From contig OZ020524.1 of assembly GCA_963971425.1 (NCBI GenBank), positions 21,939,022 through 22,003,021 of the forward strand: a stretch of 64,000 nucleotides of DNA. The letters are read 5' to 3'. Below are positions 1 to 64,000 of the stretch, one piece after another. The translations under genes and the position numbers were made by a program. The DNA comes from Bryoerythrophyllum caledonicum. Its lineage: Eukaryota; Streptophyta; Bryopsida; Pottiales; Pottiaceae. Every line of letters begins with the position of its first letter. Position 1 is the first letter of the stretch. The notes beneath the pieces were generated by a model. The model ran no database searches, was not told the origin of the DNA, and worked only from the letters and a program-made list of their open reading frames with translations.

Positions 1-359
1 CAAGGCTGAGGTGTGATGAACTGTTCGATCGGCAGTAAATAAAAGGATTTTTGGACAAGTGGTGTACCAAGCCTTAGGCTCGGGAGGGTGGGGAGGGTAG
101 GCAAAAGCGGCCCCTATTTTTGTATGGGGAGGGGGCCTGATTTGCTCAAAGGAGTGTCCTGCATGGGTGATTTGTAACCGCAGGCTCTAAATTTGGCACC
201 GAAAGTGAAGGCCAGAAAATGGACGTGAGACTTGTTGCACCGTTCATCATTGGTAAACAAAGGGATCCCCTGATAATGAAGAAGAGACTACCTTTGTGTT
301 GAAACGAATCAAACTACCTTTCTGTTCTAGAATTCTATTCTTCCAGGCCTTTGAATATA
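1..359. other. No gene recognised
   Basis: Unique-looking sequence with a short GC-rich purine stretch near 80-130. I see no open frame with protein features, no RNA gene and no terminal repeats. It runs up to the TTAA-flanked element that starts at 360. Confidence 0.5.
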
Positions 360-1312
360 TTAACCCCTAAAGGACCAAGTGTCAAAAATGGGCTTTTTGA
401 AAATTTGGTCAGGTTCCTATGCTGTCAATTTCAAACATTCATCTTTGAAATTCTTACCATAGAAGGGCATTACCAAGACCTTAGTGGGAAAACATTTTTT
501 TCCTAAATTGGACATTTGATCAAAAAGTTATAGGGTTTTGAATTTTAAATGGGGAGGGCGGGCACCTCGGGCACCTCCAAAAACTTTTGATAGGACACTC
601 TATTGAAAGTGAGATTTTAAGTACTTGCAAGTAATATTATTTCCCTTCATGTTGTCAAAAAAAAGTTCTTGTCTTTAGTGAAAAATAGCATACCAACCCA
701 AGTCAAACATTTTCACACATTGTCACTCATTGTCGGGCAAGGTACCAAAAAAACTTCTTCTTTTCCACATAAAACCTAGAAATCTTCATATTTTTCACTT
801 TTTATTTTTTCCACAACAATATGTAATGTAAACCTTCTTATTAACCATTTGGATTATCAATCAAAAACATATTAAGTTCAAAAAAAATTAAAGTGTGAAT
901 TAACAAATTTCAAGCCTCCACTCCTTGCACACTTGTTTTGAATATGCTACAACCCATCTCTACCTCTAAAAATTGGTGTGTAAGGAGCTAACATCATGCT
1001 TAACAAGATGGTAATAGATTTAGACCTTGTGTAGTGAAATTTTTTGACACCAACTGAAGTCAAAGTCTGCTGATCCACTAAACGTAGGGAAGAAAATGAA
1101 CCATTTGCTTGACTTCAAACACTATAATCTTTCAATCCGTGCGGTCAAAGTTTATGAAACTTTGTACATGCATTATTTAATAAGCCTTTATTGAGATCCT
1201 ACGGTCAGAACTAAACATAAAAGTTTTTGTTACCTTCTTTATTCATTGCACTAGAATCCAACAATTTTGAAGTGTTTTTGGTGTAAAATTGCCTTGGTAC
1301 CTTAGGGGTTAA
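360..1312 (+). mobile_element. TTAA-flanked non-autonomous DNA element, copy A
   Basis: A 953-bp element whose ends read TTAACCCCTAAAGGACCAAG on the left and CTTGGTACCTTAGGGGTTAA on the right. These are imperfect inverted repeats with TTAA at both extremities. TTAA target duplication next to CCC is the hallmark of the piggyBac superfamily, but there is no transposase gene inside. A near-identical copy of exactly the same length lies at 22740-23692, and more diverged or partial relatives at 1999-2933, 4970-6127, 8735-9373 and 45656-46470. The interior has a recurring motif close to CACGGATTGAAAGAT read on the minus strand. The close match between copies A and D suggests recent mobility; assignment to piggyBac is inference from the ends alone. 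Confidence 0.8.
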
Positions 1313-1429
1313 TGAGAATGCGAATTAGAAGAGTTACTGTCAGGGTTACGGGTTATCGATGAAAGCTTAGTTGTGAGTTTTACTATCTTGGTAACACTGT
1401 AAACTTCCTACAACTTCCTACAGCTGTAA

Positions 1430-1821
1430 GAGCATCTCCACTCCTGGCGTGGAATTTTCCACGCTAGGACGGAAAAAAAATTTCACGGCAGGAGTGGTTT
1501 AGGGTTTGGTGCTTGCTTGGCTCCACCCCAAGCTCCAAAAATATTTACCCAAAAAAATGCTTTGACCTTTTACCTCCCGCCACCAATGACACGGCGCCAC
1601 GTGTCGACATCAATGACATGGCGCCACGTGTCGCGAGGGTATGGGTGTGTCACCAACGTCAAAAAATGGCGCACTCCCCCCATCCAAGGAGATTTTGGTG
1701 TGTGCCATGCACCAAAACTTCTAAATTTTATAAAGTTTCCTTGTTTTGAGGTGATGGGTGCAACTTTTTGACCTCACAAAACTCCAATTTGGTGGTTCTC
1801 CATCTTGGGGTGGAGATGCTC
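1430..1821. mobile_element. Harbinger-like MITE
   Basis: A 392-bp element with inverted ends GAGCATCTCCACTCC and GGGGTGGAGATGCTC, flanked on both sides by TAA (1427-1429 and 1822-1824). A three-base TAA/TTA duplication together with GAGCATCTCCA-type ends is typical of plant PIF/Harbinger MITEs. It has a second, inner palindrome just inside the left end (around 1446-1465) and no coding capacity of its own. It appears to be inserted in a short stretch that may be an old exon on the minus strand (1825-1992). Confidence 0.75.
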
Positions 1822-1824
1822 TAA

Positions 1825-1992
1825 GTATTTAAACTCCTCAGCAGTTAATTCTTTACCCGACACGGCTACTTCATGGATCATTTTAACACCTTGATAATTA
1901 ACACGGTTGTTTAAGTGTGCATTGGTCATGCGAGTATAGTAAATTTGACGACCCTGAAACAGAGAAATTAAACCATGATCAGAAGCTTTCAT
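1825..1992 (-). other. Possible orphan exon fragment
   Basis: On the minus strand a frame reads as ordinary-looking protein (it includes ASDHGLISLFQGRQIYY and SGKELTAEEFKYL), unlike the low-complexity frames around it. It is bounded upstream by a TTAA element (1999-2933) and downstream by the Harbinger-like MITE. I do not recognise the family. It may be an exon of a gene split by these two insertions, or chance. Confidence 0.2.
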
Positions 1993-1998
1993 AATAAC

Positions 1999-2933
1999 TT
2001 AACGCATTTTCACATCAAAAACACTCCGAAACTGCTTGTTCTAGTGCAATGAGTAATGAGGTTACAAAAACGTTTTATTTCTGCATTTAACTATAGTGTC
2101 TAAATCAATACTTGTTGATAAACGCCCTCACAAAATTTCATAAAACTTGACCACACGGATTGAAAGATTAAAGTGTTTGAAGTAGAGAAAATTGTTATTT
2201 TTCTTCCTTGCAATGAGTGAATTAGCAGACTTTGACTTCACTTGGTGTCAAATTTATGCACTACACAAGATCTGAAAACTTTACCATCATGTTAATCATG
2301 ATGTTATTTCCTTGCACACCATTTTTTAGAGGTAGAGAAGGGGTGTAGCGTATTCAAAACAAATGTGCAAGGAGTGGAGGTTCAAAAATTGCCAATTCCC
2401 ATTATATTTGTTTGTGAACTAAATATGTTTTAGAATGATAATCCAAATGGTCAATATGAAGGTTTAGACCACATCTTGTAGTAGAAAAAATAAAATGTAA
2501 GAAATAGAAGATGTCATAGTTTTATGTGGAAAAGAAGAAGTTTTCTTGGTACCTTGCCCGACAAAGTGACAATGTGTGAAAATGTTTGACTTAGATTATT
2601 ATGCTATTTTCCACTTAAGACAAGAGATTTTTTTTGACAATATGAAAGGAAATAAAATTATTTTCTGGTATTGAAAATCTCACACATAATAGAGTCCTTG
2701 CAAAAGTTTTTGGAGGTGTGTGACGAGCCCGCTCTCCTCCTTTGAAATTCAAAACCCTATAACTTTTGCATAGAATGTCGGATTTAGGAAAAAAAATTGG
2801 ACTCATAGGAAGCTTTTAGCAATGTCCATCTACAGCAGAAATTTCAAAAAGAAATGTTACAAATTGACACCATAGGAACTTGCCCAAACCTTCAAGAGCC
2901 CCCCGAGGGGGCTCTTGGGCCTTTAGGGGTTAA
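1999..2933 (-). mobile_element. TTAA-flanked element, copy B
   Basis: Diverged relative of copy A in the opposite orientation. The better-kept end is at the right (ttgggcctttaggggttaa to 2933); the left end has lost most of its terminal CCCC box but still begins at a TTAA (1999-2002). Just inside the right end is a perfect hairpin (AAGAGCCCC...GGGGCTCTT, about 2892-2915). Copies A and D lack it, while copies C and E have it with different stem sequences. Confidence 0.65.
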
Positions 2934-3460
2934 AACTCCCAGTTCTCTCCAACTAACCCTTACTCATTAGAAACCTTTACAGTAATGAAGTGAAATGAAT
3001 CAGTGGATATTTGGCTTTGATTGGCTCTTACACAGCAGTGGATCAACGATCTCCACCAGTCAAAAATGTTCAAAATAAACTAAAAAAATGCATAGAATAA
3101 CATACCCTATGTTGTGGTTGCTTTTGTACATAATTCATTCAAATTGGAGAGTTGTCCAAAATTTTGGAAAACCTTTTTTTTTTATCTAAATGATTACCCA
3201 TATAATGTCAAGGTGCTACCGGTATAATGCCTAGGTGATACCCATGTAATATTTAGGTGTTGCCCATTGTGTCAGAATCATTGCATCAAAGAAAAACAAT
3301 TCTTTTGACATAGAGGTGTTGAAAGTGACCAATAGATACTGTACCACACCATCCGCACACTAGAAGGCACGAGGCAGGCTGTGCTTTCTTTTGTAATATC
3401 TGGTTACCAAATTTACAGATCAAGGGCACGCAAGTTGTGGAAACAACCACATGCTCGCCA
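2934..3460. other. Gene-free AT-rich stretch
   Basis: Contains three loosely repeated phrases around 3195-3260 (atgattaccCATATAATGTCAAGGTG and relatives about 30 bp apart), which look like a short decayed tandem repeat. I see no gene. Confidence 0.4.
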
Positions 3461-4091
3461 GTACACCGTTCACTGCATATAGTGTGGAGGTAGAGGTAAT
3501 GTGGATGAAAATTGATGTGGACCACATCAATTCTAGTTTTGGATGAAAATTGAGGTAGACCACATCAATTTTGGTTATTGTATAAAATATTAATACGTTA
3601 TTATTTTATGTTATTATTATGTAATTATATTATTAGTATGATATTATATTATTATTATTATTATAATATATTATGTTATATTCTTATGTTAATATTATTT
3701 TATGTTATATTATATTATAATATTATTTTAATTTTCTTATGTTATATTCTTATGTTATAAAATAATATTATTATGTTATATTATGTTATTATGTTATTAT
3801 TTTATTATGTTATTATATTATTATGTTATTATATTATTATGTTATTATTATATTATTATATTATGTTATTATCATGTTATTTTATTATAATTTTGGTTTT
3901 GAGTACAATTTGTAAAAACTTATCCACATCAATTCGTGTGTCTTTTATTTTGAAACAAGCCACACTATTTCTAATGGACATGATTTGATGTGGATGGAGA
4001 ATTGAAGTGGACCACTTTAATTTGCGTTTAATGAAATTACTGTAGGAAATTTCAAATAGTCTAGTCTACACTATATTCAGTGAACGGTGTA
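3461..4091. mobile_element. Inverted-repeat element with TTA-rich core
   Basis: The two ends are inverted copies of about 25 bp: GTACACCGTTCACTGCATAT at 3461 against the complement of ATATTCAGTGAACGGTGTA ending at 4091. Inside each end sits a related phrase (gatgtggaccacatcaat / gaagtggaccactttaat), and the centre is almost pure TTA/TTAT repeat. This is the architecture of a small non-autonomous foldback or MITE element whose core has expanded as a microsatellite. I cannot identify a superfamily or a clear target duplication. Confidence 0.5.
3599..3893 (+). repeat. TTA/TTAT microsatellite
   Basis: About 300 bp made almost only of TTA, TTAT and TATG units, forming the core of the surrounding inverted-repeat element. 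Apparent open frames across it are products of the low complexity. Confidence 0.85.
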
Positions 4092-4969
4092 GCGACCAAT
4101 CCAGGCCCACTGTGTTTTGAAGACCTCTGTCCATCTCACCTGTCACGCTTTCTCCATGTAAGGTTTTCTTCACCGAGAATGTACGATTTCCTAAATGTTG
4201 TTCTGCATAATCTACGATTTTTTTATTTCTCGTTTGTCGAGTCCCTGAATAAAATTTGCGCCAGGCATCATGGCTTTCTAAAAATTCTGATAAAAAATGC
4301 CACACTGGCTCCCATGAACCTCGGTTTTACCTTTGTCACCATTCGGAAAAGCAGATTGGGCTTATCCCTTCCCACCCATCCTAATTCATCATGCACACCG
4401 AATTAATTCTCCTAGACTTCGAATCTTTTTTTATTTTAATATAATTATTTAATGAGGCCATACCTTTTCCAAAACAAATCGATTGAAGTTCGAAGGAAAG
4501 GAAGATGAATTCCGGAGACGGAGCGAGAGCACCATCATGACGAACATTTGTAAAATCACAACGAAACAAAGGAAAAATCACGACGAAACATAGGGAAAAT
4601 CGTGACAAAAACAGTGGACGACAGCTGCCCCGGTTCACATAATTATATGCTCACAAAATTTCATTAACTTTGAATGCACAAATTCCAAGACTGCAGTGTT
4701 TGAAGTAATTTAAAAAGTTCATTTTCTTTTAATTTTTTTGAGAACAGGCCCCTCAACTTGGAATGCAAATCCTCATCGCTCTACTCCAACTCTGCCATGT
4801 CTTCAAACCTATACAGTACCATGTATGTGGAGTGTCCACCTGTCCGTCACGGAATCCTCCAAGAGCAGCTGGGCCTCCTCGCTTCCAAGCATGACCCAAC
4901 CTTCATCCAACGATTTCCAAACACTCAGGTGAACACAATCGAAATCCAGTGAACCTTACCGAACCTCTA
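4092..4969. other. Gene-free stretch, one weak coding-like piece
   Basis: No gene can be supported. A short plus-strand frame near 4758-4950 (including VECPPVRHGILQEQLGLLA) has protein-like composition but no recognisable family, no start context and no visible continuation. Confidence 0.3.
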
Positions 4970-6127
4970 TTAACCCCTCAAGTTCCTTGACATTTTCTGT
5001 CCTAAACTAGTCCAAAACTGCCATAGTCAAACATGGCCGCAATAATCACATTTTTTAGAAGAATTCTCAACTTTTAACCGTAAGATCTAAAACTAGACTC
5101 ATGTATAATAATCCTGTAAAATTTTAGTTGCAATCCACCGCACGGATGTGAAGATTATAGTGTTTGAAGTGCACAAAGTAGTTATTTTTCCCTCTTGCCC
5201 GACAAAGTCAGCTCACTTTGACTAAGCATATCTCCTAGTTTTTAGAGTACATTGTGTTGGAAGTCATTACCAATACAAAGAATATGGTGTTAGCTAAGTG
5301 TGTGCAAAATTTGAGGTCATTTCGAGTGGTACATCATGCTCAAATAAATACTTTAGTGAAAGGGGGTATAAAACAATGCAACTGACTACAAATGAAGTGA
5401 GAAATTATTTGCTAACTACAAATTTCAAAATTAAGAAATCTGTACGGTTGAAATGTTGGATTTAATTTTTTACTTATTTAAGATTTTTTTTCCAAAACGG
5501 GTAAAATCTCTAATTTTAATGAATTTATTGAATTATTCAAATATTATATGTGAGGGCAGGGCTTCAAAATGGGGACCCTTCAAGAAATGAAGGGCCACTT
5601 CATTCACCCACTCCCCTGTGCGGGACCCGCGTAGCTCCTCGGGGTGGCCCGCCACTATAGGGCGGCGTTTTTCTTTTTCTTTTTCTTCACACGTGCCATC
5701 TCTTTCAGTACCCGGGCCCCGCCACAGACCTTGCCATGCACCACTTTATGCTATTTTTTTAAAATTTCTATTTATCCATTTTTTTGGAATTTGTGGGGTC
5801 TTCCCTTTCACCATTCTTCCCCTTGATTTGGGCTGCCCCACCCTCCCTCCACCCTTTGTGCCCCTACTTACTGGCCCTCTTTCACACTTGCGTTTCATTG
5901 GTTCCGAGGGGTGCCCACGCTGCCCAGCCTCCCCATTTTTGACAATAGGTGGTACTAACATTCAAATCGTAAATCCAAAAAAAAATTTAAAAATACCTCC
6001 ACGAAGCTCGTATTAGGGCCGATCTATAGTAAAAGTTTTTTTAAAAAAGGATTTTTTTTTCGAATTTTAGGAACCTGCCCAAAATGTGAAATCTCCTCGA
6101 AGGAGACTCTAGTCCATTAGGGATTAA
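4970..6127 (-). mobile_element. TTAA-flanked element, copy C, with insert
   Basis: Starts TTAACCCCTCAAGTTCCTTG and ends agtccattagggaTTAA. The left part and the extreme right part match the TTAA family (including the CACGGATGTGAAGATTATAG phrase). The stretch from about 5570 to 6010 is GC/CT-rich with no counterpart in copies A and D, and is probably a nested insertion. A subterminal hairpin (ATCTCC TCGA AGGAGA) lies at about 6089-6105. More diverged than A and D. Confidence 0.6.
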
Positions 6128-6163
6128 ACCCTCAGCTAACAACCGAGGGCGAACTGACGACGA

Positions 6164-6366
6164 GGACAAAGTACACTAAAATTTATGTTTAGTGTAGTAT
6201 ACACTAAAAGCGAACTCATACACCTATTGTTGTGAAGGCATTTAGTGTATTGTAGTGACAAAACCATACACTAAATGTCAACTTATACACTATTTGTCAA
6301 TTCTAGTTAAGATTTCAGCATATTTTTTTTCACTTGTGCACAATTAGTGTATCAATAGTAGAAGTA
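6164..6366 (+). repeat. ACTAAA-type dispersed repeat, copy 1
   Basis: A roughly 200-bp repeat beginning ACACTAAAATTTATGTTTAG, rich in ACACTA/TAGTGT inverted pairs, and ending near cacaattagtgtatcaatag. A second copy in the same orientation is at 23715-23900, and a shorter inverted one at 14262-14356. The internal ACTAAA/TTTAGT symmetry suggests a MITE family. Confidence 0.65.
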
Positions 6367-6439
6367 CAAAGAAAGGTCCAGCACTCGAGGGCTGAAAAGG
6401 GTCCAGAATTCGAGGGCTGCCAGAGAATCTTCTCAGCTA

Positions 6440-6584
6440 CTTTCAAATGGCCATAACTCATTCATTTTTTATCCGAATTCGGCATATGAGGTGTTTTTGG
6501 GCATCTACAGAAAATGTAGATGCCAAAAAACACCTCATATGCTTAATTCGGCCAAAAGTTGAATGAGTTATGGCCATTTGAAAG
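6440..6584. repeat. Long near-perfect hairpin
   Basis: Inverted repeat of about 68 bp per arm separated by a 7-base loop (6509-6515). It begins CTTTCAAATGGCCATAACTC and ends with the complement, GAGTTATGGCCATTTGAAAG. The arms differ by only a few bases and a small insertion. A transcript would fold into a single long stem, so this is either a small palindromic MITE or a precursor able to yield small RNAs. No flanking duplication is evident. Confidence 0.85.
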
Positions 6585-7057
6585 TTGTGACCGAGGAGAA
6601 TCATCGATATCTTGGCTGAAAATCAAAGTTTAAGCACATTTGTAATAAAGATTGCATTGTGCTTGCACAAATATATGGTGAAGCTTATATTGTGACATTT
6701 CTATTAACGATTGCATTATCATTTTTATTTACTTGTGGATATTTAGTGCATTGAAAGTAATGTAGGTTTTGAGTACTTTTGGAAATCAACAACTTGCAAC
6801 AAATATATTAAAAAAAATTGTACATATGTAGGAAAAGTGAAATTCCAACTTGAAAAAAGATAAATATTTGGAAGAAAAATATTGGGTAAACAAGAACTTA
6901 GAAATTTTTATAAAAAAAATTACAACTTCAGAAAAGAGAAACATTTGTGACAATGAGAATATAGACATGGAAGGAAAAGAAGAGTGTACTCCTAAGAAAA
7001 AAGAAAAAATTGGAAGAAAAATATTGGGGAACATAATAAACTAATACCACATTCATG

Positions 7058-7085
7058 AAAAGTGCACATAGACATGTGCACTTTT
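7058..7085. repeat. Short hairpin AAAAGTGCACAT
   Basis: AAAAGTGCACAT, loop AGAC, ATGTGCACTTTT: a perfect 12-bp stem. Function unknown; could be a relic element end or a transcription terminator-like fold. Confidence 0.7.
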
Positions 7086-7747
7086 GTTTTACATCAATCT
7101 ACATGCACGAATAATCAGTAAACGTCACCATATAAGCTGCTAAATGTATTCTAATAGAATTATATGTGCGCTTAGGCACAATTCAAATTTGTAAATCTAA
7201 TATTTATCTAATTTTGATATTATATCATAAGTTCATAATGCACTTATGACATCCTAATATGAAAAGCGGAAGATTACAAGTTCATAACAAATACTTCAAA
7301 TCAAAGTTTAAAGGCTAAAATTGCACTATCTAACTCTTTGACACCATTTCTATAATTTCATAACAAATTCTACAACTCAAAGTTTAAATATGAAAGTTGA
7401 GGGGTTAGTTTAACCTTCCCCTTCCATTTCAACTTAGTTTAACTTAGTTTAACCAACTTAGTTTAACCTTCCCCTTCCATTTCAAATTTCATTTTTTAAC
7501 ACTTTATTCCCAAACTTAAATTTTTATAACAAATTCAAAATACCAAATATCAAGGTGTGAGGGGTTAGGCTCAAGCCCGACCCTCCTTCCATAAAGTTGC
7601 ACTATCTATGTAAAGCTTCAAAATTTTACTATAATTGATTCTACAAAAGAATCCACATGTTTAGAATTTTGACAATTTATGTTCACTAGGCTTTTGTTAC
7701 ATAGAAATTGACATTGAAGTTTAAAATAAAAATATTTAAATATTTGT

Positions 7748-7777
7748 AAAAATGTCACATGCGCATGTGACATTTTT
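7748..7777. repeat. Perfect 30-bp palindrome
   Basis: Two uninterrupted 15-base arms (AAAAATGTCACATGC and its complement) with no loop. Similar in style to the hairpin at 7058-7085 (both have a CAC AT / AT GTG core). Confidence 0.8.
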
Positions 7778-8734
7778 TTGTACAAGCCAACTATATTTGA
7801 CTTCATGTGCAAATCATGAGGTGTTCATATGTATATTTTGTTTTATACAAATCTATCATGAAACTTTTTTTGTATGTCTATTTTTGGTTGGTCTCAATTG
7901 TATTCATTTGTGACATTCCACAAATACTATGTTGATCGTCATTTGTGTCGTTTTCATATGCTATGTGACATTTTCTTGAATAATGTGTTTTAAGTGATAC
8001 ATTCTAACATGGTACATAATCCTTGTAGAACAACTTCTAATGATAATAAAAGAGTGCAATGTTGGAACGTAGGGGGCCAATCGGGCTCAAGCCTAACCTC
8101 CACCATTATATTTCAAAATAATAATTACATGAATTATTATTGAATTGTAACATTTTGTTATGATTCCTAAAAGAGTGCAATTTTGAAAGAGGGGAGGGGG
8201 TCAGGCTTAAGTCTAACTCCTATTAACTCTATATTTCAAATTTTCAAATGATTTTTAAAATTTTAAATATTTTGTACCAGAAAGAGAAAATTTGAAAGAG
8301 ATGTTGGGCTTCAACAATTTGCCTACTTCTAAATTTAATATTATGAGGTAGAAAATTTGAGGTGGAATTGTCAAACTTTGACTATTATTCAACATAATTC
8401 CTATATTATGAATCCATTTTATTAGCCCAAATTTTTTCTCAATGTGCACCTTTCATAAATATGTTTAAAAAACTTACAAATGGGAGGAAAAAGAAATTGC
8501 ATCTTAAGGAAAAAAAATTATGGTAGAAGAATATTGGGAAATTGTACTAACGTATATATAAAAAGAAAGTAAATTTAGAATATAATCTTTCAATGCAAAA
8601 AGTCCAGAGGTGGGCTTTTGCAAATCTCCGGCATATTTCCATGGTTGCAAATTTGTTTGAAAATTCTTGAAATTTTGTACAAAGATGGAAGAAGATATGC
8701 GCTACATGGTTACATAATTTTATCTTCATTGGAC

Positions 8735-9373
8735 TTTTGGAAAAAAAGTTATGACATCTTACTAAGAAAACTTCTTAAGTATGGGCAAGTTTTTGGAGTG
8801 CGGGCAACTCCAAAAAGTTTTTGTAGAACAGTGTTTTCATGTGAAATTTTGAATAGAAGCAAGTAATTTAATTTCCTTCTCAATTTTGAAAATAAGTCTT
8901 TTGTCTGTAGTGAATATTAAAATTTCAATCCATGTCAAACGCTTTCACACATTTTTTGGCAAGCTTGTAGAAAAATGTCTTATTCTTCGCATAAAATGTT
9001 AAGATTTTCATGGTATATCACTTTGAATTTTTCTACTATTGACTACGTATTGACTATTTGGATTTTCATTTAAAAAGAAAAAAAGTTCACAAATAAGTAA
9101 AACGTGCTCTGACAATGCTTGAACCTCCACTCCTAGCACAATTTCTTTGAATATATTACAAAGAATCGTTATTACTACTTCAACTACTATAATCTTTTAA
9201 TCCGTACGGTCAAAGTTGGTGATTTTTTTTGAAGAGCTTGAGTTATACATCTAAATTAAGATCATATGGTTAAAATTAGAAATAAGTAGTTTTTTTTTTT
9301 TTACTCATTGTAATAGCGACAACAATTGTGAAGTGCATTTGGTTTGAGATTGTCAAGAAAATTGAGGGGTTAA
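8735..9373 (+). mobile_element. TTAA-flanked element, copy F (left-truncated)
   Basis: From about 8735 the sequence follows the interior of copy A in the same order (aaaaaagttatgacat..., gggcaactccaaaaagtttt..., cgtacggtcaaagttggtga) and ends GAGGGGTTAA at 9373. The left terminal part is not recognisable. It is the most decayed member of the family in the window. Confidence 0.55.
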
Positions 9374-9497
9374 GATAGAAAAATTAATGCAAGATATACA
9401 TTAGAAAAACATAAGAAGTTGGCTATAGGAGGAAATAAAAGAAAATCACAACTTTATAAAAAAATAAAAATAAAAAACATAACATACATAAATTTGC

Positions 9498-10550
9498 CTA
9501 TGGCAAATTAGGTACTTGTACTCCATCAAAGTATGGACGGTACTTTCCAATGATCTCTTGTAAGTGAGGAAACAATTGGTTAGTACTCCAAGTGCCGTCT
9601 AGCCCTAATGCTAATCCGCACCTAATCATAGATTTCCTAGCATAGGACATATGATCACAATCTAATTCACGATTGACATCTTCAACGGAATCCACCGCAA
9701 GTTGAAGAAAAAACCGTTTACTGGGATTGGAAAGTTAACCTGACCATTGACCGTCGCCGCAAGCATTATTTTGCCAAATGCCTTGTTGAATTAATTCGGT
9801 TTTTTTGAGCTCCCATCGTTTAGTCCAAGCGTCTTTGATCTTGGAAATTATAAATGTGTCCGCGGGTTGACATAAGTGGGTTGCGCATGGGGGTAAGTTT
9901 TTCAAAATATTTCTCTTTGGTGCTAGAACGGCCGCTAATGTAGGAGTTAAATTATGTGCCGTACAATTATCCACCCAAATGAATTTTGTGCGGTTGTGTG
10001 GATCCGCTTGATATGCCCTAGATTCTTCAAAGTATTGTGGAAATATAGTTTGATCCATCGACCCCTTCGGTCCCGTTTGGTTACTAACTCTGGGGATGTT
10101 GTCATCTAAACCTCAAATTGGATAATTCCTATTTTCATTACTGAAAATAAGCATTGGAGGTTCTATGATGGCTCTACGTCCCCCTAAAATACGTACGACC
10201 ATAGTTATGGCTTCTCCTCCGGCTACCACATCCGCGTATTTAACGGAAACATCTCCTCGAAACCCTAGCGCACGTCCGTTGTCCATATTAATGGTAAAGT
10301 AGGTTTCATCCATGTTTTTGATGAGATTTTCATCAAAAACGGTGGATTGGAATCCTCGTTGTAAAGTTCCCAAATGATATGCCATATTTTGTTCTATTTT
10401 CATTTCTTTTTCCGGACTACAACTCAAGCGGGCCCGTTGAGAAAGTAAAACAATACTATTAACATCCATGAATTGTTGAATCCATGATGATGTTAATTTA
10501 TCGGTTAAAAGTCGACCATCTTTAGGGTCCCTAAATTGGTTTGATTACGG
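9498..10550 (-). pseudogene. Decayed DDE (pogo/Jerky-type) transposase
   Basis: One minus-strand frame carries the catalytic core of a DDE_1-family transposase: NMDETYFTIN (first Asp), FIWVDNCTAHN (second Asp), then LPPCATHLCQPADTFI (third acidic position). A C-terminal helical stretch follows with LSNPSKRFFLQLAVDSVEDV. Two in-frame stops interrupt it: TGA where family members would have an Arg (NYPI-stop-GLDDN) and TAA in WSG-stop-LSNPS. There is no frameshift. The N-terminal DNA-binding part is missing; similarity fades beyond about 10550. It is a different lineage from the pogo element at 55.3-59.1 kb. I found no flanking terminal repeats. Confidence 0.75.
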
Positions 10551-12735
10551 TGAGTCTAGGCCTAAAAGAAGGGATTGACATAATCCGAGAAGAAGAGCGG
10601 AAGAAAACTTAACTCCAACCCGCTTGTAAGCTGTGAGCCCAAAAATAGACCCCCTAAGAGAATCAATTTTTAGACCTACAAGGTCCTATTGTTACACCAC
10701 TTAACCATTCCTTATGATTAACTGTAGATTCTAATTTACTGGAGTTGGATCTTTGGCATATCTATTTATATATTTAGAATTTAATAATACTATTATTTTA
10801 ACCCAGTTAAGTGGACTCGATTAACCTTTTCTTGGAACTTAAACACTTAACTCCGGATAAATTAATTAGGTATAGGTAATTATTTAATTATTTGTTATCT
10901 AATTATTACGGTTATTATTTATTATGATTATTATTATTATTATTATTAATTTAATTTTTTTATTTTTTAATTTTTTAATTTTACTTGTTTTTTTTTTTAA
11001 ATTTTTTTAGTTTAGGTCGGCTGATCAGGCCTGATCCAGACCCTGTTTTGTGGCAGCAACTTCAGCAGCACTTATCTTTTGATTCGGAACTCCGAATCCA
11101 AAAAAATTTCCTCTCACAATGATCAGCAACTCATTTCCAACTTGAATGAACCACTTAGAACCAAAATTAGCAGGCCGAGGACATAGAAACCACCATCACA
11201 AGCAAGTTCCATGCACCAACGATCTCAACATAACATTATGATCCCAAAGACGATCTTATGCATATCAAATGGAATCAATGGGCTGTGGACCGGTTCAGTT
11301 CTGATGGAACTTGTGGCCAAATACCTAATTCTGGCAAAAATTTACCAACGCTTCCGCATGAGGTTCGGCCACCGGAATTTTAACACCTTGCTCCTCGTAG
11401 CTCTCCCACACCTTCTCTCCAGAGAGCACCGCGCGCGCAGGCTCTTGATCTCTCGCGCAAACACCTCCAGCTCCACAGCCCTCGCGCGCAGCTCCGCGAC
11501 AAACCGGGTGACGACCTCCAGCAAATCACACCAGACTCACATTCAACCACACCACTTGTGGTCAGAGGCGTTCACAAACGCCGGCACCCCTCCAGATCGA
11601 TCCTCCTCCTCGAGTCTTCCCAGCTCGCGGTACATTCACACCACCGCGCGCACACACGGCTCCGCGATCACCAACGCCGACCTTCAACAGCGCCTCCACA
11701 CCGGAGCTCCCACCGAATGAGCACTCCAGCGCGCTCTCTCTAAATCAAAAGAAAAAAAAACAGCTCTCTCTCCCGAGCTCCAAACCAGACCTCGTGATCA
11801 AAATCACGGACCCCGCAATCCAGGCAGCCACAACACCGACCGCCTCACACACACAAGGGAAACAAAATTAAAAAAACAACCGCACCTCGCACCTTGCGCA
11901 CACAGGTGCGCCCTCTCCGCCGAACTGCTTCCCGAACCGAGCCCAGCTCGTGCGAGCTCCTCCCGCGCACGTCGACCGCCGAGCACTCACTCGCAGGAGC
12001 TTCCTTCGCACACGTCGATGCGGCCTCTCCACCGAACTTCCACGCCCGAAGCCCCGGCTCGCAGCAGCCTCACACGCTTAGGCGCGCTCTCCAGATGCCG
12101 GCACTTCTCCACCGGAGCCTAACCGAACTCCCACCTCCGAATCTCCAGCCCACACACTCTCGGCGCACTCGGGCGCGAGCAAGAAAAAAAAACCACAACA
12201 CCCAAAAAAATAGAGTCTCCTACAAGAACCCAGCAGCCCCTCGTGGACCGCCTTCTCACAACAAAGAAAAACAGTAAGCTCCAGCTCGCTTGCTCGGAGG
12301 AGCCCCTCTTGCACACACCGATCCTCCAAAAACGAACGGCTCTCTTCCCCCCCTCGCGCACTCCGGCGCTCTCTCGACAAGAACAGTTTTCTCCAAAAAA
12401 AAACCGGCCCCCGAAAATCCCGAGAGCTCCAGCTCGCGAGCTCCAGGAGCTCTTCTCCCAACAGCTCTTCAGAGAAAAAGAAAACACACACCGAGCTCCC
12501 CAGCTCCCTCACTCCCAGGAATTCCACCTGGCCGGGTCCTTTTTTTTTTTTTTTTTTTTTTTTCTTTTCTTCCATGCCTCTCTCTTTTCCTTCCCCGACG
12601 AGACTGGCTTACCTTAATGAGGCAGCCCATAACCTCTCCCAGAAATGCAGAATTGGCTTCTTACAGCCGTCTTTGCATGTTTTTGGTTTATCACACATTA
12701 ATTCGCCGCCTTGCTCTTGACGAGCCGCTCTAAAA
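10551..12735. other. Gene-free: AT-rich then C-rich low-complexity tract
   Basis: 10700-11030 is AT-rich with ATT repeats. 11200-12540 is C-rich with many gagctc/cgcgc words, ending in a 23-base poly-T run (about 12541-12563). Several overlapping open frames exist on both strands, but they are compositional (few stops in C-rich DNA) and share no domain. I could not recognise any gene. Confidence 0.45.
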
Positions 12736-13851
12736 TTAAATCCATGGTGGCAAAAATTGTCATGTGGCATGTGCATGGAGAAGCACATCCACCCACTTCC
12801 TTTTTCTCTTCTTTTTCCCTTTTCTTTTTCTTTTGATCTTTTTAAAGACTATTACACTAGATCTAGTACTAACTACTGATGATTTTCAATTTACTTCTAA
12901 CTTCAAAAACTAACCACACAGCTGGACTCCCAGCACCCTAATTAGTCTACCTACATTTTCCTAGCATTTTTGGAGTTCATTAAGTATTTTTCCCGAGTGG
13001 TCAAACCGTCGACTAACTAGTCAACCCCTAGAAATAAATAGTAATTCAACTCGGAAAATTCTAGAAATTTTACCACTACTTCTACCTGCTAGGAGACACT
13101 CTTCCAATTTTTTCCCAAATTTGTTTACCCATTTCTCAATTTTTAGTCATTTTCCAAGGACTTTTCTTCCCCTTTTTTATCTTTCTCTTCATTTCCATTC
13201 CACTTCCACTACACTTTCAAGCATATTAGTAGGGAAGAGGAAAAAATAGGAACTTAGTGTCGCATCATGGCACTAGGCCTATTACTCTAGGAATTTTGAC
13301 TTTAATAGATGGGTTAACCGCTACTTTAACTAAAATTGGCTTAATACTATCAAAAACTCGAAAAAATGAAGAAAAAAGAGTGAGGGCCCACTTTGGCCAC
13401 CCACAGAAGCCTCAGAAGATTTCAAAAGTCGTGGGTAGAGCCATTGAACCTACTCCGATCGCCGTGGGCCCCGTTCGCTAGCCGCCTTACTAAGAATCCT
13501 TTTTCGCTTGCCCATGTCACTTCTGCTGGAAGATAACGCAATGGTTTGATTGCCGTCCGTCGAAGGTAAGAGGGTATCCCGTAAAGACCACCAGTTGGTA
13601 GCTCGGACAAGGTTAGTGCTGTGTTGGGCCCGAAAATGTTGGAGGAATGCTTGAACTGTGCGGCTGTAGAGCCCTCGGCTTCCTCAAAGCTGTGCATCTT
13701 CTGTCATCCAGACGACTACAGTTTTGCGCGTGTGGATGGTTGATACCTGCTGAAGTGCCCGTGGCCGGTATCCATCCCTGTGAACGGAAAATGAGATTAT
13801 CATTCTTGATTTCTACTAGACTCCCCCCGGTGTAGAGATGATGAGGACAAC
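12736..13851. other. No gene recognised
   Basis: Mixed-composition sequence without a supported frame. Short frames around 13420-13880 overlap on both strands and show no family features. Confidence 0.45.
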
Positions 13852-13945
13852 ACAAAACATAACTAACAGCAGAAAACATAACTAACATCAGAAAACATAG
13901 CTGACATCAGAAAACAAAACTAACATCAGAAAACATAATGTTGCA
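13852..13945 (+). repeat. Tandem repeat, about 20-bp unit
   Basis: Four imperfect head-to-tail copies of AAAACATAACTAACATCAG. Confidence 0.85.
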
Positions 13946-14261
13946 CAACAAGTACAGAATAAACTCACCAACAAATAGATAGAGTGCAAGTGTGGAATGC
14001 AAAATTGGGGGATGCAAAATCAAGAATGCAGGATTGAAGGATGGAAGAGTGGAGAATACATAGGAATAAGGGGGCTAAAGTCAACGGGGTGAGTAAAGAC
14101 ATGGCGGCCGGTAGGCGGTTGATTGGAGGGTCACATTCATAACATTGGTGGCTTGAATTATTCAATAATGGATTAGAAGGTTGATTGGGGGTTACATAAG
14201 AGACATTGGTTTGATTGGAGGTTAGGTGGTTTATTGGAGGGTACATCAATGATGTTGGAGG
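13946..14261. other. No gene; loose GGTTGATTGGAGG repeats
   Basis: The phrase ggttgattggaggGT recurs four times between 14110 and 14245 with variable spacing. Nothing else is supported. Confidence 0.45.
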
Positions 14262-14356
14262 CTTACACTATTTGTCAACTCATTTACAAATAGTGTAATA
14301 GGGTAAGTACACTATTCGTACCACTACACTAAACATAAATTTTAGTGTAGTGTCCA
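14262..14356 (-). repeat. ACTAAA-type dispersed repeat, short copy
   Basis: A 95-bp version of the repeat at 6164 and 23715, inverted. It contains CACTACACTAAACATAAATT and a hairpin made of ACACTATTTGT...ACAAATAGTGT at its left. It abuts the left end of the long-inverted-repeat element that follows. Confidence 0.65.
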
Positions 14357-14357
14357 A

Positions 14358-16345
14358 GGCGAACTGACCCCCTTGTTTCACCTCATGGAATGAAGGGGGC
14401 AGTAATTGCTTGTGGGATGCACCATCCCTCTTTGCCAGCCAAGTGGTGAAACTCCAGCCCTTTGGCACACAAACCCTCCCCCCCTCCCGGCATGTGCCAT
14501 AGCCCGTGCACTTCTCTCGCCTGTCGTGACACATTTCTCTACAAAATACCCGTGACGAGTATTGCCCCTGTAAAGCTTGTGTGTAGGAGCACAAATAGGG
14601 TTTGTTTCTGTACCTCCCTAAGTGTTCTCAAGTGCTATCATTTGTGCCCATCTGACACTAATATTGAATATATCATTTTCTTTCATGGTTTCCATTCCGT
14701 AGAAATTGATCCTTAGAGCTCATCTTTTGTGCTTAGGTATGTTGTCATTGAGAACTAGGGTTTGAGTTTTATATTTTCAAGTTTCTTGAGTGATACATTA
14801 GTTTCTTCAATAAGTGATTTATTATAGTCTAGGATATGAGGCGTATTTCAATCATTCCATTTAGTGTGACTTAGGGTTTTATGGCACAACTTTATGCTAG
14901 ATACATCATAGATGTAGATAGTGGCTTATTTCTTAAATTTGATTCTGTGCGTGACAGATATTGTGATTTGTATGCAAAGGCTCCCAAGGACATTTTAAGA
15001 AACTTTTGCTGTGCATGACAAGTATTGCCTTTCAAATGCATACTCAGGTACATTTACTGAGACATTTTTCCTTTGTGACGGATATCGTGATAAGAAACCA
15101 GAGACGTTCTGTTTCATAATCTTCTAGCGTGACGGGTATTTTGCTTGAAAAACAAAGTAACTTAGGGAATTTTCTTTAGTTGTCATCTCTGTGAAGGGTA
15201 TTCCTATGTATATTTTGTCTTTGCTACCCTTAGAATTACATAAATTTCTCATAATCTAAATAAACTTCTTTTCACATCTACCGCATTAAAAACAATGAAT
15301 ATTTATGTACTCAAATTGACCTATCCGCCTCTTTACTTTCCATTACAAAAATTGCCTTTCTTACATTCTAACTTTTTCTTATAGAGTTAACATGCCAAAA
15401 TCACGGAAGACTATCAACGTCCAGATTCTTCCGCCTAGACCTATTTCATTCCATGATATTACATGGGAGCATGCTAGTAGACAAGGATGGGGCAATGCAA
15501 GTGCAATTGTGCATTCATACATGGCTTCTCCGTACAAGGGACTTCCTTACAGACCCGGTCAAGAACGGCAAGTGGTAAGCCGGATAACTCTATCCCGTGC
15601 GATGGAAAAAACTACACATAAGCAAGAATGAAATAAGAATCGTACATCTTCAAACCTGTCTAAGCAATGCAAGACCTAATCACAACACTAAGAAGAATGA
15701 AAGAGAGTATTCTAAAATAACAATATCTGTCATGATTTTAAAACACACCTAAAACAACATTATGTAATGAAAAAATTGAAGCAATACTTGTTAGGACTTC
15801 GAAAAAAGCATAAAATTGTGCCATAAAAACCCTAAGTCTCACTAAATGGAATGATTGAAATATGCCTCATATCCTAAATTGTAATAAATCACTTGTAGAA
15901 GAAACTAATGTATTACTCAAGAAACTTGAAAATATAAAACTCAAACCCTAGTTCTCAATATCAACATACCTAAGCTCAAAAGATGATCTCAAAGGATCAA
16001 TCTCTGCGGAATGGAAACCATGAAAGAGAATGATATATTCAATATTAGTGTCAGATGGACACAAATTATAGCACTTGGGAACACTTGGTGAGGTATAGAA
16101 ACGAACCCTACACGTACTCCTACACACAAGCTTCACAGGAGGCAATGCCCATCACAGGTATTTTGTAGAGAAATGTGTCACCACCGGCGAGAAAAGCAGA
16201 CGGACCAAGGCACATGCCGGGAAGGGGGTTGTGTGCCAAAAGGGTGGGATTTTACCACATGGTTGGTCGGGAGGGATGATTCATCACACATGCAACTGCC
16301 CCCTTCATTCCACGAGGGGGAACGAGGGGGTTAGTTTGGCCCGTA
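14358..16345. mobile_element. DNA element with about 0.5-kb inverted ends
   Basis: The left arm (about 14358-14905) and right arm (about 15815-16345) are inverted copies of one another over roughly 500 bp. For example, tggcacacaaaccctccc on the left matches the complement of gggttgtgtgccaaaagg on the right, and AACTAGGGTTTGAGTTTTAT on the left matches the complement of ATAAAACTCAAACCCTAGTT on the right. The arms are roughly 85% alike by eye. The unique centre holds one short open frame. Very long inverted ends are typical of Mutator-like and foldback elements, but I could not confirm a 9-bp duplication, so the superfamily is inference. The left arm contains the repeated word GTGACGGATAT/GTGACGGGTAT. 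Confidence 0.75.
15392..15631 (+). CDS. Small hypothetical ORF inside the long-inverted-repeat element
   Basis: A 79-codon frame starting at an ATG (MPKSRKTINVQILPPRPISF) in the unique centre of the element, shortly after a pyrimidine-rich stretch. It has a protein-like composition (basic N terminus, then DITWEHASRQGWGNASAIVH). I do not recognise it. It may be cargo, a remnant of a captured exon, or non-coding. There is no transposase signature. Confidence 0.25.
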   Translation: MPKSRKTINVQILPPRPISFHDITWEHASRQGWGNASAIVHSYMASPYKGLPYRPGQERQVVSRITLSRAMEKTTHKQE

Positions 16346-16586
16346 GCCAATTGAGCCCCTCGTTGGGAGTTACCCAAGGTGGGCCCTGTCTTCAGTGCAT
16401 GGGGTCATTTTTCTGGCCCTCTTATTTAGGGGGTCCAAAGGCTTTTTTTGGATTTTTTGGACAAATTTGGGGTCGACAACCATAATTAGCCCGAGAGGCC
16501 CTCCATTTCTATAATTAGGGCCCCATCCAAATGCAAAATAGGGGCCAGGTTTGGCTCCACCATCTTGGGTAACTTCCAACAAGGGG
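16346..16586. mobile_element. MITE with GGGCCCCA-type interior, copy 1
   Basis: Inverted ends cccctcGTTGGGAGTTACCCAAG (left) and the complement of CTTGGGTAACTTCCAACaagg (right), about 25 bp. The interior phrases TCATTTTTCTGGCCCTC, TTAGGGCCCCATC and AAAATAGGGGCCAGGTTT recur in a second element at 59521-59786 that has different ends. It lies directly beside the long-inverted-repeat element. Confidence 0.65.
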
Positions 16587-16871
16587 ACAATTCGCCCTTG
16601 GCGTCAGTTCGCCCTGGGCCAGCTAACACTAACTCCATCCACCGGCGCTAGACTTGGGGATGACTGTACAGTATATGCTTGAATGACGCGGCCCGTGGAT
16701 AACCAAATCCTCGTAACACCAGAATAGCGAGATGCGACGAGCGCGTCCCGCATTTAAGTCACGCTTTATCCACTTCTAGATAACGCACATGTTGGATTCT
16801 GGGTGCAGCCTTTGAGGACGATTCTCTGTCGCCATCGCCGTGGAGCCAATGGGAACCTGGCCACTAATACG

Positions 16872-16996
16872 GACCAAAGACGAGGAAGAGGACGAGAAGG
16901 AGGACGAGGAAGAGGACGAGGAAGAGGACGAGGAAGAGGACGAGGAAGAGGACGAGGAAGAGGACGAGGAAGAGGACGAGGAAGAGGACGAGAAGG
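16872..16996 (+). repeat. 12-bp tandem repeat upstream of the LOV gene
   Basis: About nine copies of GAGGAAGAGGAC or close variants. Read in one frame this gives Arg-Gly repeats, in another Glu/Asp. It lies 100 bp before the chosen start codon of the LOV gene, in what should be its 5' leader, and is not in frame with it. Confidence 0.85.
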
Positions 16997-17095
16997 AGGA
17001 CGAGGAGGGGTCTTACTAGGAGGAGGACGAGGAGGAGTCTTACTAGTGCAGTTGATGAAGAAGAATTTGATTCTTGAGGAGAAACGCTGTGCGTC

Positions 17096-19010
17096 ATGTC
17101 ATTGGAGAGCACGTCGAGCGTTGCGATGGAGAATCTGAAGCTTGGCGGCAGCAGCAGCGGCAGTGCTGGCAGGTCGGGGAGCTTCGGGCCGGTGCGGCGC
17201 GCGGCGCGGATGGAGGAGCTGGTGGATAGCCTGAGCCGCGCGTACAACGAGCAGGTGGGGCACGCGCTAGGGCAGCATGAGTACAACTTCGTGCTGAGCG
17301 ACCCGCGCCTGCCAGACCACCCCATCGTGTTCGCGAGCGAGGGATTCCTGCGCATGACCGGGTACGAGCGCGACGAGGTGCTGGGGCGCAATTGCCGCTT
17401 CCTGCAGGGCCCCGACACGGATCGCGGTACCGTGGTGGAGATCCGGGATGCGATCCGCGAGGAGCGCGCATGCCAGGTGCGCATTCTGAATTACACCAAG
17501 CAGGGCGCGTCGTTCTGGAACCTCTTCCACATGGCGCCCATCTTCGCCAGCGACGGCCGCGTCGTGCACTACGTCGGCGTGCAGACGCCCATCGCCCCTG
17601 ACCTCGCGCCCGGAGGTGAAACCTCGAAACTGAAGTAGCACTGTTATCTCGGTTCTGAATTTCATCTCTGATAGGGCGAGTTATTTTGCTATTTGCAGGA
17701 GAGGCGAAGGTGGATGAGGAGGACGAGGCTGAGCCCGCGACGGCCGGCGAGGATTTGAAGCAGAGAGCCGCGTTGGCAGTGCAGACGGTGACCGGGGAGC
17801 TCACCCAGTCGAGCAAAGCGGAAGGCGCGGCCCTGCAGAGCTGCCGCGTCGGGCTGTCGAATGGCGTTGTAAGCTCGTCGTTGATGCTCTCGCTCACACG
17901 CATTCAGCAGAGCCTTGTCTTGTAAGCTACCGTGTTGTCAATTCGGTTTCTCGAGACTAATAGCGTAAATTAGGGTTCAAGCTTTTGAGATTATGAAAGT
18001 TGCTTAGTGTTTGTGGACATTTTTTTTTGCAGAGCCGACCCGAGCCTGCCGGATACGCCCATTGTCCACGCTAGCGACGTCTTCTGCGAACTAACAGGTC
18101 AGTTTGTGGCTGAAATGTCATTTCTCGCCGAGTGTCTGTAGCCGAAATGTCATTCCTCGCCTAAACACTTCTGTGCTGTGTATGGACAGGTTACAGTCGG
18201 GAGGAAGTCGTTGGTCGAAATTGCCGGTTCTTGCAAGGGCCTGACACAGATCCGGAGACTGTGCGAGAGGTGATTTTCGTTCATTTGAGAAGAATGCACT
18301 TCGGTGTGCAACTGTTTTAGACGTGCTGTATCTAATTGCTTTTGAAAGCTTACCGAGAGATTTCTAATTCATTAGGTTACTTCGCCAATAGTGTGCCAAT
18401 CTTGAATAATGGTGGGAGCCGCATTTAACGAATGGCATTGGAACCCTCGAGTACTAGGTTTAGGATTTCTGTGAGTATTCTTTTCCCCTGTGATTTGGTA
18501 TTCACTTCTGCTTATGCTTTTCCTTCCAGATCTATGAAGCCATCAAGGTAGAGAAGCCCTGCACCGTGAGAATTCTGAATTACAGGTGAGCATATCAACA
18601 TTCTAAACTTTAGACGTCTCTCTACTTAACAGAGCATCTACCTAGATTGTGTTGAATAGTTTAGCTTGCAAGTAACTACGACACGGCTTTGAAGCAGATG
18701 TTTCTCCGTTTCGATTATTATAAGCAGATATCTTGAATGAATGCTGATGCGTCCACCGATTTTGTGCAGGAAGGACAACACTCCGTTTTGGAACCACTTG
18801 CACGTCGCACCAGTCCGGAGCGCCACAGGCAAGGTTGCGTACTATGTGGGAGTACAGCTGGACGTGAGCGACGCCGATATCCCCTTGCGCGGCGGCTCCT
18901 TGAGTGCGAACGCCAAGCAGCTGAGCGCAGTGGGCGTGGTGCGTGTGGCGGTGCGCAGCTTGCAAGGATCCGGACTGCGGCGATCCTTCAAACCTCCCCA
19001 GCCCAACTAA
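17096..19010 (+). CDS. PAS/LOV protein with two LOV domains
   Basis: Blue-light receptor of the plant PAS/LOV protein (LLP/PLP, twin-LOV) family; flavin binding and light sensing are known for the family. Six exons by GT-AG rules: 17096-17615, 17699-17921, 18033-18097, 18190-18269, 18530-18585, 18770-19010. They join to 394 codons with phases agreeing at every junction. LOV1 spans about residues 60-165 with the photo-adduct motif GRNCRFLQG (Cys about 100) and ends with VHYVGVQT. An acidic linker follows. LOV2 begins [18 protein letters not shown], has a second GRNCRFLQG (Cys about 281), and ends [12 protein letters not shown]. No kinase or F-box follows, which separates it from phototropin and ZTL/FKF1. 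The start is the first ATG in the frame with the LOV1 region; a 12-bp repeat lies in the leader. Confidence 0.93.
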
Positions 19011-20161
19011 ACAACGCCCCGGTTCGGAAAAAAAGGCCCGGGTTCGAAATTAGGGTTTTCTACGTAAAATACATCGAGTCATTCTTTAGGAATAGAAATG
19101 ATTTGTCGACTTCTCAGAGATCAACTCCCGTGTACATTCTGTTCATTTGGTTATACTTCTATTGCTGCTTCAGATTCTATCTGTCATCGTCGAGATTGTT
19201 TCATGACGAAAGCTTTCTTCTGAGTAGAATTGTTCGTGGATTTTCCAGCATTTCTCGGTGTGATACTAGTCCAGAGAATCTGTTGTACGGGGTGTGGCTG
19301 GAATTCTGAGACGGTTCATGGCCAGAAGATGTTCTCAGCGATAGAGAAAGGAATTACAGAGCTAAGCTTGGTTATGCAAGAAATTATTACCTGTATTATC
19401 AATGCTGAGCCGCCACGGCTGAAGTTAATCAATGATTTATATCTCGGACAGGATTATGTAATAGAGAGAATTTAATTCTTTTGGATGACAGGGGTGTTTC
19501 AATCTAGAACTCCTTCAATAAGTATTACAGTGATTCTTAGCTACAGAGAGACGTATCAAAATAGGGAGGATTACCAAAATAGCTTAAATTGTGTGAAGTT
19601 TTGAGGATTGAATATGATGTGCAAGTGCAGAGAAAGGTAATTGTGACTTGGTGGCTTAACAGACGTGCAGGTGCAGAGAAAAACCAGCAGTCGTGTGAAG
19701 AAGTTTTGTGACTTGAAGACAGTGAAAGACGTAGTGGAGGAGAGCGAATAACCAAGCACGTTGTGGACGACTTGGTGAAGACAGTCGTCTAAAGAACGAC
19801 GTGGTGGCAAGCCAGCAACATCAGTTTGTAATTCTGCGCAATATGGTGAAAGAGGTGGACACGTTGCGTGTGAACGCAGGAGAAGAGAAAAGAATCAGAT
19901 GGAGGAGCAACACAAGCGAGGTGAGTAGAAGCAAGATTTGCATTGTAATTTGTAATGCCACCTAAAGTCTCAATAAGTTTTAGGCGTCTTAGAGATTTTG
20001 CCAGTGAAGAACGAGAGGTCATGTACATTGAATCTTAGCTGCTTTTTTTCTTCGTTAGTTGATTTGGACTGCTTTTCATTATTTAAAATGAGAAAAGAGG
20101 TCAAACTCATGGTATCTCTGCCTCACTTTACGAATAACTTCATTATTTTTTTTCTCTCTAG
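19011..20161. other. Downstream and intergenic region, no gene
   Basis: 3' region of the LOV gene and spacer. A phrase containing GTGCAGAGAAA followed by a GTGACTT-like word occurs twice (about 19625 and 19670). No supported gene; the missing N-terminal domains of the XH pseudogene were looked for here and not found. Confidence 0.4.
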
Positions 20162-21672
20162 GGTCGGAGGCTTGTGTTAATGTTCGTCAGGTGCACTTTG
20201 CAGATGTGGAAGCGATGCAATTAGAGGTCCAAGCCAGGGAAGCAGCACACTATGCGAGAGTGTTGTAGCAACAAATTACTCTTACAAGCAAGCTGCGAGA
20301 GCTTGAGAGCCGGTGTTTGAGAGCAGATATGCAGAGGAAGCAACGGAACGAGGCTGATCGCCAGCACTTTGAAAATGTAATTCCCCGAGCTACCTTTGCT
20401 CCATTTGTCCATAAAAGATTTTTCATACTCATTTGGCAGGCTCAAAAACTGCTGGACAAGGTTAACAGGTATGCTCAGGTGCTCGAACAGAAAAAGATCA
20501 TCAGATCAAAGCAGGAGGTGATAAAGCTATTTCGTAATATTATCAAATAGATAAGCTCCGAGTTTATTCTCTGGAGTCATTGAAGCTCAGAAATTTTCTG
20601 GTTTACTGATTTAGGGCGAGAACAAGGCGTTGGAAATTACCGTTCAGAACCAGAAGATGCAGCTGATGGAGAGACAGCAGCTTGAGCTACAGAAGCAGCA
20701 ATGTAGGAGATTGTAAAATTCAGTGAAATGGACAAAGAGCGAATTGCCGAGCGCGAATCTGAGCTTGTAGACAATGGAACGATGATCAATGCCTTGCTGA
20801 CAAAGGAGCGAGTAGCAAATGACCAGCTTGAGGAAGCAAGAGAAGCCGCCTGTCAGGTCAAAATTGTACCTCTTTTTCAGTCAGTCTGATAGTCATATAC
20901 CCTTTTTCATTGTTTCTTTGAAACAATTCCAAGTATTGCGCACGTATGGATCCGATGACAGAATTGGCCTTAAGAAGATTGGATGTATCAACAAAGGACC
21001 TTGGGTAGCTGCTTGCAAGAAGAAGTTCAAGTACCATGCGGACAGAGGGAAGTTGGTTATGTCAGCCATGATCTCGGAGTGGGAAGGTCGCATGAAGGGT
21101 TTAAGTTACTACCCTTACAAGTATGTGCAGCTTTAGGGCGGAGACAAGTGGAAGGTGAGCCCATGTGTCCCATTACACACGGTATTGTGCATGCTCTCTT
21201 TGCCTCAGAACTAGTGGTGCATGTGCTAGTTGGGAGCTACTGTTTGGGTTGATTTGGTATTTCATGCAAGTTTTTCTCGACCTTCATCATGCTTCTCCGT
21301 TCATGATCATGTGTCTTGCTTGCTTTGAGTTTCTGTATATTGTAGTGTGAAGATTTGAGGTTTGAGCCGTTCTATGTTTTGAGGTATATTGATCATGGAC
21401 TTCGAAGTATGCAGCGAGTTATAGACGAGAGGGACGAACACATAAAGATATTGAAGGAGGATTTGGGACCCGAGGTGATGCCAACTGTAGTCAACGCGTT
21501 TCTCAAGATGGAGGAATACAATGCGAGTGGGCGACTTCAATTCCTCGAAGCCTGGGACTTCGAGAAGAACCAGCGCGTTCTCCTCAAAGACATCTTGTTG
21601 TACCTCCGGGATCTACTTGACTCAGGCTGCAAGCCAGCCATAGCCGAGAAAAAGCGCGCCCCAGCAGTCTGA
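20162..21672 (+). pseudogene. XH-domain (FDM/IDN2-like) gene remnant
   Basis: Related to plant FDM/IDN2 proteins of RNA-directed DNA methylation. The C-terminal XH domain is recognisable in two exons: YGSDDRIGLKKIGCI and WVAACKKKFKYHADRGKL around 20945-21030, then VIDERDEHIKILKEDLGPEV with MEEYNASGRLQFLEAWDF to the stop near 21672. Upstream lie coiled-coil exons (MQLEVQAREAAHYARVL, AQKLLDKVNRYAQVLEQKK, MDKERIAERESELVDNG) bordered by plausible GT-AG sites. The zinc-finger/XS half expected at the N terminus is absent. There is an in-frame TAG in the first coiled-coil exon, another after YPYKYVQL, and an apparent one-base shift near 20700. It is therefore a partial, broken copy. The GC content is lower than in the intact genes. 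Confidence 0.75.
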
Positions 21673-22630
21673 CACAGGATGGTGTTTTGTTCAATTCCCA
21701 TTTTTTTCCACCACCAAATACCATTCAGGACCTCTACATAGGTGACTGAAAATGTGCTTCTGCTATTGTAGTAAAAATGTAACTGAAATGTTTTGTAATG
21801 TCCGGGCACTGTCAATGTGAGTAGGAACTCTCTTAATTTTGGTAATCTTCTGTAGATACTCATCAACGATGTCATAGATAGCTCTTTGAATTGGAAAACG
21901 ATTAATCTTAAAGTCTTCAATGGAGCTTAGACAAACGCAAATATATCTGGTCGGATCTCTTTCTTCTTGGTTTTAGTTATGCGGAAATGAATACAAGTGC
22001 TCAGATTTTCAGTGCAACTTTATAGGAGATTCTCCCACTTTCAATTCTTATGCGTGTACTTTCATGCCCGGATAATAGCTGCAGGTTTCGTACGAGCACT
22101 ACACCATTACTGGCTCACATCATGACCGTAAAGGGCGCCAAGAAAATGAACTCTTACAGAAAACTGCGATATACAGTATTATAATGTAACTTGCTTTCGT
22201 AAAAAGGGTGACAGTCATGAAATCCTTTGTCAAATTAAAACTCAAATGGGAATAATAATGACTGCTGATTCGTAAACTTGGGTATTGCATTGGACAGACC
22301 GAGCAATGGACACGAGGTGAAGTTGACCAATGCGTCATGGTACTCAACTGGTAAGTTATTCATTGGAGCTTATTGAGCAATTAATTTCGATGAAATTTTT
22401 TACGAGAAGGTTGTTCTTGCACATAGTGGATGTTGTGCAGGGTTGTCATACTGGACGGACGACCGGTTCGCCCGTTCAGTAGAGCTCTTGCCCGTCCGAA
22501 ACAGTCAACAAAGGGTTGACTTACCCGCTAGATAAAAAACAGGCGACGTGGCAGCCATGTTGGCACCACATTGGTGCCACGTAGGACAGGGTCATGTTTG
22601 AGTAGGGCGGGGACTAATGCCAAGACGGAG
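21673..22630. other. No gene recognised
   Basis: 3' region of the XH pseudogene, then unique sequence. At about 22448-22500 a word pair (ggacggacgaccggttcgcccg / gcccgtccgaaac) forms a partial inverted repeat. No coding frame is supported. Confidence 0.4.
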
Positions 22631-22720
22631 GTGGGGCGGAGACGTCCCCGCCCCACACGGGCAGGGGCGGGGACGTCTCCGCCTCTACTAGTGCAGGGGG
22701 GGGGACGTCCCCGCCCCTTC
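22631..22720 (+). repeat. GC-rich palindromic repeat cluster 1
   Basis: Three units built around GACGTC: GGGGCGGAGACGTCCCCGCC, GGGGCGGGGACGTCTCCGCC, GGGGGGGACGTCCCCGCCCC, about 33 bp apart. Each is nearly self-complementary. A matching cluster is at 25873-25974. The two bracket a 3.1-kb block that holds a TTAA element and the kinase-like gene. Confidence 0.8.
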
Positions 22721-22739
22721 ATGAGTTAGATTACAGTGT

Positions 22740-23692
22740 TTAACCCCTAAAGGACCAAGTGTCCAAAAAGGGATTTTTGAAAAATCGGTTAGGTTCCTAT
22801 GGTGTCAATTTCCAACATTCCACTTTGAAATTTTTACTATAGAAAGACATTACCAAGAGCTCAATGGCATAACAATTTTTTCCTAAATTGGACATTTGAT
22901 CAAAAAGTTATAGGGTTTTGAATTTTTAATGGGGAGGGCGGGCACCATGGGCACCTCCAAAAACTTTTGATAGGACACTCTATTGAAAGTGAGATTTTCA
23001 GTACTTGCAAGTAATATTATTTCCCTTCATGTTGTCAAAAAAAAGTTCTTGTCTTTAGTGAAAAATAGCATACCAACCCAAGTCAAACATTTTCACACAT
23101 TGTCACTCATTGTCGGGCAAGGTACCAAAAAAACTTCTTCTTTTCCACATAAAACCTAGAGATCTTCATATTTTTCACTTTTTATTTTTTCCACAATAAA
23201 ATGTAATGTAAAACTTTTTATTAACCATTCGGATTATCAATCAAAAACATGTTAAGTTCAAAAAAAATTAAAGTGTGAATTAACAAATTTCGAGCCTCCA
23301 CTCCTTGCACACTTGTTTTGAATATGCTACACCCTGTCTCTACCTCTAAAAATTGGTGTGTAAGGAGCTAACATCATGCTTAACAAGATGGTAATAGATT
23401 TAGACCTTGTGTAGTGAAATTTTTTGACACCAACTGAAGTCAAAGTCTGTTGATCTACTAAACGCAGGGAAGAAAATGAACCATTTGCTTGACTTCAAAC
23501 ACTATAATCTTTCAATCCGTGCGGTCAAAGTTTATGAAATTTTGTACATGTATTACTTAATAAGCCTTTATTGAGATCCTACGGTTAGAACTAAACATAA
23601 AAGTTTTTGTTACCTTCTTAATTCATTGCACTAGAATCCATTAATTTTGAAGTGTTTTTGGTGTAAAATTGCCTTGGTACCTTAGGGGTTAA
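22740..23692 (+). mobile_element. TTAA-flanked element, copy D
   Basis: 953 bp, the same length as copy A (360-1312) and almost identical to it throughout, with the same inverted ends and flanking TTAA. The flanks differ from those of copy A, so the boundaries are well defined by comparison. Confidence 0.85.
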
Positions 23693-23699
23693 AGTTATA

Positions 23700-23910
23700 G
23701 TATGTTGGTACTCTAAAATTTATGTTTAGTGTAGTATACACTAAATGTGAACCCATACACCAATTGCAAATGAGGCACTTAGTGTAGTGACATAACCGTA
23801 CATTAAATGCCATTTACTACACTATTTGTCAATTTTGGTTAAAATAATAAAATTATTTCTTTTACTTGTGCACATTTAGTGTATCAATAGTGTATCAATA
23901 ATTATTTGTG
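23700..23910 (+). repeat. ACTAAA-type dispersed repeat, copy 2
   Basis: Matches 6164-6366 in order and orientation (CTAAAATTTATGTTTAGTG, GTAGTATACACTAAA, acactatttgtcaatt, cttgtgcacattTAGTGTATC). It begins eight bases after the TTAA element ends. Confidence 0.65.
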
Positions 23911-24067
23911 CTTGAACAAAATGCAAATCTCGGACTGAAAATTTAAGATTTGGACGTATCCAATATTGATTAAATGAGACGTATGGCAATTGCCAAGTAC
24001 ACATATTCTTCTACGAAGATGCCGTACTGCCTACTTAACCACCACATGCGAAACTAATGCAGCTAAT

Positions 24068-25659
24068 TTACAAAAAACTATTGTCGGTAACAACATAGAG
24101 GCATAGTCCAGTTGTAGGGGGGGTTTTCATTAATGTGTCTATAACATCTGGTACAGAAGACCGTTCTTCGAGATATTTTTGCAATGCTGCAAATTTTAGC
24201 TTCAGGTTTACATATTGCTCCGTGTTTTTGGTGGTGAAATATGAAGTGTTCCAGTCTTCTTGCCAAATTTTTTCACAAATCCAATCCACCGCAAATGCAT
24301 CTGCTGCCTTGGAGTAGAGGTGTGACCGTTGCATGACTTCAAGCGAGTTGGAGGAGTCCCGCAGCCCAAAAACATAGAACAGTTCTAGTGCCACAAACCG
24401 TCGCCGCTCTCTCTCTTGCTGAACCTGCTCCTTGAATTCATAACCATATCTTGATGGCTCATTCTCCACAACCCGACTAGAAAGCCCCCAATCGCAAATT
24501 CTGATGTACACCGTATCGGGTTTCCACTCATCAAAGTGGAGCAAAACATTTGATGGAGAGATGTCATTGTGTATATAATTCACGTCGTGGCATTTCCCCA
24601 CAATGACAAGCAACGATAGCACGAGGTTCACTCGATTTTGGCGGTAAGATTTTACCCACCGAAGCTCTTGGATCGACAACCCGGTATTTGGATGCATCTC
24701 AATCCGTTCAAACGGCAATGCTTCGTCCACTTTCGAGTCAAACTTGGACCAAAAACTCCCCAGAGATCCCCCATTCCACCAGAGCGTGTACCCTTCCATA
24801 GTTTTTGGGTAGATGTACGCAAGTCTAATGATCCCTGGATGCACTACCGGACACCCTCCAGCCTCGTTGATGATGTCTCGGCGCTTCTCCCTCTCCTTGG
24901 TGTTGGTCAGAGTCTTTCCGGCGAAGTAAATCCAACTTGGAATATTTTTCAATTTGATTATCATCACCTTCCGTACAGCCCCATAGCCACCCACCGCTTT
25001 TTGTCCTAGCATTGGAATCACCTTAGCGCAACTTTCAAGCCACTTGAAAGTTCCACCGACGTAGTGAGCCAAAATTTGCTCCTCAATAGTCGCTTTCCAA
25101 GGAGCTAGTTTCTTCTTACGGGAAAAAGAGTACTGTTGAACGAAGCCTTGGATCATCCTCATCTTCGCCACTAGTGCGTGCTCCTCCAAGGCCCAGTTGC
25201 TTCCATCCTCCTTCTTCCCCGTGACGTAACACCAGTTCGCAACAATATTGGTGGTTAGTGCGGTCACTTGTGTGTCCAACCACTCCAAATGCATCCAATA
25301 ATTTGATAAATTATTAAATTTCTCAGAGATTTATCAAGGTTTGACATTAATTCGTGTCGCATGTCAACGGTCAACTTGTGGTATCCCTCTTCGTTGTGGT
25401 TCAAATAGCTCAGCATCAACGCCCCTCTCGTTCGGCGGTTGTAAAACTCGACGGCAATCCCTCTACATTCAACCATGTATTCGTGCAGGGGCATGTCCGG
25501 ATTTGTTGACTTCTTCCGCCTCTTCCCGCTCGATGACGACAGATCCAATGATCCCGAAGTCAACTCCGTGTTGGTGGACGGAAGCACCGTCTCACCAACA
25601 TCATCCAAATCCATAAATTGAGGGCGCTTCTCCATCGACCTACTTCCTTCTCCCGCCAT
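24068..25659 (-). pseudogene. Protein-kinase-like gene, one frameshift
   Basis: A long minus-strand gene. The upstream part (25659 to about 25300, MAGEGSRSMEKRPQFMDLDD...) and the main part (to 24068) are in different frames that switch within a few bases near 25305, so one small indel or a missed processing event separates them. In the main 408-codon frame a kinase fold is visible: glycine loop GGYGAVRKV at residues 102-110, candidate Lys in FAGKTL, HPGIIRL, catalytic loop YIHNDISPSNVLL (HND in place of HRD, residues 242-244), and DWG in place of DFG (268-270). The key Asp and Asn of the catalytic loop and the metal-binding Asp are present. No in-frame stop occurs in over 500 codons, which argues for recent function. 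The specific family is unknown to me. It is divergent with the RING-H2 gene at 26152. Confidence 0.65.
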
Positions 25660-25872
25660 ATGTGATAGTCGACTCCCTACCGTGGTCGAAATTCCAAGTT
25701 GATGGTTTTAAAAAAATTCGCAAAGAGTCTGGGTGCAATAAATGGGCCAAGGCCGACCACCCACCAAACTCACTTTCAGGCCGCAAAGCGAACTGACACG
25801 TGAGGCCTAGGGAGTGGACTTGGCAGAGAATAAGGACAAAAGTCCCCTATTTATGTGGTTTAGGATTTTTTT

Positions 25873-25974
25873 GCGAAGACGTCCCAGCCCCACCCGGGCA
25901 AGGGCGGGGACGTCTCCACCCCCTACCGGGTAGGGGCGGAGACGTCCCCGCCCCTTCCCGGGGACCCTAGACCA
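25873..25974 (+). repeat. GC-rich palindromic repeat cluster 2
   Basis: Same units as 22631-22720 and in the same orientation (GGGGCGGAGACGTCCCCGCC appears in both). It lies in the divergent promoter region between the kinase-like gene and the RING-H2 gene, 20 bp before a TATA-like box. Confidence 0.75.
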
Positions 25975-25991
25975 GTGTTTCGTCTATCGGC

Positions 25992-25998
25992 TATATAA
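25992..25998 (+). promoter_or_regulatory. Candidate TATA box for the RING-H2 gene
   Basis: TATATAA, 154 bp before the first ATG (26152) of the frame that encodes the RING-H2 protein, just downstream of the GC-rich palindromes. Position and sequence fit a core promoter; no expression evidence is available. Confidence 0.35.
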
Positions 25999-26151
25999 TA
26001 TCGTGCACACCCCTAATTGTTCCCGCCTCACATACTCCCTCTTCATCCACCTCTTAATTGAGTTGGTTGTGGGCGTCGTGTGAGGACTTCATCCATTTGC
26101 ATTACATACATTATATTCAGATTTTCCCCACCCACGGCCACGCCGGTAAAA

Positions 26152-28419
26152 ATGAATAAAGAAGAACGAGACATGAGTCGACTACGATCGGGAAACAAAT
26201 AGCGGAAGAGGTTACATGTGCTTCGAAATCCTGTTAAATTGGCTTTTAAAGGTTGGGAAGAAGTTCCGGAGCCATGGAGTTTCGAGGATTGCGCAAACTT
26301 CATCGAGTGGTGCCATATCGACAAGGCTTTCTCAGAGGAGCGGCACAATTATCACTGACGCTTTTGCAAGGCAAATTTATGGAAGTGCACCGACGAGGCG
26401 TTCAAAAATCGGTGCATTGAAGTATATCAGGTCTTGTACGACATCCCTTATATCAAACGCAATGAAGTAAATCTCTTCCTTGCGCGAGGTGTCCACACGG
26501 AGGTAAAGTTGGGCAAGAGGGTGGATTGGTCCACCTTGAAAGCCATGAGAGATAGCATAAAAGTTCCTTGTCCGGCAAATGGATTGATTCCAATGGGGAC
26601 ACGGAGGTATCCAGAAGGCGGATTGGGCAAATTGATGGCGAAGACTCAACCGGTCGACACGTACGAGACCAATCCCTCAAACACAGATACAGACTCTAAC
26701 GGATGCCACGTTCCCATCAGAAGGAGCCAAAGGACACAAGCGCACATCAAACGAAGGAAGGCGGAACAGACTGTTAACGTAGTCGTTAACGATACCATTA
26801 ATGAAGTTGTAGCTTAGGTACAATCCCCCACGGTTGTTGTTCAAATGTTAGAAGCCTCTACTGGTGCCATTTTTGCCAGCACTATCCAAACCTTGCTAAA
26901 CTAATTGGAAGGGAAGACGACAGAACTATTGTCATTGCGCGATGAGGTTCGCAAGTTGAGAGTTGAAGTCAATGATAAAAACATTATTATTGACCAGCAA
27001 CGACGTGATATGGAGGAGCTCCGACTTGCCCTACAAGCTAGTACAATGACCACAAAAGATCGGAATCCACGACGGGAGGAGGAAGGGCTTGTACACGTGT
27101 CAACCCAAGAGGATTCATTGTTGTTTAATGAGGCCCCTACCAATACAGACAAAGCTATGGTTAACAAAGAAGAGGGTGCGGCGGGTGACGGCGGCTAAGA
27201 GCTCGCTAAAGCGCTTGAAGAGAATTCAAGACTACAAAGTCGCTTGGATGTGTTTGTAGAACATTACTATCAATGGAAGTTGGCCTGCGTCTTCACGGTC
27301 GATCGGTCTCGTTAATTGGTGGCGGAATTCCAAATAATCGACAACAACTATACCAAAAACAACTAAGAGAGGGTGTTTGGTTTGACGTCGTGGGCCCTTG
27401 TAGATGATCTTTTCAAGATGGATGAAATGGCGATGGTGAAAACTGCCGGTGGGCAAACAACCATCGATTGGTTCCGTTACAAATGGGATTTCAAAAAGGA
27501 GGTTTCATCCACCCTCGATCATCGGGGCAACCCCATGTTATTGTGGCCACAACCTTCGAGCTTTGTATCCGACGGTACTACTTGCTCAATTTGTCTAAAC
27601 CCATTTGGTCCAGAAGGTGGGATGCATCTAGGCACTTGTGAGCACTTGTACCATCCATTTTGCTTGACTAGCTTGATGGTTGTATGCCGGCGGTGCTCAT
27701 TGTACAAGGCCCCTTTTCACGAGCGATTGTACGAACTTTTTGGATTAGTTCCATACATGCCCCCGCATTGGGAGTTCAATGTAACAAACGCTCGTGATCA
27801 ATCACAGATGTGGGGAAAGGATTTGGTGTGGAGCTAGAAACTGAAGATGCACTCGTTGGATAAGATGCACCTCTCAAACGAGTGGGGTTGGGAAAGGGAC
27901 CCGGAGTAGATTGTCCGGGTGTGCAAGAATTTGATCCCGTTAAAGGACAAATACGGTCAAAGAAAACGAAATTTCTTCTACCAATGCTTTAATGGCCATT
28001 GGGACGAGAACGGGGAGCAATTTTGTTTCGGACCTCATCTACGGCAATGGTTGTGGGCCGTTGATGGAGTTTGCATCACAAACGACAACGGGGATCGCAT
28101 TTCTCACGACGTTGACCAACCGGACCCGTAAGAACTAAGACAATTATCGTAATCATAGTGGAAAGAAATTTTCCGAAATGACGGTATGGACTTCTTGCTC
28201 GATGTGCACAGTTCAAGGACACGGCAAGCGCTCGATCAGCTCATGCAATCCCAAATCCTAAGGGCCGTGTTGGATGAAGATGGACCAGCGAGGAGAAGAC
28301 GATCGGCGTCTCGTAGACTTGTATTGGGCTCAGATGAAGATCTCCCTATACACGTAGGGGCACACGACAACGAGGCAGGGGCGAGTGGCACTACTAATAG
28401 CCCAATGAACATTGACTAG
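26152..28419 (+). pseudogene. Coiled-coil / RING-H2 gene with in-frame TAA/TAG codons
   Basis: One frame of 756 codons stays coherent from MNKEERDMSRLRSGNK to the end without a single frameshift, yet twelve internal stop codons interrupt it; eleven are TAA or TAG and one is TGA. Parts in order: a region rich in aromatic residues (WEEVPEPWSFEDCANFIEW), a basic segment (RRSQRTQAHIKRRKAEQ), a coiled coil (LLSLRDEVRKLRVEVNDKN, around 26920-27040), then a RING-H2 finger near 27575-27690 with spacing C-x2-C-x14-C-x-H-x2-H-x2-C-x7-C-x2-C (CSIC, CEH, H, C, CRRC). A C-terminal domain follows with FFYQCFNGHWDENGEQFCFG, and a basic tail. RING-H2 proteins are usually E3 ubiquitin ligases. Most stop positions suit Gln (for example LLN-stop-LEGKTTE, SR-stop-LVAEFQ); one probably replaces Trp (RDPE-stop-IVR). 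Whether it is a decayed gene or something odder is discussed in the findings. Confidence 0.6.
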
Positions 28420-29045
28420 GTGTATTTTTTGTTTTTGCGGTACCAAGAGACATTTTTCTTACAATGCTTCATCTTTTAGCGTTTAATGTATTTTCCCATT
28501 TTCGTATTACATTATGGATACTAAAAGGACATTTCTTGGGTTCATTCCAGACTTTGGAGAGGATGAGGACTGAGTAGAGCTCCGAGTTTTGTGGTGAGGG
28601 GAGTGGAGGGACTTAGTCTCAGAAACCAAACATTCGAACAGTAACAGGTGGGTGGAGTTGCTGTGGAGCCCTCGTTTGTGGTGGAGCTGAGGCTAGTCTG
28701 GATGTTTGCAAGAGCTGCGTGAGAGATTGGAGAAGTTGGAGAGGGCTCTTACCGAGATCTGTGTTGATCGTTCACAAAGAGTGATAGATGTACTAGATCT
28801 GAGGTGGTAAGGTGCTGAAAGCGGGGATACCAACGTTGGAACTCAGATCTAAGCTTGCAGCTATACCTCTAAGTGGCGTAATCCTCCCAGATCTGATCTC
28901 CGCAGTCTAGATCTGCATATTTCTAGCAGTCGCTCTACCTCCCCAACCCACACAAGCAACACTCAACATTGAAGACCCACATCCCACACACAAGATAGAG
29001 CTGCCCTACGATAGCTGCGTCACTCACGCCTCAACAACAACACCA
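28420..29045. other. Gap: 3' flank of the RING gene and start of the LINE
   Basis: 28420-28560 is AT-rich 3' flank. From about 28560 the sequence becomes GA-rich then CA-rich, probably the 5' untranslated region of the large LINE. The exact 5' boundary cannot be fixed because I found no target duplication matching the 3' flank. Confidence 0.35.
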
Positions 29046-32000
29046 GTGATAAGCATTTCTCTCCCTTCCATTGTTTGCACCAGATTCATTTACTTTCCTT
29101 GCACATTATCCATTTGCTCTCATTTGCAATCACTCATAAGAAACACCTTGCTTAGTGGATCCCTTAGACAACACAACACATACAATAGATGCACAGTATA
29201 TCGTACTAGATTAAAAAAATTTGCAGAATTACATTGTGTGCGGAAGCGCTGCCAAAAATACTGCAGATCTACACAGATCACACAACTTCGCGTGCATCTA
29301 CTCGGGATCTGCACCAACATTGAAAGCCCACTCATCAGCAGCAGCAACGATACAAGATCTGGAGAAAGGCAGCGACAGGAGAACAACAGACAAACAACAA
29401 CGCTACAACAGCAAACACCACACAAGCAAGCAAGATCAAAAGCAAGGACACAGAACGAGGTAAGCACTCTCACAGATCCATCATTTCCGTTTGCAAATCC
29501 CCCTTCCTTACTCTCCCCCTCTTCTCCCAATCCTATTGATCTCACCCCCCCCTCCCGCTATCCTATCCCTTCCCCCTCCCCCTCCCTCTTCTCCTCCCCC
29601 CCTCTCAACTCCCTCACAGCCCGTACTCCTCCCTGGCTTATTAAAATCCGCACCAGACTCACAGCTCCTCCCTGCCTCGGAGACCCCAGACCTTCCCCCC
29701 ATCCCGCAAGCACTCAATCAACCAGTAGCATCACTCCCCCTCCCTCCCCTAGAAAAATCTGTAGTTCTCTCCTCCCCACGAACCCTAAAAAATACGCCCC
29801 TACCAAAACCCCTCTCCCACCTCGACACAGAAACAGCTCACCCTCCCTAGTAACACCCCGAACCAACAACGCTCACTACCCCAGTCTGACCCATACATAC
29901 ACACAAACAGATAGGATAAATTTCCCGAAGACTAAACCAAGAAACCTCCCACAGTCACACGCTGAGAAAGGACACCCTGCAGAACCTGAGTTCCGTGAGA
30001 AAAAATACCTCCCGCCGGCAGAATCTACGCGCCGACTCCCCCTGCTCCGATCCCGTCTCCCCCTGCTCCAATCCCGTCTCCCCCTGCTCCGATCCTGTAG
30101 ACAGAACCCCCACAACACAAACCGAACCCTGCGAAAAAAAATAGGACGCTCACCCTCCCAAAAACTACACCCGCACCGCCCCCCCCTGCTCAAAACCCGT
30201 AGACAGAACCCCCACAGCAGAAGTTCAACCCTAGGAATAGAAACAGGACACCCTCCCTCCCCGAAACTAAACCCGCGCCGATCCCCGCTGCTCCAAACCC
30301 GTAGACAGAACCTTCACAGCACAAACTCAACATTGCGAACAGAAACAGGACGCCCCCCACTCCTGAAACTAAATCATGTGTCCCCGATCTCATCCACCCT
30401 CTCAGTCGCTGCGTCTCTGCTATCACCTACCCTCTCCCTCCAGACAGACACTCAAATCCCCCTGCTCCCCTTCATCACCCTCCTTTCACAAGCTACGCCC
30501 ACTCCCTCCCCTTTCCCGACCTCACCTCCTCCAGCCGCTCCTAAGCAACTCACTGCACCTCCCCCACCTGATTCCCCCTCCCCACCCTCACTCTACCCTC
30601 GACCAACCCCACTATCTCCCTCAACCTCTCCCCCGCACTCACAGAATAACCCTCAACCACTCTCACCCTTCCCTGACCTCCCCCCTTCGCCCACAGCCTG
30701 GAGCATAGAGCCGTTAACTGTAGAGCCCACCCAAACACCCCCCAGCGACCCCCGAATCTCTTCTAGTAACCCTCCTACAGGAAATAACGACCTCCCCAGT
30801 AGAAATAGCGACCCCTTAATTCGCCCCAGCGACCCACCTAACTCCCATAACGACCTTCCCTCCCTCAAGCGAGAACCCCCTACCACCCACAGAGACTTCA
30901 CTCCCTCACACAAAGACCTCCCCACATACCATAGTGACCTCCCCCCTTCCCATAACTCTGTCCTAGACAAATTTATGACGGGTAACACCAAGAAAAACTC
31001 CAGCGCCCACATGGAGATAGAGGCCATGGAGGACAACTCTACAACGACCCCAACCGCGAAAACAACAAGAAGGATGGACAAGGAAGGAGGGAGCAGCAAG
31101 AAAAGCAAGATATCTCCGAGACAAGAAGGTAAGATAATCTCCACACCAGAATTATGTTCTTTCAAATTTTGGATGGGCTTCCAAGCTATGGAAGCAATTG
31201 CAATTGAAGAGGGAGCTGAACCTCTATTTAGCGGAGAAACGGTGGAAGACATGATTACTAGAGGGCTAAAACCGGAGGAGGCCAAGGAGGTAAGCATTGC
31301 AAGGGTAGCATTTCCTCGAATTCCACAAGTGCTATACCCTATGTCAAGGAAAGGGGTGGTTGGACAACACTACAACCTTACCCAAATTCCTTTCGACATT
31401 CCCACGAACGAAAGCTCTGGTATGTCACTAGACTTTCATGTTGGAATTCACTTCGAAATCCCACAAACACCTATTATGCATGATGAGGTAAAGGAAATGG
31501 TCAATGCAAGATTAAAGATAATGAACATTTCTCTTGGCAAACAACTAATTGACCCTATAGCTATCCAATGTCTAAGCATCAAACAAGGGAAGATTAAGGG
31601 AGTGTGGGCGGGTAGCATTAAGTTACATTTGCTCAAACCCGAAGTTGATGGGTTGATGTTACTAAAAGGCATTAGACCCTTTATTCTCAAAATTGAGGGA
31701 GAACTAGTCGTTGGTAAGGTTTGCAAGGCCTACCAAGGCATTTCTAAGGGTACTAACCTCTCCGTGAAGGTCAAAAGTGGTGCATTGAAGGATATCACAG
31801 CCCAAGCTCTCTTCAAGGAAGTGCTCGAAGATAGTTTTCGCCGTGGCTTCGAATTCGAGCTTACGGGAGTACAAAAGAAATATGAGGACTCCCATGCCTT
31901 CCTTATTACTACTACTCCCAAGCAAGTGAAGAAAATCCTCCTCCATCAAGCAACCGCACAACATGAAGTATTGGAAACAAGACAAGTGCTCGAAGTCAAT

Positions 32001-32606
32001 GGGCCAAAAGGTAAACTCGAAACCAAAGCTAAAAAAGATGCACTAACCTTAACCTTATCTCCCCTCCCCATTCACTTGGATGTCGTGCACACCACCCATG
32101 AAATTTACAAAGTCATGGGTGGAGCAAATGTCCGCTCTATATGGTTCCACAAGGATAATGGCACTAGCCATAATGGCAATGCCAATATTGTATGCGCTAA
32201 CCCCATTGTGTATAGGACCTTTGTGGGGAAAACTCATATCATTGGAGGTAACTATGTGGATTTTGCACCCCACCGACGTAGCTTGGAAGGTGACACCCCT
32301 CCCACCATGGAAGAAATCAAATCCTTTGGATTTGATGACATCAACACGGCCATTGTCAACACCATGACCACCTTCCAAACACAAGACAAGACCAACAATG
32401 TGACCAAGGAAGAACTAGTGGCAATATTGGAAGAAAATAACAAGAAAATTCGAGAGGAGAACAAAGAATACGCCGATATGAAGAGTGAGGAGTTGAAGAA
32501 ACAAATGGCAAGCGTGCAAGACTCCATGAAGGCCGCCCTTGCCACACTACAAGCCATGGCAAGCACTATGTCCACCCCAATGCTTGAAGATGGAAGGCCA
32601 AACTAG
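29046..32606 (+). CDS. LINE ORF1 (nucleic-acid-binding protein)
   Basis: Open for 1186 codons. The first 640 or so are Pro/Ser/Thr-rich and low-complexity, with two families of internal repeats (three units of about 34 residues containing RRQNPHS...PPLLKT, and eight-residue units like NSHNDLPS). The conserved body begins near MEIEAMEDNSTTT (31011). It includes SFKFWMGFQAMEAIAIEEG, then a segment resembling the RRM-like fold of other LINE ORF1 proteins (GNANIVCANPIVYRTFVGKT), and a C-terminal coiled coil (EELVAILEENNKKIREENKE). ORF1 proteins of this kind bind the element RNA as trimers or oligomers; that role is inferred. The start is uncertain: the first true ATG could be near 30975 or 31011, with the Pro-rich part as leader, although 1.9 kb without a stop argues for translation. 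Confidence 0.7.
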   Translation: MISISLPSIVCTRFIYFPCTLSICSHLQSLIRNTLLSGSLRQHNTYNRCTVYRTRLKKFAELHCVRKRCQKYCRSTQITQLRVHLLGICTNIESPLISSSNDTRSGERQRQENNRQTTTLQQQTPHKQARSKARTQNEVSTLTDPSFPFANPPSLLSPSSPNPIDLTPPSRYPIPSPSPSLFSSPPLNSLTARTPPWLIKIRTRLTAPPCLGDPRPSPHPASTQSTSSITPPPSPRKICSSLLPTNPKKYAPTKTPLPPRHRNSSPSLVTPRTNNAHYPSLTHTYTQTDRINFPKTKPRNLPQSHAEKGHPAEPEFREKKYLPPAESTRRLPLLRSRLPLLQSRLPLLRSCRQNPHNTNRTLRKKIGRSPSQKLHPHRPPLLKTRRQNPHSRSSTLGIETGHPPSPKLNPRRSPLLQTRRQNLHSTNSTLRTETGRPPLLKLNHVSPISSTLSVAASLLSPTLSLQTDTQIPLLPFITLLSQATPTPSPFPTSPPPAAPKQLTAPPPPDSPSPPSLYPRPTPLSPSTSPPHSQNNPQPLSPFPDLPPSPTAWSIEPLTVEPTQTPPSDPRISSSNPPTGNNDLPSRNSDPLIRPSDPPNSHNDLPSLKREPPTTHRDFTPSHKDLPTYHSDLPPSHNSVLDKFMTGNTKKNSSAHMEIEAMEDNSTTTPTAKTTRRMDKEGGSSKKSKISPRQEGKIISTPELCSFKFWMGFQAMEAIAIEEGAEPLFSGETVEDMITRGLKPEEAKEVSIARVAFPRIPQVLYPMSRKGVVGQHYNLTQIPFDIPTNESSGMSLDFHVGIHFEIPQTPIMHDEVKEMVNARLKIMNISLGKQLIDPIAIQCLSIKQGKIKGVWAGSIKLHLLKPEVDGLMLLKGIRPFILKIEGELVVGKVCKAYQGISKGTNLSVKVKSGALKDITAQALFKEVLEDSFRRGFEFELTGVQKKYEDSHAFLITTTPKQVKKILLHQATAQHEVLETRQVLEVNGPKGKLETKAKKDALTLTLSPLPIHLDVVHTTHEIYKVMGGANVRSIWFHKDNGTSHNGNANIVCANPIVYRTFVGKTHIIGGNYVDFAPHRRSLEGDTPPTMEEIKSFGFDDINTAIVNTMTTFQTQDKTNNVTKEELVAILEENNKKIREENKEYADMKSEELKKQMASVQDSMKAALATLQAMASTMSTPMLEDGRPN
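30046..30380 (+). repeat. Nested tandem repeats in the ORF1 leader
   Basis: Three copies of a 21-bp unit TCCCCCTGCTCCGATCCCGT at 30046-30100, followed by about three copies of a roughly 102-bp unit containing CCCGTAGACAGAACCCCCAC. All lengths are multiples of three, so the reading frame is preserved. Confidence 0.75.
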
Positions 32607-32662
32607 TTAGGAACAAAGACTACATACCACTACATAGAAACCGTATAGTAAATACCCATAGT

Positions 32663-34882
32663 ATGCGACGTATAGTATTTGAGCAATACTCCAAAAAAAT
32701 AGTAATATGCAAGTATACCAATACAAAATACAAAATACATATCTACTATACAAAAAACAATCATTGTATTCAATACCACATTCAATACAAATACTATATT
32801 GAATACCTCAAAAACTATACTCAATACTATACAAAAAACTACTATACCCCATATAGTACGACAAACATAAGAAAACATCGTAAATCATACAAAAAAATTA
32901 AGTTAACACAAAAATATGGTACAAATACGGATACAAATACAAGTACATACGCCGCTACATATATTAGCACAAAAACTGATACATACGCTGATATGCGTAT
33001 TCATACAGAGACTGGTATGGATACGTATAATTGTACGTACAGTAATACCGAAACATATACTGATAACAATAATAATACAAACTTGAAAAAAAGAAATACA
33101 AATACTAATAGAAATACTGGTACAAATACTGGACCAAATACTAATACGAATAGTGGCACAAATACCAAGATAAATATTAAGGCACATACTAACACAAATG
33201 TATGTGTGAATACTAATATAAAAACAAACATAACTACATACACAAAAAGAACCACACACCGTAAAAAAAACATACACACATGCAAAGACGAAGACATACA
33301 ATCAAATAAACAACAAATAAAATATCAAAGACACACACAAAAACAAAAAATCCTAAAACAAGATAAGAAACCCACATACTACAAAATACTAACACAAAGT
33401 ATGAACACTAACATAAAATCAAACACAACTACATATACACACATATATGCAAAAACAACCACACACCATCAAGAAAACACATACATACAACCGAATAAAC
33501 AAAAAATAAAAAACCTAAGCCACATACAAAAAACTCTCAAACAAAACAAAAAACCCAAAACAGTAGTACTAAATATGAATACCAATATATATAGAACTTA
33601 CATGAAATACATATGGAAAACAATGATTAGAAATGATTCAAAACAAATAAATACTAAGAAGAATTTTAAAAAACAAAGAAAAACTACAAGAGAAGATATA
33701 ACTAAGAAAGGAAATAAAATAAAACTAAAGAAAGGAAATAAAACAAAGAAAGTTAATAAAACAAAAATAAGAAAAGGTAATAAAATAAAAACAAACCATA
33801 AAAATAAAAATAAAAATAAAAATAAAAATGAAAAGGGTAAATTTAATCAAAGGAATAGACTAAATAAACAAACAAAAAACGAAAATATCAAAACCAAAAT
33901 AAAAAATATAAGGAATAAGAGAAGAGATGGAATTAGAATAAATAATAAAAGGAAAGAGAAAATAAGTATCACAACTACATATAAAAAAAAAGGAAACAAT
34001 AATAATGAAAACAATAATGGAAATTTTGTAATAAAGATAAATAAGGATAGAAGGGATGCTAAATCCAAAAATCATCAAAAGACAAGGAATATTAAAATGG
34101 CTATAAATAGGAAAATCAAGGAGAGTAAAAAGAGATATAATAAATTAAATAGGAAGAAGATAGATATTTATAAAATTTCAAAGGTTTCAATTAGAGCAAG
34201 TAATATTAAAAATAAAATAACAAAAATGAAGAGGATTTGTAAGAAGAAAATAAAGAGTAAAGTAGAAAACCATGATCATAAGAAAACAAATAATAAGAAC
34301 ATAACAATAAACAGTAGTACTAAAAATAGAATATGCTTCTTAAGAAATTCCAAAATAAGGGATGGAAAATTAACCAAAATAGTAACGAGAAACAATTATC
34401 ACAAGAATCTAGATATTAAGAATATAGCAACAAACAACAAAGGTAAAAATAGAATATGCTTCCTAAGGAAATCCAAAATAGGGGATGGAAAATTAACAAA
34501 ATTAGTAATGAGAATTAATTATACAAATACGAAGAACGTAGGTATAAACAGCTGTACTAAAAATAGAAGATTATTCCAAAGAAATTCAAATATAAGGGTG
34601 GGAAAATTCACCAAATTAGTAATGGGAATTTATTATAATAAGAATACAAATAAGAAGAACATAGCTATAAACAGCAGTACTAAAAATAGAATATGCATCT
34701 TAAGAAATTCGAAAACCTGGGATGGGAAATTAACCAAACTTGTAATGAGAAATAAAATTTTTAGAGTAAAAATAAATAGAAAAGGTAGTAATAATAAAAT
34801 AGTAAAGACCAAAAATACAAATTGGGAAATATATTACAGGGATAAAAGGAAAGTTAATAGTAATATTAAAATTGATACATAA
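32663..34882 (+). CDS. Middle ORF of the LINE: Lys/Asn/Thr-rich protein
   Basis: 739 codons with no stop although the DNA is about 80% A+T. The adjoining frames are dense with TAA because of words such as AATAAA, so the openness looks selected. Three zones: an N-terminal Tyr/Lys-rich part (YTKNNHCIQYHIQYKYYIEY); a zone of TNTNT repeats encoded by a degenerate AATACN hexamer; and a very basic C-terminal half (KKGNKIKLKKGNKTKKVNK). That half holds four related units of about 60 residues containing NRICFLRNSKIRDGKLTKIV. Two phrases (QKQKILKQDKKPTYYK, QKTLKQNKKPK) match the segments that precede the 2A motifs in ORF2 but lack 2A itself. Charge suggests RNA binding. No known family. It could be an extended ORF2 N terminus, separated by about 150 bp with stops. 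Confidence 0.5.
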   Translation: MRRIVFEQYSKKIVICKYTNTKYKIHIYYTKNNHCIQYHIQYKYYIEYLKNYTQYYTKNYYTPYSTTNIRKHRKSYKKIKLTQKYGTNTDTNTSTYAATYISTKTDTYADMRIHTETGMDTYNCTYSNTETYTDNNNNTNLKKRNTNTNRNTGTNTGPNTNTNSGTNTKINIKAHTNTNVCVNTNIKTNITTYTKRTTHRKKNIHTCKDEDIQSNKQQIKYQRHTQKQKILKQDKKPTYYKILTQSMNTNIKSNTTTYTHIYAKTTTHHQENTYIQPNKQKIKNLSHIQKTLKQNKKPKTVVLNMNTNIYRTYMKYIWKTMIRNDSKQINTKKNFKKQRKTTREDITKKGNKIKLKKGNKTKKVNKTKIRKGNKIKTNHKNKNKNKNKNEKGKFNQRNRLNKQTKNENIKTKIKNIRNKRRDGIRINNKRKEKISITTTYKKKGNNNNENNNGNFVIKINKDRRDAKSKNHQKTRNIKMAINRKIKESKKRYNKLNRKKIDIYKISKVSIRASNIKNKITKMKRICKKKIKSKVENHDHKKTNNKNITINSSTKNRICFLRNSKIRDGKLTKIVTRNNYHKNLDIKNIATNNKGKNRICFLRKSKIGDGKLTKLVMRINYTNTKNVGINSCTKNRRLFQRNSNIRVGKFTKLVMGIYYNKNTNKKNIAINSSTKNRICILRNSKTWDGKLTKLVMRNKIFRVKINRKGSNNKIVKTKNTNWEIYYRDKRKVNSNIKIDT

Positions 34883-35035
34883 AAAGGAAGGGGGGATTAA
34901 TGTTTCGCCGGCTGGTCGTGCGCCGGAGGCGCCAAAAATAGAATTACTAAAATAGAAATTCTAATAATAGTAAGAATATATACGAATCTGATTGAAATAA
35001 ATATCAATATATTTTTTCCGTATACTGGTACGTAT

Positions 35036-38000
35036 ATGTATAAATATCTGTATAATGGTACGTATACAGATACGTATACTGTTGTGTATACTAATACAAA
35101 TACTGATACTTACACTAATACAAATACTAATATCAATATTGGTACGTATACTAGCACAAATTATAACACGAATACTAACAAGGATACTGATACAAACACC
35201 GAGACAAAAACCGAGGCATATACTAATACGAACATACGAATAAATACTAATATAAAAACAAATATAAAAACATATACACACACAAAGACAACAACACACC
35301 GTCAATGTAATACATACAGAGAAGAACGCCGGTCTCCAAAGAAGGCCGGCGGGAATCATAACACATACATATACATACACACACACAAAAACAAATACAT
35401 ACAATTAAAAAAAAAACACGCAAGTCACATTCAAAAACAAAAAATTCTAAAACAAAACAAAAAACCCATCTACTACAAACTTCTAATATTAATTGGAGGA
35501 GATATGGAGACTAACCCAAGACCCATGCCGAACATATTAAAAAGACACCCCACTTTGCACAAAAAGAATGCCAAAACATATTTCATACCAAATACTAATA
35601 CAAACACCAAAACAAACAATTGTACAAACCACAAAGTATATAATAACACCGCATATGAAAAAAAGGACTTAAAAACCATTTTAAAACCCAACATAAACCC
35701 ACATACAAATAGTCTTAAACATAATAGCTACATATACACACGGACAAAAACAACCAAGATAAAATACAACCAATCATACATACATCCATACACCACTAAA
35801 ACAAAAACAACCACAAAAAACACATGGACAAAAAATAAACTAAAGACAAAAACAACTACACCTACTATAAAAATAAATAAACCCACAACTCACACACAAA
35901 ATACAAACATCCACCTACCCCCAAACCAACAAGCCATTAATAACACAATAAAGCCTTTAAAATACACCACTAAACATATATACCACAAACTTCTACTACT
36001 TCTAGGAGGAGACATTGAAACCAACCCGGGACCCATGCCCAATATATTAAAAAGACACCCTACATCACATAAGAAAAATGCCAAAATCTACTTTATACCT
36101 AATACCATAAAACTCCAACCAGAATATGAACACATTGCAAAACCCTTCGCACCATTTCTAAAAAACTCACACACATTACACCACATACACAACACTTCCC
36201 ACCCAAACATTGCCCAATACATACAACAAAAAAATATGCATCCACCACCCCACATCTTATATGCACTAATAATCACCACTCATCCAAGCATAGATGAATG
36301 TAACCAACTTCTAAATCCACAAAATTTAAACACAATTACATGGACTAATACACTCCTACAAACCTTACTAACCTTACAAAACCCACCAGAACGACACATT
36401 TACACTCCACACCCCTATACTGAATTCCTAGTAGACAACCAAAATATTATAAACCATGAGTACTCAATACATAGAAGACTATACGACTTCTTACATAGTC
36501 AAGACATACCACCCTCAAATGATATAATAAAACTAAAATTCCCTTACCTCCCTAACAACCTCATAAATGAATCACTAAAATGCCTAGACCCTATACCAGA
36601 ATACACCCACCCACCTCCACCTCTTCCCTACATTCCTCCTCAAAATCAAAACATTAGACCAAACCAAGTAAATACATACATAATCACATGGAATGCCTCC
36701 TCACTAAACACTGCCCTTCCTAGCTTACAAACTCTAGTCGCAAACACAGACACACCACCGGCCCTCATAGTTATACAAGAAACAAAACTAACCGCCACAA
36801 AATCTACAAAATATATACAAAATATATTTCAAAACTATAAACTCATCTTTAACAACACACACGCACTTACAAGATGCATGCAACAAAGGAGACCATACAC
36901 ACCGGGCCGCGGTGGCCTCCTTACATTAATACACAAAAAATATACATTCCCCGGCAACATCAACAAAATCCCTACCCCAATGCACATATCACCATACATT
37001 CAAATAATTAAAATCACTAATCACCCACTACAACCGTGGTTAATCTTTCACATGTATATGCCATCCCATCCCGAAGATACTAGATTTCTCTTAGATATAC
37101 AAAACACTATTACAAACCATATTAATAATCATCCCAATCATACATACCTATTATGTGGAGACTTCAATAGAGACATAGCGCCAATTGGCCGCCAAAATGG
37201 AAACCACCACACCCCCCCTCAAAACATTGATTACCAATGGCGCCGCTTCACAGAAAACTTAAACTTCACTTACATCAATACCGATACACAATTCTCTAGA
37301 CAAGGTGGCTACAATTATAGTGATTGGAGTCTAATAGATGGTTTCTATATAAATACAAACAACAACACACAATACACCGCCACAACAAACAAAGATATTA
37401 TTCTCAATTCGGACCACTCACCCGTACAACTGCACATCCCAAATAACACACTAATTAGTAGAACTCCTACAATCCCAAACAAAGACACTATACGCATACT
37501 AAACCCCATCCCAAAAACCAACATAGAAAAATTCAACACAAAATTCTTCGAAGAAAACTCCGTACAAATAGACTCCCTCATAAACACTCTTGAAAACAAT
37601 AGTCAATTAACACAAGCACAATGGCAAGAAGCATGCCACTCTCTAGACAAACTCATCAATAAAATCTCTGATACACTAGAACAAACTTGTAGAGCACATC
37701 CAATACCCCAAATGACAAATAGAACCTCTCAACAAGGCGGGTATCTACCCCGCAAACTTTCTAAAATTTGGAAACAACACTTAACCGCATACCATACCAT
37801 ACGTAAAACCATTAGAATTGTAAAAAACAACCCTCAATGGCGTAACCACCCCATACACAACGAACTACTAACTATACAACACATCCAAATCCCTACCCCG
37901 CCGCCTCCGGACCTTCCCCACGATACATGGATAAATGATATCGCGATAATTGCAAAAAATGCCAACATACAAGCCCGGAAAATAATCACAAAATACACAA

Positions 38001-41000
38001 AAGAAAACATTAAAAAAGCCATCTCAAAATACAGACAACTATACGAAATTAGCCCCAAAAAAATTAACAAAAAAGTCTTTAAAAACCTTGAATCCCCACC
38101 AATGGATTGTATCAAAGATCAATATAATAATATTCTAACTAGCCCCGAAGACATTGCGAATGAAATATTTAACCAACAAACAAAAACCAATAGACCAACA
38201 GTACTAACATGTAATTACCAGCCACAACATACAATAGAATGCACATGTGCAATACGCCAATACCCTTGGCACGACTTGGACGGATATACCCTTGACAAAC
38301 GGGGCGAACCAGAAATTCCACTTCATAAATACCTCAACAGAGCCACATACGACACATGCCTTCAAAATCTTGGAAATAATAAAGCCCCAGGCCCAGACCG
38401 CATACCAAACTCAATACTAAAAAACATGCCTCCAAGATTTCACAAGCTATTATTTCTGTTCTTCTCCCACTGCTATAAACAAAAACAGATACCAAACTCA
38501 TGGAAATTAAGTACAACAATCCTACTATACAAAAAAAGCGACCCGTCCATACTACCCAACCATAGACCATTGCACTAGCTAACACAATATACAAACTCTT
38601 TACCAGTACACTCACCTCCATACTATCCTCATACGGCGAAAAATTCAAAATCCTACATGATAGTCAAGAAGGATTTAGAGCAGAGAGAAGTACCGCACGA
38701 CAAATACAAACTATAATAGCCGCACTAGAAGACGCAAAATTTACTAACCAAGATATATACATACTACACGTGGACTTCAAAAATGCCTTTGGCTCAATTG
38801 ACCATGCCCGACTTCTAGCAATAATGATGGACCTTGGTTACCCAAAAGATGCAACTACACTTGTTGGAAACATCTATTCTAAATCATCTACATGTTATAC
38901 CGGTGAACACTTTGGGAAAACAAAACCTATACCCATCCAAAGAGGAACTATACAAGGGGATACCCTCAGCCCATACCTATTCATTATATTTCTAGAACCA
39001 CTACTCAGATGGCTAGAAAGAGGAAATTACGGATACACTTTTGGCACATCACAGGTCATAATAAACTCTGCCGCATACGCGGATGACCTAGCCACCATAA
39101 CTAACAAAATCAAATCAATCCAAATACAACTAAACAAAATTGATAGATATTATAAATGGGCCGGTATGGACGTAGGTGTCCCAAAATGTGCCGCTACCGG
39201 TTGCCCGAACAAATCCAAATTGAATCCTACCACTTTCAAAGCCCTAATGCAAGCCTCTAACATCAATTACCGCAATCAACCGATCCCCATACTACACCAA
39301 AATGAACAATACATATACTTAGGCACAAACCTTGTTCCCTCACTAAAATGGAAAATCCAAATACATACCACAACGACAAAACTCATCAAACAATGCAAAG
39401 AACTAACAACAAGCCCAACTACCATGAAACAAAAAATAAAAATGGTTGATACCGTACTACGCCCAGGGGTAGCATACAGTTTCTACGGTGTACCATACTC
39501 TATGCCAGCTATCAAAAAACTTGATAAAAAAATAATAACCATACAAAAAACCATATGTGGATTACCAAAATGTATGTCAAACGCAATAACCCAACTACCA
39601 CATAACCTATTTGGACTTGAAGCTTTCTCCCTCAAAAACGCATACCTCCGATGTATAGGCGAACAACTGCAAAATGCTCTAAACGATAAAGGAAGACTTG
39701 GGAAAATATATAATGGATTAACTCACTATGTCCTTGCCCAATATGGTGGCGCTGAAAACATACCGAGAATTAAAAAAAGTGACTGCATAAGATCACCAAT
39801 AACACGAACATTCTTCTTATTAAAACATATAGCTAAAGCCCACCTTAAAAGTACGCTCCCGAACTTCCTCACTAATCCTACAACAATAGAAATACTATGG
39901 CGCCAAGAAACATTAAATCATAACACACTCAATGCCCAACTCTCCCAAAAGCTTCTACAAAAACTCCTCTCAAAAAATATTTTTGAACTAAACCAAATTA
40001 CCTTACCTAACGGTACACACATCATGAACAATGAGGACTTCAAAACCTACCACTTCACCCCATCTAAACTAATAAAGAGTGCCCTAAGTGTTGCTAAACA
40101 ACTATTTTGCCACATAACATGCCCCACTATATGTCATACTCCTTGCAACATACACCCATACTCTCATACACTTAAAGATCCATTCATCACCCTCAACAAT
40201 AACATCATCCCAAGAAATATTCCCACACCAACCAATCCCCTTAACCCTCCACATACATACCACCCCCGCCCCCCAACATACATCCCCAAAAACCCTACCA
40301 CATATCCCATTAATAATATCATAAACCATAAACATATCCAACACACAGACACAAATAACATACAAAATACCTACACAAAATATCTATGCCAATGGCAACA
40401 CAATGATAATACATACAATAAATGGCTCCCCCAAAGAGACCTTTTTCCACGGCATGACACTAATACATCCACACATAACACTGAAAAATTAAAACAATAC
40501 TACCAAAAGATCCAAAACAAAATATACTCAGATATCATCCTTGCCCACCATCCACAAGAACAATCCTCAGACTCAAGGTCCGTAACGCCACCCATAATTA
40601 TCCCACTTTTAAACATCTACACAACAGAATGCAACCCCGAAAATGATATCCTTACATCCTCAAACACAATTCAAATAGATAACAATCAAGCACATCTATA
40701 CGAAGAAAACGGCCGACATTTACACACCATACCCATTACCCGGCTCCAATGGTTATGGAACCAATATCATACAAAATTACAAACCCCTACAAACATTGAA
40801 CCAACAACCCAACCCTTTGAAACCGAACTAATATGGCTTTACCAAAGATATAAATATCGAATACCAAAAACTGACCCCCTCAAAAATGCGCAATACACAA
40901 TACCCACCCCCATTTTAGACTCACTAATATCATCCTTTAACATCGAACACTCATACTTTTCCTCTCCGATTACATGTCCTACCAAACTAAATAAATTCTA

Positions 41001-43056
41001 CTCACCGTACGAAAGAGACAAAATATTTGGATCCCTAGGCAAGGCCTTTGAACACAAATGGATCGGAAATGGAATAGCTCACCCCCACAACGAGAAAGAC
41101 ATAGAACAAGCCATACATTGGGCTAGACTTGCCGCCAAACACGATCCAAATAACACAAAAACAATCATCGTCACACCGAACAACAATTGGTACCAAATCA
41201 ACAACCAACATTCAAACCCATTCCCAGATTCCCACATCATTGCATTATTCGAAGCAGACACAATACCATACGAAGAACCTAATATCCCACCCGAGCTAAA
41301 AAAACCCCGAATAGAGCCATCTACATTACAAATACTATGCGTCCATCATCAAAATCAAAACCTGGGCTCCCTAGAACAACTTGCGGAACTTACCTCCATA
41401 ACAGACAATCTAAACATACAACGACCATACACAAAACCGGCCCCACCAACACCCATACAAACCCCCGTAAACAAAAGTAAAAAATGGTCAAAATTAAACT
41501 ATGACAACAACACATTAAACTACTCCGTCATACCTCCCCCTCTCCCAGACTACCCAACTCATACGACACCAAAATTTAACCCCGCATACAGTTATTACAC
41601 CGACGGCTCCTTTAAACCACCGGAACAAATTAGCCCGGGCTCTTGGCGAAGAGAAAAAACTGGCTATGGCATATATAATTCTACCAAAGAAATTAAACTA
41701 GCCAAAAGACTCCATGGACTACAAAATATCCTGAGAGCAGAACTCATGGCCATTCACAAAACGCTACAAATCATTACAACAAAATACAAAAATGAACCTG
41801 CACATATATTCACCGATTGTATAAATGCACTATACCTACTAAACACTCAAATAACACACCCAACCCTTCACAACAGTCACCCCGACCAAACCATACTAAC
41901 ATCAATGGTACAAATGTTACAAAAACGTACACAAATCACAACCCTTCACAAAGTCAGAGCCCATGCCAACATTGATGGCAACGAACAAGCAGACAAACTT
42001 GCAAAAGAAGGCCGAGAAAAAACACACAAAAACGCCAAAGATCCTCACGAACATGCTCATGCCACCCCATACTACTTTCAAAAAGAAGATTGGCCTTCCA
42101 AAGAAGATACTCCTGACAAAGGCCCAATTAGATTTCTGGGCAAATATCTCAAAAAACAAGACCTCTACAACAACCTGGATACAATCTCAGAAAATATTCC
42201 TAACATAGAAAAATGGACTAACAATAACGACATAGACAATGAACTCTCTACAAACTTTTGGAAAAACCCCATCATCTCAGACTCACAAATAACGTGCCTC
42301 ATCAAATTCCGTACGGGTCAGTACATGGGAAACGCTCGCAAACAACTCTTCTTTGGAATAGAAAGATTCCCATCCATAACATGCCCCATATGCCCCTCAA
42401 CGGACCCCGACACATGGCTTCATGTGCTACTCAAATGCCAAAACCACCACATACACTCTCTAATCGTTAAAAGACATAACAAAGCGGTATGGGAAGTCCG
42501 AAAACTAATCACCTCCTACAACAAATCGAGATGTTTCATACTTATGAACGCCGGCACTTTTAATAGCAATCCACAAGAAAACACGGTCCCCCCATGGCTA
42601 CTTCCATGCTCATGTATGACCCAAAGATGTCATTGCAACGCTAGGCTCAAACCGGACATTCTTTGTGTCAAAGGTTTACCATACAACGACCCACCACCCG
42701 AGAACATCAACCAAGACTACACCATTCAATTCATCGAATTTACATATTGCAACGATAGATTCTCCCCGGAAACAATACAAAACAAAATAGATAAATACCA
42801 ACCCCTCATAGACGACATCATTGCCCTCGGTTGGAATGTAGACCCCCTTATTGTTATCACATCCGGCGCTCGTGCCACCACCTTTATCCCATCTATGAAA
42901 ACTCTCGAAGATACCTTCAAGATACCCATTGATACAATTAAAACTACCTTTAAAAATATCAATACCATCGCTATTCAACATGCCATGTCTATTTTACTGC
43001 ATAAACGCAAAATCGAAAACAACCAAGTCCTCCCCGATAGGCAAGACCCCCCTTAG
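35036..43056 (+). CDS. LINE ORF2: 2A motifs, APE, RT, RNase H, CCHC, PD...E endonuclease
   Basis: Starts at ATG 35036. Residues 1-330 are Asn/Thr/Lys-rich and include two 2A-like motifs (35498 and 36008). The APE domain is at about 36670-37440 (ITWNASSLNT, VIQETKL, LCGDFNRD, LNSDHSPV). The RT is at about 38340-39300 (LGNNKAPGPDRIPNSIL, HVDFKNAFGSIDH, GTIQGDTLSPYLF, AYADDL at 39073). RNase H is at about 41590-42010 (YYTDGSF, RAELMAI, IFTDCINAL, VRAHANIDGNEQAD). A CCHC finger CPICPSTDPDTWLHVLLKC (C-x2-C-x9-H-x4-C) is followed by LKPDILC...IQFIEFTYC...NKIDKYQPL, the layout of restriction-like endonucleases of R2-type elements. One frameshift (one base missing near 38571, between HRP and ALANTIYKL) splits the RT; otherwise the frame is open. 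The stop is TAG at 43054-43056. Confidence 0.9.
35321..35351 (+). repeat. Inverted piece of the LINE 3' hairpin inside ORF2
   Basis: GAAGAACGCCGG followed by GGCCGGCG: the first 12 bases are the exact complement of the element's own 3' terminus (CCGGCGTTCTTC), and the stem reforms. In frame it reads REERRSPKKAGG, out of character with the surrounding TNTNT repeat. Confidence 0.55.
35498..35524 (+). other. Degenerate 2A-like motif 1 in ORF2
   Basis: Encodes GDMETNPRP (residues 155-163) after YYKLLILIG. It fits the 2A consensus D-x-E-x-N-P-G-P except that the essential Gly is Arg, so ribosome skipping is not expected here. It is followed by MPNILKRHPTLHKKNAK, the same sequence that follows motif 2, so the two are copies of one duplicated module. 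Confidence 0.75.
36008..36034 (+). other. 2A-like ribosome-skipping motif 2 in ORF2
   Basis: Encodes GDIETNPGP (residues 325-333) preceded by HKLLLLLG. It matches the 2A consensus D(V/I)ExNPGP exactly, with the hydrophobic run that normally precedes it. In known 2A sequences the ribosome fails to form the Gly-Pro bond and releases the upstream product. Here this would separate the roughly 332-residue Asn/Thr-rich leader from the APE-RT-RNase H-endonuclease polyprotein, about 210 residues before the APE domain. Confidence 0.85.
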
Positions 43057-43268
43057 GAACTTCGCCACTCTATCTCTTCCTGATTGGCTGCCTGTTTGGT
43101 TTTGCTTTTTGTTGTTTAGTTAGTTTGGTCGTGGTTGGTCGTTGTTGATTGGTTTCTGGCTACTCGTTACATAGTGTCTACCCTCGAAAGGGGGAAGTAG
43201 TTCCAGTTCGCTAATTCCTTGTCCGGTGGGCATGGTCTTAGCAATGGAACGAACAGACACTTTATTCA

Positions 43269-43306
43269 CGCCGGTTACCTTCGGGTACCGGCGTTCTTCT
43301 TCTTCT
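43269..43306 (+). other. 3'-terminal hairpin and TTC tail of the LINE
   Basis: CGCCGGTTACC, loop TTCG, GGTACCGGCG (10-bp GC-rich stem with one bulged T and a UUCG tetraloop), followed at once by TTCTTCTTCTTCT. Copy 2 ends the same way with different loop bases (59250-59287, minus). LINE reverse transcriptases commonly recognise a 3'-terminal stem-loop, so this is the likely RT recognition site. The 43057-43268 stretch is the rest of the 3' untranslated region. Confidence 0.8.
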
Positions 43307-43865
43307 GCATTTGTGGCCATCCACTTCCAAATTCCAAACTTGTGAGAATTCCCATAAAGCCAGAATTACTACGCACTTTTCACTTTATCATTCATCCACC
43401 TTGACAAACAACTAAGTTGGAACTGCCAAAGTCACGTCGGCAGTTCAAGACAGTCGCTCATCTTGGCTGCGCTTGCCGGGTCGATGCGTGGACATCATCC
43501 ACAGCTCTCAGCTTCACTGCTCAGATTGCCGGACACTTGGGACTGCTCCGAAAGCCAAGAAGCAATTTTAATTGCAAACCTATCAACTCTCACATTGCAT
43601 TTCTGTAGCACCTTGAAGTGAGCTCTCACGTCTGCAGGAGCTCAAGCAGAGGCCGAGGAGCGACAATCTGGACCGAGGAGCCAGGTATGCTACAAAAACC
43701 TGGAATATTTGCAATTCGAGTTTTGGATTGGGTTGTGGAGATTGCGGGTGTGTGAGCGGATTCGAATGCGAGGTCGTTGCTTCACTTTGTTGGTGTCGAA
43801 ATCACAATTTGGGAGTGAATTCTTGGCACTTATCTTCCAGGGGGAGCTTTCACTTGTTGTGAGCC
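43307..43865. other. Spacer and leader of the CCB3-like gene
   Basis: No gene recognised. The last 100 bases before 43866 are the probable promoter and leader of the CCB3-like gene; I see no clear TATA box. Confidence 0.4.
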
Positions 43866-44477
43866 ATGGCGTCCACCGCCTTACTGAGGCGGTTTCCCTC
43901 TCCTGCGCTCTCGCCCTTACCTCAACTCTTCCACCCCCTCCGACCCTCCAGAGCAATGCGTGTGCTCGCCGCTCCGAACCCACACCTCAACCTTCAGACA
44001 TCTTCGTCGAGGTCACCTGACTCGCTTCAAGAGCAGGAGCAGGACGCGAGGGGGATTCGCTCTGGGGATAGCGCTCTGAAGGGGCTGGCGCTTGCCGCGC
44101 TACTGGCGTGCCCCGCGCTTCCCGCTCTGGCGATAGAGAGCGGTGGGGAGGTGTTGCGCCTCTCGGCCGCGGAGCTCGACCCGAGTACGGCGAAGCTGGC
44201 CATCGCGGTGCTGTCCCCGCTGTTCGCGGCGTTCAACCTCGCGTTCATCGTGCGCATTGTCATGTCGTGGTACCCGCAGATCCCCGTGGGCAAGTTCCCG
44301 TTCTCCCTCGCGTACACGTCTACGGAGCCCGTGCTGGGCCCGACGCGGCGCCTCATCCCCCCGGTGGGCGGCGTGGACGTCGCGCCCGTCATATGGGTCG
44401 CGCTCCTCAGCCTCCTCAACGAGATCCTGCTCGGCCAGCAGGGCCTACTCGTGCTCTTGTCGCAGCAGCAACCCTAG
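43866..44477 (+). CDS. YGGT-family plastid membrane protein, CCB3-like
   Basis: Single-exon gene of 203 codons from ATG 43866 to TAG 44475-44477. The first 60 or so residues are Ser/Arg/Pro-rich without acidic residues until QEQEQD, as in chloroplast transit peptides. A hydrophobic stretch follows (LALAALLACPALPALA). The YGGT domain then has two membrane segments: AIAVLSPLFAAFNLAFIVRIVMSWYP, listed here only as its core SPLFAAFNLAFIVRIVMSWY, and APVIWVALLSLLNEILLG. Between them is IPVGKFPFSLAYTSTEPVLG with PTRRLIPPVGGVD. The C-terminal GQQGLLVLLSQQQP resembles plant CCB3/YLMG3 most. CCB3 is known as an assembly factor for covalent haem attachment to cytochrome b6 in thylakoids. Family certain, orthology to CCB3 likely. 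Strongly GC-rich relative to its flanks. Confidence 0.85.
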   Translation: MASTALLRRFPSPALSPLPQLFHPLRPSRAMRVLAAPNPHLNLQTSSSRSPDSLQEQEQDARGIRSGDSALKGLALAALLACPALPALAIESGGEVLRLSAAELDPSTAKLAIAVLSPLFAAFNLAFIVRIVMSWYPQIPVGKFPFSLAYTSTEPVLGPTRRLIPPVGGVDVAPVIWVALLSLLNEILLGQQGLLVLLSQQQP

Positions 44478-44589
44478 AAACACCAACCCAAGTGAGATTT
44501 CTCGCCGCCACTTGCACTTGTAACCTATTCCAAAGAGTCAATAAAAATCATCCCATTCTTTTCCTTCATGGTTTTGATCAAAGACATTC

Positions 44590-44930
44590 TTTTCTGGTTG
44601 GAGTTTTTTGTTATATTGGCTTCGTAGGTTTGTAAAGAAGGATTTGTAACCTATACGAGAGACTTTTCTCCATGTGAACCTCTTGGTTGTCCTGGTTGTT
44701 TTTGATTTGCAGACATACTTTTCTCTGGTTGAAGGTTTTTGTTGTGTTGGATTTGTGAGTTTGCAAAGGAGGATTTGTACCTTATACGAGAGAATCATTT
44801 CATATCTTTTCTCTATGTGAGCCTCTTGGTTGTCCTGTTGTTTTTGATTTGCAGGCATACTTTTTATGGTGGAAGGTTTTTTGTTGTGTTGGATTTGTGA
44901 GTTTGCAAAAGAGGATTTGCGATGGCGGTC
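44590..44930 (+). repeat. Tandem repeat (about 140 bp) behind the CCB3-like gene
   Basis: Two and a half consecutive copies of a unit that contains GTTTTTGTTGTGTTGGATTT, GGATTTGTAACCTATACGAG and CCTCTTGGTTGTCCTG, starting near 44591, 44729 and 44869. A decayed isolated copy sits near 45165. Begins within the likely 3' untranslated region. Confidence 0.7.
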
Positions 44931-45655
44931 CAGGATCTGATGTTGGTATTTCCACGGTGGGACCTGTTTGGTATGCTGCAGTTTATACAGCTATGGTTGA
45001 ATGTTCATCAATTCAATCTCATGTTCTCTTCATGTGAGCTCTTGGAGATGCTGTTATTTTCACACTAATCTACATTTTATGCATGGGGTGTTGCAGCTAG
45101 GGTTGGATTTTCAGTAGTACAATGATATATCTTCACCTGTTTTTTTAATCGGAGAAATTTCCTTGGGGTTGGAAGTTTTTGTTGTGGTGGATTTGTGAAT
45201 CCGCAGAAGAAGATTTGCACTGACATGAATTACTGTAGCACCATAGCAGGGAGGGTCGCCACGAATATTTAACAGTCATGTTCTCCCTTCGAAATTTCAA
45301 AGGTTTAGAAATAGCCAAATCTCTCCAAAACGAATATATTCTTTATTACTTGTTTTGGAACACATCTTTTGATTTATTTAATCTCTTTCTGGAATTTCTA
45401 TTTAACAAACTTGTGACGTAATGTAAGTTGCTACTGTATTAGTGCATGAGGTGCAGACTTCATGTATTCCTACAAACATTCCTACTACACTCAAATGTCC
45501 TTACATTTAAGAGTTGTTTTGCACCAAGGGGACATTCCAATTGCCCTTGAAGTTAAATACACCAGGTAGCTCCTTTCAAGAAGTAGGAAAAAATAAAAAT
45601 AAAATAGACGGATCACTCTAAGTTTATCCACGTTCATAGAAAGCTTCTTTAACCT
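44931..45655. other. No gene recognised
   Basis: AT-rich spacer holding one stray unit of the repeat above (about 45165-45220). No supported coding frame. Confidence 0.45.
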
Positions 45656-46470
45656 TTAACCCCTAAAGGACCAAGGCAATTTTTCCTCAAAAACACTCCA
45701 AAACTGCCATTTTCAGCACATTCAACACAAAATGATACAAAATCATTTTTTTGAAAATTTAACCGTAGGATCTTGTACTAGACTTGTATGAGAGTGTGTG
45801 GTAAAAATTTTGGTCAGTTTGACTGCACGGATTGAAAGATATTAGCTTTTGAAGTGCGACATAATCTCTTTTTCAGGTCCTACTATACACCTTCAACAAA
45901 CTTCGACCACCTTCTATGGCAACTTTTTGCACTACGGGCCGTGATTTTATTGTGTTAACTTGAAAAGGATCATGTTAGGCACATGTGCACCAAATTTAGA
46001 AGTAGAAGAGGTGTAGAAGATGTCCTAAAAAATCCTGCAATGCAACTATGTGCCGAGAATCAACAATACACTTTATATTTTGCATATATCATATCCTTCT
46101 CAAATATCTGAAATTCACGAATCCGTACGGTAGATGCAAAGATCTCAATTTCCTTTCCAAGAGGACATTTTCTTTCTTTTAAATGGACAAATACTCGAAT
46201 TTCTATTGAATTTAGAAGTTATTAAAGTTTGGTGACAGTATTTGTGATATGTCACACTAAACTGCTGCACTATTTGTATACGTAAGTGAAAATAAATTGT
46301 AACTTTTGAACCGTAAGTCGGAATTCTACGAAATTTGTGTCTACGCAAAGCTAATCAAAAGTTGTCCATTCAGTAAAAAATCTCAGAAAATAATGCCTAG
46401 AATTGAGAACGTGGTACCTTACCCAAACTCAAAATGTCCCGCGAGGGGACATTGGTCCTTTAGGGGTTAA
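45656..46470 (-). mobile_element. TTAA-flanked element, copy E
   Basis: Ends TTAACCCCTAAAGGACCAAG and TTGGTCCTTTAGGGGTTAA, almost perfect inverted repeats with TTAA on both sides; 815 bp. The interior is related to copies A and B (ACCGTAGGATCTTGTACTAG, GCACGGATTGAAAGATATTA). A subterminal hairpin AATGTCCC GCGA GGGGACATT lies just inside the right end. No coding capacity. Confidence 0.75.
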
Positions 46471-47040
46471 ATGTCAAAAGGTGCCACTCTATTTTACATG
46501 TATGTTGTCATGATAAGGTTTAGATATCGAAATGACTTCCAAATGAATTATGTTAGTTGAAGAATCTTCAATCCAAAGGTGTAAGTCTTGATAAACTATG
46601 AGACATTTTCAATATTCTACAGAGTAAGATACATGCCTGTATATTCGGTTCCCAATTGACATTTAAGGGTTACAGGCAAAACCTTAAAGTGGTTCCTATA
46701 CACTCTAACGTCTTTTATGCCATAAAACCCTAGATCCAAAACATATCCTTAGATGGGTCGCAAACATTCTGATTTGGGTTCAAATTTGGTTCTGATAAAA
46801 AAAGGGGTTCAGCGTATTTCCGACACTGACGGTTTTACAAGTGGGGACGCAGTTGCCCCCCCCCATCCCCTCGTGACGGCATTGAACGCCTGCCCTGCAT
46901 CGTCGTCTTCGCCGGCGCACATCAGCTGGCTCACACGGAGGTTGGAAAAGCGGAAACTTTGGTTGCGAACTCCGCCTTAAACCCAGAATCTGACCTCGTC
47001 CGCCGTTGCTCCCTCGCCCTTTCTCTCCTCTCCCACCACC
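46471..47040. other. Spacer and promoter region of pyruvate kinase
   Basis: Spacer DNA becoming GC-richer toward 47040. The last 60 bases are C/T-rich (gttgctccctcgccctttctc), a usual plant leader. No separate gene. Confidence 0.4.
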
Positions 47041-50000
47041 ATGGCTTCAATGCTGGCCAACCGCGCGTCGCTTGCCGCGCCTTCGGCTTCGGAGGGCGCC
47101 GTCCTGGACAGGTACAATGGGTTGCGCAAGCAGGCGGCTGCGAGGACGACGAAGGTGGGGTTGCGGAGGCGCGTTTCGGCTGCTGCGGCGCCCGTGGTGT
47201 GCTCGACGAGCCTGCGTCCGGGGCGGTACGTGAAGGAGCAGGGCGGCAGCATCATCCCGGTGTCGCCGGAGGACGGGCGCATCAATTTCCTGGAGGACGA
47301 GGTGAAGGTCCGCGCGTTCGAGAGCGTGCCGACGGACGAGGGCCGCGGCGGCATGTGGGTGAAGCCGTCGTTCCAGCGCAAGACCAAGATCGTGTGCACA
47401 ATTGGGCCCACGTCCAACACCAAGGAGATGATCTGGAAGCTGGCGGCCGAGGGCATGAACGTCGCGCGCCTCAACATGTCGCACGGTGACCACGCCAGCC
47501 ACAAGCAGGTGATTGACCTCGTGCGCGAGTTCAACAAGGAGGCCCACTCCAATGTCATCGCGCTCATGCTCGACACCAAGGTACGCTGCTCATACCGCAT
47601 TCTCATCCTCTCTGCTTCAATTTGTGTCCAGCCCTAACACTTTCCTCTCGAAGGGCCCCGAGGTCAGGAGCGGAGACCTGCCGCAGCCCATTTGGCTTAA
47701 GAAGGGCGACCCCTTCACCTTCACAATCAAGCGCGGAGTCGGCACCGACACCTGTGTCAGCGTCAACTACGACGATTTCGTGAACGACGTTGAAAGCGGC
47801 GACACTCTGCTCATCGACGGTAAATTTTGCTGACTCTAAAGCCACCCAAACTTTCAACTACTATCTGTCCACTCGGTAATTGTAGCCATCTTTGGGAGTT
47901 TGCATGAGATGCCTTGATGAATATTAGCCCTCCTTTGAGCCGGTTTTAGATCAATTGAGAACTATTTAGAGATGATAATCGGACTCCTGACTGAGTGCTA
48001 ATGATGCTGGTGGATGTGACGAGATTAGGAGGCATGATGTCGTTGGAGGTGAAGTCGAAGACGCACGAAGAGGTGCTGTGTGAGGTCGTGGATGGGGGCG
48101 AGCTCAAGTCCCGTCGCCATCTCAACGTCCGGGGCAAAAGTGCCACTCTGCCATCCATCACTGGTATGTCGTAGTGATTTCACTTCTTATAGTTCATGGA
48201 GATTTCAATGGGATCACTGACTATGGAGTGCCTATGAAATTGCAGAGAAAGATTGGGAAGATATCAAGTTCGGGGTGGAAAACAAGGTGGACTTTTATGC
48301 CTTGTCATTCGTGAAGGATGCTGAGGTTGTGCATGAACTCAAAGCCTTTCTGAAAGGTAATTCCGTCTTTAGTCTTTGTTGTGATGTTTTTGTGGTTCCG
48401 CAGTTTGTTAATCATACAATTGTGGGTGCTACAGAGAAGTCAGCGGACATTCATGTGATTGTGAAGATCGAGAGTGCAGATTCAATCCCGAACCTGCAAT
48501 CTATACTGGATGCAGCTGATGGTGTAAGGCTTTATAGCTCTGGCTCTCTTCTCTATGTGTAGGTTTTTCCGGTCATGTATTTTTTGCCGGTTAGGATGAG
48601 TTTTGCTTCTGTTGGGCTGCGGTGGTCTTTTATATTGATTTCCGAGCACTATTTTTGCAGGCTATGGTTGCTCGAGGTGATCTTGGAGCTGAGCTGCCAA
48701 TTGAGGAAGTACCTCTTTTGCAGGTACGATAATTACTCAGCTTAGTACTTTATACCTGCTGATAATATGACATGTTGGAATAGCACGAGTTAATTGGGGG
48801 ATGCTTTCTGTTATGATCATGGTTGAGCATGATAAGGATCCCTTTTAGGAGAGTGTTTTAGGTAACTGTTACTACTACGCACAGGAGGAGATTGAAAGTG
48901 CGTTTCTTTGCAGGGGGAGATCATTAGGTCATGCAGAGCCATGGGGAAGCCAGTGATCGTAGCTACAAACATGCTTGAGAGCATGATCACTCATCCAACT
49001 CCCACTCGAGCGGAAGTCTCGGACATTGCCATCGCTGTCCGTGAAGGAGCTGACGCAGTTATGCTTTCTGGTGAAACTGCCCACGGAAAGTAAGCACTTT
49101 CTTCACTCGTATACAGCTGCAAAATACTAAATTCTTGTGCTCCATGGCTGTATGATTGTAGCATTAGAAGCATTCAAACTCTTACACTATTTCTCTGTAC
49201 CTTTTTGGTCAGGTATCCATTGAAAGCTGTACGGGTGATGCACACGGTGGCCATGCGTACCGAGGCAACCATGCCAGAAGAGGAGGCACCTGCTAATCTT
49301 GGTCGAGCTTTCAAGGTAGCCATTCCCACCACTCACGGATATATATTTTTTCATTTTTTGAACTGCATTGTGGTGGCCATTTCGAAGAATAGATGTACTG
49401 AAGAGCCTAGGCGATTGTTGCATTTTTGAAACTCTCTGCTTGCAAGTTCCTTGGCGACCTTCCTGGGGTGTTTGTTAAGGTTGGTTTCTATATGCAAGTA
49501 AGTAGTTGGTGTATGGTATTATTCTCCTGCCAGTTCTCACTCTTAATGGCTATGTTTTTTTGCTTTGGAACAGACACACATGAGTGAAATGTTCGCATTT
49601 CATGCCACTTTGATGTCGAACACGTTGGGGACGTCTATCTGTGTGTTTACACGTTCAGGTTTCATGGCTCTGTTACTGAGCCATTACCGCCCAGCCGGCA
49701 CCATCTTCGCTTTCACAAACGAGTACGTTTCTATTCCTCTTTCAATAGCTACCTGAAACATTTACAGCAGCTTTGGCTCTATTATGTGAAGCTTGGTCTG
49801 CCGCATTGCTTTTTTACCAGTCAGGGCTTGCATCCTTGGGCTGTTTTTCCCTATTTGAGACATTAGTCGTACCTCGTGAAGTCTTTGTACATAAGCTTGA
49901 GGTCTCAGAACGATTTTGTTGTGAACTTGCAGTAAGAAGGTGCAGTCACGATTGGCACTTTATCATGGTGTGAGGGCGCTACATATCCACTTCACCAATG

Positions 50001-50278
50001 ACGCGGAAGAGACCTTTGTCAACGCGCTCAGCATTTTGCAGGTAATTTTTGACGAGGGTTTTTGTGTGATGTACCATTTCGTTTACTGGGATGCATTCCA
50101 GATGCACAATCTAAATAGTTCTCAGATTTGACTCTTATTGGAGGTGTTGGGTTTGACTCCACAGAAAAAGGGGATGGTGCAAGATGGTGAAGAGATTGCC
50201 TTGGTGCAGAGTGGAAGACAGCCCATTTGGAGAGCGGAGTACACTCACCACATTCAAGTGCGCAAAGTGCGGGCTTAA
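47041..50278 (+). CDS. Plastid pyruvate kinase, beta-type subunit
   Basis: Converts phosphoenolpyruvate and ADP to pyruvate and ATP in the plastid, feeding fatty-acid synthesis. Eleven exons by GT-AG sites: 47041-47580, 47654-47819, 48029-48163, 48246-48356, 48435-48523, 48661-48723, 48914-49089, 49213-49315, 49574-49722, 49933-50041, 50165-50278; they total 1755 bases (584 codons) with all phases agreeing. Residues 1 to about 60 form a Ser/Ala/Arg-rich transit peptide. Catalytic-barrel motifs: [158 protein letters not shown]. The C-terminal domain ends IQVRKVRA. It closely resembles Arabidopsis PKP2 (PKp-beta1), including the [18 protein letters not shown] insert typical of plastid beta forms. 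Length is usual for the family. Confidence 0.95.
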
Positions 50279-50866
50279 GGGATGAGCAAGCTTTAGACTT
50301 GTTTCTGATTGTTGATAATGAAGGGGCCTTCTAATTGTGCCATATCCTATGTAACTATTCCCGGGCTTGTCGGATGCACCCCCGAAATGTTCCCTTTTGT
50401 GCTGCAGACTCTTATAGCACCAAGTATACATGGTGCGTTTGCCCTGCCGCAATTCATGTTGTCCAGCTAATTGGAACCTGGACGGAGATAGCAACATTTT
50501 ATGTGTATCCATTCCATATCATATAAATGAAGGTGGAGTGAGTGCCTCAGCCTCTACTTTTATATGCTGTGACCTCAGTTGCATACATTCATTGTTTAAT
50601 CTGCTAAATTTGTTATTTAGTGTTTGTAGCACAGACTACGAACCATGAAACGGAAAATCCCAAGCCATTCAAAACAAACCGAATTGATAGGAAGCTGGAG
50701 GAATCTTTCATATGAAAGAGATTTCATTGCAAAAGGAAGTAACCACAATAAAAGTCGTGTCAGGACCGGCCACAACCATGTCGATCACAACGAGACTGAA
50801 CCCAAGACACTAAGAGTAACACCTAGTCGTTACAAGCGATCCACAAAGTCCAAATGGTGATGCCTC
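50279..50866. other. 3' region of pyruvate kinase; no further gene
   Basis: 3' untranslated and spacer DNA up to the degraded LINE. No frame is supported. Confidence 0.45.
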
Positions 50867-53800
50867 TCAGAATCTGCTCATGCGACAAAATTTTCTAGGC
50901 AATCTAGCAGCAAAAAGGGATTGTTCGAGGTTGGGTTTACTCCATTGTCTACCTCTAGGGTTGCTGATGGTGTTGAGGACGTTGTAGATATTATAGTTCC
51001 AAGCGTTCTTGGCAGGCTCGCACTCCCAGGGGTAGTTGATGGTGCTCTCTACTACTCTAAGTGCAACTATTGTTGATGTGTCATGGCTTTGCGTTCTCCA
51101 TTGCTTGACTGCAATGCCCTTGTGCCAATATTGCCAGAGAAAGCCCCGCTCTTTCCATGTTCTTTGGGAATCCAATACATTGGTCCATTTAACTTTGAAT
51201 TGAGGCGGCAAAACATGTTGCCGTTCAGTCATAGTCACATTTGGCGGTGGCCGTCGAGCCCTAAGTAGCTCTCTCCCCATCTAAGTGGAATGGGGAGAAA
51301 GGTTTCTTCCTTAGGCCATTTAAGTGTATGATCTCATTGAAGGTCGCATACCCTCCCATAGAACCAATAAGTGACACTTTGTTTAGGATTATGCTTACTC
51401 AAATCCTAGCAAGGTGACTTGGAACAAGTTCATTGAAAAACTCTCCCAATGTCTTGAAAAACAATAGTGGGGTGGAGACAGATTGACGTGTCAAAAATGC
51501 CAAGCCAATCCTTTGCATTGATGTGCCAGTAGCATTGGTGGAATAGCCTTTGATTTGGGCCTTCAAGCCTACTATAGATGTTATTTCAGGGGCCTTCTTC
51601 CTCCGTGGTCAAGCCAAACTTGCAGAGGGTGCCTGAGTGAAAGAGATGAAGCAATTTTGGCGGGAATTCCACCCATCTCTAATGAAGATACAGCCGTGGG
51701 GTGTCATTGCCGTGGCTCTGATTTTGGATAAGCCATTGTTCAAAGCGAGCGTGCTATCATACCACAAGAAGAGGGAGCTCAGCCACTCTTCAAAAGTTCC
51801 TTGTTCCCTTTCAGAGACCTTGTTCCTCATGATTCTCTACGCACGTTTGGTTTTGTTCCAGAGGTTAGAGCCATTGGAGGACGTGAAGCTAGACATGGTG
51901 AACTACGAGAAGCAAGGTTGCTATTTAGTTAAGTGGAGGGTTGACTGTTAACAAGCATGTGGCTAAGAAGTATTTTGAACTAAGAGGAGCCAAGTTCCTA
52001 GGCTGTCACCACCCACTTGCAAATGAGTGTGCTCGCTTCTTCCTTGAGGTCAATAATGTTAAACCATCTTAGCTCTTTCTTTTGGCAGAAGGCCCTACAT
52101 GCTACTTTTGCTCTAAGTGGCTGAGATGAGCCAGCCTAGATGTAGTGGCGCATCTTCTGTATAACTTGTTTAATACCTATTGTAAGGAACCTATCAACAT
52201 CTTGAAAATTGAAGGTGAGTCCAAAACGTGTGTCAAGTAACTTGGGAGATATCTCCTTCTTTGGCCCACTAAAAATCAAATCCATTTGTCCACTTGGGCC
52301 TATGTCTCACCCTTAGAGCCCAATAACATGCCATTGACTTTTCAGAGTTGGATACAAGCCTAGAGACAATACCAAAGTGGCTGATCGTTTGCACAGTGTT
52401 TTGTACCACCACTTCATCAGCTACAAGGGTCATAGATGTATCATCTTCAAATTGCATGATGACTAGTGACTCAATGGAGTATGCAATGTTGATCCCTTGA
52501 ATTTTGCCTCTATGCATCTCTTTCTTGATACTCTTATTTAGGATTTTTCCAACTATGAGGAAGAAGTAAGGTGCAAGAGGGCAGCCTTGATGCACTCCTT
52601 GTTCAATAGAGGAAATGACTTGATTGCCTTCCATTGACACTCACACATGCCTTAGCTCCCGTGAATAGGGAAGTAATATCAATGAATTCCTAGGGGAACG
52701 CCATGTATTCTATTGCTCAAAAGAGAAAATTCAAATCCACTCTATCATAGGCTTTAGAAAAGTTGAGTTTGAGAAAGATTAGTGATTGGTTAGGAGTTTT
52801 GACATGTAGAATGGTCTCATGCATGATAAAGATATTATCCAATATGTATTGCATTGGAAGGAAGGCCAATTGGTCATGGCTGATAATTTCCAATAGAATT
52901 GGAGACATACCTGAAGGGCCTTGGCAAATATTTTATATGTGACTTTTCAAAGCGTGACAGGTCTCGAGTTGTTGAAAGTGCCCCTCCCTCCTCCTTTGTG
53001 AATAAAAGCAATAAGACCTCTAGTCACACCTTCATGAAAGTGGCCCTTGGCTAGAGCTACTTGCAACATTAGTAGATAATCTAGTCTATTGCCATGGCAC
53101 AGTTTTTTGAAGAATTCAACCGCAATGCCATCAAGGCCATGGGCTTTGCCTGTTGCTAGTTCCTAAACTACTTTAGTGAGTTCAGTTAGAGTCAGAAGCT
53201 TTTTTAAGGAGTCTCTCATTACTTGATCTTAGCTTAGAGCATGGGCCTTGCAGAGTAGAGAGTTGTGTATATCTAATTAGGCTAGAATCCTCTCTTTTAG
53301 GGTAGAGTTTAGAGTAAAATTTAAAGCTTATGCCCTCAAGTTGAGTGTGATCTAGTTGTGAGTTACCAATCAAGTCCTCTAATTTGGTTATACTTGTTTG
53401 GGTTGTCCGTTGTCTGGTTGCTTCAAAGAAATCCATAGATGCCTTATCTCTATCCTTCTTTCTTCATATCCTACTGCAAATGTTATGCCTGTCTATTTTC
53501 CATTCTTATAAGACTTTAAGCTCATCTCTAGCCATATTTGTTCCAATTTCAGCAGCCTCGTTACTCGAAATAGTGTGTAAGGTGCCTAGTTCTCTTGAGT
53601 TGTGATCAAAGGTGCACCTTTCTCTCTCTTTTGGGCTTTGCTTTCTCTTTGCATATGCCTTTGTACCATTTAAGCACTACGGCTAATCTTATCAAGGAAT
53701 CATAGTTTAAAAGGGCATGCTTTCCACCTTTTGGACAGTTCCTTAACTTCTTCTTCTTTCTTTGAATATGTTAGGCTCATCTTGTACTTAGCCCCTAGGA

Positions 53801-54290
53801 GTTTACTCTACTTTAATTCCATAGTTGATATTTTTGGGAGTTGGTTAGAGTGACCACAATCTTCCAGGGTTTTATACACCTTTATGTGATCATCTACCTT
53901 ACTACTTGAGTATGAAAAGGAATAGTACGTATCAACTCTGGCTTGAACTTTATCTAGACCTATACACATATTGCCTCAAAAGTAGGATATCAGCTTGACA
54001 TAGCAATAGAAGTCCTTAATGTTGAAATGTGACTCAAGTATGCCAAACTCTAGTTCTTCCCTTGTTATATGGTGTATCCTCTAGCTGTAGATTTATCTTT
54101 CTCTATTTCTACAAAGCTCCAATCGCCGCAAACTATCCACGAGCAAGACAATGGAAGGTTTCTTATTAGTTCTTGCTAAAGGAGAATGCGTTCACAGGAA
54201 GAGAGGGGGCCATTTTTATTCAGGATACCTATGGTGCCCCCCTAAAATGTCTTTTAACGTTATCAATTGTGTCATATTCTCATCAATGGA
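50867..54290 (-). mobile_element. Degraded L1-like LINE (ORF2 remnants)
   Basis: Minus-strand fragments in ORF2 order. A pre-RT linker with GNSQLDHTQLEGISFKFYSK (near 53350) comes first. RT pieces follow: DQLAFLPMQYILDNIFIMHE with LNFSKAYDRVDLNF (52717-52908), EQGVHQGCPLAPYFF and an FEDD in the place of the catalytic F/YADD (52269-52640). A C-terminal zinc-binding-like region is at 50867-51280 (WKERGFLWQYWHKGIAVKQW). Many stops and frameshifts separate the pieces, so it is old. It belongs to the ordinary plant L1-type lineage and is unrelated in sequence to the two large LINEs here. The APE part at the 5' end is unrecognisable. Confidence 0.8.
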
Positions 54291-55263
54291 ACCTTAGGTG
54301 GTAATGAGATGTTGGACACTTGGTGAAATTAGCATCCCAGTACCTCAAGAATGCTATCTTGTGAGCGGTGAGCGGCGAGCGGCGAGCACTGAAATCATGA
54401 CAATTTTTACCATTGTTTTTATTGTAAAATTAAAAAGAACACCTATTGCCGTGAGTGTAGGTGGATTGTGCTTCAAAAAATCAAAATAAAAACATTAACA
54501 TAAGAGAAATTCTGGACTTGCAATTGCTTTAATTTATCTTTTATTCAATAGAGGCACCTATAGCCGTGGAACTATTTTTAGACTTTTTGGAAAATTTTAC
54601 ATCCAAAAGTAAAAGGATAAGACTCAAGAGATAATGAAACATATATTACAATGCAAATTTCTATTCCAAATAATAGCGATTTCATATAAAATTAATGGGG
54701 GAGAAGTACATCTATAATCCCCTTATTTTTAATATAAAATAGAATTAAAAATATGGAGATGAAGTACATCTATTCAACTATCAAATTTCTTTTATTGCAA
54801 ATATCTTAAAACCATGGATAAGCTATGCTTGAATAACTCTGCAACTTGCAGTATAAAAATTCTCTTGGATGTGTATTACTATTCTAATTAAGTCAAATAT
54901 GTATTACTATTCTAATTAAGTCAAATATGTATTACTATTCTAATAATTGTTCAGGTTAATGGTAATTTGTGTCCGAAGGTTATAGAGAGAGACATTATTG
55001 GTGAAAAATGTTGAATGCCGCAACAATGACATGTCATCTATTGACTTGATTCCTTAATTTTTGTTTTGACTTGATTCCCACGTGACGTTGTGGCACCTCT
55101 AGGCTTGACTTGTAAATTGGTAGAGCTTTCACAAGTTTGGAACAACTGATACCAGCTGATTTCAACATCTCCGGTCTTTCACATTCGTTTTTAATGGAAT
55201 TGGAGCTTGTGAGTCGGTGACAAGTGGCTCCAGCTTTGAGTTTTGGAGCGCTTCGGATGATTC
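54291..55263. other. Gene-free AT-rich spacer with a 28-bp tandem repeat
   Basis: At 54873-54944 two full and one partial copy of GTATTACTATTCTAATTAAG plus TCAAATAT occur head to tail. GAGCGGCGAGCGGCGAGC forms a short repeat at 54362. No gene. Confidence 0.55.
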
Positions 55264-55751
55264 TAAGGTAGAACCACCTATTTTCGTGCACTTAAGAGGA
55301 TATCCTGGATGCAAAGTGGTGCATGAGCTGAATTTTTTTCCACAGATTAGCAAATACTGGGATATGAGAATGGAAGTGGAATTTTTATTTTTCGAGTATG
55401 GTTGAATTTACAATATTTTTTTGAATAAAAACACCGTAGCTTCCTGTATTAGTTCATAGGATACCTCTAATATTAAGCTAACAGTGAGGTATTTTGAGGA
55501 CCATGCGAGGGTACCTCTGTAATGCTCACAGGCTGTAAATGGACAAAAAAAAATCAAAATTCAACTTGCCTGGTATCCAAAACCGTCCAGTACCGATCGA
55601 ATAGCGTCCATTACTAGTGCAAAGCCGAGCTGTTGTAAACTGACAGCGGAACAGGCGCTGGTTCGTGACCCACCAGCTTTGACATGGAAAGCGTGCATGT
55701 GCAACTTGCGGGCAAGGAAAAGAGAGGTTCGGCGCTGCAGTTCACACATGG

Positions 55752-57835
55752 TCAGGCGGAGCTGCCACGGTGTCCGGGAATAGGAGCGCAGTGCGCGGGA
55801 GCAACGTCGGGTTCAAATTGGAACCGCGGATCTGGTTGATGCACCCACGGAGGCGGGATGGCTTCCGGGACGTCCCGGGGATTGCCACTTCCAGACTTCT
55901 TTGCTCGTCGCTTGCTTAGCCGCAACGCCATGTTCCGTTTGCAGATGGGTGGGACGTTTCCAAGGAAGGGCGCAATGTAGTCCGTTGGGGTGCGCAGGGG
56001 AGGATTCTTGACGAGTTCCCGGAGCCTCGTGCCTGCGCTTCGAATCGCCTCTGTACTCCAACGAGCCCTGAATTCCTTGCATGCTTGTTTGTCTGCTTCG
56101 TATTGCACCTTCTCGAGCTCCTTTCTTGCCCTCTCCGCTTGCTTTTCCACCTTCCGTTTCTCAGCTTCTTCCCTTCGCCTCTCTGCCTCTTTCCGCGCAG
56201 CGTTGCGGCGGTCCGCCTTCTTCTGCATGGCCGCTATGTACTCTTCAGACGTGAGGAGCAACGATCGAGAGTAGTCGATCAAAGGATCTCCACCTTGCCG
56301 CGCGGGCACCTGGACCGGAATTTTTGGTAGCTCCAGTAGCGAGGACACATTCGGCCCTGTCGCCACAGCTTCCACCGTTGTCTACATGAAGGTCGGCATC
56401 AACTGCGAGCTGGTCATCAGCGTCGTCCTCTTCGTCGCCGGGAAGAGGCACAAAGAAATGTTGGCGATGCTCCTGGGAGTCTACGATCACGTCGCCCTTG
56501 ATCTCTTCTAACGCCATGTCTGAGCGAGGAGATTCAGGCTCCGATTCAGTGTCTGTAGACACCTGCGACTCCACTCCATCAGAGTGCACACTGCCGTTGG
56601 GAGACATGGCTGCGAGGGCCGCATCTGCAGACTGCGCCCTGCCCTGTGCTATCTGAAATGGCTGCGACAGCCCTATATGGAGATCCATAGGGTGGGGATT
56701 CAAGGGATAGATGCTAGTGGTGCGGAAGCCAGAGGTTATATTCCTGTGTGTAAGTGCCCTCTCTAGTGCCTTTGAGACCCACATTGCTAAGACTTTTTTG
56801 CAAGCAGGCCTTCTTCTATTTCTTAGTGTCCACGCATCTCTGTATCTTTTAAAATATCTTTTGAAAGGACCAAATACACTAACATCTAGAGGCTGTAATC
56901 TGTGGCTTGTGTGGCTAGGTAGGGTGAGGAGATCAAGACCCACGTGTTTGCACTTCTGAACCACCTGCAAGGTCACGTGCGAGTTGTGACTATCGACAAT
57001 CAGTAAGTGGCGCCTCTCTTGCGAGATTCCACCGTTGTTGCTTAGAGATGTAATGAAATGTGAGATCCAATGAGAGAACGATGTTGTAGTCATCCACGCT
57101 TGTTCTTGCATTGCCATCACCGCCCCATCTTCACAGTGAGCTACATAGTTGTCCCTTACTCTTTTTCCACGAAAGATGTAGAAACCAGGGATGCACTCTC
57201 CTGCTGCATTTATGCACATCAGATTTGTAAGCCACTCCCTCTCGTTAGGCATGACCTTGTGCACAGATCTAATGCCTTTTTTTGCCCAAACTAGCCCTTC
57301 ACCGTTTCTGCCCGCTTGAGCATCTGTTTCGTCACAATTCCAGATCCAATCTGGAGGGTATTTTTCTTTCTCATAGAGGGAAGATAGGTTACTATAGAAT
57401 GAGTTGATGTTCTCTGCACATAAACCCTTAGCTCTTGCAAATTCTAGACCCTCTGATAGACGTAGGGAGAGATTTGGGTGACGTTTTTTAAACCACTTGA
57501 GCCATCCATTCCCGGGAATGCCATCACGGAACGGGGTGACTCTCTCTTGTGTCATTTCTGCTACTTTTAAACGAAGTTGATCCATGCTCAGAGGAAATCC
57601 ATACTCTTGCATTTTCAATATATATTCCTCTAATGCAATTTCCTCACTCTTGGTTAACACTATTGGTGGACCCTTTTTCCTTGACAGAACTCTCCCTTGC
57701 AAATGATCTGCAATTTAGCTACAGGGTATGTCGAAATTTCTAGACACTGCTTTCAGTTTCTCTCCTCTCTCTACTGCACGAATGGCAGCCTTCATTTGTG
57801 CATCAGTCCATTGTCCCACTTTTTTTTTTCCGATC
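55752..57835 (-). pseudogene. Pogo transposase, one stop and one frameshift
   Basis: The N-terminal Psq-type helix-turn-helix (GQWTDAQMKAAIRAVERGEK, then LKAVSRNFDIPCS) is interrupted by a TAA before IADHLQGRVLSRKKG. A CENP-B-type helix-turn-helix follows (IALEEYILKMQEYGFPLS ... GNGWLKWFKKRHPNLSLR). The catalytic DDD core, numbered from the Met at 57702, is WNCDETD (Asp124), LLIVDSHNSHV (Asp237) and HRLQPLDVSVFGPFKRYF (Asp273). After an acidic linker the frame shifts near 56385, and the C-terminal coiled coil continues (LLLTSEEYIAAMQKKADRR, KEAERRREEAEKRKVEKQ) to 55752. The coiled-coil tail is a usual feature of this family in early plants. All three catalytic residues are kept. Confidence 0.88.
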
Positions 57836-57887
57836 TTGGCTGCGAAGACCGCTAATCCCCTTGTTCCGGCGAACTGCGGTACCCTGA

Positions 57888-58619
57888 TCAAAGCCAGTGG
57901 TCTGCAGACTCACCATACACCTCCTGTGCATTCTCTGATCCGAAGTACTCTCTGTCCGCGTTGGCCGCATGCTCTGTGTCTACGGGGTCTGTGTCTCTGG
58001 GCTCTGTGACACTAGGTAGCGGTGTCTCTCTCCGAGCTCTGTCTCTATGCCCATGCTCGGTGTCTCTCTCCGTTTGGATCGCATGCACCAGTCCGCTACT
58101 CCAATGCTGTTGTGAAGATGAAATCAGCTGATCAACAGAAATCTCACCTGATCGACGTGGCTGGGAACGTATAACCTGCGACGACATAGGTGGCGCAGTT
58201 GGTCTCTCAATCGGAGGCTGCGGCGCTGTTGCCGCTGATCGAAGTAGCCACGGCGGAGATGACGCCGCTGCAGTCCTGCAAGTTGGGGGCTGGAACGCCC
58301 CACGTCGAAGGCGTCGCGGCTGCTCCGAGTGATTGAAAACGTCGCCTACCCGGTCATGGCCATCTGCAGGCCGTGGCGGTTGATGCTGCAGATCACCCTC
58401 ATGCGGCCCTTGTGTCTCATGAAATGAGAGATCATCAAAGTTATCTCCCTGCCCTGCATTACTCCAGTATATTGCGGCAAGCAAACTCATTGGGTCGAAA
58501 CTCGATCGCCTTCCTGCATGGACCCTATAGTAACTCTGTGTTTCCTCATCGAAATTAGAACCTCTTCTCTGGAGGTAGTCACTACTGTTGGAGACGGTAT
58601 ACATTAACACAACACTCAC
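57888..58619 (-). CDS. Upstream ORF of the pogo element, hypothetical
   Basis: 243 codons on the same strand as, and just before, the transposase, inside the same inverted ends. Rich in Arg, Ser, Pro and His, with motifs such as QSYYRVHAGRRSSFDPMSLL and SQPRRSGEISVDQLISSS; no known domain. It ends about 50 bp before the transposase's DNA-binding domain in a different frame. It may be a first exon of the transposase transcript or a separate element protein. Fully open, which in GC-rich DNA is suggestive but not proof of coding. Confidence 0.45.
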   Translation of the reverse strand: MSVVLMYTVSNSSDYLQRRGSNFDEETQSYYRVHAGRRSSFDPMSLLAAIYWSNAGQGDNFDDLSFHETQGPHEGDLQHQPPRPADGHDRVGDVFNHSEQPRRLRRGAFQPPTCRTAAASSPPWLLRSAATAPQPPIERPTAPPMSSQVIRSQPRRSGEISVDQLISSSQQHWSSGLVHAIQTERDTEHGHRDRARRETPLPSVTEPRDTDPVDTEHAANADREYFGSENAQEVYGESADHWL

Positions 58620-59249
58620 GAATGGGAAAAACTCATGAATTCCTTACTAGCAATACAGTAGAACCACTTAGAAATGCTCACAGTGCAAAACAAACTCTCA
58701 TACATTTACTATAATCGTGAAATACAATGCCCACTATTGTGCAAAACACACCCTTGAGCAAATGACTACTCACACTTAATCCATGAGAATGTAGTCTTCA
58801 AATAGTCATTAGAAAACCTAAAACCGATCACAGTAAATGCCATTTCCACCTGTAAGGCAATGCTATGCCCACATCCTTGAGCAATCTCTCTAATTATGTT
58901 CAATGGCTGCTCCAAATAAAAGCAGCCCACAACCGGATGATTTCATCCTAAGCATGTCCAACTACTCACCTATTACTGGCCATCTAGCCCTTTCCACGCC
59001 CATGGGATTCAATTGCGCGCTTATTGCACCACATCTAGGGTACGACTATGGGATGTTGTTCGCCAATAGGTGGTTCTACCTTAATAAAGGCACTCAAGAG
59101 CGCTTTGGATGTTGTAAGAGAGAGTTGGTGGAAACAAAAAGGGTTTTTTGAAAGAGTTATTGGAATATACTATAAGCTCCATAATCGAAGCAGACTGTTG
59201 GTTTGTAGGCAAGTACAGTACGCCGTTTACATTATATATTGTGGATTCT

Positions 59250-59287
59250 AGAAGAAGAAGAAGAACGCCGGCCAGGATGGACCGGCG
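59250..59287 (-). other. 3'-terminal hairpin and tail of LINE copy 2
   Basis: On the minus strand CGCCGGTCC...GGCCGGCG followed by TTCTTCTTCTTCTTCT. The outer six base pairs equal those of copy 1 while loop and inner stem differ, as expected for a conserved RNA structure. Confidence 0.75.
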
Positions 59288-59520
59288 TGAATAAAGTGTA
59301 TGTTCGCCCCACCACTAAGACCATGCCCACCAGGCAAGGAATTAGTAGCATGGGGCTACTTCCCCTTCTCGAGGGTAGACACTATGTAACAAGTAACCAT
59401 AGGGATAAAAACCAAAACAAGGAAAGCTACAATCATAGCAAGGAAGTGGGGAGAAAAGGAAAGGAAAAAGGGAAAGAAGAGTAAAGACAATGAAGGGGGA
59501 TGAAGGAGGGGGAATGGGCG

Positions 59521-59786
59521 TGGACAGGACATCCCCCACGCTCGGACTTACCCGAGGTGGGCCCCCGTCATAATTGTATGGGCTCATTTTTCTGGCCCTC
59601 CCATTTTGGGGGGATCATAGGCTTTTTTAAAACAAAATTGGGGCCTACGGCTCCTATTTAGTCTATGGGTCCCCCATTGGCTAAATTTAGGGCCCCATTC
59701 AAAAACAAAATAGGGGCCAGGTTTTCGCCCTACCACCTCGTCTCCCACCCGGTAAGTCCGAGCGTGGAGGGTGTCTTGTCAAATCA
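59521..59786. mobile_element. MITE inside the 3' region of LINE copy 2
   Basis: Inverted ends GACAGGACATCCCCCACGCT / complement of AGCGTGGAGGGTGTCTTGTC, extending about 33 bp. It is flanked by the direct repeat GGGGGAATG (59508-59516 and 59787-59795, with four further near-matching bases). A 9-bp duplication is typical of Mutator-like elements. The interior shares TCATTTTTCTGGCCCTC, TTAGGGCCCCATTC and AAAATAGGGGCCAGGTTTT with the element at 16346-16586. It is younger than the LINE copy it sits in. Confidence 0.75.
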
Positions 59787-59823
59787 GGGGGAATGAGCGG
59801 GGCGGTGGGAGAGTGAGGGTGTT

Positions 59824-62800
59824 TTATGGAGTGTCATGTGGATCGGAGAGGGTTTGGTTATTCTCAATTTTTTGTTTATGTAATAATATGGACATAGCAT
59901 GTTGGATTGCGATGGTGTTAATATTAGTGAAGGTATGTTTAATTGTGTTCATGGGTATTTTGAAGGTTTCTTCAAGGGTGTTCATGGGTGGGATATATGT
60001 TGTGGCGCGGGCACCAGCCGTGATGACTATGAGGGGGTTGATTTTCCATCCGAGTTTTCTAATGTCGTCTATGAGGGGTTGATATTTGTTCATTTTGTTT
60101 TCAATTGTTTTTGGTGAGAATCTGTCGTTACAATACATGAATTCGATGAATTGAATGGTATAGTTTGGATCAATGTGGATGGGTGGCAGGTCGTTGTATG
60201 GTAGGCCTTTTACGCAGAGTATGTCCGGTTTGAATCTAGCATTACAGTGACATTGTTGAGTTGCACATGTACATGGGAGTAGCCAAGGTGGGACCGTATT
60301 CTCTTGTCGGTTGTTATTGAAATTGCCGGCATTCATGAGTATGAAACATCGGGATTTGTTGTGTGAGGTGATTAGTTTTTGGATTTCCCATACTGCTTTG
60401 TTGTGTCTTTTAACGATGAGGGAGTGTATGTGGTGGTTTTGGCATTTGAGTAGAACGTGTAGCCATGTGTCGGGGTCTGTAGAGGTATATATGGGGCATG
60501 TTATGGATGGAAAGCGTTCTATTTCGAAGAAGAGATGTTTACGGGCATTTCCAATATATTGACCAGTGCGGAATTTAATAAGGCATGTAATTTGTGAGTC
60601 GGTAATGATGGGATTTTTCCAGAAATTTGTAGATAGTTCATTGTCTATGTTGTTGTTGCTTGTCCATTTTTCTATGTTAGGGAAATTTTCGGAGATTGTG
60701 TCAATGTCATTGTATGTGTCTTGTTTTTTGAGATATTTTTCTAAAAATTGGACCGGGCCTTTGTCCGGGGTGTCATCTTTGGAGGGCCAATCCTCTTTTT
60801 GGAAGTAGTATGGGGTGGCATGTGCATGCTCATGTGGGTCTTTGGCATTTTTACGTGATTTTTCTCTTCCTTCTTTGGCTAGGTTATCGGCTTTTTCATT
60901 TTCTTCTATATTAGTGTGGGCTCTAACTTTATGGAGTGTAGTAGGTTGTGTTTGATTTTGAAGCATTTGTACCATGGACATGAGTGTTATTTTGTTGGGG
61001 TGGCTATTGTGGAGAGTAGGGTGTGTTATTTGTGTGTTTAGTAGATATAGGACATTGATGCAATCCGTAAAAATATGTCCGGGTTCGTTGACATATTTTG
61101 TGTTGATGATTTGGAGTGTTTTGTGTATGGCCATCATCTCTGCTATGAGGATGTTTTGGAGTCCGTGGAGTCTTTTGGCTAATTTAATTTCTTTGTTGGG
61201 ATTGTATATGCCATATCCGGCTTTTTCTCTATGCCAGTGTCCAGGGCTACTTTCTACCGGTTCTTTGAAGGATCCATCCGTGTAGTAACTATGTATGGGG
61301 TCATATTTTGGGTGAGTATTTGTGTGGTAATTAGGGAGGGGGGGTTGTTATGGAGTAGTTTAATGTGTTGTTATTGTATTCTAGTTTAGACCATTTTTTG
61401 CTACGGTTTACTAGTGTTTGAGGAGGTGTGGGCGGGGCAGTATTTGTGTGTAGCCGGTTTATGTTTAGAGATTTGGCTATGGATGTGAGCGTGGCTAGTT
61501 GTTCTGAGGTTCCCATTGTTTTACTTTGGTGATGGACACATAGTATTTGTAGAGTAGGTGGTTCAATGCCAAGGCTTTTTTTGTTTGGTTGGGATAGTGG
61601 GTTCTTCGTATGTTATTGAGTCCGCTTCGAATAGTGCTATGATGTGTGAGTCTGGAAAAGGGCCTCAGTGTGGATTAAAGTTTTGGTACCAATTTTTGTC
61701 TGGTGTAATGATGAGGGTGGAGGTGTGGTTTGGGTCATGTTTGGCTACGAGGCGGGCCCAATGTAATGCTTGTTGTGTTTCTTCTTCATTGTGAGGGTGA
61801 GCTATGCCAATGCCTATCCATTTGTAGTCAAAGGCTTTTCCTAGTGATCCAAATATTTTATCTCTTTCAAAGGGGGAGTAAAATTTGTTAAGTTTGATGG
61901 GGCATGTGACGGGGGAGGAGAAGTATGAGTGTTGGATGTTGAATGTTGAAATTAATGAGTTTAGTATCAGTGAAGGTAGTGTATATTGTGTAAGTTTAAG
62001 GGGGTTATTTTTTGGTATTTTATATTTGTATCATTGGTATAGCCAAATGATTTCGGTTTCAAATGGTTGGGTTATTGGTTCGCTGTTTGTAGGGTTTTGT
62101 AGTTGAGTGTTGTATTGGTTCCATAACCATGTGAACCTATTGATGGGGATGGTAAAGAGGTGTCGTCCATCTTCTTCGTATAGGTGTGCTTGGTATTTGT
62201 CTATTTTAATTGTGTTAGATGAGGTAAGAATGTCTTTTTTGGGGTTACATTCCATCGTATAAATGTTTCGTAGGGGAATTATTATGGGTGCGGTGACGGA
62301 CCTTGTGTCTTGGGGTTGATTTTGTGGGTGGTGAGCTTGGATAATTTCGGAGTAGTTTATGTTGAATTCTTTGATGATATTGTGTCAAATGATTGATATT
62401 GTGTGTAATGGTGTTTTGGTTGTGTCTTGGGAAGAGGTTTCTTTGGGGGAGCCATTTGTTGTAGGTGTTGTTATTGTGGTCCCATTGGCATAAATATCTC
62501 ATGTATTTGTTTTCAATTTGGTTATTGTCTATTTTTTCTTTATGTTGGTGGTGTATGATGATGTCTATGGGGTATGTGGTGGGATTTTTGAGGATGTAAT
62601 TTGGGAGCCGGGGGTGGTGTGGGTGGGAGTGGGGAGGATGTATCGGTGGTGTGAGGGTGTTTCTTGGGGTGATGTCATTGTTTACAGTGATGAATGGATT
62701 TTTAAGTGTATGGGAGTATGTATTTGTGTTGTTATTAGCATGTGGGGGGGTGTATTGGGTGGCAAAAGAGTTGTCTTGCTATTTTGAGGGCACTTTTAAT

Positions 62801-64000
62801 TAGTTTTGATGGGGTGAAGTGGTAGGTTTTAAACTCTTCATTGTTCATGACGTGTGTTCCATTAGGTAGGGAGATTTGTTTTAGTTCGTAGATGTTTTTT
62901 GATAGGAGTTTTTGTAATAACTTTTGAGATAATTGTGTGTTGAGTGTATTATGGTATTGTGTTTCGAGAGTTCAAGCTTTTTCTAGTGTTGTTGGTTCTA
63001 TATGAAAGTTGGAGAGATTACTTTTTAAGTGGACTTTTGCTACGTGTTTTAGTAAGAAGAAGGTGTGTGTTATTGGTGATCTTGTACAATTCGTCTTTTT
63101 TATTCTAGGTATGTTTTTGGCCCCCCCATATTGGGCAAGGATGTGGTGTGTTAAGGCCCTATATATTGTTCCAAGTTTTCCATTGTCATTTAAAGCGTTC
63201 TGTAGTTGTTCTCCTATGCATCTAAGGTATGCAATTTTTAGAGAAAAAGCTTCTAGTCCAAAGAGGTTGTGCGGTAATTGGGTTATTATATTAGACATAC
63301 ATTTTGGCATGCCGCATACGGTTTTTTGTGTGGCCGTTATCTTTTGGTCTAGTTTTTTGATGGCAGACATTGAGTATGGTATCGCGTAGAAGCTGTATGC
63401 CACGCCCGGTCTTAGAACTGTGTCAATCATTTTTATTTTTTGTTTCATGGTGGCCGGGCAAGCTACTAGTTCTTTACATTGTTTAATTAGTTTTGAGTGG
63501 TGGCATGTATTTGGGTTTTCCATTTTAGGGAGGGGACGAGATTTATTCCTAAATATGTGTATGGTTCGTTTTGGTGTAATACAGGTATTGGTTGGTTTCG
63601 GTAATTAATGTTAGAGGTTTGTATTAGGGCTTTGAATGCGGTGGGATTTGTTTTTGATTTATTTGGGCATCCAGTGACGACACATTTTGGGACACCTACA
63701 TTCATTCCTGTCCATTTGCAGTATTTGTCTATTTTGTTAAGTTGTATTTTTATAGCTTTGATTGTGTTGGTTATGGCCGCGAGGTCATCTGCGTATGCCG
63801 TGGAGTTGATGGTGGTTTGTGATTTGCCAAATGTGTATCCGTTGTTGCCTTTGTCTAGCCATCTAAGTAGTGGTTCTAGGAATATGATGAATAGATATGG
63901 GCTTAGAGTATCTCCTTGTATTGTTCCCCTTTGGATGGCTATGGGTTTAGTTTTTCCAAAGTGTTCTCCTATGTATGAGGTTGAGGATTCCGAGTATATA
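59824..64000 (-). pseudogene. ORF2 of LINE copy 2, broken, 5' part outside window
   Basis: Contiguous pieces in the order RT (63990-63490), connector (CKELVACPATMKQKIKMIDT, 63523-62972), linker (62502-62031, 61516-61331), RNase H (around 61280-60900), CCHC finger (CPIYTSTDPDTWLHVLLKC, where the second Cys has become Tyr), and the C-terminal endonuclease-like domain (FKPDILCVKGLPYND, YTIQFIEFMYCNDRF, ARATTYIPPMNTL) to a TAA stop at 59824. The last 437 codons (from 61137) are uninterrupted. Conservation of the PD...E positions in both copies supports their importance. Confidence 0.8.

Follow-up and report, generated by a model that had tools for sequence, protein, structure and literature searches.

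A stretch of 64,000 nucleotides from the moss Bryoerythrophyllum caledonicum, referred to here as the window, probably harbours a LINE with a working StopGo/2A site that would free a leader from the endonuclease-reverse transcriptase protein, together with a duplicated and now broken copy of that site. The intact motif lies in one open frame with the LINE endonuclease and is conserved in related proteins, and the module that carries it has been duplicated in tandem, with coding constraint on both copies.

Architecture of the element

The plus strand from about 28.9 to 43.3 kb of the window looks like a single LINE. Its parts, and those of a second copy, are given below; P0002 and P0003 are the two proteins predicted from ORF2.

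28911-32606, + strand: long open frame, likely ORF1 of the LINE (stop-to-stop ORF, 1231 aa)
32588-34882, + strand: upstream leader frame, rich in Lys, Asn and Thr, in phase with the 2A frame (stop at 34880-34882)
34901-36034, + strand: ORF2 leader, ending with the intact 2A site (its first ATG lies at 35036)
35320-35352, + strand: GC-rich hairpin within the leader (folding z -4.29, 0 of 200 shuffles as stable)
35426-35599, + strand: module 1 with the broken 2A, GDMETNPRP at 35498-35524 (profile score 59.2 bits, P0002 residues 176-233)
35939-36148, + strand: module 2 with the intact 2A, GDIETNPGP at 36008-36034 and then MPNILKRHPTSHKKNAKIYFIPNT (profile score 100.4 bits, P0002 residues 347-416)
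36683-37204, + strand: endonuclease domain Exo_endo_phos, PF03372 (E 4.3e-06, P0002 residues 595-768)
38566-38578, + strand: frame change splitting ORF2 inside the reverse transcriptase (P0002 ends NHRPLH-stop at 38578)
38569-39324, + strand: reverse transcriptase RVT_1, PF00078 (E 2.3e-23, P0003 residues 2-253)
40780-41184, + strand: PCIF1_WW domain, PF12237 (E 2.9e-10, P0003 residues 739-873)
41587-42015, + strand: RNase H, PF00075 (E 2.9e-12, P0003 residues 1008-1150)
43157-43306, + strand: 3' UTR and 3' end, bearing a terminal hairpin and a tail of TTC repeats (83% over 150 nt to the second copy at 59399-59253)
59253-63969, - strand: second LINE copy, from the reverse transcriptase to the 3' end, in several frames (77% identity across 4140 nt and the shared 3' UTR; RNase H present)

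The endonuclease stands upstream of the reverse transcriptase, both scoring above the Pfam cut-off, as in an APE-type LINE. The frame at 28911-32606 matched no Pfam family at or above the cut-off and was assigned to the LINE, as its likely first frame, from its position; judged by eye, it has a Pro-rich front, an RNA-binding-like middle and a coiled-coil-like end. The 3' end with its tail is common to both copies in the window, of which the second, on the minus strand, runs off the window end before the position of the 2A site would be reached. The present copy is dead and would give no full protein, because ORF2 changes frame at 38566-38578 (P0003 resumes it in another frame from 38566 with IALANTIYKL) and the leader carries in-phase stops at 34880-34882 and 34898-34900.

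The 3'-terminal hairpin stretch folds with a z of -2.49 in the main copy and of -1.13, which is not notable, in the second. The leader hairpin at 35320-35352 has 14 exact nucleotides antisense to 43287-43300 in that 3'-terminal hairpin, a weak match (E 0.01-0.03), and it is possibly in part an antisense piece of the LINE 3' end, as if inserted backwards. Elsewhere in the window a transposase ORF with HTH_Tnp_Tc5 and DDE_1 matches lies at 56245-57714 on the minus strand, and Rfam and tRNA scans of all 64 kb gave no matches.

The preliminary description, made from the sequence alone, had called the element a plant-lineage LINE, and this agrees both with its endonuclease, reverse transcriptase and RNase H domains and with its neighbourhood, judged on one host gene of land-plant type. 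This gene encodes a plastid pyruvate kinase, with exons from 46981 to about 50280 (joined by eye into one gene). Among the best 120 of 7985 matches, its best-scoring counterparts are those of Ceratodon purpureus (93%), then Physcomitrium patens (88%) and Sphagnum (78%), besides an environmental protein with 95% over 89% of the query. Judged on this gene, the host is probably a moss from the Ceratodon/Physcomitrium side. Contamination by protist or animal DNA is not favoured, since this one host gene on the same sequence is moss-like.

The PCIF1_WW domain sits between the reverse transcriptase and RNase H. The domain profile matches 68 of the 152 relatives searched, P0005, P0006, P0013, P0018 and P0055 among them, and many matches of a search with the reverse transcriptase half (P0003) combine a reverse transcriptase with PCIF1_WW and RNase H, as here; among the 120 listed for that search, the named hosts are Haematococcus lacustris, Pleodorina starrii and one Agrobacterium-labelled MAG. 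PF12237 is the family of the cap-adenosine methyltransferase PCIF1/CAPAM, in which NPPF is the motif to be expected at the corresponding position. Placed by eye, this position reads NPEY in P0018, P0055 and P0117, VPPF in P0013 and AHPH in the window, so that catalysis by the domain is doubtful. A search for NPPF-like motifs found no match among 60 of the 79 PCIF1_WW domain rows, and a literature search on PCIF1 together with retrotransposons or reverse transcriptase returned nothing relevant by title.

The 2A motif and its conservation

The motifs that had been read in the preliminary description are all present in the translation: positions 36008-36034 read GDIETNPGP and, at an offset of exactly 510 nt and in the same frame, positions 35498-35524 read GDMETNPRP. 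Each is followed by MPNILKRHP (at 36035 and 35525) and preceded by a Leu-rich run, HKLLLLLGG before the intact and KLLILIGG before the broken motif, and the near-identity of the two modules takes the form of a 148-nt repeat with 77% identity (35448-35595 and 35958-36105). Both motifs lie in a single frame, open from 34901 to 38578, which runs into the LINE endonuclease. The StopGo core has been published as (D/G/C/N)(V/I)ExNPGP, with LLLLSG as one upstream class and a Gly preceding the Asp (PMC12846837). The intact site, DIETNPGP, fits this core, and the LLLLGG before its Asp is, by eye, near the LLLLSG class. The front motif, DMETNPRP, fails it: the Gly before the last Pro, which is completely conserved and essential in 2A (PMC5972666), is Arg here.

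A 2A-type DNA pattern has one match in the 64-kb window and none in any of 100 dinucleotide shuffles; these shuffles, together with the conservation in relatives, rule out a chance motif. An ORF at 4065-4403 on the plus strand, starting STLYSVNGVATNPGPL, contains NGVATNPGPL, in which the NPGP has no acidic residue before it and is probably due to chance.

A protein search with P0002 residues 345-900, a query that included the motif itself and thus carries a small ascertainment bias, gave 35 matches, of which nine (P0008, P0010, P0134, P0141, P0142, P0143, P0144, P0147 and P0153) begin downstream of the site. The remaining 26 are predicted proteins of other elements, and not full-length copies from the same genome or sequences assigned to mosses. 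Other full-length copies lacking the motif had been named beforehand as what would speak against a 2A; among these predicted proteins, NPGP is found in 25 of the 26 relatives reaching the site, even where identity to the window piece is as low as 35%, the exception being P0148 with NPDP. The site adjoining the endonuclease reads DIExNPGP in 16 of these 25, DIHxNPGP in three and DIQxNPGP in six, so that the strict form is held by 16/26. The His variant at p14 is active at about 90% or more, and Gln at this position is absent from the permitted variants named in section 9 of the same source (PMC12846837). The relatives' upstream stretch (e.g., LLQCG or LLLSG) is Leu-rich and Gly-ending, like the LLLLSG class.

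Searching with the reverse transcriptase half (P0003) gave 157 matches, and among the 120 listed NPGP occurs only in P0070 and P0118, a figure that refers to all listed proteins, whether or not they reach the site. P0118 is a Haematococcus lacustris protein with GDVEANPGP (WLLLACGDVEANPGP). Since the listed matches mostly have no NPGP, including the long P0018 and P0024 (both of 2450 residues and matching an endonuclease), the 2A is kept in one subgroup and seen in one further green-alga protein, and is not a feature of the whole PCIF1-bearing family. DNA of close relatives was found neither in bacterial or archaeal genome contigs (single query, P0128) nor in viral contigs (single query, P0002).

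Duplication of the module

The preliminary description had proposed a duplicated module of which one copy has degenerated. The duplication stands: in a midpoint-rooted module tree the two modules of the window are sisters, with a support of 0.936. The notion of a plain degenerate copy fared less well, as selection has acted on it at the protein level. Across 33 codons (35501-35599, set beside the corresponding codons 510 nt downstream) there are 15 synonymous and five amino-acid codon differences, and the base differences fall 1/3/19 on codon positions 1/2/3, i.e., 19 of the 23 are at third positions. The NG86 method gave a dN of 0.073 over these 33 codons, where dS is saturated and thus not computable, and a dN of 0.097 with a dS of 2.6 over 40 codons. 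If the front module had evolved neutrally, 13.8, 19.1 or 28.6 changes would be predicted at positions 1 and 2 under three assumed divergences, and only four are seen (P 9e-4, 4e-6 and 1e-11, assuming equal rates and a single substitution model, F81). The concentration of the differences in third positions shows that both modules were retained as protein during much of the time since the duplication, and the Gly-to-Arg change in the front module probably came late.

It is therefore unlikely that the front module is just a pseudogene fragment left by an old duplication, without function ever since. Its essential Gly is lost, Met stands in place of Ile, and downstream of the shared stretch the modules stop resembling each other, with all of the last eight codons compared being different, as would suit such a piece; against it stand the preponderance of third-position differences and the rejection of a neutral copy under each of the three assumed divergences, within the equal-rate, one-model frame of that test. 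Partial copies of the stretch before module 1, without the 2A motif, are also found further upstream, at 33315-33392 (79% to 35409-35486) and, more weakly, at 33463-33540 (60% to the 33315 copy).

The tandem layout also occurs in distant relatives, two of which have NPGP in both modules. With a profile built from 23 rows, module 2 of the window being one of them, and a threshold of at least 8 bits for each module, two modules were scored in the window, P0135, P0136 and P0154, i.e., in 4 of the 27 site-reaching sequences (window included). The modules are 170 aa apart in the window. P0135 has DVEPNPGP and then DIHPNPGP, 140 residues apart, and P0136 has DIHPNPGP twice, 159 residues apart, whereas in P0154 the first module is broken (GDMEPNPSP) and an intact motif follows, the modules being 406 aa apart. 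In the module tree the first module of P0136 joins P0150 in another group (support 0.999) and that of P0135 stands beside the P0136/P0150 group; the first module of P0154 has decayed and diverged too far to be placed. The tandem layout has thus probably arisen at least twice, and one ancient shared duplication was rejected, given that the window modules are sisters and the first module of P0136 lies elsewhere with P0150.

In P0154 (about residues 187-430) a worn post-2A region and the start of an endonuclease, ITTWNAPTLNTG, seem by eye to follow on from the decayed front module; whole ORF2 fronts may have been duplicated and then decayed upstream. The leaders of P0133, P0132, P0155, P0156, P0139 and P0154 hold repeated short motifs (an ASAYRPRHK-like one at four places in P0133, an RPTGLA-like one in P0139 and P0154), which perhaps mark decayed tandem blocks.

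Translation of the leader

Upstream of the intact motif the frame reaches back to 34901, and from there to 36007 it has no stop in 369 codons, where about 26 were expected and the minimum in 500 simulations was 12; the other plus-strand frames have 25 and 32 stops. The upstream leader frame at 32588-34879 is likewise free of stops over 764 codons, against about 72 expected and never fewer than 52 in 500 simulations; the other two plus-strand frames have 76 and 107 stops. The expectations are those of a first-order Markov model on the strand's own dinucleotides. This openness is in part a repeat effect: the upstream leader frame is partly built of 12-nt and 237-nt repeats and the stretch 35040-35276 in the ORF2 leader is rich in 12-nt repeats, and these lengths, being multiples of three, keep a frame open without selection. 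Three direct copies of the 237-nt repeat lie at 34156-34752 on the plus strand, two of them with 62% and 77% identity to the reference copy. A stronger sign of translation, within the module that it covers, is the codon pattern, which holds as far as the motif and across it. The frame open from 34901 to 38578, with no stop before the motif, places the intact motif in frame between two predicted translated segments.

A real rival for the start of the catalytic protein is the ATG at 36035 (MPNILKRHP), reached by internal initiation or re-initiation, with everything upstream being 5' untranslated sequence that only looks open, owing to base composition and to repeats in multiples of three. In its favour, NPGP is followed by a Met here and in 17 of 25 motif-bearing relatives. 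P0134 is annotated from exactly this Met, and 12-nt repeats fill part of the leader. The stop-free 369 codons before the motif argue against an untranslated leader, as do the differences between the modules, which track the codon structure through the motif; moreover, the remaining 8 of the 25 relatives have no Met after NPGP, and yet the GDI..NPGP is present. This alternative is unlikely, slightly more so than a pseudogene origin of the front module.

In several relatives (P0135, P0136, P0137, P0145, P0149, P0152 and P0156) the leader starts with a hydrophobic stretch or has one early on, with NK or KE after it, e.g., CSLYLLINK or CYIFLYLYNKE. It is possible that these stretches serve as a membrane anchor or a signal sequence on the released leader.

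Proposed mechanism

Under the preferred reading, that of a working 2A site, ORF2 would be built as leader, 2A and endonuclease/reverse transcriptase/RNase H. With the ribosome at NPG-P (36023-36034), the 2A peptide would act from within the exit tunnel to block the formation of the Gly-Pro bond, the leader would be freed with an end in ...NPG, and the same ribosome would continue, with the catalytic protein starting Pro-Met-Pro. The basic stretch at this start, PMPNILKRHPTSHKKNAK, could, by eye, serve in nuclear targeting. The 2A module, made up of the motif with about 20 residues on its N-terminal and about 25 on its C-terminal side, was duplicated in tandem in this lineage. As the front module was long maintained as protein, its site probably worked earlier and would then have given two products whose basic N-terminal segments were almost the same; with the front Gly now being Arg, only the second site should act here. 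That ribosomes skip, and that the first site was once active, we infer from the sequences and from what is published on 2A, namely that its nascent chain halts elongation and leads to the release of the upstream chain (PMC12846837). Plant ribosomes can be expected to respond, since a LINE-type N-terminal 2A is reported to work in Nicotiana cells (PMC4981915).

The least credible alternative is that the motif is a relic, i.e., a former 2A whose loss of function was tolerated and whose conservation reflects a structural role of the peptide: the Gln at p14 in 6 of 25 relatives, the NPDP of P0148 and the broken front copies of the window and P0154 would suit it, but NPGP persists in nearly all relatives reaching the site, including those as low as 35% in identity, and both sequences with a broken front copy have an intact motif after it.

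Relation to known 2A systems and significance

The arrangement has likenesses among LINEs of other lineages. Odon et al. (2013) reportedly described 2A-bearing APE-type LINEs of animals; there, as here, a 2A-like sequence is encoded by an endonuclease-type LINE, and the present element would differ in its land-plant host, in PCIF1_WW and RNase H within the same ORF and in its tandem modules. L1Tc of Trypanosoma cruzi reportedly has a functional 2A in frame with the LINE enzymes (Heras et al. 2006), in a different host lineage. The PCIF1_WW LINE proteins in many cases share the combination of reverse transcriptase, PCIF1_WW and RNase H and, unlike the present element, mostly have no NPGP among the 120 listed. 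The N-terminal 2A of sea urchins is likewise of LINE type, and it is described as doubling as a signal sequence (PMC4981915), whereas the hydrophobic stretches in some leaders of the relatives here are often far before the 2A. Picornaviruses of the Paavivirinae carry tandem NPGP sites about 50-150 aa apart (PMC11512398), to be set against the 140 and 159 aa of P0135 and P0136; theirs is a viral polyprotein and not a retrotransposon, and some of the sites appear to terminate rather than to skip. Literature searches on 2A in retrotransposons or plants, with narrow word searches over mostly open papers, gave no land-plant LINE case by title or abstract, and no evidence of natural use in plant viruses emerged from a 2026 survey that covered nearly 10,000 StopGo sequences of viruses (PMC12846837).

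The present findings suggest that retrotransposons of the green lineage naturally use the 2A trick, with which animal viruses have a ribosome let go of one protein and begin another. A wider reading, to which we give somewhat less than an even chance, is that green-lineage LINEs, those of land plants included, use natural StopGo with a repeatedly tandem-duplicated 2A cassette, so that one frame would give two or more proteins sharing nearly the same basic N-terminal segment, much like the picornaviruses that carry several 2A sites. If this were true, the loss of the Gly in the front copy would switch the element between a three-product and a two-product layout. The tandem modules would show how 2A cassettes multiply, with duplication and decay being traceable in the sequence. 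A conserved 2A in a moss LINE would mean that this recoding is used naturally within the genome of a land plant, and it would provide a native plant 2A for tests and tools.
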